From: Lantana camara
Taxonomy: Eukaryota; Streptophyta; Magnoliopsida; Lamiales; Verbenaceae
Assembly (NCBI GenBank): GCA_037501455.1
Contig: CM074864.1
Coordinates: forward strand, 32,638,001-32,702,000
Reading direction: 5' to 3'
Length of the DNA stretch: 64,000 nt
Shown: piece after piece, positions 1 through 64,000 of the stretch
Position numbering within the stretch: the first letter of the stretch is position 1
Layout of the letters: the number at the start of each line of letters is the position of its first letter
Notes under the pieces: generated by a model
The model's database searches: none
Told to the model about the DNA's origin: nothing
The model's input: only the letters and a program-made list of their open reading frames with translations
Program-made: the position numbers and the translations under genes

Positions 1-991
1 TGGGCCTGAGGGTAGTGGCTTGAGCCAACCGGGAAAGCATGGGCTGACGGGTAACTCTGGCTCTATCCTCACCAAATTGGGATGACCCTTGAATTCGCTA
101 GGAGATTAGTGGAGGAAGGAGTTCCGGGCTTAGGGATTCATGTACCCTCTGCTCAACACGTCGTGGATGGTGAAGCTAGCTACCTTCCCATCATTGGAGG
201 GAGAAGGAGACTGGGGACGGGTCCGGCACCACGGATTGTCTTCGGGTTATTGCATGATTTCCATTCCATGAATGTGTTACTTGATTACACTATCGCACGA
301 TTGCACGATAGTTGAATTGCATGACCACCTATTGTTTAACAAAGCAAGCATGTTCCATGTACATTTGGAGTAAGGTTGGAGATTGCCCTCACTCACCGAG
401 GCCATGTATTGAATGCATGAAAATGATCAAGTATTTAATCTTGATAGTCGTATTGTCGGGCGAAGATACCTTATTATTGAACTTATACATTTATCCTTTC
501 TAAAACTTTACCCGAGAATATAACTTGCATGTTATCTACGCTAATATTATGAAAACCCCTCACTCGGTCTTCACAGACTGACGCCTCCACCTGTCAGGTT
601 ATTGCAGGTTCATGCTAGGCGGGAGTCGGGTCGAGTCCAGTCCATGTAATCGAGTCAGGCACGGTGCATATTGTTTATTGTTGCCTTAGAATTTCTATTA
701 CGATTAATTATTATATACTCAGAGATGATAATGTATTGATATGTGAACTAGTATACGAGTTATGTGATGAATAATCAATGCCATAACGTGTTTAATAGTT
801 ATATTTGATAGTGAATAGATTATGCTTCCGCTTTATTTTGTTGCATGTATAAGTTAGTCCCGCCTAGCTTATCGTTTTATTCGCATTGTTACCCGTTCGC
901 TGTAGGTTAGTTCATGTACAGATTACCCATTTCCTATGTGGATCGACCTATAGTGCGGGGGTTTGGCATCTCCACGTGTAGGGGTGCTACA
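1..991 (+). mobile_element. Ty3/gypsy 5' LTR, 3' portion
   Basis: This is the last 991 bp of a long terminal repeat whose start lies outside the window. It ends in GTGCTACA and is followed eight bases later by a primer-binding site. Its first 250 bases closely resemble 60263-60540 and the reverse complement of 57000-57260, both in other LTRs described here. The small ORFs inside it are not credible genes. The matching 3' LTR begins at 16364. Confidence 0.8.
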
Positions 992-998
992 TCTAAGG

Positions 999-1011
999 TG
1001 GTATCAGAGCC
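999..1011 (+). other. Primer-binding site (initiator Met tRNA)
   Basis: TGGTATCAGAGCC is complementary to the 3' end of plant initiator-Met tRNA and follows the LTR end at 991. It fixes the element's orientation as plus. Confidence 0.9.
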
Positions 1012-3826
1012 CGGTTGCAAAACCGAGGTTCTAGTATCGTGTTGTGTCAAGTCTAGGTCGAACGGCATAGGAATTAATTGTCAATTTGAGAGTCTTGCAT
1101 TCTAATTGAATTTCCTGACCTACTTGAATTCCTTGAAATACTTGAATTCGCAAATAACTTGAGTCTTGCATTGATTCTTGTTTATAATTGTCGAGTACTT
1201 GATTTTATTTTCTTGAAGATTTACATGTTCAATGTGTTTAATTGCTAATTTTATTGAATTCATTGTGGCTTTATGCATTGAATTCGTGTTCTTGGTAATA
1301 TATGACACAAGCATGCCTTACCCACATGCATTTATTTTCAAAGGAAGTTGTGAGTTACAGGTTACGGAAACGATATCAAACCACGGCCAATTGCTCAACA
1401 ACTTCAGTCTATTACAAGATTTTTCTTTAACTTCGGGACGGGTAAGAAAGTATGCCGGAAATTCATACAAGGATTCGAGAGTTGTTATCTTTCCTATTGG
1501 GTTAAGAATTCCAGCAATGGGATCCGGAAAGGAGAATCAAGCATGGGAATCATTCACAAGATTCGAAAAGCTGGAAAAAAAATTCGAAGATACTTAGGCC
1601 GGAATTCTAGCAATAAGGAAGAGGCATTTCGGGGAGTTAATGATGAAGTGGCTTCAAAGATTACCAACTATGATATGGTTGAATTGGAAGATATGGAGCA
1701 ACAAATGGAAACAATAAAGAAAGCCAATGTGATGACGAGGATGAATGCCGGGATCACCGTTAGAGATTAATTCTTGAGAAATACCGAGATATCGATGGCA
1801 TGAGAATGGAAATAATTGAATCCAAGAAGTATCACTTCGGATCCTAAAGCTACCGAAAGTCCTACTAAGAAATTCGGGACCAAGGAGTAAATTATGGAAA
1901 AGGGTTTGGAAGCTATTTGGATAACAATAACCGAGAAGGAGTTGGGGTCAAGAAATTTTCAACCAAGTCATGGAAAGGTCTAAGTTGAAGCTGGAGAATT
2001 CTGAAGAGTTAAGAGACCATGGGGAAATTTGAGAATGATCAACCGTTTGAATTAAGCTTGCAATTTGGCCAACAAGGAATGGATATCGGATTCAAGCCTA
2101 ACATTTCTACGGTGACAGGTTCTTCAATGCATTCATAACTACGTGCATCATATTTAATAATTAATTGCCCCTGTTTATATATGTTGTTATAATTGTTATT
2201 TAAAATTTCATACCGATTGTGTTAAATGCGTTATTTAAAATATTCAAGTTATTAAATTTCTTCGTGTATACATATATGTTCTTAAATTAATATAATTGCT
2301 CTAACGTGTTGCATTTAAAATTATTTGAAAGTGTAATATGTGCAATAACATTTTAACCGGCATGCATTATTTAGTGTTTATTGTCAATAGGCTCTCCCTA
2401 TTCTCTGGCCAATCACTGCTTCGATCCATTTCTACCAACTCGAGTTAACGAAGGGTATCTCTTAGCCATCGAGTATTAGGTTGGTAATCGGGTCATCCGA
2501 TTCTGCTTGAAGTCTAGTAATATTTTGGGATCCGTGGAAACTAGTTGGTCCATGATTTAATATGGTCCGGAGTGGTATAGATATTGAAATGATTATCGGG
2601 AGCTGGGAAATGCTGATAAGTTCAAGTAGATAAATGTTCAGTGGCTTCTTCAACTTTTAGAAATTAGATCAGAGTGCTGATATAGCCGGTAAGCTTCAAG
2701 TTGAGTATGTTGTTAATAGAAAGGACCATAAAACACCCATTAATCAAAACCTTGATCGAACAGTAAGTAGGACGAGGAAAAGATTATGGGATCTGAACCA
2801 GCAGAGAAGCTTGCAGTTGGGAAAGAACAGAATAGACTTAAAGAATTAGAAATTTCCAATTTCTTAAGGGGGAGAGTCGGTCGGGAAACTTCAAGAAAAT
2901 TAATTCTTCCTGGAGCCTTTATCGGAATCATGCGAAGGAAGTTTTCAATACCTCAAGTCTTTTTCTCCCATTCACCCGAAGAAAAGTTACATCATCAACA
3001 GTACCTTCGCTTTATCACCCTTCTGATGGATGTGGGCACTCCGTTTATAATCCTCTGATAGTCTCAGGATATCAGTTGGCTCAGCAAGTAGAAAAAGGAT
3101 TTAACTTGATTAATGTTTGAAGTCTGTCTAGGATTAAAGATTGTCTTGGCTATAAATAGGGCAGCCGGGATGAGCTAGAACTCTACGTGAACTGTCCCTT
3201 CAAGCGTGCTTCCTGTGTCGCCCTCATGAACGTATCAAGTTCCCGTGAACACGTCTGAGAAAAATTGAAGCTAATCGATCGTTTCTTTCAAGATCTTTTT
3301 CAGAGTTGTTGGGTATATCATTAAATTTCAAGAATCAATTGGAAGACGTTTCACTAGGACCTGATCCCTTCGGTGCTATACAAGTGTGCTTGCTAAATTA
3401 CTCTCACGGGATAACGACCTTGATTCTTTTCTGCATCAAATATCCGTCGTGTTAATTGCTAAGGGAATCGGAGTTCAAAACAGAGAGTTTAAGTTCTTTG
3501 CTTCGGAAAGTGTTTTACTCAAACTAAGGGGGTTGAAGAGATGGTAAAACCTGTTCTCTCTGGTTGTCGGATAAGAGCTTACTTGGAGCACGAAGCCGTC
3601 TTTTAATTTTGGATATACAACCACTCCTTAACAAGAAAACCAGGGTTATTTTCAATTCCGAAACCAGAAAGTGAATGTGAGAATCAGTGTAAGAAGGGTT
3701 CAACCGGCAAATTTGAGGTTAAAACGGGTATGAAGATGTGGTGATTAATGATAATTTACAGATTATGTTAGAAGATAGCACTAGGGCTGAGGTGGCTATG
3801 AAGAATGGGAATAACGAACCGTAGAT
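1012..3826 (+). pseudogene. Decayed internal region of the first gypsy element
   Basis: The start resembles the internal leader of the element at 47118 (both run on from the PBS as TTGCAAAACCG). No gag or pol domain can be read; the longest frames are about 120 codons and match nothing I recognise. An unrecognised 90-codon frame at 2786-3058 is copied exactly by the tandem duplication at 11841-12113. A TATAAATA-like string near 3155 might be a promoter remnant. Bases 2621-3826 form the start of the duplicated unit. The last five bases, TAGAT, are the target site of the copia insertion. Confidence 0.6.
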
Positions 3827-6047
3827 TGTTGGGAATAGTGCCCTGAAAATTCAATTTGTTGAATTAATTAAACTGAATTTACAGCAATTTATGAGTATTT
3901 CACATATTAATAATTAATGACGTGTGGTGGTATTCTCATATGAAATGTGTTTCATAGGAAAAGACTTTGAATACCGAAATCACGTGTCATTAAAGTTCTA
4001 GTCGGTAAGATAAGAATATGTTCTTATCAAGACTATAACGTGGTTATATAAGATGATTAGTCTTTCGTCATAGGGAATGGTGATTCCAATTATAACACGT
4101 TGATGATTTTCAATAGGATTGGAAACATCGAACTGGACCACTGAGATTATTCATTTTATACTGCTATCTAAAATGAATAAAATCTCAGGAAGCATTGTAC
4201 TCTTAATCCTGACAATATTTCGGCTTTAGGCATGTAGTGTTAGTCACTGTAACATACTCGAAGTGAGGTCTCGGTAACGGGTGGCCAAAATACTTTGTAT
4301 GATTCGGTGACAACATGAAATGTGCTAAAGAGTTATATTGATCGAGGAATCTGTGGCCTTGCTGGAAGGTAAGAGATATCTTTGAAATAGATTTACAAAA
4401 GTTCGAATTAAGACTTTGGCCAAAGCACTTCGCGTGATAACGTCACCGAAGTTGTATGTTGAATGTGTTTCACATACAGAGAATTTGAACTTAAGGCAAA
4501 TCAATAAATTTCAAATTGGAGATGAAAAATAAATGATAGTAGTTGTAATTTATTTTTCATGGATATCTACACGGAGGAGTAAAATGCGAAATTATTCTAG
4601 ATCGAGAAATTCGTGAATAATTTAATTAATTTTAGAGTGCAACAATATTTATTTAGTGGAATTAAATATTGTTAAACGGTAATTAATTATTATCATGAGA
4701 TGATAATATATTAATCCATTTGGAGCTAAAATTAATTAGTCCTGCAGGTCCCTCTGCAAGCCCCAAATTGAAAACCCAAAGAGAAAATATTAAAAGGAGA
4801 AAGAGAAATGAATTTTTCAAAGTGGTTGAAAATAGTCAAGGGATTTATTTTAAGAAAATAAATCAAATTCCAAAGAGTCGGAAATGCCCGGAATTTTATT
4901 TTGGAGAAAATAAAATTTTCATCGGAAAAAAAAAAAATATATTTCGGTGATGACGTGGCAGCTGACGTGGCAGTCCACGTGGCATGCCACGTCAGCAAGT
5001 GGGTCCAGGTGGCGCTGACTGGGCAACCGCGTGGCACGCTACGTGTGCGACACGTGGATAGCTCAGATCGCGCCACGTCATCGTGGAGTAACGGTCCAAA
5101 TTTGGTCTGAAAACAGGTCGGTCAAAGCGGGTCAAACAAATAGGGTTGGACCCTATTCGGATAGGGTCAAACCGGGTCCGGTCCGGGTAGGACCAGACCC
5201 GGACACGTGTCGGCGTCTGGTGGTTCTACGCGTTTTCACACGCGCCAACCACTTGGCCGACTTGTGGCGGCGCGTGGGGGCGCGTGCGTCCACGTGTCGG
5301 CGCGTGGTTGGTGGCGTTGGATCCGCGGCGACGAGACCTTCAACGTGATCACCTCGGTTTGCGTATCCAAGTTATACACGCAAGTGGGGATGTGAAATGA
5401 CCATTTTGCCCTTGCTTTTGTAACCAAAATGACCGTTTTGCCCTCGAGTTTTTGCCTATAAATAGGCTGATCCCCTCCCTCATTTCTCATAACATTTTTG
5501 GGATGGTTTTGGCCAAGTTTTGGCTTTGAGACCAAGTCCCATTTTTCTCCTAGTTAATTCCGATTTATTTCGGAATTAATTTTAATTAGGTGTTTGTATA
5601 AAACGCCTAATTTCGGGAGAATAAACCCTGAAAAGGGTTTTCTAGTTTAAAGTTTATTTTCTCTAAGTATTTAGAGAAATACTTTCGGAGCCCACACTCC
5701 GAGGGTGTCCCTGGGGTTATTGCAGGGAAGCTCTGCCGGTTTCACAAGTAGGCAAGGAGTTGGAAAAATGCCGTTAGATAGCCATGTTTGCAGTACGGTA
5801 ATATTTTACAGTTATTTTATTTTAAGCATGATAAATTATGTGCTCTTAAGTGTTAATTGCATGTTAGATATTTATCTGCTTAAGTGATTTAAAATTTATT
5901 ATCAATTGCATGTATATACTTGAGTAGATCCGGCTAAGTCTTCCGCTTTGTATTAAAATGTTTTAGAAATATTTTAATACTTGTATTATAATAAAAATTT
6001 TAAAATGTGGTCCCGGACTGCTACTGTTCTGGGCCCGCATCCCATCA
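3827..6047 (+). mobile_element. Ty1/copia 5' LTR (2,221 bp)
   Basis: The LTR starts TGTTGGGAATAGTGCCCTG, a start typical of plant copia elements, and ends CCCATCA. A PBS follows three bases later. Almost the same sequence occurs at 13523-15742 (complete) and 10947-11679 (first 733 bp). Differences seen are scattered single bases, for example in the A-run near 4926-4940. A TATAAATA box lies at 5457-5464, preceded by a dense ACGT-core cluster. The flanking target sequence on the left is TAGAT. Confidence 0.9.
4951..5464 (+). promoter_or_regulatory. Copia LTR promoter: ACGT-core cluster and TATA box
   Basis: Bases 4951-5078 contain seven ACGT cores in TGACGTGG, CCACGTGG, CCACGTCA and CACGTGG contexts. 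These match the G-box and C-box type sites bound by plant bZIP and bHLH factors. Two more CACGTGT sites lie near 5203 and 5291. TATAAATA at 5457-5464 is the likely core promoter. The solo LTR repeats the block at 14647-14774 with TATA at 15152-15159. Activity is inferred, not shown. Confidence 0.65.
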
Positions 6048-6049
6048 TG

Positions 6050-6062
6050 TGGTATCAGAGCC
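6050..6062 (+). other. Primer-binding site of the copia element
   Basis: TGGTATCAGAGCC lies three bases after the LTR end, complementary to initiator-Met tRNA. Confidence 0.9.
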
Positions 6063-9000
6063 GTGCTCTAGATATATACATGCATTGATATGATGCATGT
6101 GATGCATAATTTTAAATCTGATACTGTGCACGTAAATTCTGTCAAAGGAGGCTGGTTTTTAAGTGGGACCGTTGTGACCCCTCCAGTGTTTCCTGGGAAT
6201 TTACGTGGAATGGTAATTTTTAGGGAATTGATTTCAATAATCTTCCTGGTTAATTACCGAATCAGTAAACATGATTTAAATTATGAGATAATTTATTTAT
6301 AACATGTTTACTTTATGCCATTTATTTTAAGCATGATAATTATGTGATAATTATAACAACAAGCTTAATTGATTTAATTTATGGCATATTTATTTTGTGT
6401 CATTTAAAATTTTAAGCATGATAATTATGTGATAATTATATGAAAGTATGCTTAATTATTTTATTTTATGGCATGCTCATGATAATATGAGATATTATGA
6501 TATTTACAATTATGCATATTTTATTTAATGTGATTAAATAGTAATGTTTAATAGAAATTAGACGCGATGCATAATTGAACTAATATTTTTCGGCCTGATT
6601 AATAAATAGTTATTAAATTGCCTTAAAATATTATTATTAGGATTTTAAATATGATTTAGTAATCCTAGTGGGAGAGTATTAATTAGATTAATTACTTCCA
6701 ACAATAAGACGCCAAAAGTGATTATTAAATAATCAACTGATAATCCACACCTTTTAAAAATTCAAGTGGGAGCGAGATGAAAAGAGTTGGATTCTCACGG
6801 CCTCCATTACCCGTCTATAGTATAGTGGATGTATACTACTCCCTTCGGCGGGTATATATTCGCGGTATACAAGATTAGACTTCTACGGATAGAATGAAAT
6901 ACGGGGAAGTCAGCTCGACCACGCCTCCGTGGAGTGTCTTGACCTACTCGTACGGACTTCTAGGTAATGGTGCACACTTGACTGAGTAATGTATTAACCT
7001 CCCTTCGGAGCTCTGTTACATTTACTTAGAGGCCAAGGGTTGACGTGGTGAATTAACATTGTTTGGTAAGAGTTGTCTAGATGACATGTAAATTAAGAAT
7101 AGTTCTTGCTTTTCTAAGCGGTTTTCGACCTCGCCTCCGGGGAGTCAACTGCAGTTAGTTAAGTCACCATTGCGTAAATCAAAATGCTTACGTGGATTTC
7201 ATTTATTGGTTGGACGCAGAAGAAAGTGAAATACATAATCATAACTTGCATTTATTTATTTCAATTTTGTAATTACGATCTCTCTTAGCCCACTCCAAAC
7301 TATATGTCTATAAAGAAATAGGCTAGTAAGGGTTCAATTATGCTGACTAAGTAATAAATCTTGACATCGTGTTGGGGCACGAAAGTTTACGTACTCACTG
7401 AACCTTATCCGAAAATTTCGGAAACTACAACCAGTCAGGATTAGAAAGACGTTTATTCTAAATAGATCAAGTGTGATGATCTGGCTAGTCTTATATCCTG
7501 ACATCTGTTTTAAATGTTCTTGAGCATCAGACACATGAGATGTCTACTGATAAGAACATGTTTTGGAAACAGAATCGTACGAAGGTACGAGCCACGAAAA
7601 AGGTTGTTAGTCAAAGATGTTTTGAAGGATCACTGTTTCAGAATCATATTATGGATATGATAACTAATCTGAACGAGATTGAAGGCCTCTGTGCTTAAAG
7701 AGACAATCTTAACAGATAGGATACGATCCTATACTCTCTGCCTAAGTCATTTGAACGTTCAAGATTATTTTAAATAATTTTTTAAAACCAATGAACGACC
7801 TCAATGTGGCAGAAAGGGTGATATAGACTAAGGGAAAAGTTCTCTTTAATCAGACATCAATATCCACGGGCTAGAAAACCAGTAAGTGGAAGAAAGAAAA
7901 GGAAAAGTTCCCAACCGAAGGTTCAGAAATAGAAAGTCAAATCCGACAATGGAAAAGTGTTTCTATTTCGGTGGTAATGGGTATTGGAAAAGGAAATTAT
8001 CCAAAATACTTAGTCTGTCTGTTTGTTACGCCGTTTAGATAAGATATGAAGATATCTTACTCGTTGAAAATATGTTTAGTTGGAAATTCACCGAACTCCT
8101 GGTATGTGAATTTGAGATCAACTAATCATATTTTCAAGTCATTGCGAAGATTCAAACCAACCAGAAAGGTTGAAAATCGGCTAACACATAACTACTGCTC
8201 GGGGATAATACAAGTGTAATTGTATCAGCAGTAAAGACTATAAAGTCGTATTTTGGCAAAAGGGTTTTAATATTATACGTGCCATATATATAGAAATTTA
8301 ATTTCTGTAAGTTATTTGATAACTAATAGTTTAATTGTTTGTTTTGAACAAAAATTTACCACTAAGCAAAATAAAAGGTTTATTTGCTCTGGCACAATAA
8401 AAGATGGTCTTTTATACATCAATGAAAACCCTAATTCAAGTTTAACATTAAGAAGCTTGACCTACCATCTAAGAAGAAAAACTTCTTCGTGGCACCTATC
8501 TATTGGTCAATTGAATCTGAATAGGATCCAAAGACTGATTGTTGAGTCCTATTGACTTGAAAATAGTATCAATCTGCGAATCCTATTTAGAAGGTTAAAA
8601 TGACCAAGAAACCTTTTTGAGACAAAAGGTATTTAAGCCATGAAGTTGCTTGTGTCAGTTCATACGGATATGTGGTCCTATGATTATTCAAGCAAGAGGA
8701 AGTTTTGGATATTTCATCATTCGTTTAAATGATTACTCTAGATACATATATTTTTATTTGATGAGACTTAAGTCTGTAATTGTTGAAGAGTTCAAAGAAT
8801 ATAAGACTGAAGTCAAAGAATCAAATTAGAAAACATATCAAGGCACTTCGATTAGGTCGAAGTAGTGATAAGTATCTAAGTTCAGAGTTAAACAGAATTT
8901 CTCAAATGAGATTGGATCTCAACTATATATATGAGATACGTCTTAGCAAAGATGTATTGCAGAAAGGAGAAATAGAACTCTGATAATGATGGTAAGATTC

Positions 9001-10936
9001 ATGAAGAGTCATGCTACCCTATGAATTTCGTTTTGGGGTCTTGCACACAAAACGACAAACCTAGTTCTATCTAAGTCAGTTCCTAAAACACTGATGGATC
9101 TGTAGCTAGGGTGAAAACCCTGTATCTTTTATCTTCGGATTTAAAGTAGCCTGGTCCACGAGTTAAGGATGGATCCTGACAAGTTAGAATAAAGAACAAA
9201 GGTTTACTTGTTCTAAGGTTATCCTAAGAAAAACAAGAGGTGGTATATTTTGTAATTTGAGAAATCACAAAAGATGTTTGTGAATATTTCAAAGATAATT
9301 ACATAGATAACCGCAAAGGGTAGAAGCAAAGTAGTGTTAAAAGAAATAACAGTATTAGATACTGATTTCCATAAACCCGTGATAACTGAAAATGTATTAG
9401 CTACATGTGATGTACCAAATACAACATGTGATGTGGAGACGTGTACACGAGAGCATCATTGTAGTGGGAGGATTATCAGGACACCTGACAAGATACCTAA
9501 GATTAACCCAAGTGGTTGAATCTAACGTATCTGATCCTATCACGTGTAATGAAGCTGTGGAAGATATAGACGCTAACCATTTGGTCAGAAGCCATGGAAT
9601 CTAAGTTAGAATCTCTATATTCTAACAAAGTCTTGAGCTTGTGAAGGCGCCTGAAGGCATTAAACCCATTAGATAAAATTGGGTTCTACAAGACGATAAA
9701 AGGAGAAATGGACAAAGTAGAGACTTTAAAGTAAAGCTTATGGCAAGGGATTTTACCCAGAAAGAAGAAATCATTTATGAGATCTTCTCGCCTGTAACAG
9801 TGCTTAAGTCCATTATCCTCTCCATTTTATCTCATTATCGATTATGAGATTAGATAAATGGATGTAGAGACTATGTTCTTGAACGGGCAATTTCAAGAAG
9901 AAGAGATACATGGCACAACCTGAAGGCTTCACAGCCAGAAATCAGGTGCATATAATGCTAGCCTAATAGATCGATTTATGATCTTAAGCAAGCGTCTAGA
10001 TTATGGAGCATCATAATTAAAGAGGCAATTTAAATTCTTTGAATTTGTGCAATTGCCTGATGAACCATGTGTGTACGAATGACATCAAGATAATGTTGTA
10101 ACATTTTCATTTTGTACGTAAACAATATTCTGCTCATAGGGAATGATGCAAGAATTTTGTCAGTGGTCAAGATTTGGATGTCAAATCATTTTGGCAAGAA
10201 AAGACCTATGTGAAACCAATTTTATTCCAAGGATCAGAATTCTATCATGATCATAGGAATAAGGAGATTGATTTATCACAAGAAGCATATATAGATAAGA
10301 TCTGGTAAGGTATAATATGACAGATTCCAAGAAAGGTTCATTACCTTTTAGATATGGAATTTATCTATCTCAGGATCAGTGTCCTAAGACAACTGAAGGG
10401 ATAGAAGACATTATTAGAGTTCCGCAGCGGAAGCTTTATGTATGTCATATTATGTACAAGGCCAGCTGTCTATTATATATAGGTCTAAGTCAGCAGATAT
10501 TAGTCAAACCCTAGAATCTAACACTGGATAGTAGTGAAAGCATATATTGGAGAACTTGAGAAGGACTTGAGATTATATGCTTGTCTACCACAGTGGTGAG
10601 CTCATTTCAATAGAGTATAGAGATTTGGATTTACAATCTGATTTGTATTCTAGATGTTTGACATCAGAATACCTGTTTACTCTGGAAAGAGCAACCGTTA
10701 ATTGGAGAATGTTAAGCAGACTTGTATTGCTTACACCGCCATGGAATTCAAATACATGGTAGCTTGAGAAGTAACCAGTTAGATGTATTGGATTCATGAT
10801 TTCCTAGTTGTTGGCTCTGAGAAACATTTGATAGATTCCTTCACTAAAGTATTGGCGCAAAAGAGTGTAAAACGAGTTTTGACACTCATGTGAAAGGAAT
10901 AAGACTTAGATGTATGGCCAAATTGAATTTCGGGCA
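6063..10936 (+). pseudogene. Degenerate Ty1/copia gag-pol
   Basis: Copia domains can be followed in order across many stops and frameshifts. Gag (UBN2-like) lies about 7540-7830, with NHIMDMITNLNEIEGL and a SLPKSF block. A damaged zinc knuckle sits near 7950-8000 (CFYFGGNGYWKRK). A GAG-pre-integrase stretch with LNRIQRL is at 8316-8552. Integrase is at about 8650-8990 (LKSVIVEEFKEYKTEV, then HIKALR). Reverse transcriptase is at about 9660-10510, with VKLMARDFTQKE, a degenerate QMDV block and FLNGQF. RNase H is at about 10560-10920. No domain is intact, so the element cannot supply its own proteins. Order gag-INT-RT-RH identifies it as Ty1/copia. Confidence 0.85.
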
Positions 10937-10946
10937 AGTGGGAGAT
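10937..10946 (+). other. Polypurine tract of the copia element
   Basis: AAGTGGGAGA(T) immediately precedes the 3' LTR. The GGGCAAGTGGGAGAT context is the usual copia PPT. Confidence 0.8.
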
Positions 10947-11679
10947 TATTGGGAATAGTGCCCTGAAAATTCAATTTGTTGAATTAATTAAACTGAATTT
11001 ACAGCAATTTATGAGTATTTCACATATTAATAATTAATGACGTGTGGTGGTATTCTCATATGAAATGTGTTTCATAGGAAAAGACTTTGAATACCGAAAT
11101 CACGTGTCATTAAAGTTCTAGTCGGTAAGATAAGAATATGTTCTTATCAAGACTATAACGTGGTTATATAAGATGAATAGTCTTTCGTCATAGGGAATGG
11201 TGATTCCAATTATAACACGTTGATGATTTTCAATAGGATTGGAAACATCGAACTGGACCACTGAGATTATTCATTTTATACTGCTATCTAAAATGAATAA
11301 AATCTCAGGAAGCATTGTACTCTTAATCCTGACAATATTTCGGCTTTAGGCATGTAGTGTTAGTCACTGTAACATACTCGAAGTGAGGTCTCGGTAACGG
11401 GTGGCCAAAATACTTTGTATGATTCGGTGACAACATGAAATGTGCTAAAGAGTTATATTGATCGAGGAATCTGTGGCCTTGCTGGAAGGTAAGAGATATC
11501 TTTGAAATAGATTTACAAAAGTTCGAATTAAGACTTTGGCCAAAGCACTTCGCGTGATAACGTCACCGAAGTTGTATGTTGAATGTGTTTCACATACAGA
11601 GAATTTGAACTTAAGGCAAATCAATAAATTTCAAATTGGAGATGAAAAATAAATGATAGTAGTTGTAATTTATTTTTCA
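10947..11679 (+). mobile_element. Copia 3' LTR, truncated after 733 bp
   Basis: The start is TATTGGGAATAG (TG mutated to TA). It follows the 5' LTR base for base until TTTTTCA at 11679, where it switches to the sequence found at 2621. Four bases, TTCA, are shared by both parents at the join. This is the breakpoint of the tandem duplication. Confidence 0.85.
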
Positions 11680-13522
11680 AGTAGATAAATGTTCAGTGGC
11701 TTCTTCAACTTTTAGAAATTAGATCAGAGTGCTGATATAGCCGGTAAGCTTCAAGTTGAGTATGTTGTTAATAGAAAGGACCATAAAACACCCATTAATC
11801 AAAACCTTGATCGAACAGTAAGTAGGACGAGGAAAAGATTATGGGATCTGAACCAGCAGAGAAGCTTGCAGTTGGGAAAGAACAGAATAGACTTAAAGAA
11901 TTAGAAATTTCCAATTTCTTAAGGGGGAGAGTCGGTCGGGAAACTTCAAGAAAATTAATTCTTCCTGGAGCCTTTATCGGAATCATGCGAAGGAAGTTTT
12001 CAATACCTCAAGTCTTTTTCTCCCATTCACCCGAAGAAAAGTTACATCATCAACAGTACCTTCGCTTTATCACCCTTCTGATGGATGTGGGCACTCCGTT
12101 TATAATCCTCTGATAGTCTCAGGATATCAGTTGGCTCAGCAAGTAGAAAAAGGATTTAACTTGATTAATGTTTGAAGTCTGTCTAGGATTAAAGATTGTC
12201 TTGGCTATAAATAGGGCAGCCGGGATGAGCTAGAACCTATAATGCACGGACACTCCGAATTTTTGTCCCGTGCAGTGTCGGACACGTGTCGGACACGGAC
12301 ACGGCTCCGACACGGCACCGACACGTGTCCGACACGGCAAAATATGTCCAAAAATTAAAAAAAAATTCCGACACGCCGGGGACACGGCTCGGACACGGCT
12401 CAAGACCTATCCGACACGGCTCGAACACGGCTCAAGCCGTGTCCGACACGGCTCGGACACTCCAACACGAAAAATTCAAAAAAAAATAATTTTTATTTTA
12501 TTTTTCCTCAAAATTTGAGGATATAATTTATTTTTTAAAAAATAATTATATAAATTTGTTAAAAGATGTATAGTATTAATTTAAATTCAATATAATATTT
12601 ATTTATTTTCATATATTATTATATAAAAATATATTAATGTTATTTGTAATTACTGTAATTATTGAATTGAAAAACGATGTATGTTATTTAAATTTGTAAT
12701 ATTGAATATTTTTATCAATATTTTATTTTATATATATATATATAATTTATTTATATATAATATAGCCGTGTCGAAGCCGTATCGTGTCCTAAATTTTTTA
12801 AAAAATCCGTGTCGCCGTGTCCGTGTCGTGTCGTGTCCGTGTCGCCGTGTCCGTGTCTGTGCATCATAGGCTAGAACTCTACGTGAACTGTCCCTTCAAG
12901 CGTGCTTCCTGTGTCGCCCTCATGAACGTATCAAGTTCCCGTGAACACGTCTGAGAAAAATTGAAGCTAATCGATCGTTTCTTTCAAGATCTTTTTCAGA
13001 GTTGTTGGGTATATCATTAAATTTCAAGAATCAATTGGAAGACGTTTCACTAGGACCTGATCCCTTCGGTGCTATACAAGTGTGCTTGCTAAATTACTCT
13101 CACGGGATAACGACCTTGATTCTTTTCTGCATCAAATATCCGTCGTGTTAATTGCTAAGGGAATCGGAGTTCAAAACAGAGAGTTTAAGTTCTTTGCTTC
13201 GGAAAGTGTTTTACTCAAACTAAGGGGGTTGAAGAGATGGTAAAACCTGTTCTCTCTGGTTGTCGGATAAGAGCTTACTTGGAGCACGAAGCCGTCTTTT
13301 AATTTTGGATATACAACCACTCCTTAACAAGAAAACCAGGGTTATTTTCAATTCCGAAACCAGAAAGTGAATGTGAGAATCAGTGTAAGAAGGGTTCAAC
13401 CGGCAAATTTGAGGTTAAAACGGGTATGAAGATGTGGTGATTAATGATAATTTACAGATTATGTTAGAAGATAGCACTAGGGCTGAGGTGGCTATGAAGA
13501 ATGGGAATAACGAACCGTAGAT
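11676..13522 (+). repeat. Second copy of gypsy segment 2621-3826
   Basis: The sequence repeats 2621-3826 at a constant offset of 9,055 bp up to 12235. After the inserted transposon it continues at an offset of 9,696 bp. The unrecognised 90-codon frame reappears unchanged at 11841-12113. It ends in TAGAT next to the solo copia LTR. Confidence 0.9.
12236..12870 (+). mobile_element. Non-autonomous DNA transposon (635 bp) with subterminal repeats
   Basis: It is absent from the equivalent place in copy 1 (near 3172). The terminal inverted repeats are CCTATAATGCACGGACAC and, at the other end, the complement of CCTATGATGCACAGACAC. The flanking six bases CTAGAA are duplicated at 12230-12235 and 12871-12876. 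About 200 bp at the left and 100 bp at the right are packed with GTGTCGGACACGG-type units; the middle is AT-rich. It encodes no transposase. The superfamily is not clear: a 6-bp target duplication fits neither a typical hAT (8) nor Mutator (9) element, unless flanks have mutated. Confidence 0.8.
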
Positions 13523-15742
13523 TGTTGGGAATAGTGCCCTGAAAATTCAATTTGTTGAATTAATTAAACTGAATTTACAGCAATTTATGAGTATTTCACA
13601 TATTAATAATTAATGACGTGTGGTGGTATTCTCATATGAAATGTGTTTCATAGGAAAAGACTTTGAATACCGAAATCACGTGTCATTAAAGTTCTAGTCG
13701 GTAAGATAAGAATATGTTCTTATCAAGACTATAACGTGGTTATATAAGATGATTAGTCTTTCGTCATAGGGAATGGTGATTCCAATTATAACACGTTGAT
13801 GATTTTCAATAGGATTGGAAACATCGAACTGGACCACTGAGATTATTCATTTTATACTGCTATCTAAAATGAATAAAATCTCAGGAAGCATTGTACTCTT
13901 AATCCTGACAATATTTCGGCTTTAGGCATGTAGTGTTAGTCACTGTAACATACTCGAAGTGAGGTCTCGGTAACGGGTGGCCAAAATACTTTGTATGATT
14001 CGGTGACAACATGAAATGTGCTAAAGAGTTATATTGATCGAGGAATCTGTGGCCTTGCTGGAAGGTAAGAGATATCTTTGAAATAGATTTACAAAAGTTC
14101 GAATTAAGACTTTGGCCAAAGCACTTCGCGTGATAACGTCACCGAAGTTGTATGTTGAATGTGTTTCACATACAGAGAATTTGAACTTAAGGCAAATCAA
14201 TAAATTTCAAATTGGAGATGAAAAATAAATGATAGTAGTTGTAATTTATTTTTCATGGATATCTACACGGAGGAGTAAAATGCGAAATTATTCTAGATCG
14301 AGAAATTCGTGAATAATTTAATTAATTTTAGAGTGCAACAATATTTATTTAGTGGAATTAAATATTGTTAAACGGTAATTAATTATTATCATGAGATGAT
14401 AATATATTAATCCGTTTGGAGCTAAAATTAATTAGTCCTGCAGGTCCCTCTGCAAGCCCCAAATTGAAAACCCAAAGAGAAAATATTAAAAGGAGAAAGA
14501 GAAATGAATTTTTCAAAGTGGTTGAAAATAGTCAAGGGATTTATTTTAAGAAAATAAATCAAATTCCAAAGAGTTGGAAATGCCCGGAATTTTATTTTGG
14601 AGAAAATAAAATTTTCATCGAAAAAAAAAAAAAATATTTCGGTGATGATGTGGCAGCTGACGTGGTAGTCCACGTGGCATGCCACGTCAGCAAGTGGGTC
14701 CAGGTGGCGCTGACTGGGCAGCCGCGTGGCACGCCACGTGTGCGACACGTGGATGGCTCAGATCGCGCCACGTCATCGTGGAGTAACGGTCCAGATTTGG
14801 TCTGAAAACGGGTCGGTCAAAGCGGGTCAAACAAATAGGGTTGGACCCTATTCGGATAGGGTCAAACCGGGTCCGGTCCGGGTAGGACCAGACCCGGACA
14901 CGTGTCGGCGTCTGGTGGTTCTACGCGTTTTCACACGCGCCAACCACTTGGCCGACTTGTGGCGGCGCGTGGGGGCGCGTGCGTCCACGTGTCGGTGCGT
15001 GGTTGGTGGCATTGGATCCGCGGCGACGAGACCTTCAATGTGGTCACCTCGGTTTGCGTGTCCAAGTTGTACACGCAAGTGGGGATGTGAAATGACCATT
15101 TTGCCCTTGCTTTTGTAACCAAAATGACCGTTTTGCCCTCGAGTTTTTACCTATAAATAGGCTGATCCCCTCCCTCATTTCTCATAACATTTTTGGGATG
15201 GTTTTGGCCAAGTTTTGGCTTTGAGACCAAGTCCCATTTTTCTCCTAGTTAATTCCGATTTATTTCGGAATTAATTTTAATTAGGTGTTTGTATAAAACG
15301 CCTAATTTCGGGAGAATAAACCCTGAAAAGGGTTTTCTAGTTTAAAGTTTATTTTCTCTAAGTATTTAGAGAAATACTTTCGGAGCCCACACTCCGAGGG
15401 TGTCCCTGGGGTTATTGCAGGGAAGCTCTGCCGGTTTCACGAGTAGGCAAGGAGCTGGAAAAATGCCGTTAGATAGCCATGTTTGCAGTACGGTAATATT
15501 TTACAGTTATTTTATTTTAAGCATGATAAATTATGTGCTCTTAAGTGTTAATTGCATGTTAGATATTTATCTGCTTAAGTGATTTAAAATTTATTATCAA
15601 TTGCATGTATATACTTGAGTAGATCCGGCTAAGTCTTCCGCTTTGTATTAAAATGTTTTAGAAATATTTTAATACTTGTATTATAATAAAAATTTTAAAA
15701 TGTGGTCCCGGACTGCTACTGTTCTGGGCCCGCATCCCATCA
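13523..15742 (+). mobile_element. Solo copia LTR (2,220 bp)
   Basis: Complete LTR, almost identical to 3827-6047, from TGTTGGGAATAG to CCCATCA. No PBS or internal region follows. The flanks are TAGAT on the left and TAGAG on the right, a target duplication with one mismatch. This is the product expected when the two LTRs of an element recombine and delete the interior. Its TATA box is at 15152-15159. Confidence 0.9.
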
Positions 15743-16348
15743 TAGAGGTGCAAAGCGGAAAGAAATCTCAACTAAAGAATCAAGTATCCAGCCGAATTGT
15801 TTCAATCCAAGAACTTCAATCCTCGTGAATGGTACACTTAACAATGCATACCACATGCACCATTATTTTATTATTCTCGTATATGATTCCTTGATTACTA
15901 TTAATTATTTATGTGAATAATAAGTTGCATAACTGTTATTTGCTACCTACTCCTTGTGTGTTAATTGTAAATGTTTATCTAAGTGCCTGCTTGAATTTTA
16001 TTTTTGTGTGTGTGAGAGACGGGGATTCTCTCAGGGTTGTCAAGAGACGGGGTTCTCTTGTTACTTGCTCGAGAGACGGGGTTCTCTCGTTGGTTGTGTG
16101 AGGGACGGGACACTCTTATTATTTCCAGCTACTTGTCAACTTGTTCTAGTGGAAGGTTAGATTTTCTTTCGAGTGTTTAGGCCCCGGAAAGTTGAGGGTC
16201 GTGATTTCACACATTGGAGGACCTTGTGGATTGAAGACCTATTTCGAACTAATTCCTGACGGGGAGTAGCTAACCCGCGTGGGATGAACAAGTAAGAGTC
16301 AATTAAATTCCAAAAATTCAGGACAATGAATCTGAGGACGGATTCTCT
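15743..16348 (+). other. 3' internal region of the first gypsy element
   Basis: Non-coding sequence between the solo LTR and the PPT. It resembles the end of the element at 49440-49870: both contain GTTGAGGGTCG-like text and finish in TTCTCTTAAGGGGG. No protein is readable. It contains the small hairpin-forming tandem repeat listed separately. Confidence 0.6.
16012..16115 (+). repeat. Tandem repeat of GAGAGACGGGG hairpin units
   Basis: Three and a half units of about 29-33 bp start near 16014, 16044, 16072 and 16102. Most contain GAGAGACGGGGTTCTCTC, whose GAGAG and CTCTC arms can pair. It lies about 235-335 bp upstream of the PPT. Confidence 0.7.
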
Positions 16349-16363
16349 TAAGGGGGAGAGAGT
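16349..16363 (+). other. Polypurine tract of the first gypsy element
   Basis: TTAAGGGGGAGAGAG directly precedes the TGTAACG LTR start. The element at 49871 has the same TTCTCTTAAGGGG context. Confidence 0.8.
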
Positions 16364-17357
16364 TGTAACGCCCTAATTTTCAGACAGACAGGTACGCTCG
16401 ACACGTGTGAGTTTCGAGCATTAGGATTTATTTTATTATTTTGTTTATTCAATTTATACGTGTTATGCTAATTTATAAATTATATTTCAAACGTGATTAC
16501 ATGAAAATATGTGAAAACGTGTTAACTTGAGAATTATTCGATAAAAGTGAATTTAATTGCTACGTGAAATAATTAGTTCTTGGGTTTAATTGATCAAATT
16601 GCAAACCTTGCATCCTTAATTGCATGACTTGTATGTTTGGAGGATTTAGTTGCAAATACTCCATTTTTGCCAGGATATATCGATATATGCTTCTTCATTC
16701 TTCTTCCATCTTCATTTTATGTCCAAGACATACAAAATCATCATCATCTCTCTCAGTCAAGTTCCCACAAGAGGAAGAGATGGTTTCATCTTATTCAAGT
16801 TAAATCATCAAGAACTTAGGAGCTTTGAAGCATCATCATCTCCATAACTTCATCTTTCATCTTCTCTTTTCATTTCAAGGTATACATGAGCTAATATATG
16901 AATTCTTGAAATTATGTGTGAGGTTAGGGTTATGGTTCTTACGGAATAAGTTGCTTATATGATGCTAAAAGTATGATTAGGAGCTTTGAACTTGAATTCC
17001 TTGCATATATTATGAAATTATGAAGTTATATGATGAATTCATATATGAACTTGAAAAGATGATTCTTGAAGATCATGGATGATTGGAGTGTTTATATTAA
17101 GCTTTATTATATTTTAGACATGTATATGTGTTTGCTTTCATAAATTATAACACATGAGATTGAATTATATGAGTTTTGTTGAGGTTGGATGATGGTTCGT
17201 AGCTTCCCCTGTTTCTTCCCCTGCTTCTGTATTGTCTGCGTAACGGGAACGGCCCTTCCCGTTCCCTTTGTATTTGGGGAACGACCGTTCCCATATATTT
17301 GAATTGTGTGCATGGCGGCGAGGACGGGAACGGCCCTTCCCGTTTTGGCTTATAAGC
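16364..17357 (+). mobile_element. Gypsy 3' LTR, first ~1 kb, truncated in its palindrome array
   Basis: It begins TGTAACGCCCTAATTTTCAG after the PPT. It contains the donor-like CATTTCAAG|GTATAC at 16879/16880 and the first two palindrome pairs at 17245-17373. It then runs into a second LTR in the opposite direction. The remainder of the LTR, seen for the 5' copy at 1-991, is missing. Confidence 0.75.
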
Positions 17358-17446
17358 CGGAACGGCCGTTCCCATCTTCGGGGAGCAACTTCGGGGGGTG
17401 GGAACGGCCGTTCCCAGAATGAACTGGGACGGGAAGGGCCGTTCCC
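17245..17446 (+). repeat. Palindrome array, GGGAACGGCCGTTCCC type, at a head-to-head LTR fusion
   Basis: Six 16-bp words start at 17245, 17277, 17326, 17358, 17400 and 17431, with spacings of 32, 49, 32, 42 and 31. Most match GGGAAC-GGCC-GTTCCC with one or two changes. Words 1-4 read as pairs one and two of a plus-strand LTR. Words 5-6 match pair one of the minus-strand LTR (compare 54756-54802). The fusion therefore lies in the middle pair, which is itself palindromic around GGCTTATAAGCC. Confidence 0.8.
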
Positions 17447-18355
17447 ATTACGCAGCAGAGGTAGAAACAGGGGATTACAGGGGTATGCTCGAACCAAATA
17501 TCAATCCCAACAAACACTCATAATTCCAACTCCAAATGATACAAATCATGTAATATACATACTAGCATGCCCCAAATCATCAAGAATTATCAATCAAAAC
17601 CCATTTATCAACTCAAGCTCCAAGTCCATAAACTTCAATATATGTGCATCAAATTCAAGCCATGATCAAGTATTCATACTTCCAACAACTAAAACACACT
17701 TCAACCAATTCATATCATAACCCTAGCTACCATATTCAATTCAAGAATTCATCAAAATCTCCAAAGTTACCTTGAATGAAAGAAATAAAAGAAGAGATGA
17801 AGATATGATGATGATGATGATGATCCAATGTATACAAAACCCACAAAATATAGCTTGAATGATGAACTTCCCCTTCTCTTATTGGTAGGGTTTTTGATAG
17901 ATGGAAATGGACGCAAAAGAAGCAACTGTATGAAATGTTTGTATGAGAGAAGGAAATGGTACGTGATGCTGCTAAAAGGAAGAAAGAGATGCTCCAATTG
18001 CTTTAAATCCCTCAACTTATTAAGTTATGCAATTGAATCCACTTCCATAATATATGATCACTTAAGTCCAATGCAAGATTCATGCAATTAAGTCCCCAAA
18101 TTCAAGAAAATGATCAAGTAAGGACATAGAAGAAATTAAATCATGCTCGGGAATTAATTCACGTTCCAATCAAATTCAAGTTATGCAATCAATATCAACT
18201 TAGTATGAATTTCATAAAAACACTTGAAATAAAATTTTATAAAAATTATGTCATGATATATAAAATTGAAGGAATGATCAAATAAATTTTAAATTCAAAC
18301 TCTCAAACGCACACGTGGCGTTCATACCTAGAAGGCCGAAAGCTGGGGCATTACA
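17358..18355 (-). mobile_element. Second gypsy LTR, first ~1 kb, inverted
   Basis: Read on the minus strand it starts TGTAATGCCCCAGCTTTCGG at 18355 and closely follows the LTR that starts at 53813. It contains the donor-like TTCAAG|GTAAC at 17771/17770. A GATGAT repeat occupies 17805-17822. It ends at the array, fused to the plus-strand LTR. On the right it cuts the last exon of the antisense gene. Confidence 0.75.
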
Positions 18356-20832
18356 TAATCAGCTGGCCCATCGACTTCCAGAAAAACAGTTTGGCATTGG
18401 CGAAGCAGTGAAGGTTGACAGCGAAGGCAAAGGCCTTTGAACGTATGAACTTGAGGACAGAGTCCCAAGCCACTCTCGACTCCAAGTCTGCAGTCTTGCT
18501 TTGGAGGTCAGCTAGGTCTTTCCTCACCAACCCCAGTTGTTGGTCACGCTCATTTATCGCTTGGGTGAGATGCTCGCTATCCTCCTTCAGCCGGTCCCGC
18601 TCCTCCTTCAGGTCCTTGTACCACTTATCCAATCTCTTCCATGCATCCTCTCGTTCTTCGAACGTTTTCTTCACTGTATCACGCTCTATTTTGACGGCCG
18701 TGAGCTCACCAGAGTCTTGATCGTAATCTTCCTGCTGCTGGCCAGGGTCGGAGATACATAACAGTTTCTTATACTTGGCCTTGCGCTCAGAATAGGTCTC
18801 CGAGCGTCTCTGCAGGTTCTTCAAACTGGGAACCACCTCCTACAATAACAAAAACTACGTTAAGGACAAAGCCAACTAAAGAAAGACTAAAGTTCTGGGA
18901 AGAAACTTGGCATACTTACCCTCAAGAGGACTTGGCAGGCATCGTCTGCGACTTGAGCGGTATCTTGCTCATTCAACTTCTGGTGGTCGTCGGAGAATTG
19001 AAGCTTGTGAATGATCCCCGTAACTAGGTTCCGGGAGGAGGAACTTTTCTTCAAGAGCACAGGGCCCTCCTCCATTGAGCGCTGGTAACGAGCATCTCCA
19101 CCCCGCTCAAACTTCCAGAAGCTCTCGTCTTTTGAGGATGAAGTGTCGTCTTCCTCCCCTCGAGCACCCACAACTACTTCTTTCCCCTTACCAGAAATGG
19201 GGATTGAGTCGGCCATCCTTTTCCTCTTCCGTGATTGTTGGGCCCTCTCCTCATCTAGGACCCTCATCACTATCCCCGAGCGGTTGCGGGGAGCGTTAGG
19301 CACATGTACTTGCCCCTGGCTGGGAGGAGTGGCTCCGCAAGCGTCCCCAACTGTCAGGTCTTCAATATGGCCATCTCCGCGACCACCACTTCCATCTCCG
19401 TGGCCTTCCCCTTGGCCGCCTGATCCTCGTCTCGTGCCCCAACCCCCTCGTGGCACAGTTAGAGGCCTGGGCTGTTGCTGCTGTTGCTTCCCACCCTATA
19501 TGCGTGCACGCATCATGGCTGCGATGCACTCTGCGCTTACTCCTGCCATCAGAATGTGTACGTCTGAAAACCAAGGGTGAGCGAGCGTCAGAAAACATAT
19601 TAAAAACGCTCGATAACAGAACATAATTGGAAGAGTTAAGCGTTTCTACTCTAGAAGTTAGCATAGTTAGTTCCTAAAATCTAACCGTTGAAGTTCATGA
19701 TTCGAGCGGGAGGGTTGGTTATCATCTCTGGGGGGCTCACGAGCCCGTAGCGGAGTAAGATTTCCTCATTCCGCATTAGTTCTTTGGCCTTAATCAATCT
19801 CTTCTCATTTTTCATAACTTGGGCTAGACACTTTGCCCATTACTCGAAATCCTTGTCCCTAGATCTATGCTTGCCTATAGGGCCTTCCCCATGTATCACC
19901 CACTCTCGGGGTACCCTAAAGATCCCACCTGGTGCCCCCATGAAGAAGAATTTTTCCTTCCAATTCTCTCCGTACGAAGTTGAGGGCGAGTCTATTATTT
20001 TTAACCCTAATTTGGCCTGGGCATAGTAGAAACCATCTCTCGGGGACGAGCGCGAAAAACGGGCCACCTGAATCAAGCTGTTGAAGTTATCAATGGAAGA
20101 GTCTTGACTCGTGGCCCTCATCAACATCACGAAAGCATTCAACAGGGCTATCCCATTGGGCAGAATCTGGGAAGGGCATAGATTTAAGGAATTCAGCAGG
20201 TTGATGATCGGGGCAGGGATCGGAAACCTCAAACCTCCCGCGAGCACAGCATCCTTGTAGACTGTCATCATCCCCGGAGGCTGGCGATTGACTCTCTCTC
20301 TGCCCACAGGGAGGCGAGTCCAGTATACGTTGTCCAAATAAACCTTGGACTTCAACTCTGCCAACTCCGCGAGCGTCAGAGTGCTCTCTATCTCATCCGG
20401 AGGTCTATCTGTCTGATGGGGTTTATTCTTCCTCACTTGGGTGGCTGGCTTTTTCCCTTTCCTTTGACGCTTTCGGGAAGGCTCTTCATCTGCCTGGCGT
20501 CCCAAGGGCCCCACCTCCTCTTGAGGGCCGGCGGTCTCCACCGTAACCTAATGATCTTGGGGCCTCACGGAACTGTTCAACAGGGGGCAGACCCTTTCCC
20601 CTTGCCTTTGTGTTCTGATGGATAAATCCATCTCTTCGAAAAGCTGTTCTACTCCTCCGGGGTTACGCTCGTTCATCCCTTGAACCGCAACGTCCAGTTC
20701 TTCATCCTTAGGGTTTTCTAGGACTACCCCCAAAGGAACCGCGAGCAGAATGGCATCATGAGGAGAAGAGCTTCCTACAGGCATCTCGTCTATCTCCCTC
20801 ACCATTTCGTTTATGATGTTTTCAATCGCCAT
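18356..20832 (-). pseudogene. Antisense extra gene of a Tat-like LTR element (putative gypsy type transposon / Transposase_28), broken
   Basis: Three exons can be joined: 20832-19686, 19563-18920 and 18839-18356. The introns have good borders (ACG|GTTAGA..TTTTCAG and AGG|GTAAGT..TTGTAG). Exon 1 starts MAIENIINEMV and carries, at about residues 150-330, the YKDAVLAGGLRFP / PNGIALLNAF block of the plant family annotated as putative gypsy type transposon. Exon 2 is Gly/Gln/Arg-rich at first. Exon 3 is a charged coiled coil. In-frame stops lie at 20548-20550 (TAG), 19840-19842 (TAA) and 19496-19498 (TAG), yet the frame stays conserved after each. The 3' end is removed by the LTR at 18355. Such genes are known as extra ORFs lying antisense near the 3' LTR of Tat-lineage elements; the function is unknown. 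Confidence 0.75.
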
Positions 20833-21112
20833 GGATTCCGTTCTTGAAGGATGAAGGTTTTTGCAAGGGAATTTGGCACAAAATGGGTTCCTATGCAGAA
20901 AATACCACTCAGAAAGCCTCCCCACCCAAGAACCACTCTCAACGCAACCTAAATCTAGGGTTACCATGGAAATTACAAAGGATTACCTAAGATAGAAGAA
21001 GAAGTTTGCTGGAGAAGTCGCCGGAAATCACAAAGAATTGCAGAAGGATTTGAAGCCTGTTTTGCTCTGGAGAATTTGAAAGCGTAAAGATGAAGAAGGC
21101 TTTCCAGATCCC

Positions 21113-21120
21113 TATTTATA
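21113..21120 (-). promoter_or_regulatory. TATA box of the antisense gene
   Basis: TATAAATA on the minus strand, about 280 bp upstream of the ATG at 20832. The intervening leader contains a possible donor, CTTAG|GTAATCC, near 20990. The promoter therefore lies inside the element and reads away from the 3' LTR. Confidence 0.5.
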
Positions 21121-21423
21121 TGAAGAAAGTCAGCATTCATTAGGGTTGAGGAATTCAAATCAGCAATCATTCCCGCCTTGGTAGACCCCCACTTTTGGTA
21201 ACCGTTGCACGTCTCCAAACAAACACGCGCCCACTTCGTGGCACACGCGCCCACGTCGCCACTCAGCATTTAATATGGACATGACTTCATTTAATGGCTT
21301 GTCAGAGGGTGTCCGTTACAGAAGGCGGACAGTCATTTCCCTCCAAAAAGCTTGACCCTCATATATTCAAAGTCAAGGTTCGCGTTTCAAAATTCTACAG
21401 TACGCTCAAGCGTAACTACAGAA
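21121..21423. other. Internal non-coding stretch between antisense gene and PPT
   Basis: GC-rich sequence with several ACGT-core words (CCACGTCG, GCACGTCT). It probably holds the antisense gene's upstream region. No gene is seen. Confidence 0.4.
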
Positions 21424-21437
21424 TTTGGGGGCCAAAA
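21424..21437 (+). other. Polypurine tract, Tat-like element
   Basis: TTTGGGGGCCAAAA directly precedes an LTR-like start (TGATGAGG). A T-run followed by a G-run is the usual PPT form in Tat/Ogre elements. Confidence 0.5.
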
Positions 21438-22361
21438 TGATGAGGCCAAATCACGCTCCAGTTAGCGCCGCACATGTGTCACGATCTGAGGGACCCAGAG
21501 CCTTAACGCTCGTGATAATGGGCTCGCGGAATGGACCCGGCCCATTCCTTCATCACATATCTAATCCAGACTTGCGCGCCTCGGCCCAAGTCACCAGCGC
21601 GGGATCCATCCACCAATCCCCATAGATGCTCGCATTATGGTCCCCAGAGATGCTCCACGCCCAGATCCCAACTCTACCACACCAGGGACACCCGCTGCAA
21701 TTGCGCTTGGGTTCATACATTCTACCCTAGCCACATCTAGCGCTCGTGGTCCTCCGCTGGGGAAACCCCCTCTCGAGCATCCCAACGCTCAGGCTCAGCG
21801 TCAAATGGTGCTATGTGCCCTGAGGGTCAATCCCACCTTAGCGGAGAGTCCCTCCTGAGGGCACTCTTTGAGGAACGAGGAGCGTTGCTGAGTATCTCCA
21901 CGCTCGCCGCTCTCCAACCACCTCTGACACAGTGGTAGTGCGCACCTCGTACCTGGCAAACCACAGGCTTTCAGAGCCATCACTTTCACACCATCACATG
22001 ATGCCACGTGTCTAGGGCAGCACAGGGTTTGGGACGATAGGGTCAAATTACCCAAGATACCCTTGCCCCTAACATATAAATATGGGATTCATACACACAT
22101 CGCCCAAGTCATCTTCTCTAACCCACCTGCACTGAACTGGGCATTCTCCTCCATTTTTCTTCTTCTTCAAGCTCTGCATTTCACATACACCATTGTTGCA
22201 TCCATACCGCGTTCTAACCCTTGGTGTTATCCTAGCTGGAAGAACCAACGCTTCAAAGGAAACCCAATTCCTGAGGCTCAACTCCTGTGATGGTCTTCCC
22301 TTCCACAAACAAATCTTAAAGTGTTTGGTGTTTAAACCCCTTCAAAGTTTCTGCACCATCA
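21438..22361 (+). mobile_element. Tat-like 3' LTR (924 bp)
   Basis: Bounded by TGATG and CATCA, preceded by a PPT, with a TATA box at 22075-22082 in the plus direction. GC-rich, with repeated ACGCTC words. No matching 5' LTR is in the window, so the boundaries rest on the PPT and the terminal inverted bases alone. The small ORFs on both strands are not credible genes. Confidence 0.55.
22075..22082 (+). promoter_or_regulatory. TATA box of the Tat-like LTR
   Basis: TATAAATA about 290 bp before the LTR end, the usual position for LTR transcription starts. Confidence 0.45.
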
Positions 22362-22364
22362 CAA

Positions 22365-24524
22365 TATCAATTTAATAACATCAAATTTTATTTATTAATG
22401 AAATAAATATTCATTAATAAATAAAATTAATGTCGCACAAATATATTATATATGAAGTAGAAATTCAATTTTAATTGAAATGAACACGAACATCTACATT
22501 GATTTAGTACGATATATTTATCCGAAGTTCGATTACATATGTATAATTACAAATTATTAATATTATAATTGTCATTAGCTTATTAAATTGACTAATAACG
22601 CATATAATTATCATGGATTTTAATTAAATTCAACAAATTGTTGCATAGTCTTTAATATTAAAAATTGGTATGACAAATTCCGAGGGATTTCCAAGGGAAT
22701 TTCCATTTTCCCTCGGAAATCCCTCGGAATTACCTCGGAAATTTCCATAAAATAAAATTAAAAAAAGAAAATCATACTTTAAAATATCAGTTTAATAACA
22801 TCAAATTTTATTTATTAATGATAAAAGTAAGAAAAAATTGATGTCGCACAAATATATTATATATGAAGTAGAAATTCGATTTCAATTGAAATGAACACGA
22901 ACATCTACATTGATTTAGTATGAAATACTTATCAAAAGTTTGATTATACATGTATAATTACTAATTACTAGTATAATAACTATCATTAGCTTATTAAATT
23001 GACTAATAATGCATATAATTATCATGGATTGCAATTAAATTCAACAAATCATTACATAGTCTTTAATATTAAAAATTGGTATAACAAATTCCGAGGGATT
23101 TCCGAGGGAAAATGGAAAATCCCTCGGAATTCCCTTGGAATTTTCATAAAATAAAATATCAAAAAAAGAAAATCATACTTTAAAATATCAATTTAATAAC
23201 CTGAAACTTTATTTATTAATGAAATAAATAAGAAAAAATTGATGTCACACCAATATATTATATATGAAGTAGAAATTCATTCTCAATTGAAAAGATACGA
23301 ACATTTACATTGATATCGTTAGAAATACTTATCCAAACTTTGATTACATATATATAATTACCAATTATTAATATAATAGCTACCACTAGTTTATTAAATT
23401 CACTAATAATGCATATAATTATCATGGATTGTAATTAAATTCAACAAATCGTTAGATAGTTTTTAATATTAAAAATAGTTATGGCAAATTTCGAGGGAAT
23501 TTCCATTTTCCCTCGAAAATCCCCCGGAATTCCCCCGGAATTTTCATAAAATAAAATATGCATTAAAAAAAAAAATCATATTTTAAAATATCAATTTAAT
23601 AACATGAAAATTTAGTTAAAAATTAAATAAGTTTTACTTTTCCGAGGGAATTTTCCCTCAGAAAATTCAAGATTTAAATATGTGAACACTTCCGAGGGAA
23701 TTATTCCCTCAGAAATCCTTCGAAAACTAATTTTACTTTAATAATTAAAAAGTCCCTCGAAAAATTCAAGATTTAATATTTGAACATTTTCGAGGGAATA
23801 ATTCCCTCGAAAATCGCTCGGAAACTAATTTTAATTTAAAAATTAAATAAGTATTAATTTTTCAATGGAATTTTCCCTCGGACATTAAATATGTGAACAT
23901 TTCTGAGGGAATTATTCCCTCGTAAATCCCTCGGTAACTAATTTTAGTTTAAAAATTAATAAGTTTTAATTTTTCGAGGGAATTTTCCCTCGGAAATTCC
24001 CTTGGAAAATTCAAGATTTAATATTAGAACATTTCCGAGGGAATAATTCCCTCGGAAATCCCTCGGAAACTAATTTTAATTTAAAAATTAAATAAGTATT
24101 AATTTTCCGAGGGAATTTTTCCTCGGAAATTCCCTTGGAAAATTCAAGATTTAAAAATGTGAACATTTTCGAGGGAATTTATTCCCTCGGAAATCCCTCG
24201 GTAACTAATTTTAGTTTAAAAATTAATAAGTTTTAATTTTTCGAGGGAAATTTCCCTCGGGAATTCCCTCGGAAAATTCAAGATTTAATATTAGAACATT
24301 TCTGAGGGAATAATTCCCTCGGAAGTCCCTCAAAAATCTTGGTGGCTAACTTTGTCGCTAACATCTCCGAGGGAATATTCCCTTGGAAATTAATTGGGTG
24401 AATTCCCTCGGAATTCCCTCGGTAGTCCCTCGAAAATTTTCGAGGGAAATATTCCCTCTGGAATCCCTCGGAATTTCCCTCGAAAATTCCTATTCCCTCG
24501 GAATTCGCCTATTTTCTTGTAGTG
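22365..24524 (-). mobile_element. CACTA element, one end only
   Basis: The right end reads, on the minus strand, CACTACAAGAAAATAGGCG, a CACTA terminal repeat. The interior has CCGAGGGAATTCCCTCGG-type words throughout. Bases 22371-23593 hold three tandem units of 420, 401 and 402 bp, marked by TTTAATAAC at 22371, 22791, 23192 and 23594. Bases 23640-24340 hold shorter units of about 100-150 bp, marked by AAATTCAAGATTTA. No transposase and no second terminus were found. It sits inside a reverse-transcriptase codon series (24525-24682). Confidence 0.8.
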
Positions 24525-24682
24525 CCTCCCTCATTCTTATCTGGAAATAACCTGATCTTAAGTCTATCTTAGAAAAATAACCTGATCCATGCAACCCATG
24601 AAGTAATTGATTAATGACAGGTACAGGAAAATTATGCTTCATAGTTAAGGTATTCAAATACCTGTAATCCACACACATTCTC
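24525..24682 (-). pseudogene. Ty3/gypsy reverse-transcriptase fragment
   Basis: Read on the minus strand it gives [20 protein letters not shown], then [19 protein letters not shown]. This is the conserved start of gypsy RT. The frame is cut on its upstream side by an LTR at 24683 and after REA by the CACTA terminus. The rest of pol is not in the window. Confidence 0.9.
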
Positions 24683-25910
24683 TATAGCACCCCGGAGCAC
24701 AGAGCACTACATCCCCCGCACCATAGCCCGACACGTGTAACAAAATGGGGACTCCGCGCACGCACCAAGCTACAGCGAACGGGAGACAAACAAAATCTCA
24801 CTTAAGCTAGGCGGTCTAGACCCTAATATAGAATGCGTAAAAAACCGAAAGCAAATGCCGAAGCAACATGATTTCGAACATAAACACTTATACATGCTCA
24901 ACATATAAACAAGATATACATAACATGCCCATCCCGGGCCAATTAAATCATACAAGTTCCAAAGCTCAAATCCAAGATCATATTCTTATACATATTTATA
25001 CATAGTACCAAATCGGAAAGTAAAGATGCAACATGCTCAAGACATGGACTACAAGACTCTCACGACTCAAAAGAAAGACCGCCGCCTAGCTCGAACCAAC
25101 AACTGTACCTGCAACTTAAAAAAAAGGGAGAAAAAGAAAACAACGAAGAGGGGTCAGTCTTAAAGAGTGGTGAGGGGGCTAACACACTCACATGCACGTA
25201 TACTTAAGAGTAGAGCATATTCAAAATTTAAGAGTTCATGAACCGGGGTATGGTTTTTGCATTCTGAAACATTTTATCTCGTGATACTAGATATAAGGAA
25301 AAAGGTTTAAGGCCGAAGGCCAAAATCAACCAGGTTTTAGAAATTTGAAGTCCACTCCCGTTTCACGAACCGTAATCATAATCAAAATCACACTAACTCG
25401 GCGAGTACGAGTTTCCAACCAAACCTCCTTTCATATTCATATTCAAAGTCAAAGACAAATACAAAGTTCAAAGTCAATCCAATCTTCTCCGTTTGGGGAT
25501 GAGGGGGCACCCTCTCAACCCCGGTTCAAAGTTCAAAGAATTGAGTTGGGGGATCCTACCCGCACCTTCGACGGTATCTCCGTCGGCTCAAGAAAACCCG
25601 CCTTCCCCTCGAACTCCCGAGGTTGGGTGAATCCTCTCAAAGGTGGAGTTGTGTTGATGGGAGAGCTCGGCGACCCCACGGCCGTCCCGAGTTGCCATAC
25701 CACTTCGTCGGAGCCCAGTTAGAAGTTCAAAGACTTATCTTTCAAAGTCAAATCTCACTAGTTCAAAATACACACCAACCCTTTTCAAATCAAACAAACA
25801 AAAATATAGTTTACGTATATCTATATAAAAACGTTTTTCAAATGGTTTCATGACAAACGGGCTAATTCCCACAAAGTATATATCAAACACGTATCTATAT
25901 ACATACATAC

Positions 25911-25916
<6 letters not shown>

Positions 25917-25975
<59 letters not shown>
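25917..25975. repeat. (TA)n microsatellite
   Basis: Roughly 58 bases of alternating T and A inside the minus-strand LTR. Confidence 0.95.
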
Positions 25976-25976
<1 letters not shown>

Positions 25977-26600
25977 GTAAGTCGCATGCGGGATTAAAAC
26001 TCAGGTAGGGTTGTAGGTCATATTAACTAAAAGAAAGAAAACCTCACCTTGTCAACGTAACGGAACAAAAAGGGACAAACGAACGCCTAAGGGACCAGGC
26101 CATCACCAACGGGACGAACCTCTAAACAAAACAAATGACAAAAGACACTCTTAGACTCAATATGAACCAAATAGATGCTCGGTAAATGCATATGAATGTT
26201 AATGATGTGAATAAAATGTGACAAGGTAGCATTCATGTCACCTTATGCCATATCAATCCATAACTAACACATTTCACGTTGAACGGGTCCATAAATTTCA
26301 TGCAACAAGCATAACACGTCATATAATAAGTTAACAATGCATGCACATCATAAAAGAAGCAAAGAGATATCATATAAAGCGAATAAACAGAGCATTAAGT
26401 TATGCATGCACGTTGGAGTAGCATATAGAGTATATGAGATCATAATTCGAAAACGAGCAATTAAAATAAGCCACAAAATCATAACATGCAACTTAACCCA
26501 TAATAAGACGTGTTAACATAGAATACAAATCATAAACAAGGTATAAAGATCAAGCAAAGCACGAACAAAACAAAGAAACCACACACAGCCACGAGAGGAA

Positions 26601-26799
26601 GGTTGTGACCACGCCACCTTTTTCACACCAAAAGGTCGCGCCCGCGACCATAACTCGAAACCTGGGGGGGAAATCAGGTCACGGATGTGACTAAAAATAG
26701 GCAGAAAGAGGTCGTGGCCGTGACCTAATCTAGAACCAAGGTGAAAAAAAAGCTACGGCCGCGACCAAGTGTGATCTTGGTGCGATCGCGTCCGCGACC
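26601..26799 (-). repeat. Palindrome array, decayed GGTCGCGNNCGCGACC type
   Basis: Six words start at 26601, 26634, 26677, 26710, 26751 and 26784, with spacings of 33, 43, 33, 41 and 33. The one at 26634 is intact (GGTCGCGCCCGCGACC). The others show mainly C-to-T and G-to-A changes at CG positions, for example GGTCGTGGCCGTGACC at 26710. This is what deamination of methylated cytosine produces. Confidence 0.8.
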
Positions 26800-27244
26800 A
26801 ACGTCGCAGCAACAGTCAAACGAAGAAATAGCAGCGAAAAGCCATCCAAACTCAACCAAATTCGAACCAACATAACAAGACAAGTAGGGTCAGTTATACA
26901 TGCATCTAGGCTTCAAAAGTTGGATAAAACAATCACAAATTCACAAGATAAGAGCAAGGAGCAAAGTTCATGACATTTTCATACAAAAGCTTCAAGTTCT
27001 TGAATAAAATCCTAAAAAATATCCATTTAACACTTGATATAAGTTCACATAAACATTAATGGATGTCTTAAGATCATTTATCATGCATCAATTCACAAGA
27101 GCTCACAAGAATTCAATCATAATCCTCAAAATGGCCCTAAACCCTTACTATTCACCAAATAATTCATATCATGCTTAAATCTCAATCAGCAAATGAACAC
27201 TTAAAAGAAATATGAGAAGATAGAGAACAAAATCATGGACTTAC

Positions 27245-27969
27245 CTTTCGAATTTGAGCTGCCTCCTGATTCTTTGCAAAACTGATAGCATCACCTAAGC
27301 TCTATGGTTTTAGAGCAAACACAAAAGCTTGAATCTCTTCTTTTAACCCACAAATGAAGGCAATAATGAAATATTCTTCAGTTAGGTTCTTACAAAACAA
27401 TAGTACTTGTGATTTAGTCTCTTCAAATTTGATCAAGTATTGCTCTAAAGTACCTGTTTGTCTCACCCTATGAAATTCGCCCACTATCATCCGCCTATCT
27501 CCCACATCAAACCTTTTCAATACTTCACAATTAACTGTTCCCAATTCAATGTGGTGATGTTTCAATAAGACTTTGCAACCAGGTTTCTGCTATCCCAGAA
27601 AAATAAATAGAAGCCAAAGTCATCTTCTCATGTTCAGGCACAGTTGGTAAGAGTTGAAAATACCTTTGTGTTTTCCTAACCCAAGCTCTCGGGTTAGATA
27701 CATCAAAACCAGGGAATTCAATGTATTTGTGAGGTGAAGAAGCTCCTCCATAGCTCCCATGTGATTACATCTCAGTCTGTGTTGTGTTGTTAGACACATA
27801 TCCTCCTCCTTTTCCAGTGGAAGCAGATAACCCATCAACCAAAGCTGATTTATTCTTGTTGTACTGATGCATCTGCTCTGCTATAGTGCTCATTTGCATC
27901 ATTAATTTCTCCAACGTACCAGAGATATCACTGAACCTTCCCTCCGTCCTTTGTTCAGCAGCTAATCTC
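27245..27969 (-). pseudogene. Gypsy gag fragment, copy A
   Basis: Minus-strand reading frames give parts of a retrotransposon gag: LSASTGKGGGYVSNNTT, FPGFDVSNPRAWVRKTQRYF in another frame, then FHRVRQTGTLEQYLIKFEE and ISFAKNQEAAQIRK. Frameshifts and stops break it. The stretch 27376-27969 is nearly the same as 32644-33240. It is cut on the right by the CACTA terminus at 27970. Confidence 0.85.
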
Positions 27970-30900
27970 ACTACAAGAAATCCTGCAAATTTCGATGGCA
28001 CTTCCCTTCGGATTTCCGTCGGAAATAATAAATTCCGACGGAATTCCGACGGGGCATTGTCCGTAGGAAAAATCCTTCTCGAAATTTAAAAACCGACGGA
28101 ATACCGAGGGAAAATAAAGTCAAAAAATTAAATAAAATAAATTATTTCTGACGGAATTCCAAGGGAAATCCCGTTGGATTTATCAAAATCAAGAAAATAA
28201 ATTAGACATTTTCGACGGAGTTCCCCCTCAGAATCCCGTTGGATTTGTTAAAAAAATTAAATTAAATTAAACAATTCCGACGGGATTCCGTGGATTTTAT
28301 TAAAAATTATAAAAAAATTAAACAATTCCGACGGAGTTCCCCTTGGAATTCCGTCGGAATTTATTGAAAATATAATAAAATTAAACAATTCCAACGGGAT
28401 TCCCCTCGCAATTCCGTCGGAATTTATTAAAAAAGTTTTAAAAAAATAATTTTTTTCACATATCCAAAAGTATTTATTCAGAACCAATTAGTCAAATAAC
28501 ATTAGAAATCCACACATTAATTCTGCAAAAACCATCTATCCATAATCTATTACATATTTACTCGTGGAGCATATAGCCGAACCTATAACCGTTGGAGCAT
28601 ATAACATTCAAACCGTTGGAGCATATAACATCATCAATCAACCTGCAAAATTACAAAGCATGTTGTATTAGCGTTTAGAATTTATGATCATAGATAAATG
28701 AGACAATTAGACATACATTGATAGCATAAGGCATCACACAAAACAATTTTGAAAGAACACACACATATTTAGACCATGCTTTAGGATAAATATTAACATA
28801 CTTTAGTTTAAACCCCTTTCGTTTAAACCTTTTTATTGTGAAACAAACTCTCAAGTCTCAACCATACAAGCAGGGACAAAATGAAAATTTAATTATATAG
28901 ATGATAAGTTATAATCTTTTATAGTAAACACATTTGAATATTGGGCTGATTAAATTTGATCCTATCTACTAAAGTAAACATATGCAATTGGTTATATAAT
29001 AAAATTTTACCATGTCCATATTCTATCCAATTGGATAAGAAACTATGAAAGTAAACAATTTCTAAGTGTTTAAACTATTATGAAAGCCGAACTAAACGAA
29101 AGAAGCACAATTAAATTCAAGCATTCACGCTTTGTATTACATATAGAGAGCATGTATGAAACTTACAAGTTAGAAGAGAGTGTACTAAAAGCACGGAAAC
29201 ATGCTAGGTAAAACATCATCAACATGGCTTAATTATAGGATCAAATACTCACATATAAGCAACTAGTGCAGAAACTTACTACACGCACACATCGTACGAA
29301 AATTGTCATAACTTATTGCTCGAAAGGTATTTTAATGAGGAGTAAAATTCCTATTAAACTAGAGAGCTATATCTTTCAAATGGCATAGACCTTAATTCCT
29401 AGATCTTTTTGAATAAATACAGATTTCAGTGTAAAATTGGAAAAAAAACAGCAACTTAGCTGCAACGACACATTTCACAGAAAAATTCATTTACCATATC
29501 GAATGGAGTCGGAAAATTCTGAAAATTTACAGGTATACTCCCAACACATTTATGTACTCCTCTGCAAAACAATTTTTTAAAATTCAAAGGTTTAGCCACT
29601 CTGCTCAGGCTGCTATTTCAGATCAGAAAACAGGGTGAAAATAGGGGTGTCGTTCGAAATTCCTTTCAGGTATCAAACGAACTCGGATGGACACCAAATT
29701 TAACGGAGATAAACTTTAATATGTTGAGAACTTCCAGTTAAAACAGTTCTAGAAAACGACATCGCACAAATTCAGAATTTAAATTCAAACCCACTGCATA
29801 CATGCTGTCAATATCTCATTATATGCATAATTACAATTCCACTTTTCTAATTCAATTAATCATGCTTATGAACCAATCAAAATCATAAAGTCGATCTAAT
29901 TCTTCAATATCCAAGTTTCCAGAAGCATAATATAGCTTGTCTTTTTTAACTTTAACGCACGAACTTCCAATTGTAATATGTCTTTTATAATAATTCATAT
30001 TGTGCAGTGAAATCATTTTAACTGATTATCAATGAAAACACATTCAACCACAAAGCTTGAACATAACCAGATACTAAAGGCAAAAGCATAAAACATAACC
30101 TTCACCTTTCCCAATGTTCATAACCAGATATGCTAGTCTACCATAAGATTCCTCTGTTTCCTAAATTGCAGTAAAAGATTGTCTTTTTGAAGTGATAATT
30201 TCCATTTTAGGAAGAAAGAGAGTTTGGTGCTGAATTCTTGAAAATAGCAAGAATATCAAACTAAATCACCAAACCAGAGGAGATAAATGCGAAACAATAT
30301 AACAAGAAAATCCCACAAATAGAAAAACGTGAAATCCAATCCATCGATCAACAAACAATTAATCTACCCAAATTAAGCAATGCGGACAAAAAAGGGAAAA
30401 AATTTCATATGAATTCAATTACCTGTTCCCTTTAACTCTAAACCAAGCCTCAGCACAAGGCAAATGTGCAACTCCAAGCTCACCTTTACGTCCGCATCCA
30501 AGCTCCAACAACTCAGCTGAACTCTTACCAATTTCCTTCGCACTCAAATGACAGCTGAGGCAGCAACGCAGATGAGTGGATATATTGGATAGAGGGATCT
30601 ACAAATGATTGTTCGTTAACAATGATTAACAAACATTTCATCCATTTTCGTTCAAAGCGGATTTGAAAGTCCAGATTATATCCCAAGTTTGATAGACATA
30701 CTATCTGGAAAACTTATAAAAAAATTCATATTTATATTGGTTCAGCACCTTTCAAATAAGAACCTATTTGTAAGTGTTCAAGGAGAAAGCAAAGATATTG
30801 CACAATTGAGAATTAGGCGATTTGCATCTATTGTAACCAGTGCTTTTTGAATTAAAAAAAAAAACAGTGGTACCCAACAAGAACACTACAGCATGATTGG

Positions 30901-32643
30901 CTACACTTTCTTATTCTCAACTTCAAACTTTCAAATAATGGAAACCAATCAAATGAAGATGTTAGATAGCATGAAACATAATAATAAATGTACAGAGATG
31001 GGAAAACAAAAAGAATGAGGGGCCAAAGAGAAGAGGAGTGATAAATATTACCTTTCTACCTTTTCTTCACAAATTACTCAAGTAAATTGCCACTAAGATT
31101 TGCTCCACCTATCAAACTTCACCCCATAAGAGAGCAATCAACCACTAAAATTACCAATTCAAAAATGTCTTCAGTTCAACAACATTTGTATTCATTGGTA
31201 ATCATATCAAACAGGAAGTAAAATATTTTGGTATAAATATTGTCTTTCTCCCATTGTGGCTTGGAATGCACCGTCAAACATATCTTCCCTCCTCAGTCCT
31301 CTATACATCATCTAATCAAACAAATTAAGAACAAAATATGAAACTTTACAAGTTGAGACCTGAGCCACTATGAACAAAATAAGGAGAGAATCCCTTCAAT
31401 AGGCAACTTAACACATTAAGTTAGATGAACCAGGGGAGTTTATATTCATGCAACAATGTTCAGCAGCACTAAAATATCTATTATGTTAAGATGATGTCAA
31501 CAAATTTGAGGAAATATACCTGGGTAATACCCCTTGATAAGCTGAAATTCACATTAATACCCAATTAACACTGTTAACACATCACAAATCGAAGAAATTA
31601 GAAAAAAAATTAAGAACAATTCAACAGCAACAAATGTAAAAATACAGCAGTATCATTTGAGATAACCACATGACATCAACATCCATAAGCTGGGGTCACT
31701 AGGCAAGAAAAAACCCTAAAATAATAACAGATCGAAAATCCATATACAGCTTCCAAAATTCAAAATCAAACCTAAATCTGAGAGAGTGAGCGAGAAAGAG
31801 ACACAGACGGTGCGGGGGCAAGCAGTAGTATCTAGCAGGGTCAGGCGGTGGTTAAGATTCCCTATTAAAAAAATAATTAAAAAGATAGAGCGAGAGATAG
31901 AGAGAAAGAGAGAGAGACCTGGCGAAGTAGTCGTCCGGGCAAGAGGAGGCGGAGAAGGGTTCTTCGGAGCGGGGAAGGCTTCTTTGGAGCGGACAACGAC
32001 AGGGAGCTAGAGTGAAATAGGGGGCGGCGAGCTGAGGCGATGCCGGTGGACAGACGGCGGTGGAGGAAGGCGGGAGGAGGGCGGTGGATGTGGACTGACG
32101 GAGGCGGAGGTGGGCGGAGGGGGGAAGAGGAGAGAAAATTGGTGACGAGGTGAATCTGAAATTTTGGGGGATGTGAATAATTATTATCGATATAAACCGA
32201 CAGGAAACCGATGGGAGAAATCCAGTCGGTTTCTATTAATTCATTTTTTTTTATTTTAAAATTTAAACCTTCCGACGGGATAATCCCTCGATATCCCGTC
32301 GGAATTATTTACTCTAACTTTTAAATTTTATATTAAAAAAACCAACGGGATTCCGAGGGAAATCCCATTGGAAATATTTAATATTTAATTTTATATTTTA
32401 TATTTAAATTACCGACGGGATTCCAAGGGAATCCCGTCGGGATTATCTAACATTAATTTTAAAATTAATATTATAAAAAATCCGATGGGATCCCGAAGGA
32501 AATCCCGTCGGAATTATTTTATTTTTATTTTTATTTTTTAAAATCGAAGTCCATCGGTATGCCGTCGGAATTCCCTCGGAATTTCTGACGGAATTCCGAC
32601 GGAAGGTTTCCCTCGGAATTTTTCGTCGGATTTCGCAAGATTT
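27970..32643 (+). mobile_element. CACTA element, non-autonomous, right terminus clipped
   Basis: It starts CACTACAAGAAATCCTGC inside gag. At the right end GATTTCTT is present but the final GTAGTG is missing. Both ends carry many CCGACGGAATTCCGTCGG-type words (28010-28430 and 32175-32640). The 3.7-kb middle encodes no recognisable transposase. Purine-rich sequence with AG-rich runs at 31780-32130 and a short Arg-rich frame (31786-32010) look non-coding. It could contain host DNA picked up by the element, but I recognise none. Confidence 0.8.
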
Positions 32644-33317
32644 CTTCAGTTAAGTTCTTACAAAACAATAGTACTTGTGATTTAGTCTCTTCAAATTTGA
32701 TCAAGTATTGCTCTACAGTGCCTGTTTGTCTCACCCTATGAAATTCCCCCACTATCATCCGCCTTTCCCCCACATCAAACCTTTTCAATACTTCACAATT
32801 AACTGTTCCCAATTCAATGTGGTGATGTTTCAATAAGACTTTGCAACCAGGTTTCTGTTATCCCAGAAAAATAAATAGAAGCCAAAGTCGTCTTCTCATG
32901 TTCAGGCACAATTCGTAAGAGTTGAAAATACCTTTGTGTTTTCCTAACCCAAGCTCTCGGGTTAGATACATCAAAACCAGGGAATTCAATGTATTTGTGA
33001 GGTGAAGAAGCTCCTCCATAGCTCCCATGTGATTGCATCTCAGTCTATGTTGTGTTGTTAGACACATATCCTCCTCCTTTTCCAGTGGAAGCAGATAACC
33101 CATCAACCAAAACTGATTTATTCTTGTTGTGCTGATGGATCTGCTCCACTATAGTGCTCATTTGCATCATTAATTTCTCCAACGTACCAGAGATATCACT
33201 GAGCCTTCCCTCCGTCCTTTGTTCAGCAGCTAATCTCATTGCTCGTTCCTCAATTAATGAGCCTTTTTGTTTCTTAATTAGTTCCTGTAAATCTTTAGAC
33301 CTTAAACCATCCGCCAT
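32644..33317 (-). pseudogene. Gypsy gag fragment, copy B with the natural start
   Basis: The minus-strand frame begins MADGLRSKDLQELIKKQKGS at 33317, shortly after a PBS-like site, and runs to a stop near 33045. The next frame continues with FPGFDVSNPRAWVRKTQRYF and GITETWLQSLIE, the conserved N-terminal part of gypsy gag (retrotrans_gag family). A third frame has FHRVRQTGTVEQYLIKFEE. At least one stop and one frameshift break it. Its last ~595 bp duplicate copy A. Confidence 0.85.
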
Positions 33318-33339
33318 AACGAGGCCGTAAGGATCGACA

Positions 33340-33352
33340 GGCTCTAGATACT
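33340..33352 (-). other. Mutated primer-binding site
   Basis: AGTATCTAGAGCC on the minus strand resembles TGGTATCAGAGCC and lies between an LTR-like end (CCATTACA) and the gag start, the right place for a PBS. Confidence 0.45.
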
Positions 33353-33355
33353 AAA

Positions 33356-33910
33356 TGTAATGGAACTAAGAAATACTCCAAAAATTATGGAATTGAACGA
33401 ACAAACTGGAATTATATTAGATAACCAAACTAATAAAACAGTAATAGAAAGTTTGTGAATGAAGAGAAGAAGAGGAAGAGCAGGGGATGGAGAGAGAATT
33501 ATAGAACTCAACACATTTCTTGCCCTTCAAATGAGAACAACAAAGCCTATAGCTGACTCAACAAAACAAACGTAAACATCAATAACGGGAAACTCAGGGA
33601 ATAATCTGTCACCATGATCTTCATTTCTCCCAGCTAGATGGTCCCCACTTCATCAGATAACAAGCTTCAGCATTTACACCGTTGGATCCTTAGTGTGGTG
33701 AACGGCTAAATCTGCAGCTTGATGTGACCAAGTCCCAGCCTTAGGATTATTGCCGCCAACATCAACAGCTATGATCTCCTTCGAATAAGTTGAGAGGGCG
33801 TCGTTCCGTTCTTTGAATTTAAACCCCATTTGACGGTTGTCAATTGAACAAATCCAACGCTCCAGATTTAAGTTGGCTATGGCGCCTTTCTTTAACCATT
33901 CCATGACACA
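33356..33910 (-). mobile_element. Probable gypsy 5' LTR (about 555 bp), minus strand
   Basis: On the minus strand it runs from TGTGTCATGG at 33910 to CCATTACA at 33356, with PBS-like and gag sequence next. No partner LTR is present, so the outer boundary is a guess. It would be the 5' LTR of the element that supplied the gag and RT fragments. Confidence 0.5.
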
Positions 33911-34599
33911 TTGAAGACGTCATTTAAGTATCCATGGCTTATGTTGTATTTGAGATCAGATGCGACGAGGGGGTTTTCAGGAGGATACCATTATCAGACA
34001 AGAGGAATGTCCAAAATCGTAAAAGTATATATGTTTTATTTTAGATCAAAGTTATGTACATGTTGTCATAAAATAGAATATTGCTTTTTACATCTACGCT
34101 ATTACACAAATATCCCCTCTTAATTATGAAATTACACATGCCTCCCTTATTAATTTATTTTCATATACTTTACGGTTGCCCCTATTATTTTGATTAATCC
34201 GTATAGTTTAAATGATACTATAATTTCAAAATTTAGCAGTTTTTTTATATTCGTCTTTCATGTATAGATGATTAGAGCAAATATCTTTTATGACTATATA
34301 TTAATATTACACTGATATCCCTTCTTGATAATGAAATTACACATGCCTCCCTTCACTGTTACCCTCCTCAAAGTTGATTGTATCATGCAAAGTTAAATGA
34401 TGTTATGATTCAATTTTAGAGTGAACTTTTCAAATTCTTATTCCATTCACAGATGATTCTATCAAACTCTCTGAATGTTAGTTTCCAAATTTTACTAAAT
34501 TTCAATGATATCCCAGATATCCCTTCTTATTTCAAAATTGCACATACCTTCCTAACAACCTCCTTTTTCTTTTTTCCAAATTTCAAGATTCCCAAATCC
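33911..34599. other. Intergenic AT-rich stretch with a three-fold repeat
   Basis: No gene seen. A phrase like ATATCCCxTCTTxxTxATGAAATTACACATGCCTCCCTT occurs near 34096, 34307 and, more diverged, 34506, about 200 bp apart. Confidence 0.6.
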
Positions 34600-35370
34600 C
34601 CAAACTTCAAAGTGAAGTTCACCCTAGACATCAAGCAAGGAGGAGGTCCGAACAGCCAATTTTAGCTCATGGACATTGGCAGCTGTTGGAAGAACAACAG
34701 TAAACCGTGCGACGGTGATGTCACCACCGACGTTATCCGGTACAGTGAAATGATCATAAATCCAGCCACACAATCATGGTGCAAACCTCAAAACCTCCAC
34801 GAATGACCCCTTACCACACATTTCCCACATTTGCAAACGCGACATGCGTCCATCGCACTAACGAGAAGCGCTTCCCTTATGATGCTTATCACATCTATTG
34901 CTCCCCTGGAAATGCAGAACATTTGGAGGAGCCTTACAATCACTGTGATACGTACAGCAATCCTCAGCCTCAGGAGATTCTGAAGATTGTGCCACACCCC
35001 GTTTGGGGAGAATATGGATATCCGACTAAGAAAGGCGAGGGGTGGATTGGAGATTCAAGGAGTTGGGAGCTTGATGTTGGGAGGCTTTCGCAGTTGCTTT
35101 ACTTCTATCAGGTATGGTTTTGTAGAAAAGTGCTTTTCTGCTTTTAGCTTGAAAAAAGTTGAAAAGGGATTGTTTTGAGAATGTTGATTCACTGTATTAA
35201 CGTGGTACACGGTTATTCGGGTGCAGGATCCGGGGACTAAACCGGTGGAGAGGCATTGGCCATCCATAGATACTGGGACAGAGATATATGTTGGCGGGAA
35301 CAAAGTTGCAGAGTGGTCTGTTACTGACTTTGATATCATAGTACCCAAAAAATACCACAAAGTGGTGTAG
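34600..35370 (+). pseudogene. Fragment of a plant gene of unknown function (DUF7705-like), disabled
   Basis: Three pieces of one protein can be followed. Piece one (to 34803) reads KVKFTLDIKQGGG, then MDIGSCWKNNSKPCDGDV and YSEMIINPATQSWC. Piece two (34803-35111) has TPYHTFPTF, PYNHCDPYSNPQPQEI-like text and GEYGYPTKKGEGWIGD. After an intron (35112-35226, CAG|GTATGG..GTGCAG) piece three reads DPGTKPVERHWPSIDTGTEI and ends at TAG 35368-35370. An in-frame TAG at 34663-34665 and a one-base frameshift at about 34804 break the frame. I recognise the Cys-rich pattern from a plant-specific family that I believe is catalogued as DUF7705; the number is from memory. The N-terminal part is not found. 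Confidence 0.65.
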
Positions 35371-36296
35371 TTTAGTGGATCGGAACCATATTAGCTTAAC
35401 TAGGCCTCGCGTATAACCAAAAAAACATTGTAGCCGAATAATGGGAATGCATTTGCACAGACTTCGATATCATTGTTGCTGCTTCTGATACCTCAAATCC
35501 GTGGTTTGGATATTGAATTGTGAAAAGATATTTATTATTTTTGAATGCTTATTACATAATAATTTTATACAAGTCTGTGATGGCGTGATGCTTGTCTTCA
35601 TTTCATGAGTTCAGGATACAGAATTGTATTCAAAATATTTTGCGTTTGAAGAGTTTCAAAAAAAATCTCTCATATATTGCAGTATGTTGTATAACCCTTT
35701 TCCATGGATTGAGTTAGGTAACTTAGGTTAAATTATAGATTAGTATGTGGTAAAAATTTCCCTATTAATGATAGCTGTCGTCCTAGGTCTCGAGTACAAA
35801 AACTAGGTTTGATCTAAGGTAATCTGATTATACCAACCCTTTTCCTCCTACCAAGGCGTTTCAAGATTACTTCTCGACAAGATAGAGAATACAACTTTCT
35901 CATTAAAAGAATGTACGTGACATGGGCATTCTATTCTGCAGCTCCTACCAAGGTGTTTCAAGATTTTTGACGTGACTACCTAATCCTAATGTTCAAAACG
36001 AATCTAAATTTGGTCCAACAAAACACCCCCAATTACACTAATTCAACTAAATCCAAATTCAGCCTAGAATCATGGATGGATGATTCATCGATCAGCGACA
36101 GAAACAACTGTTTTTGAACACCATGAAGTACAAGATACATATGACTAAAACAATGGCCCTCCCGTCCTAAACAGGGGCCCGATCAAACAAACACCACAAA
36201 ACCATTTACAAGCATAATAACCACACAACACTAATGATGGATCCATAAAACCAGGCTGTACAACATTGTTTGTCGTTCTGGAAATGAGCTCTTGTT
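35371..36296. other. Intergenic stretch between the pseudogene and the MAP kinase
   Basis: No gene seen. It contains the 3' flanks of both neighbours, which converge here. The MAP kinase polyadenylation region probably lies in the upper few hundred bases. Confidence 0.5.
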
Positions 36297-41677
<5,381 letters not shown>

Positions 41678-41985
41678 CTCTTTCTCTCTCGTAAACTCCG
41701 TAGAAACCGCTCTTCCTTTTCCCCGGACAGAATCAGAGCAACTTTTCCCAAATGGGATAACAAATTAAAACCAACAACTAACAACTACGTCACAAAAAGA
41801 TCAATAAACTATTCACAGAAACAGCATTTGCAAACAACCTACAGCTGCACTTGAACAACCGCCGCCGCCACCACTGCTACCGCCGCCTCAACCTTGGAGT
41901 TCCGTACAAATTCGAGAGAGAAATACGATGAAAAATGGCGAAGGAGAAAAGGGAAAGGGAAATTGAATATTACGAAGTTAAATCG
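41678..41985 (-). other. MAP kinase 5' untranslated region
   Basis: Transcribed leader expected between the TATA box and the ATG. It includes a GGCGGCGGTAG-type GC tract near 41860-41885 and a CT-rich run. No upstream intron is required by the sequence. Confidence 0.55.
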
Positions 41986-41994
41986 CTTTTATAG
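41986..41994 (-). promoter_or_regulatory. TATA box of the MAP kinase gene
   Basis: CTATAAAAG on the minus strand, about 310 bp upstream of the ATG. Confidence 0.6.
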
Positions 41995-43069
41995 CCAAAG
42001 CTGATATTTTATGTGGTTTTGATTTTTCTTTGTGAATTACTGTGCTTTTTTGGTGACCGTTTGGTGGGCGAAAGGCTACGCAACGTAAACTATACGGCAT
42101 CGATCTTCTATTTCATTTTCATGCTTCATACTCCACCTAGATAATATCATATTAGATTTTCTAGATAGAGAATTATGATATTATCAATAATTTTTTTTTA
42201 TATATATATCTAATATTAAAAAAAATAACAAAATTTATATATATATATAATAAATTAAAAAACAAGTCATACTTTTTATTGGGATTATTTTATAATATTC
42301 AAAGTGAAAATATTAAATTAGTGTTGTCTTTGTTAAATTTTTATTTTTTAAGAATAAAATAGTAATATTAAATATATTTTATAATATTCAAATTGAAAAA
42401 TATTTAATAATATTCAAAGTAAAAATATTAAATTGATATTCAAAGTTAATATATTTTATAATATTCAAACTTTAAAAATATAAATTTAATATTCAAAACA
42501 TCGATAAATTTAATATTCAAAGTTGTTATTGGATATATAAATTTTGCTTTTTTTTTTAATATTAGATATATGAAGATTTTCTTTTCCTTTTATTGATAAT
42601 ACCATAAGTCTCTGTGTTAGAAAATCTGACAAAATCTTACACGTGTCACGCATCTAATCAGTAGAGTATGAAATAAAGCACCAAAATGGAGTAGAAGATC
42701 CGGTGCCAAACTATACGGAGGAGGCCTTTTCTGTTGGCTGGATTTCCTTTTACTTTTTGTGTTTTACATTTAGGTCAAAAACTTTGAATAAAATATGGAG
42801 GTGTACTTATTTAACGTACGTTTGCTTGTTTGTTTTTTCTGCATACCTGAAAGTGGTCAGAAGAATTCGAATCCAAAATTATTATTCTAAAAACACAATA
42901 CTTAATTACTCGAACCAACCATGTTGGCAGGTGTATTTGCTTGACTTGAATAAACGTATGTACTGTGAACATAATATTCATATTACGTATATTTGATAGA
43001 TATTGTATATATTCTTTGTAGAGATATTTGCTATTCTGTTATTATCTTTAGAATATTCTTTTGTATTAT
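41995..43069. other. MAP kinase upstream intergenic region
   Basis: AT-rich. No gene is credible. A repeated ATATTCAAAGTxAAAATATTAAAT phrase fills 42290-42530, and most of 42150-42635 looks like a MITE (listed separately). Confidence 0.6.
42150..42635. mobile_element. Probable MITE with imperfect inverted ends
   Basis: The left end has AGATTTTCTAGATAGAGAAT then ATGATATTATCAATAA. The right end, on the other strand, reads AGATTTTCTAACACAGAGAC then ATGGTATTATCAATAA. The centre is AT-rich with no ORF. The target duplication could not be fixed. Confidence 0.55.
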
Positions 43070-43818
43070 TGTGACACCCTGTTTTTCCGGCAAGCCAGGT
43101 TCGACGTCACGAGAGAGTTTAATTCAGTAATTCTGTGATTTATGTGACGTCGCATGCTATACATGTCAACTGAAGTTATTTTAAGTTATATGCGCCTTAG
43201 AATTTATTTAAATTATACTTGGACTCAATTTTCCAATATTTGCAAGTTAGGAACCTAATTATAATTAGGATGTTTTTGGGGCCTTCGTGGCTACCTTGAG
43301 TTCGGGAATTCGAATTCGAATTCCAACCGTATCATTGAGTTCGTTTCAACGATTCGGATTCAATGGATTAACCTTTTAATTTTCTAAAGCCATTTGATCG
43401 CCCTACCGTTTTAAAATCTGATCCGAATGGATCGGATACCGTTTGACCCTGCCCGGTTCAACCGACCCGTTTGCCCGGCACTAAAAAGGGCCAAGCCCAT
43501 TATTCTTCCCCCTCTTTTTCACATTACACAACAGGCAAGGGAGAAGAGAGAAGAGAGAAGAGAAACAACCCTTTTTGGCCTTAAGACCTCGAGCTCGGGT
43601 TTACGAAATCCAGTCGTCCGATCAACAACCTAAGGTAAGATTTGTGCTCTACTCGTTACGTGCTTCGTTTTAGTACCCCTTTTATGCCTCGGTTTTGTGC
43701 CTACGTGCTATTTGGGGAAGATAATGAATAGTGCCGGTTGGGAGTTCGGTGTGTTTAAGCTCATTTTACGAGCTCTTATGTGCGATTATGAAATCTATAT
43801 GTTATATTTGCTATGTGA
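43070..43818 (+). mobile_element. Outer gypsy LTR, left piece
   Basis: Starts TGTGACACCCTGTTTTTCCGG and follows the inner LTR's start (43819) with clear divergence, including CACGAGAGAGTTT and the AAG|GTAAG site (43634/43635). It is interrupted by the insertion at 43819 and resumes at 53155. Confidence 0.7.
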
Positions 43819-46800
43819 TGTGACGCCCCGTCTTCTCGACAATCCAGGTATGTCGTCACGAGAGAGTTTGATTTGATAATTTTGAGATTTACGTGAATTC
43901 GTATGTCTTACGTGTCAATTTGTATCTTATATATTATGTGCGCATTAGAATTTCATTAAATGTTCTTGGACTCAATCGTCCAATAATTGCAAATTAGGGA
44001 CCTAATTATATTTAGGGTGTTTTAGCCTTCGTGGCTACTTTGAGCTCGGTATTCGAATTCGAATTCTAAGCTTGTCATTGAGTTCGTTTCGAGGATTCAG
44101 ATTCAATGAATTAACCTTTTATTTTCTAAGCCATTTGATAACCCAACCTCCGATTCGAGTGGACCGGATACCGTTCGACCTTACCCGTTTGTCCGACCCG
44201 TTTTAGCCCTTAAAGGGCTGAAAATATCAGCCCTCTCCCTCATTTTCTCATGTGAAGCAAGGGAAGAGGAGGAAAGGAGAGAAAACACCCCTTTGCCCAT
44301 TCCAAGCTTTGGCTCAAGCTCTTGCCCCGTCCGACCATCCGATCGAAGTTCCAAGGTAAGCAATGTGATCCTCTCATTACGTACTTTATTTCTACCGATT
44401 GAATTCCTTTGTTCTTGCTTGATTCCTTGGTTATGGCGGATTGATGAATAGTGCCTAAACGTGATAACTTGCTCCCAACGTGTTTATTTACGATTTAAAT
44501 TGATACTAGTATGTTATATATGTGTAATTTGATGCATTTTGGTGTATTAATTGGTTGGAATGAGGTTGGGGGTGATTTTGGACCATTTCCCGTCGAACCC
44601 CTGCTTCTTTGCTGCTCTTTTTCGGAGAAGACGACCCAACACGGCAGTGTCGAACCCTAGTTCATTTCTGACACGGCCGTGTCAGGCCCTCGAGTTGGAA
44701 TTTTTTTTATCGGACATGGCCGTGTCAGTTTCCAGGCCAATATTGACACGGTCGTGCAGACCTCGTCCGAGCTCCAATTGATCTGAATTTTGAACCCACG
44801 GAAACCTCTTCAAGTCTAGAACATCCTCCAATTGGAATCACCTCATTATCTGTTGTCATTTGTGAGATATAATCGTTTGAAATTGGTGTCGCTACTTCGC
44901 ATAAATTCTGCATTCGTCCAACTTCGAACCTATGCCATTTTCGGCTCGCTTTGAACCACAATTTGAGCCACCTACCATTTAAAACGTCTATGTGTCTAGT
45001 TTCATTCCCAAGAAACAAAACTTAATTGCCGTTTCTCAAACTCAAGTTATGATCTTTTTCCCTCAACTTGTCCGCTTTGGAAATCTGTCAGTTTTTCCCC
45101 GTTTTCACTCGGAACCCTTTTTCGTGTTCTTATTCCGTTTTTCTCGTACCTTTCCACCTCCAAACTTGATCCTAACTTGTTTTATCATGTTTATGCTTAT
45201 GTATTTGTTCTCGTATGCATTATATGTTACTCAAGTAACGTGAATTGTTAGCATGAAACATATTTGCACTTTGTTACGTATCTCTACCTTGTATGATGCT
45301 TTAATTGTGCATATGAACGTGACATATGATTATAAATGATTAAGATGGGTTATGTAATGTCTTGAATTACATGGATTTGGTTTGAAAATAAGATTTCCCT
45401 AAGTATTTGCATTTCTTTAAGTGTCAATTCATAAGTCGAGCGTCTACGTGGTTCATTGTGAGTCTAAACCTTGTGTTTTGTCTTTAGTTTGTTCAGGTGC
45501 ACCCGGGGTGGTGTTTCGCAGTCCGTTTTGATTCCGGGGTGAATCACGTGTTTGGTTCTTGGCTTCGTCGGTGTAAGGTGAGGTTAGGTTATAGTTAAAC
45601 CCTATGAATGTGGCCGTTTTCAAAGTATGTGAACTATGACCTTTATTATACATAAATATGTGCGAGATATGAAATTTGTAAATGGTAATATGTTTCCAAG
45701 TATAATGAGCAATGTACGAGCCTACGTATGCTTGATTTAATTTGATTGGATTCAATATGATTGGTAATGCTAAACCACGCTTCAAACCGTGTACCTCGTA
45801 TGAGCCGAGAGCTACGAGCAAAGGAATAGGCTAAGGATTTAACACGGAGAGGTATGTAAAGCGTGGTTGTGGCAAGGTAAAGAATGTATCTTACGTATGT
45901 TATATTTCTAATTAGTAGCGGGTTAGGATATGATTAATTGAATGAATGAATGAATGGGGCCCAGGAGATGTGGTTAAGGGGGGACCCGGGACGACCATAG
46001 GGGTCGCCGGTTAACCTTGTGCTCACTCTCCACATGATTGATAGGACTAATCCGGAATCCACCAGGAGGTTTGGTTGGATGATGGGAACCTGAGGGTTTG
46101 AGTGTTCGCGCTCCCCTCGTCTGATTGGATGGTTTGTGTCGTGCAACCCTTCCATCACCGGAGAAGGAGGTATATGATTGTTATGCATGATTGATTGATA
46201 TGTTTGCTTGTACGATTCATATGAGGATCCCAGGATGGGAATTGTTACTCGTACCCGCCGAGTTTTGCATGTTTGCCTTATCAAAGTTCGTGAAACGGGG
46301 ATAGATTTTTAACTATGATAAAATATGGATATTTTGAATATGAAAGATAAGAATTGACAAGAATTGATACAATTTGATATGATTTAATTTGACTTGATTC
46401 GGTATGTTTTGATATGATTTGGTATGATATGGGTCCTTGGAGCTTCAGTTCGTTCGGTTTTGTTAAGAATCCCTATATGTATGTATCACGGGCAAAACTT
46501 TGGAGTGCAAAAACTATTCCTGAGTTCACGAACTGTGTGTGATTAGAATATGCTTTGCTCATATATATATATGTAGCGTGTGTGGGTAGCCCCTCACTCA
46601 GTCGAGTTGTTGACTGACCCTCTCCCTCCCCAACTTTTAGTGTGCAGGATTGGCGTTGGAGCCTCGAGCTAGGCGGAGTCTGTTGAGTTTTGTCGAGTTT
46701 AGTCCTTGCATTGCACTTCTGAATTTGTATAAGTTTGAACGTTTGTATGGATACCATATGATTATTTTGATATATTATATTTCGGGACAGGCTTCTAGGA

Positions 46801-47096
46801 AACAGATTGAACCCGTTTGCATTATGATTTATGTTATATTCGGGATTAGGGATCTATGTTAGTTGAACCCGTCCACTGTTGCTTGTAATTTAAGTTTGAT
46901 TATGTGAATCGCTTCTGCATACACTTTTATTTAGTTGGTTGGTTTAAATTGCAGGGTCTAAGTTCCGCCTAGCTTAGGAGGTTGTTTTATTTGTCTCCCG
47001 TTCGCTATGGTTTGATATGGGTGCGGACTTTCCATTTCGTTACTCGTGTTGAGCCATAGTGCGGGGGATGTGGTGCCTCACGTGCGGGGTGCTATA
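43819..47096 (+). mobile_element. Gypsy-type element, 5' LTR (3,278 bp)
   Basis: TGTGACGCCCCGTC to GGGGTGCTATA, followed by a PBS. It pairs with 49893-53154. It contains the donor-like CCAAG|GTAAGC at 44355/44356 and four GACACGGCCGTGTC-type palindromes. The two LTRs differ by scattered bases and a 16-17-bp gap at 46661-46677 (absent from the right copy). Confidence 0.9.
44638..44758 (+). repeat. Palindrome array, GACACGGCCGTGTC type (5' LTR)
   Basis: Four 14-bp words start at 44638, 44670, 44713 and 44745, with spacings of 32, 43 and 32. The second is a perfect GACACGGCCGTGTC. The others have one to three changes. The spacing matches the first two pairs of the six-word arrays in other LTRs; a third pair is not seen. 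Confidence 0.85.
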
Positions 47097-47104
47097 TCCT
47101 AAAG

Positions 47105-47117
47105 TGGTATCAGAGCC
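47105..47117 (+). other. Primer-binding site
   Basis: TGGTATCAGAGCC, complementary to initiator-Met tRNA, nine bases after the LTR. Confidence 0.92.
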
Positions 47118-47367
47118 CTAGGTTGCAAAACCGGGGTTCAATGTCTTTTGGTGTCTGTCTAAGTCGTACGACATAGGACAATGTGGTTAAGTGAGTGCAT
47201 TCGCATCGGATTTGTCAAGTTATGCATTAGATTTTCTTAACACTTATTGATTTTACAACGTGCAATGCATTGCATTTCTTAATTGCTATTACTTGACTTG
47301 ATTATGTGACATATTCATATACTAACCGACATGCATATATTTATATTGTAGTTGTGAGAATTTCAGG

Positions 47368-48408
47368 ATGCCACCACGACGTCAAGGTCTCAATCAACCA
47401 TCACCTCCGCATCACTACAATCAAGAGCAGCCACGTGCCGAAATGCAACCTATGAATCCCATGGCAACTTTGTATCGGGACTTTAGGTCATTTAATCCTC
47501 CCCAGTTTCGCGAAGGTGATGATATTCGAGCCGAAGAATGGTTATCCGAGGTTGAAAGTATTTTTGAAGTATAACCATGCAACTCACAAGATATGGTACG
47601 CCTTGCTATTTTGCTTCTACAAGGACAAGCGAGACAATGGTGGAAAAGAATAGCCCCACAATTTGAAGCTACGAGTGAAGGATTAACTTGGGATGCCTTC
47701 GTTCATGAGTTTAGGAAAAGGTACACACCGGCTGTTCTACAAAACCGAAGATTTGAAGAATTCCTTGCCCTCAAACAAGGAGAAGGAACGGTTGCGGAGT
47801 ACATCAATGAATTTGAGAGGCTAGGTACATACGTGCCTCACATTATGGGCAATGATGAGATGAGGGCACAGTATTTTATGGAAGGCCTTCGGGATGAGAT
47901 TAAGGAAGCTTTAATTGCGGAGAATACGAGCACCTGGGATAAAGCTACAACAAAAGCTTTGAGAGTTGAGAACCGAAGATTAACAAGAGGTAAGGATGAA
48001 GAGAATGTGGGACCGAGAGGTGAATTGGGATTTTGCTCGAACCTGCTTATGGGAGAAAGATTTCAACATTCCGGTATCCAAGTCAAAAAGAAGATCCGTG
48101 GGAAGAAGCATAAGGTTGGAAATTTTTCAAGAGCGAAGAAAGAGTCTCAATCGTGTGCACATTGTGGAGGAACTAATCACGCCTACAACATGTGTTGGGA
48201 TCGATTGAAGAAGTGTTACGCATGCGGGTCAAAGGATCACATGGTTTCGGCGTGTGATCAATCAAGGAATCACAAACAATGGGAACAAAATCAAAGGCTT
48301 CAAATTGGACACCAACAAGAATTTGAGGATAGAGGTATTCGCATTCATGGTACGTGCATTCACGACATATTTAAATTATTGCTCTTACTACTTGTTTTGG
48401 TGTTATAA
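47368..48408 (+). pseudogene. Gypsy gag with one in-frame stop
   Basis: Nucleocapsid/capsid polyprotein of a Ty3/gypsy element. The frame starts MPPRRQGLNQPS and reads on without shift, apart from TAA at 47572-47574 (codon 69). The capsid part has GQARQWWKRI, FRKRYTPAVLQNRRFEEFLA and LKQGEGTVAEYINEFERL, standard for the retrotrans_gag family. Two CX2CX4HX4C zinc knuckles follow at about residues 261-274 and 283-296 (CAHCGGTNHAYNMC and CYACGSKDHMVSAC). The ATG comes right after TTTCAG|G, a good 3' splice site. The last ~15 codons (Leu-rich) probably lie beyond the true end of gag. No protease or pol follows. Confidence 0.9.
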
Positions 48409-49870
48409 ATGTTCCTTGTGGCATCTTATGTGTCAAGGTGACAAATATGTGTTGCATTCCATTTGCACTTTAACCTTGCATGCATATTTGGTGTTTAAAT
48501 TTTAGCATGGTACTCCCTTCATGTCACAAAGTGAGTCCAACGAGAGCTAAGAAGAATAGGTTGAAGATAAAGGTGATGGTTAGGAAATTGAAATACACTT
48601 GGAAGGATGGCTAGGATTGAAGAGAAGTTACACTACCGGGTTAAGAAGGCGATTTATTAGGAATTGCTTAAGCGGTGCAACCTTACCAAGTTCAACTAGG
48701 ATTAAAATAAACGCTCTACTCGGAACATGGAAATAATAAAGATCAACCCAAAATTTAGGAACATGATGGCGACCTCCATTTAACCATAACCTTGGAGAAG
48801 TGGAATTTAAGGAAACATTTGAAGGCTATTCGGATATTCCAAGAATTCTAGGAATTCAAAGAGGAAAGGTGATGATCATGAAGATTGGTCTCATATTCAA
48901 AAAGAAAAGAGAATTGCCGTGGGGAACATAATTTCACACTCCAAAAGAAACTTCGTTGGACAAGAATGATTACTAGGAGCGAGGTTACTTTTGGGAATTC
49001 TACAAATATATACATGCGGGCAAGGAACTTTGAGCTATGATAATGTCAATGCTTCACCGGGTTCATAGATTGAGTAAAGGATCTTACCAAATAACTGAAG
49101 TCCGAGGAATTCAACTTTGGGAAAAGCAAGGATTAGACCAAGAGAACACTCAAGAATAGAAAATGGGATTCGAAGAATTATCAAAAGCTAACCCAATAAC
49201 CATAGGATGAGGTCCGGGATGATAAATGAAGCGGGAAGTGAACTACAAATCTTGGGGCATAAATGTGGACAAGGAACCTTGGCAACAATCCAATTTCTTT
49301 AAGAACAAGCTTCCCAATACATCGGCGAACGGTACATCAAACATACATGTCACGTGCATCATACATATTTGAGGTTGTTTTGTAATCATTTTATTGCCTT
49401 CTTGTTGTTTTGGTGAGTGGTTTTGAGAGTTCGAGAGTTGTTGTTTTCCCGGTAAGATGAGGGTCGAGGCTTACAACGAGGTCAACAACCTTCTTTTGAA
49501 GATTTCAGTGGTGTTAAGAGGGTCCGGATGTTTAACACTTCGGACTTTAGATCGTGGATGAAGTAGATTCGGTTAGAGCTTGGTTGTATAGAGGCGTGAG
49601 TTCGATAACTTCGCCAATCGTGGAATACCGAGCCTTAGAGTTGACTCAATTGAACTCAAACGGTGAGAGCTGAATCTACCTGAGACCCTCTTTATCGCAC
49701 GAGTCGAGCGAGCAATTCATGACCGGATCGATTTGAAGATTCAGACCCCTTGTGCTTGAAGACCTTTCTCGAGCTAACCCTCGTCGGGATGTCATGAACC
49801 CCGAACTTGGGTGAATATAGAAAGTTGTTCGAGCTTGAAACTTGAGCAGATGAACCTGGGGACCAGGTTC
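48409..49870 (+). other. Internal region after gag, no pol
   Basis: Between gag and the PPT I see no protease, RT, RNase H or integrase motif in any frame. At about 1.5 kb it is too short for pol anyway. The element resembles a large retrotransposon derivative dependent on proteins supplied from elsewhere. Confidence 0.7.
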
Positions 49871-49892
49871 TCTTAAGGGGGGGGGGGGAGAT
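49871..49892 (+). other. Polypurine tract
   Basis: TCTTAAGG followed by a long G-run and AGAT, just before the right LTR. The G-run is twelve bases. Confidence 0.88.
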
Positions 49893-52800
49893 TGTGGCGC
49901 CCCGTCTTCTCGACAATCCAGGTATGTCGTCACGAGAGAGTTTGATTTGATAATTTTGAGATTTACGTGAATTCGTATGTCTTACGTGTCAATTTGTATC
50001 TTATATATTATGTGCGCATTAGAATTTAATTAAATGTTCTTGGACTCAATCGTCCAATAATTGCAAATTAGGGACCTAATTATATTTAGGGTGTTTTAGC
50101 CTTCGTGGCTACTTTGAGCTCGGTATTCGAATTCGAATTCTAACCTTGTCATTGAGTTCGTTTCGAGGATTCAGATTCAATGAATCAACCTTTTATTTTC
50201 TAAGCCATTTGATAACCCAACCTCCGATCCGAGTGGATCGGATACCGTTCGACCTTACCTGTTTGTCCGACCCGTTTTAGCCCTTAAAGGGCTGAAAATA
50301 TCAGCCCTCTCCCTCATTTTCTCATGTGAAGTAAGGGAAGAGGAGGAAAGGAGAGAAAACACCCCTTTGCCCATTCCAAGCTTTGGCTCAAGCTCTTGCC
50401 TCGTCCGACCATCCGATCGAAGTTCCAAGGTAAGCAATGTGATCCTCTCATTACGTACTTTATTTCTACCGATTGAATTCCTTTGTTCTTGCTCGATTCC
50501 TTGGTTATGGCGGGTTGATGAATAGTGCCTAAACGCGATAACTTGCTCCCAACGTGTTTATTTACGATTTAAATTGATACTAGTATGTTATATATGTGTA
50601 ATTTGATGCATTTTGGTGTATTAATTGGTTGGAATGAGGTTGGGGGTGATTTTGGACCATTTCCCGTCGAACCCCTGCTTCTTTGCTGCTCTTTTTCGGA
50701 GAAGACGACCCAACACGGCTGTGTCGAACCCTAGTTAATTTCTGACACGGCCGTGTCAGGCCCTCGAGTTGGAATTTTTTTTATCGGACATGGCCGTGTC
50801 AGTTTCCAGGCCAATATTGACACGGTCGTGCAGACCTCGTCCGAGCTCCAATTGATCTGATTTTTGAACCCACGGAAACCTCTTGAAGTCTAGAACATCC
50901 TCCAATTGGAATCACCTCATTATCGTTTGTCATTTGTGAGATATAATCGTTTGAAATTGGTGTCGCTACTTCGCATAAATTCTGCATTCGTCCAACTTCG
51001 AACCTATGCCATTTTCGCCTCGCTTTGAACCACAATTCGAGCCACCTACCATTTGAAATGTCTATGTGTCTAGTTTCATTCTCAAGAAACAAAACTTAAT
51101 TCCCATTTTTCAAACTCAAGTTATGATCTTTTCCCTCAACTTGTCCGCTTTGGAAATCTGTCAGTTTTTCCCCGTTTTCACTCGGAACCCTTTTTCGTGT
51201 TCTTATTCCATTTTTCTCGTACCTTTCCACCTCCAAACTTGATCCTAACTTGTTTTATCATGTTTATGCTTATGTATTTGTTCTCGTATGCATTATATGT
51301 TACTCAAGTAATGTGAATTGTTAGCATGAAACATATTTGCACTTTGTTACGTATCTCTACCTTGTATTATGCTTTAATTGTGCATATGAACGTGACATAT
51401 GATTATAAATGATTAAGATGGGTTATGTAATGTCTTGAATTACATGGATTTGGTTTGAAAATAAGATTTGCCTAAGTATTTGCATTTCTTTAAGTGTCAA
51501 TGCATAAGCCGAGCTTCTACGTGGTTCATTGTGAGTCTAAACCTTGTGTTTTGTCTTTAGTTTGTTCAGGTGCACCCGGGGTGGTGTTTCACAGTCCGTT
51601 TTGATTCCGGGGTGAATCACGTGTTTGGTTCTTGGCTTCGTCGATGTAAGGTGAGGTTAGGTTATAGTTAAACCCTATGAATGTGGCCGTTTTCAAAGTA
51701 TGTGAACTATGACCTTTATTATACATAAATATGTGCGAGATATGAAATTTGTAAATGGTAATATGTTTCCAAGTATAATGAGCAATGTACGAGCCTACGT
51801 ATGCTTGATTTAATTTGATTGGATTCAATATGATTGGTAATGCTAAACCACGCTTCAAACCGTGTACCTCATATGAGCCGAGAACTACGAGTAAAGGAAT
51901 AGGCTAAGGATTTAACGCGGAGAGGTATGTAAAGCGTGGTTGTGGCAAGGTAAAGAATGTATCTTACGTATGTTATATTTCTAATTAGTAGCGGGTTAGG
52001 ATATGATTGATTGAATGAATGAAGGAATGGGGCCCAGGAGATGTGGTTAAGGGGGGACCCGGGACGACCATAGGGGTCGCCGGTTAACCCTGTGCTCACT
52101 CTCCACATGATTGATAGGACTAACCCGGAACCCACCAGGAGGTTTGGTTGGATGATGGGAACCTGAGGGTTTGAGTGTTCGCGCTCCCCTCGTCTGATTG
52201 GATGGTTTGGGTCGCACAACCCTTCCATCACCGGAGAAGGAGGTATATGATTGTTATGCATGATTGATTGATATGTTTGCTTGTACGATTCATATGAGGA
52301 TCCCAGGATGGGAATTGTTACTCGTACCCGCCGAGTTTTGCATGTTTGCCTTATCAAAGTTCGTGAAACGGGGATAGATTTTTAACTATGATAAAATATG
52401 GATATTTTGAATATGAAAGATAAGAATTGACAAGAATTGATACAATTTGATATGATTTGATTTGACTTGATTCGGTATGTTTTGATATGATTTGGTATGA
52501 TATGGGTCCTTGGAGCTTCAATTCGTTCGGTTTTGTTAAGAATCCCTATATGTATGTATCACGGGCAAAACTTTGGAGTGCAAAAACTATTCCTGAGTTC
52601 ACGAACTGTGTCTGATTGGAATATGCTTTGCTCCTATATATATATATGTAGCGTGTGTGGGTAGCCCCTCGCTCAGTCGAGTTGTTGACTGACCCTCTCC
52701 CTCCCCAACTTTTAGTGTGCAGGATTGGCGTTGGAGTCTGTTGAGTTTTGTCGAGTTTAGTCCTTGCATTGCACTTCTGAATTTGTATAAGTTTGAACAT

Positions 52801-53154
52801 TTGTATGGATACCATATGATTATTTTGATGTATTATATTTCGGGACAGGCTTCTAGGAAACAGATTGAACCCGTTTGCATTATAATTTATGTTATATTCG
52901 GGATTAGGGATCTATGTTAGTTGAACCCGTCCACTCTTGCTTGTAATTTAAGTTTGATTATGTGAATCGCTTCTGCATACGCTTTCATTTAGTTGGTTGG
53001 TTTAACTTGCAGGGTCTAAGTTCCGCCTAGCTTAGGAGGTTGTTTTATTTGTCTCCCGTTCGCTATGGTTTGATATGGGTGTGGACTTTCCATTTCGTTA
53101 CTCATGTTGAGCCATAGTGTGGGGGATGTGGTGCCTCACGTGCGGGTTGCTACA
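49893..53154 (+). mobile_element. Gypsy-type element, 3' LTR (3,262 bp)
   Basis: TGTGGCGCCCCGTC to GGGTTGCTACA; partner of 43819-47096. Flanks are TGTGA (43814-43818) and TGTGG (53155-53159), a 5-bp target duplication with one mismatch. The donor-like site is at 50429/50430. Confidence 0.9.
50712..50832 (+). repeat. Palindrome array, GACACGGCCGTGTC type (3' LTR)
   Basis: Copies of the 5' LTR words start at 50712, 50744, 50787 and 50819. Word 1 is AACACGGCTGTGTC here against AACACGGCAGTGTC in the 5' LTR, one of the few differences. Confidence 0.85.
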
Positions 53155-53812
53155 TGTGGTGTGATTTCCGTGCGTTCTGGACTTTGTGGGCTTGTGTGTG
53201 TTAGTTTTGGTGTTGCTCTGCCGCCATGTCTGTAGCTATGTGGGCTTGTGTGTTAGTTTTGGTGTTGCTATGAAATCTATACGTTATACCGCGACGCTTT
53301 GTTTTGTTGGCGACTGGGAGTACGTCGCAGGCACAATGTAGGGTCAGTGACCCTCCTGGAAGGGGGTCGCGGGCGCAATGTTTTTCGCCGCGGCCGCGAC
53401 GCCTGCCCTGTTTTGCTCCTGATGTTGCGGCGCGGCCGCGACGCCCTGCTGTGTGGGTGTTCGTGTGTTTTGTCTCGTTTCTTCCGCTTCTGTTCGTTCT
53501 TTCCCACCCCTAACATGTTCCTAACATGATTTATGCTTAGTATACGCTATGCATTGCTTCAAATAGTTATAATATTTTAAATTGTTAAGCTGTGTATATA
53601 TATATTATATGTGCATGCATGTGTTGATATATATATATATAATGCATGAATTGTGTTGTGTTGTGGTGTGTGTAGTGCATGCATGGTTGTTGTACGTGTG
53701 TGTATATATGTATATATATATATGTATATGGTTTGTATTTTGTGCATGTGTGTGTACGTGGGTGTATATACATGTATCTATATATGTTATATTATGATTT
53801 TCTGTAACGCCC
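53155..53812 (+). mobile_element. Outer gypsy LTR, right piece
   Basis: Continues the LTR begun at 43070. A ~60-bp direct repeat of GTGGGCTTGTGTG..TTTTGGTGTTGCT occupies 53186-53270. GC-rich palindromic words lie at 53288-53445. TA/TG microsatellites fill 53590-53790. It ends where the next LTR begins at 53813. Confidence 0.6.
53288..53445 (+). repeat. GC-rich palindromic words (GCGTCGCGGCCGCGACGC type)
   Basis: Word centres lie near 53288, 53330, 53372, 53394 and 53436, with steps of about 42, 42, 22 and 42. The last two contain GCGGCCGCGACGCC exactly; the others are degraded. Confidence 0.55.
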
Positions 53813-55463
53813 CAGCTTTCGACTTTTCAGGTATGAACGCCACATGCGAGTTTTGAGAGTTAGAATTTAAATTAATTTGATCATTTCTTCAATTTTATAT
53901 GTCATGACATAATTTTTATAAAATTTTATTTCGAGTGTTTTTATGAAATTCATACCAAATTGATAATTATTGCATAAATTGAATTTGATTGGAACGTGAA
54001 TCAATTCCCGAGCATGATTTAATTTCTTCTATGTCCTTGTTTGATCATTTTCTTAAATTTGGGGACTTAATTGCATGAATTTTTCATGGGACTAAATTGA
54101 TCATTTATTATGGAATTGGACTTAATTGCATAACTTGTGAACTTGAGGGATTTAATAGCAATTGGAGCATTTTCCTTCCCTTTTTAGAGCAGCATTCACG
54201 AACCATTTTTCTTCTCTCATACAAACATATCATACTTGCTCATTTGCTTCCATTTTCTACCGATTCAAAAACCCTACCAAAAAGAGAAGGGAATTTCATC
54301 AATTCAAGCTATATTTTGTGGGTTTTGTATATATTAGAGCATCATCCTCAACATATCTCCATTTCTTTTCATCTCTTTCTCATTTCAAGGTAAGATGGAG
54401 ATTTTGATCAATTCTTGGTTTCATTATGTGAGACTAGAGTTATGGTTTGAGTTTGATGAATTGAGTATTTGTTGTTGGAAGTATGTTGGTGAACTTTGAG
54501 CTTAAGTTTGATGCATATATTATGAAGTTTATGAGCTTAGATCATAGGTTGACATATGGGTTTGAAATGAGTGATTCTTGATGATCAAGCTTGGATTTAA
54601 GTGTTTATATGAGTTATTATTGATCTGTAAGCATGCTAGTATGTATATTGCATGATTTGTATCAATTGGAGATGGAATTATGGATCATTTGTGCTTTGTG
54701 GTTTTGGCACGTTTTTCCCCTGCATACTGCCCTGTTTCTGCCTCTGTTGCGTAACGGGAACGACCCTTCCCGTCCCAGTTCATTCTGGGAACGGCCGTTC
54801 CCACCCCTGCCAGCTGTCCCGCGAGGCTGGGAACGACCCTTCCCAGTTTTGGCTTATAGCCGGAACAGCTGTTCCCAGCCATGAGCAAATTCTAAATTCT
54901 TTACAGACGCACGGGATTTGTTCGGGGAGCCGGGAACTACCCTTCTCATTTCCAGTTCAAAACCGGAACGGTCGTTCCCATGCTCTAGAGGGTTTTATGA
55001 ATTTTCTGCTTGAAATTTAGTATTTCAAATCCGTTTCTAATGCCATAAATGATCGATACGTGTTATTATATGCTCATTTTATGCATGAATATGATCATAT
55101 CATCCCATGAATTGTCAATGCATGTTATAATATTCATGATCACGCCGTTCGTCCTAATTGGTACATTTGAGTCGTGTCTCACGGACAATTGTCTTTCTTG
55201 CACAAACCATCCTGGTGACGAGGAGCAGGCCCCGTGAGCTATTTCCTTGTTTATTTTGGTCACACAGGTGAGGTTTAATTTCTAGATATATATATAGAAC
55301 CCTTATAACCCTATGTGAACTTTTCGGCCAAAATGTACATATATCTATAAATCTTTCAAAACCTCGATTGATTGATGAGAATTGACTGTTTTGGCGAGTA
55401 ACTATATTGCACTGTGGGCTCGAGGGTAGTGACTTGAGCCAACCGGGAAAGCATGGGCTGACG
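53813..55463 (+). mobile_element. Gypsy LTR, 5' 1.65 kb, interrupted
   Basis: Starts TGTAACGCCCCAGCTTTCGAC and closely matches the minus-strand LTR 18355-17358. Donor-like CATTTCAAG|GTAAG at 54389/54390. Near its cut end it matches the window's first bases (GAGCCAACCGGGAAAGCATG), then is broken at GGGCTGACG by the LTR at 55464. Confidence 0.85.
54756..54979 (+). repeat. Palindrome array, GGGAACGGCCGTTCCC type
   Basis: Six words start at 54756, 54787, 54839, 54861, 54932 and 54964, with spacings of 31, 52, 22, 71 and 32. The second is perfect; the others have one to four changes. Confidence 0.85.
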
Positions 55464-55763
55464 TGTAACGCCTCGGTTCCGGATGAACGGGTAAGCACGC
55501 CACGTGTGAGATTTTGAGCGTAGGAATTTATTTTAATTCTTTTAAAATTCTATATTCTTACGTGACATCTCATATTTTATAAAATTCATGAAACATTATT
55601 TATATGAATTACGTGAATTCATATCATTGGAAAAATTATTGCATGCCATGGAAAATATTTATTACGTAAAACAATTACCGAGAGTGATTTAATTACGAAA
55701 TTGTCCCTAAACATTCATTTCTTTAAATTTAGGGACTCAATTGCATAGCTTTGCAAGGACTTA
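55464..55763 (+). mobile_element. Gypsy LTR, left piece (continues at 58928)
   Basis: Starts TGTAACGCCTCGGTTCCGGATG. It is interrupted after ACTTA (55759-55763); the same five bases reopen it at 58928. Its start closely matches the inserted minus-strand LTR at 58927, so an element has inserted into its own subfamily. Confidence 0.85.
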
Positions 55764-56229
55764 TGTAGTAGCCCAAAGACCGACCCAGTATGCAGATATT
55801 GTCCGCTTTGCACGCCCTTAATCGAAACGGCCTCACGGATTTGTTCCCCCCAGTGGGTTGGGCCACTGGGAAAACGCGTCTGCAAGGAAAGGTTTCCATC
55901 CCCCCTTATAAGGAGGACTTCGTTCTCCTTCCCAACCGATGTGGGATGGGCGCACATCCACCCCCCCTAAGAGGAGCTCAGCGTCCTCGCTGAGGACCTG
56001 ACACATCAGCTTCCTGGCACCGGCTCTGATACCACATGTAGTAGCCCAAAGACCGACCCAGTATGCAGATATTGTCCGCTTTGCACGCCCTTAATCGAAA
56101 CGGCCTCACGGATTTGTTCCCCCCAGTGGGTTGGGCCACTGGGAAAACGCGTCTGCAAGGAAAGGTTTCCATCCCCCCTTATAAGGAGGACTTCGTTCTC
56201 CTTCCCAACCGATGTGGGATGGGCGCACA
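55764..56229 (-). mobile_element. Cassandra-like TRIM (466 bp)
   Basis: Two 193-bp direct repeats, 55764-55956 and 56037-56229, appear identical. On the minus strand each LTR begins TGTGCGCCCATCCCACATCGG and ends GGGCTACTACA. Between them lie a PBS (TGGTATCAGAGCCGGTGCC, minus strand, ending near 56035) and a PPT-like CTTAGGGGGGGTGGA near 55960-55975. The 80-bp interior has no coding capacity. The CCCACATCGGTTGGGAAGGAG, TTATAAGG, GACGCGTTTT and GACAATATCTGC blocks match what I know of Cassandra, a plant TRIM family whose LTRs carry a 5S rRNA-like region. I could not confirm a 5S-like box here. Its own target duplication is not seen (ACTTA left, TCATT right). Confidence 0.85.
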
Positions 56230-56243
56230 TCATTTCCTATAGA
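56230..56243. other. Short filler between TRIM and LTR
   Basis: TCATTTCCTATAGA separates the TRIM from the LTR end. It may be what is left of the gypsy internal region next to its 5' LTR. Confidence 0.4.
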
Positions 56244-58927
56244 TGTAGCACCCTAAACCCCACGGCGCCACATCCCCCGCACTATAGCCTCGATCCACGT
56301 ACGAAATGGACAGTTCATACATAAACCAAGACCACAGCGAACGGGTGACAATAAAAATGACGAGCTAGGCGGGACACTCTCCCCAACATACTTACTTAAA
56401 TCAAACATGATTAGAAAAGCGGAAGCAATAAAGTCATTCATATATATATATAGGTACCATATTTATTACATAGATACATATAGGTACCCATTAACTATCA
56501 ATACATTATCATATCTAAATAAGATACATCATTAAGTATTCAAAACGTGACAATAACTATCATAACATGAAATGTCTCAAAGTACTATACATGAAACGTG
56601 CTAAACTCGTGAAGATGCAAAAGACTCGAACAACGCCCGCCTAGCACGACCATGCTCAAAAGGTACCTGAAAAGTGAAGTATCAGTCTACCGAAGACTGA
56701 GTGAGGGGCAATAATTATATATACACACATCACAAGCAAGTTGTAGCCTCGGGTGAAGACTTTGGAATAAAATAGATATATAATTCAAGAACTTAATCTT
56801 TGCCCGGGATTACAACCAATTATTTTATCACGTTTATTTTAATCATGCTTGTCAATGTCATGAACATGTGGCCCCGGCGAGCAAGGGCAATCTCCAACCG
56901 AACTCCCAATTGTGAACAATACGTGATCATGCTTGCTTGCTTGATAAATACGTGATCATGCAATTTATTTAGTGCTCATATAAACAAGTTCATGCTTGAA
57001 ATCATACAATAACCCGAGGATAACCCGACATGCCGGATTAATCCCCAGTCTCCTTCTTCCTCCGGGTGATAGCGAGTTTGCAAGGCTCGACTATCCACGA
57101 CATGGTGTGTGTAGAGGACATGACCCTCTAGACACGGAACTCCTTCCACCACTAATCTCCTAGTGGCTTCGGGGGTGATCCCAACAATGTGAGGATAATT
57201 CAGGAGTTACCCGTCAGCCCTTGCTTTCCCGGTTGGCTCAAGAATTACCCTCGGGCCCACGTGCAATCATGTACTCGCCAAACATGCTTGAAATCATGAT
57301 AATCAATACTTTCTTGCTTGGAAATGTTCATGGTTTGAAAATCATTTATAAATATAATACGTTTTGGCCGAAAACTAGCACATAAGGGTTATAGGGTTCG
57401 TTTTACCAAAACAAAACCTCACCTTTCTTGCAAAATATAATAAATAAGCGTTCTAAGGAGCTTGCTCCCCGTCCACGCCCTCGTGACCTGTGCAAATATG
57501 ATGTACATTCGTGAGACATGACCTACAATGACCAAAATATGACGAACGGGCGGAAATGTGTCGAGACGACCATGAAAATGCAATGTGGCATGATAACATG
57601 TTGTTTCACATCATATTAGCACATATTATAGCAATTCGGGGTCAAAGAAGTCGTCGGATCGAGGGGCCAAAAACATAATTTTATGCAGTGAATTTTACAC
57701 TGCATTACAGGTGGGAACGGCCGTTCCGGGTCCCTTTGAAAAATGGGAACGGTCGTTCCCGTTGCCCAGAAAAACGCGGCAACATTTTCCCCCTTTTTAA
57801 ACGCGCCTTTGAGCTGGGAACGGCCCTTCCGGCGCAAGGCCAAAATGGGAACGGCCGTTCCCATGCTCGGCCGCCCCTTTATTTGGAAAGAAATGGGAAC
57901 GCCCGTTCCCACAAAGCCTTGAGGCTGGGAACGGTCGTTCCCAGTTTCTGCAACTGAAAAACAGAGCAGAAATAGGGGAAGCTCTCGGCAAAGCACAAAC
58001 AAAGCATCAACAATCCATTTTTGATCCCCAAAAGCTATAATTTCTGGAAATATGATGCATACAACTTCAATACATGATAATATAACACTTAAACACATAA
58101 AACATGCAATAACCACAAGATTTCCAAGGTTTCAAGCTTATGATCAACCTTGATCATTCAAGCCAAATATTCAAATATTCAAGCTAGAAATCATGCAATA
58201 ATTCATGATATGATCCTAGAATCATGCTTTGCACAACACATAATTCATATAACATGAAATTCCTAAACCCTAGCATGTCAAACACAATAAAAAATCATCC
58301 CTTCCATGCTACCAACCTTGAAGGTGAAAGAAATGAAGAATTACGATGGTGATGATGATGATGACTCCCAATTTCTTGAAAGATTTCTTGAAATCTTGAT
58401 GATTGATGGAAAATTACTTCTTCCTTTTTCTTCCTTGGAATACCGAGAGAGAGAGAGCAATTTTGGTTGGGAAATATTTGAGGAAAAATGATCAAGGAAG
58501 AACCTTGGAGATGTATTACGTGATGCATCTCCTTGGTTTTAGTGAAATGTGCCAATTTGCCAATTAATCCTTCAACTCATGAGAGTATGCAATTGAGTAA
58601 ATAAGCTTTTGAAATATAATCAATGAGGTCCTTAGAAGATCATGCAATTAAGTCCCTAGCATTTAAGGAAATATTCAACTAAGGACGATTTGGTAATATA
58701 AACCACTCTCGGTATTAATTTCATGCAAGAAAATGTTTTCCGTGTCATGAAATAATATTTTTGATGATATGAAATCAAATGATTCATATAAACAATGTTT
58801 CATGAATTTTATAAAATTTATGAATGCCACGTAAGAATATATTATAAATTAAAGAAATAAAATAAACCTACGCTCAAAACGCACACGTGGCGTGCTTACC
58901 TGTTCATCCGGAAACCGGGGCGTTACA
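56244..58927 (-). mobile_element. Complete gypsy LTR in reverse (2,684 bp)
   Basis: On the minus strand it runs from TGTAACGCCCCGGTTTCCGG (58927) to GGGTGCTACA (56244). Donor-like CAAG|GTTGG at 58317/58316. ACTTA follows at 58928-58932 and precedes the TRIM at 55759-55763, so TRIM plus LTR are bracketed by one target duplication. No internal region remains. Confidence 0.85.
57713..57942 (-). repeat. Palindrome array, GGGAACGGCCGTTCCC type
   Basis: Six words start at 57713, 57745, 57816, 57847, 57895 and 57927, with spacings of 32, 71, 31, 48 and 32. Read along the LTR (minus strand) this is 32, 48, 31, 71, 32, the same order as the array at 54756. Confidence 0.85.
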
Positions 58928-60644
58928 ACTTAATTGAGCATATTTCAAATCGTAGCATACTTGATTGCATGATTTCATAAAACAAAGGATCAAATTGCAA
59001 TTTGGAGATCTCACTCAAATCAAGGATGATGAATCACGTTATAATGCTTCCATGAACTTCCTTGATCAAATTTTCATAAAATTCTCCCAACTTAGCTACT
59101 CCTTTGCTCTCGGTTTCATCAAGGAAAAATAAGGGAAGAGATTTCATCCAAAATTCATCAAGTTTTCAAGAAAAATCCAAGCTTTGGGAGTTGATCATCA
59201 TCTTCATCCATTTTCTTCATTTCTTTCATTTCAAGGTTGGTATTTGCATGAAGTGATGATTCTTGATCATATATGTGTGGGCTAGGGTTTGAGAATTATG
59301 GCATGAATGAGTTCTTTGTGATCTAGGCTTGAATATATGATTATATGTTGGAATTTTGCATGAATTCTTGAGAAGGATTGAGTTTATATCACGAAATATG
59401 CATGAACTTGGAAGCTTGAATTCTTGATGATTTTTCATGAATTATGTGTTTAAATGATATATTTTCATATCTTGAATATATGTACATGCATATTCCCAGA
59501 AATCATTGCCTTTCATTGATCAAACTTGGAGTTTTGGTGTTTTGTTGTTGTTGCCGTAACCATGCTCTGTTTTCTGCTCTGTTTTTTTCGGGTAAGACTG
59601 TAGGTCGCGACCGCGACCAAAACACACACCATTTCGGTCGCGCCCGCGACCCACTCATAGTTTTGGGCGTAATCGTAGGTCGCGCCCGCGACCAAAAATA
59701 TACATAAAACTGGTCGCGGTCGCGACCCAAATTTGGCCTGGTTTCGACTTTTTACAAAATTGGCCGAAAAATTCATGAAAAATAAGGTCGCGCCCGCGAC
59801 CAAAAATAGAGCAAAAATGGTCGCGACCGCGACCCTCTCGCAGACTGCCAAGATTTCAAAATTTTCACTTTTCAATCCAATGGTTTAATTGATTTCAAAT
59901 TATGATTATATGATATATTTCATCACAAAACATGATAATTTCATGTTATATTAATCATGACATGATATTTCGTTGCATTTCGCCGTTCGTCATATTTGGT
60001 CCATTTTAGGTCATGTCTCACGTCGTGTTTACACAGGTCACGAGGTCGTGGACGAGGAGCAGGCTCCGTAGAGCATATCCTTGTTTTATTTTGTAAGAAA
60101 GGTGAGGTTTTGTTCCAGGTATATAGAACCTTATAACCTTTATGTGTTATTTTTGGCCAAAACTTATTATATATATAAACGTTTTCAAAGTTATAAACAT
60201 TTCAAGCAAGCAAGCCATTATTGTCATGATTTCAAGCAAGTTTGGCGAGTACATGATTGCACGTGGGCCCGAGGGTAATTCTTGAGCCAACCGGGAAAAC
60301 AAGGGCTGACGGGTAACTCCTGAATTATCCTCACATTGTTGGGATCAACCCCGAAGCCACTAGGAGATTAGTGGTGGAAGGAGTTCCGTGTCTAGGGAGT
60401 CATGTTCCCTACACACACCATGTCGTGGATAGTTGGGCCTTGCAAACCCACTATCACCCAGAGGAAGAAGGAGACTGGGGATTAATCCGGCATGTGTTAT
60501 CCTCGGGTTATTGCATGTTCCAAGCATGAAATTGCCTATGTGAGCACTAAATTGAAATGCATGATCATGTATTGAATTTATAAGCAAGCACGTATATATT
60601 GTCACGTTTGGTGTAAAGGTTGGAGAATCGCCCTTACTCGCCGG
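58928..60644 (+). mobile_element. Gypsy LTR, right piece (begins at 55464)
   Basis: Continues the LTR with ACTTAATTGAGC. Donor-like TTTCAAG|GTTGG at 59235/59236. The stretch 60255-60540 closely matches the window start and the reverse complement of 57000-57260. It is cut at 60644 by a copia LTR. Confidence 0.8.
59603..59834 (+). repeat. Palindrome array, GGTCGCGNNCGCGACC type
   Basis: Six intact words start at 59603, 59636, 59678, 59712, 59786 and 59819, with spacings of 33, 42, 34, 74 and 33. The seven-base arms are unchanged in all six; only the central two bases vary (AC, CC or GT). Confidence 0.92.
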
Positions 60645-62930
60645 TGTTAGGAATAGTGCCCTAGAAAGCCGATTCGACGTAATCTGCTTTGGGACTTTTC
60701 TTGTATCACAAACAATCTTTGAATAATATACGATTGATTATAGGCAAACACTTCTTTATATGCCAATACGTGTTTTATGTGTTTCCATTACGTGCGCATG
60801 TATGAGAACTCCCCTAATCCTGATGACTTTAGGACTCTACCATTTAGGTGAAATGGTTCATGAAACGAGCCCTATATCACATAAGTCATGATTAGTAAAA
60901 TACTCCAAGCCGATGAGTCCTACAGACAGTGGGAGTGTCAACCTGACTCCTCTAAGGCTTGCTTGTGGGATCACGCCCTTAAGAAGGACCACCTTGTTTC
61001 ATGGAGGTGCAAAGTGTATAGTTGATACGTGCGTGATACATGAGGGTGCTTACTTTAATAAGTAAGTTCACTGAGGTGCCCCGTGTGAGAACATTCCTAA
61101 ATGGGAAAGGAAGTTTCTATTTCAGGAAATGGAAACTTCTAGATTAGGAAATATCTCACGAGTCATTGATGTGATTAATTGATCCTTAGACTTGAGGTTC
61201 CATGTTACTTTATGAGTTAACTCTGTAGTCTTTGGTATAAGCTTTAAAGGGTGTCGCCTTAGACAACTGATTCAAGGCTTATGCTGGGGCTGCACAAGTG
61301 ACTCATGAAAGTGAATGAGAATCAAGAAAGGACCTACACTTGCATTTGCAAGGTGATCTCTTATTGTGTAAGTCATTCATATGCCATATGGAGTCCTTGG
61401 CCAAGGCAGTAGATCAAGACATCAAGAAAAGGGTTTCTTGGATTGAGATCAAATGGATATGAAATGCACTTAGCTTTAAGACCAGATTATTAGGGTTCTA
61501 ATTATTCCCTTACCCTAGATCATGGTTGAGAGATAGTAAGTAGGAGGATTGTATCTCACATGAATCAATGACTTAAAGGTTCTGTCGAATCCGAACATTC
61601 CAATTCAGCTAGGGGTTAAACACCTGTTGCTAGACTATGGTCGTTTAATCTGTGGACTGATTAATTAATTAGTGAATTAATTAATTAGGGTCACTGCTAA
61701 TTGAATTGAGAACCTAGAGGGTCACACACAACAACTTGGTTACATGAGTTGAGGCTTTAAAATGATTAAACGAGTTAATCAAGCCAAGAGGGTTCCACAC
61801 GTGTGAAACCACACGTGTGGCTCACGTGAGTGACACGTGTCATTGTGACACGTGTCACACACGTGTATAAATATATGTGTATATTTATTTATGTATTAAA
61901 TAATTAATGTGATTAATTATTTAATAGACTTTGGTTTAATTTTGAATTAAAAAGAAAGTCTTATTTTGGAGAAAAATAATCTAGTTAATTAATTATGAAT
62001 TAATTAATTAGATAAAATAAGTTATTTATTTTAAATAAATAAAGTATAAAATTATCCAAAAATAGTTTGGATATTTTTAGCTCTCTTGAAAGTTGATTTG
62101 AATTAGAATTCAAAGTCAAAGTCAAAATTACTTGATGATCAAGTAATAGGAGAGAGAGAGACCAAAATCCTAGCCCATTAAGGACTAGGAATTTCGTCCC
62201 TCCCCTTTCTTATATATAGGGGAGCTCATGCTCCCCTTTAGAGCTAATGGACAATTCTTGGTTCATGTGTTGAACACCTTCCTTTCTCCAAGATAAAGTA
62301 AAACCCTAGGTTAAGCCTAAACACTAACTAGAGAACTAGCATCCTTACTAGTTAGATTGTAGCCAAGTTGGTGGACTATCTCTAGAGACTTCAAGTTAGA
62401 AGTTTGGAAGATTCGAGCTTTACCAAAAATGGGGATTAAGCAAAAACGATCAGAAGGGATGATGAAACGATTCTGAACCCGACGTGAAGCGAATGAAAAA
62501 ATCGAACCAAAGAAGATGGCGAAAACCGTTTGTCCATATCCTGAAGGATGAATTTTTTCACGAGGGTTTTGTGACTGGCAGTTTTCTACTTTCGCAAAAC
62601 TGTTTTCGAAGGGAGTTTCAATCCTGCTTTTCTCGTTTCATGTTTCTTTCTTTATGTTATATTGTTAAGAACATCTCTAACATGAATTGAATCTAGGTTG
62701 GTGTGGATTGCTATCCCGACAATGGATTCTGAAGTAGAAAGAGACTTTCGAGGGACGGGTTGTCAAGCCGCGAGAAGAGCGTTCTTGGGTGGCTTGAAAC
62801 GCTTCAAGAAAGAATAAAAGAAAAGTAAGTTTTCTATCTCTACGAATTTGGTTACACGATTGCGAGTCCAAGATCCTTTTGTTGGAAAATTTTTTAAATT
62901 CCGCTGCTTTCTGATTCGTGTTTTCCAACA
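60645..62930 (+). mobile_element. Second Ty1/copia element, 5' LTR (2,286 bp)
   Basis: TGTTAGGAATAGTGCCCTAG to TTTTCCAACA, followed by a PBS. The start resembles the first copia family but the rest differs. A CACGTG cluster and TATA-like sites lie inside. The 3' LTR is beyond the window. Confidence 0.9.
61795..61872 (+). promoter_or_regulatory. Cluster of six CACGTG palindromes in the copia LTR
   Basis: CACGTG occurs six times in about 75 bp as ACACGTGTG, CTCACGTGAG, GACACGTGTC and ACACACGTGT, followed at once by TATAAATA near 61865. A second TATA-like TATATATAGG is at 62211-62220. CACGTG is the G-box core bound by plant bZIP and bHLH proteins. Either TATA could start transcription; the position of 62211 relative to the LTR end fits better. 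Confidence 0.65.
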
Positions 62931-62932
62931 AG

Positions 62933-62945
62933 TGGTATCAGAGCC
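62933..62945 (+). other. Primer-binding site of the second copia element
   Basis: TGGTATCAGAGCC, two bases after the LTR end. Confidence 0.92.
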
Positions 62946-64000
62946 ACCTCGTTAATCGTGTTTCTGATTCGTCTCAATTATTCTGAATTTGGTAGAAATT
63001 CTTAGGCTTAGATGCGAATTAGGTATTCATGAGTTCTTTTAGAAAGCCTGAAATACGAAACTGTAATTTTTCCTGAATTTCTGAAACTGTTTTCTTAAAT
63101 TGTGTTTTTGAAAACCGTTTTGATTGAAATATGTTTAAATCGAATTTTTTAATTTTGGATTGAATTGGTTTTGAGAAACTTGGACACGAAACGGAACACG
63201 AAAAGGACGAGCCTAGGCGTGCTAGCACGTCGCACGCCCAGGCCCGCCGCTGCCGCCCAGCTCCTCCCGCAACCGCGCGGGAGCCATCCCGGGCGGGCCT
63301 AGCGCGTCCTGCAACCGCGCGGGACGCCTGCCCAGCCCGCCTAGTCGCGGCGGGCGCTGCTGCGCGCTGCTGCGCGAAAGTGCCTCGCGCGGCTAGGCCC
63401 CTTTTCGGGCCTGTTTTCGTGTTTCGTGTTTTTGTGTTTTCGGTCCGTAAAATCCTGATTTAAATTTTATTTTAATTTTATCTTTTAAAATCAGTTTTGC
63501 TAAAATAAAATTATTTTAAAATTTTGATTAAATTGGGATTTTTGAGAAATTAAGCGATTTAAATTTTGGAAAAATTACAATCTTTATTTTCTGAAAATAA
63601 TGAAAGAATAAAATTATTAATTTTGGAAATTAATTGGAATTTTATTGGTTTGTTGTTTTTCGGGTTTTATTGAAAAGGCTCTTGAACAAGAATTGCATCT
63701 AAGTCGTGTTTTAAGTCATTAGGACTTGAAACGAGAATTTTAATTTATTGGCTAAATTTAAATTCTCGCAAAAGCATGTTAGGTGATCATGGGTTTAGAC
63801 TTATGTATGGTTTTAATTTATGCACATGGATGGTTTAAATTGGGGTTGGAGCCCTATAGTTGCGTTTTTCAATTGAGGTTGGAGCCTCACTTATGTGCGT
63901 ACTGTTATGTGATTTATTATGTAGCTTTCCATATTACTGTTTTTGAGGCCGGGGTATGCCCCGTGTAATTGTCTAAGGCCAATATGAAGATTGAGCCTTA
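62946..64000 (+). other. Leader of the second copia element
   Basis: Untranslated internal sequence; gag is not reached within the window. Bases 63190-63410 are extremely GC-rich and contain TCCCGCAACCGCGCGGGA (63265-63282) and GTCCTGCAACCGCGCGGGAC (63306-63325), two hairpin-capable words about 42 bp apart. The rest is AT-rich with no domain recognised. Confidence 0.6.

Follow-up and report, generated by a model that had tools for sequence, protein, structure and literature searches.

Arrays of 16-bp palindromes, all of one motif within an array and grouped in pairs at a nearly fixed distance, occupy the LTRs of Ty3/gypsy retrotransposons in Lantana camara. Our preferred reading, to which we give a probability of roughly 0.6, is that these arrays lie in the leader of chromovirus-like elements and serve there as a cis-regulatory DNA docking platform that a dimeric nuclear factor would bind, as suggested by sequence patterns.

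We located the arrays in a 64-kb stretch of DNA (the window). LTR A54 (53803..55463, plus strand), which starts with TGTAACGCC, is broken by the inserted LTR A59 and contains a GGGAACG array (54756..54979, plus) of six sites at 54756, 54787, 54829, 54861, 54932 and 54964, the fifth of which is degenerate. Its start-to-start spacings read 31-42-32-71-32; the original prediction gave 31-52-22-71-32, and its 22-bp intrapair exception disappeared on re-reading. LTR A59 is itself divided (left part 55464..55763, right part 58933..60644, both plus) by an insertion that holds LTR A57 and has ACTTA on both sides (55759-55763 and 58928-58932). The six GGTCGCG sites of A59 (59603..59834, plus) have perfect arms and read 33-42-34-74-33, and the six GGGAACG sites (57713..57942, minus) of the nested A57 (56244..58927, minus, with the low end at 56244 judged from sequence) read 32-48-31-71-32 along the LTR, both series as originally given. 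An element with a TGACACG array has its 5′ LTR at 43819..47097 (plus) and a 97% identical sister LTR at 49893-53155; the predicted 32-43-32 arrangement was seen in both, with four sites, three of them decayed, at 44637..44759 (plus) and again at 50711..50833 (plus). A decayed GGTCGCG array of six sites (26601..26799, minus) reads 33-41-33-43-33 along its LTR. The palindromes are therefore real at 54756, 57713, 59603 and 44637 and decayed at 26601. Of the five LTRs originally credited with six-site arrays, those at 26601, 54756, 57713 and 59603 stand, but the region at 17245..17446 (unstranded) is a junction of two facing LTR pieces with GGGAACG sites from both and not one array. Positions 16829-17374 match LTR A54 in plus orientation and 17359-18358 match it in minus orientation, and the shared sites extend the minus piece to about 17326, so that the six sites represent 4 + 4 sharing the middle pair.

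Each palindrome consists of a 7-bp arm, two loosely held bases and a second 7-bp arm. Three arm classes were found, GGGAACG, GGTCGCG and TGACACG, and a CG-NN-CG core is common to all. GGGAACG-NN-CGTTCCC with up to 2 mismatches matched 16 times in the window vs 0.08 in shuffles; GGTCGCG-NN-CGCGACC with up to 3 mismatches matched 12 times vs 0.23, with 3 of the 12 outside arrays (53365-53443); and TGACACG-NN-CGTGTCA with up to 3 mismatches matched 7 times vs 1.23 (largest shuffle 5), with one outside arrays. The central NN is mostly GC, AC/GT or CC/GG, which places CGG in at least one half of the core. Palindrome symmetry mostly stops at the arm edge (the first flanking base is self-complementary in 9/18, 0/6, 1/6 and 3/4 sites), and together with the preferred central pair this gives a pattern as for a dimer site. 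All 8 LTR pieces compared showed a higher CpG observed/expected ratio inside the array than elsewhere in the LTR; among them are two sister LTRs with small differences. We considered and rejected a general weakness of inner relative to outer arms: deviating arms numbered 2/18 outer vs 11/18 inner for GGGAACG in the window (all classes 9/34 vs 16/34, p 0.13), and in a larger set the asymmetry appeared in GGGAACG (13/44 vs 27/44, Fisher p 0.005) and was absent in GGTCGCG (31/82 vs 32/82) and TGACACG (11/24 vs 15/24).

Exact two-site matches, counted with pairs and neighbouring pairs pooled, occurred at 1,100 places for GGTCGCG and 14,876 for GGGAACG in the 1.27-Gb host genome, against 0 for reversed-pattern controls; many of these thousands of copies are recent duplicates. 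Across the window and 20 evenly placed 10-kb stretches, pairs of like palindromes numbered 64, whereas shuffling this sequence once gave 0, which excludes a chance origin of the palindrome pairs; by our count, 59 of the 64 fall into the three classes. Outside this genome, a gag search for relatives gave no match at E 0.001, a viral sequence collection gave 0 matches, and prokaryote genomes gave a single match place, in a Polyangiaceae contig.

The dominant pair spacing is 32 bp for GGGAACG, 33 or 34 bp for GGTCGCG and 32 or 34 bp for TGACACG. At 24 GGTCGCG loci, 54 of the 55 neighbouring intervals of up to 36 bp measure 33 or 34 bp. Among the two-site matches listed, 50 per class, GGTCGCG had 36 at 33 bp, 12 at 34 and 2 at 41, and GGGAACG had 25 at 32 and 25 at 42-49. 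Clusters of dissimilar spacers, examined over 10-21 bp, had a length of 15-18 bp in 30 of 34 cases (p 5.7e-9 vs uniform length, computed with the lower count of 28). Distances between pairs, originally given as 41-52 or 71-74 bp, are mostly 38-51 or 67-79 bp; the remainder measure 26, 30, 55-63 or 99-110 bp. The pair distance corresponds to about three helical turns, as had been noted, but we reject helical phasing over the whole array because inter-pair gaps of 48-49 bp, or about 4.6 turns, break phase. Site number also departs from the predicted "exactly six", with 3 sites at 2 of the 24 loci, 4 at 11, 5 at 3, 6 at 5 and 8 at 3. The proposed comparison with flanking sequence gave a mixed outcome, since pairs are nearly invariant across the genome sample, whereas the length constraint in alignable copies is modest: 90% of 89 intrapair spans in alignable GGTCGCG copies stayed within 1 bp vs 75% of flank windows, and 62% vs 49% were unchanged in length. 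An earlier flank figure (43% of 33-bp windows within 1 bp) reflected poor alignments and is superseded by the 75%. Within the window, the first inter-pair gap varied more than intrapair spacing when single values were compared (Levene p 0.013), whereas array means gave no significant difference (p 0.11).

The carrier elements were characterized from two TGACACG copies, L035 and L045, which carry gag-pol only, in the domain order gag-protease-RT-RNaseH-integrase; the integrase comes last, which identifies them as Ty3/gypsy and not Ty1/copia. A Chromo match after SH3_Tf2-1 in L045 reached 18.8 bits (cut-off 25.1, E 0.0015), and the look of the LTR ends and polypurine tract suggests that these elements may be Tekay-like. 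A few bases past the LTR lies a primer binding site-like TGGTATCAGAGC (47105..47116, plus), presumably primed by initiator tRNA-Met. The gag region (47368..48408, plus) contains an internal stop codon, and its ORF at 47593-48408 matches Retrotrans_gag (5.4e-19). The arrays lie about 820-1,500 bp inside the LTR and comprise 2-4 pair units each. At LTR offset about 105 there is a candidate TATA-like stretch, which would place the array downstream of the promoter. Splice sites were scored with an approximate matrix, which predicts a donor CAAG/GTAAGA upstream of array A54 (54386..54395, plus), counterparts near 44356 (plus), 59236 (plus), 58316 (minus) and 27244 (minus), a putative acceptor TTTACACAG/GTCA downstream of array A59 (60028..60040, plus) and a putative second donor AAAG/GTGAGG (60098-60107, plus); the gag ATG is preceded by TTTCAG/G.

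An alternative is a function in RNA, the second half of the original suggestion of a binding array or a set of hairpins. The genomic RNA would then carry the array in its leader, perhaps within an intron retained only in full-length RNA, and hairpins or intermolecular duplexes formed by the palindromes would mediate RNA dimerization or packaging. The factor would be Gag, which would suffice given the gag-pol-only content of L035 and L045. The best-scoring donor lies 340-380 bp upstream of the array in 15 of 29 oriented copies, vs 7% expected from the searched stretch, and donor scores differ between sense and antisense (Wilcoxon p 0.0006), although the copies are not independent. The A59 array as RNA folds far below shuffles (z -9.2), and BARE elements are described as keeping translated and replicated RNA pools apart (PMC3735527). 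However, the transcription start and splice sites are predictions, the acceptor of A59 has only the fifth-best acceptor score in that LTR, and in A57 as well as A59 other sites score higher than the supposed donor and acceptor. A hairpin loop is impossible with a two-base centre, but GGGAACG and GGTCGCG sites preserve the innermost base of the arm (TGACACG sites less so, with 12 of 48 arms deviating). RNA hairpins could also differ in sequence from site to site, and a free single-stranded linker has no need of a constant length of 15-18 nt. In GGGAACG sites, most changes in a single arm lack a compensating change in the other arm, and selection for stems between sites 1 and 2 was rejected, as central bases and deviating arms are uncompensated. 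We regard an RNA function as unlikely; spacing and arm conservation favor the dimeric-protein half of the suggestion.

Comparison between LTRs bears on whether the arrays have any present function. Between A54 and A57, which share a motif, arms are 79-100% identical and flank blocks 61-87%, and 4 of 5 spacers fall within 2 SD of chance. Between A57 and A59, flank blocks around the array are 58-95% identical, while arm identity by site is only 43-57% because the motif class has switched; the switch affects every arm, and the identity of all five spacers is at chance level. With a common backbone, replaced arms and spacers and unchanged spacing, the module was switched and the geometry stayed. 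Arms and pair geometry are thus kept as the rest turns over. Within a class, conservation is higher in arms than in flanks and in most spacers; close copies also retain spacer sequence (spacers 1 and 2 of A54-A17m, spacer 3 of A54-A17p and of A54-A57). Alternatively, local duplication of a palindrome-pair unit, with inherited homogeneity and spacing and gene conversion among copies, could have produced the arrays with no present function. Within an array, a few spacers are indeed similar (z 1.8 to 2.8 in 4 of 14 comparisons); the copies are also numerous and recent, and the alignable-copy length test is modest. This origin is nevertheless improbable, given equal spacing despite dissimilar spacers and three motifs, arms that outlast their flanks, and arms switched throughout at the same place of a common backbone. 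It is very unlikely that the palindromes are instead silencing targets, that is, dsRNA or siRNA hot spots whose motif switching is an escape from small RNAs, since escape would neither keep palindromy and geometry nor homogenize sites, although the strong predicted structure of the A59 array and the palindromes of maize Sirevirus, reportedly linked to siRNAs, would fit.

In the docking-platform reading, each palindrome would be bound by a homodimer via two 7-8 bp half-sites facing each other, and a dimer of dimers would hold two palindromes at a distance of 32-34 bp together as one unit. These units would lie downstream of the likely promoter, probably within a leader intron, where the bound factor may maintain the CpG-rich array in an open state or stimulate transcription during the live phase of the element. 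Sites in one array would share a motif because one factor reads them; when that factor or its specificity changes, motif class and spacers would be exchanged as a module, with the geometry retained. The arrays thus offer a precise, testable cis-element for a very large group of plant retrotransposons. If a factor binds, it would be a candidate for activating these elements or relieving their silencing, and a route by which nearby genes are rewired. The exchange of modules under constant geometry would also be a clear example of an element and a reader protein co-evolving.

Palindromes of the form CACACG-NN-CGTGTG may occur in cotton LTRs; these strings were not found in the papers searched. 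None of our six full motif strings was found there either, and shorter strings appeared only in one unrelated paper. Two further papers were set aside, as palindromes are insertion targets in PMC6911290 and, in PMC11963269, appear only in the references. The closest described relatives appear to be the palindromic RM boxes of Ty1/copia Sirevirus LTRs, element-specific, high-copy palindromes with a CGG-CCG core, defined by at least 8 copies per element, a CpG island and a position upstream of the TATA box (PMC2829016). The original statement that no named feature describes the arrays is thus right only in part; the nearly fixed 32-34 bp pairs are not reported in the accessible text of PMC2829016. 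Both systems repeat a palindrome of their own consensus in a CpG-rich LTR cluster with divergent flanks. They differ in that the carrier here is Ty3/gypsy, the CGG-CCG halves adjoin in the middle of 16-bp sites (CGGCCG when NN is GC), and the array probably lies downstream of the promoter. In copy number, the 3-8 sites per GGTCGCG locus would give 6-16 per element with two LTRs. If our leader placement is correct, the Drosophila gypsy insulator is comparable, as its 12 Su(Hw) sites also form a protein-site array in a transcribed gypsy leader, the 5′ untranslated region (PMC7800606); its binder is a host zinc-finger protein with octameric sites, whereas the binder here is putative and the sites are 16 bp.

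For an element-encoded reader, VANC and the Tekay ORF offer comparisons, to both of which PMC12844716 points. The additional 5′ ORF of Tekay, perhaps a related chromovirus lineage, has a predicted nuclear localization (PMC11728184) and would be a natural binder; however, between primer site and gag we found no counterpart, with no ORF of at least 110 aa in L045 or of at least 130 aa in L035, copies of one class, the 3′ part of L035 lying outside the stretch examined. VANC, a dedicated protein of VANDAL elements of a kind not seen in L035 and L045, targets the motifs YAGTATTAY and AGTTGTCC in tandem repeats (PMC5735166). Anti-silencing of the VANC type involves a loss of DNA methylation at the targeted elements. 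The word palindrome is absent from the accessible text of that paper, whereas our arrays are palindromic, but in both cases short motifs are repeated in element non-coding DNA and change together between relatives. By this analogy, it is conceivable, if doubtful, that the arrays are an address code in which a nuclear factor, host or element-derived, reads the paired palindromes and families swap the whole module while keeping the CG-NN-CG core and pair geometry, which would make them the counterpart, in LTR retrotransposons, of the VANC anti-silencing system, with three addresses in this one genome.

The window consists of retrotransposons nested in one another, in a host genome of 1.27 Gb. 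Scanning it with a model of 7-bp arms flanking two free bases revealed three clustered kinds of palindrome: GGGAACG-NN-CGTTCCC (16 sites, versus 0.08 in dinucleotide shuffles), GGTCGCG-NN-CGCGACC (12 versus 0.23, with 3 of the 12 outside arrays) and TGACACG-NN-CGTGTCA (7 versus 1.23, with one outside arrays). The symmetry of the window sites usually ends at the arm edge, and the central two bases are loosely held.

The arrays at 44637 and 50711 occupy both LTRs of a single element. The LTR with the array at 59603 (A59) is itself inserted in that with the array at 54756 (A54) and is split by an insertion bearing the LTR with the array at 57713 (A57), with ACTTA flanking both sides. At the edge of this insertion lies a short TRIM-like element (55764-56231) with two identical 196-bp repeats about 77 bp apart. 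Two readings of the original prediction were revised: the spacing series at 54756, given as 31-52-22-71-32, is 31-42-32-71-32, and the array at 17245, assigned to one LTR, is a junction of plus- and minus-strand LTR pieces (A17p and A17m) facing each other. The position of the head-to-head junction (17326-17374) within a pair of palindromes would fit a rearrangement mediated by the palindromes themselves.

Genome-wide, exact GGTCGCG two-site matches with 10-26 bp between sites were found at 1,100 places, and exact GGGAACG matches with 5-35 bp between sites at 14,876; the reversed-pattern control gave 0 in both cases. Among the first 50 matches listed for each, which come from a single contig with many near-identical copies, GGTCGCG starts were 33 bp (36), 34 bp (12) or 41 bp (2) apart, and GGGAACG starts were 32 bp (25) or 42-49 bp (25) apart, the latter being neighbouring pairs. 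The near-fixed pair spacing was borne out in 24 GGTCGCG loci, fetched because they held an exact pair, in which intervals of at most 36 bp measured 33 (40), 34 (14) and 26 (1); these loci held 3 to 8 sites each, not exactly six. With looser matching in the 27-37 bp range, spacings were 33 (46) and 34 (16) for GGTCGCG, 32 (15), 31 (5), 30 (2) and 27 (1) for GGGAACG, and 34 (10), 32 (5) and 35 (1) for TGACACG.

Arrays of the three classes occurred in 6 of 20 evenly placed 10-kb stretches (7 arrays in total; none in the shuffled control), and four clusters of other sequence were also found, two in stretch L033 and one each in L036 and L037. When the window and these stretches were searched for pairs of like palindromes with no motif specified, 59 of the 64 pairs belonged to the three classes. 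The sole exact GGTCGCG pair in the prokaryote genome collection, with a spacing of 30, lies at 3475-3520 of a Polyangiaceae contig stretch.

Grouping spacers by similarity gave 9 GGTCGCG, 13 GGGAACG and 12 TGACACG clusters, of which 8, 11 and 11, respectively, had lengths of 15-18 bp when spacers of 10-21 bp were considered; the remaining four measured 10, 11, 14 and 10 bp. The p value for this excess, 5.7e-9, was computed against uniform lengths and from a count of 28 clusters rather than 30. A single GGTCGCG cluster contained 51 of the 62 spacers. Across 124 locus pairs of alignable GGTCGCG copies, 90% of 89 intrapair spans agreed within 1 bp versus 75% of flank windows, a modest difference that limits the case for constrained spacing. 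When intrapair spacing was compared with the first inter-pair spacing in the window alone, the Levene p was 0.013 for individual values and 0.11 for array means.

Between A57 and A59, identity in 100-bp blocks was 63-86% upstream of the array and 58-95% downstream, and all five spacers were at chance (z -0.6 to 0.9). The array arms were 43-57% identical, because GGGAACG, with a few variants, switched to GGTCGCG throughout. A54 and A57, which have a common motif, were 79-100% identical in the arms and 61-87% in flank blocks; of their five spacers, four departed from chance by less than 2 SD and one reached z 3.4. Closer copies retained some spacers (1 and 2 between A54 and A17m; 3 between A54 and A17p). 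Taken together, these comparisons indicate that arms and pair geometry outlast the remainder of the roughly 230-bp module.

Near-identical sites with a loose centre, facing half-sites and free spacers of near-fixed length suggest that each palindrome pair would be bound on DNA by a doubled homodimer, which is most likely how the arrays work. RNA hairpins formed by the palindromes would account for the palindromy and strong fold, but leave site identity and the fixed linker unexplained. Plain duplication as the origin of the arrays accounts for the homogeneity of sites but not for a spacing that stays equal where spacers and motifs are unlike.

As for position within the LTR, we infer that the array is contained in a leader intron. 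Of the 29 copies that were oriented (7 further arrays were unorientable), 15 had their best upstream donor-like site 340-380 bp from the array, and 25 had an AGGTGAGG donor downstream, a feature that itself helped choose orientation. In A57 and A59, other LTR sites outscore the putative donor and acceptor. In the element at 43819-53155, TTTCAG|G precedes the gag ATG. Several families carry another donor-like motif, CAG|GTATG or ACAG|GTAAGC, some 28 bp in from the LTR start (53803-53840, 58890-58927 and 43819-43860).

In L035 and L045, two stretches with TGACACG arrays, the coding regions follow the Ty3/gypsy order (gag, protease, reverse transcriptase, RNase H, integrase), and in L045 a chromodomain match 3' of integrase scores below the cut-off. 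No extra ORF was found between primer site and gag in L045 (at least 110 aa) or L035 (at least 130 aa). Similar domains lie near GGGAACG arrays in L027 and L039, possibly but not necessarily in one element with them.

Other repeats were also observed. CCGACGGAATTCCGACGG-type palindrome clusters, at 28000-28450 and 32290-32580 in the window and 7835-8085 in L033, probably represent a different inverted-repeat element. Long near-identical repeats at 2621-6048 and 10943-15743 have an odd order, with pieces 3823-4559 and 2621-3181 meeting at 11676, which suggests a rearranged or tandem LTR element.

Among the titles and abstracts listed in searches of open-licence papers, none described palindrome arrays of this kind in Ty3/gypsy LTRs. 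The nearest known kind is the Sirevirus RM boxes (PMC2829016), which are palindromic, element-specific and CpG-rich, have a CGG-CCG core, lie in LTRs and have no known binder. What sets the Lantana arrays apart from the boxes described there is their host superfamily, their centre and the geometry of their pairs. The nearest model for turnover of the array motif is the VANC motifs (PMC5735166), and that for an array placed in the leader is the gypsy insulator (PMC7800606).
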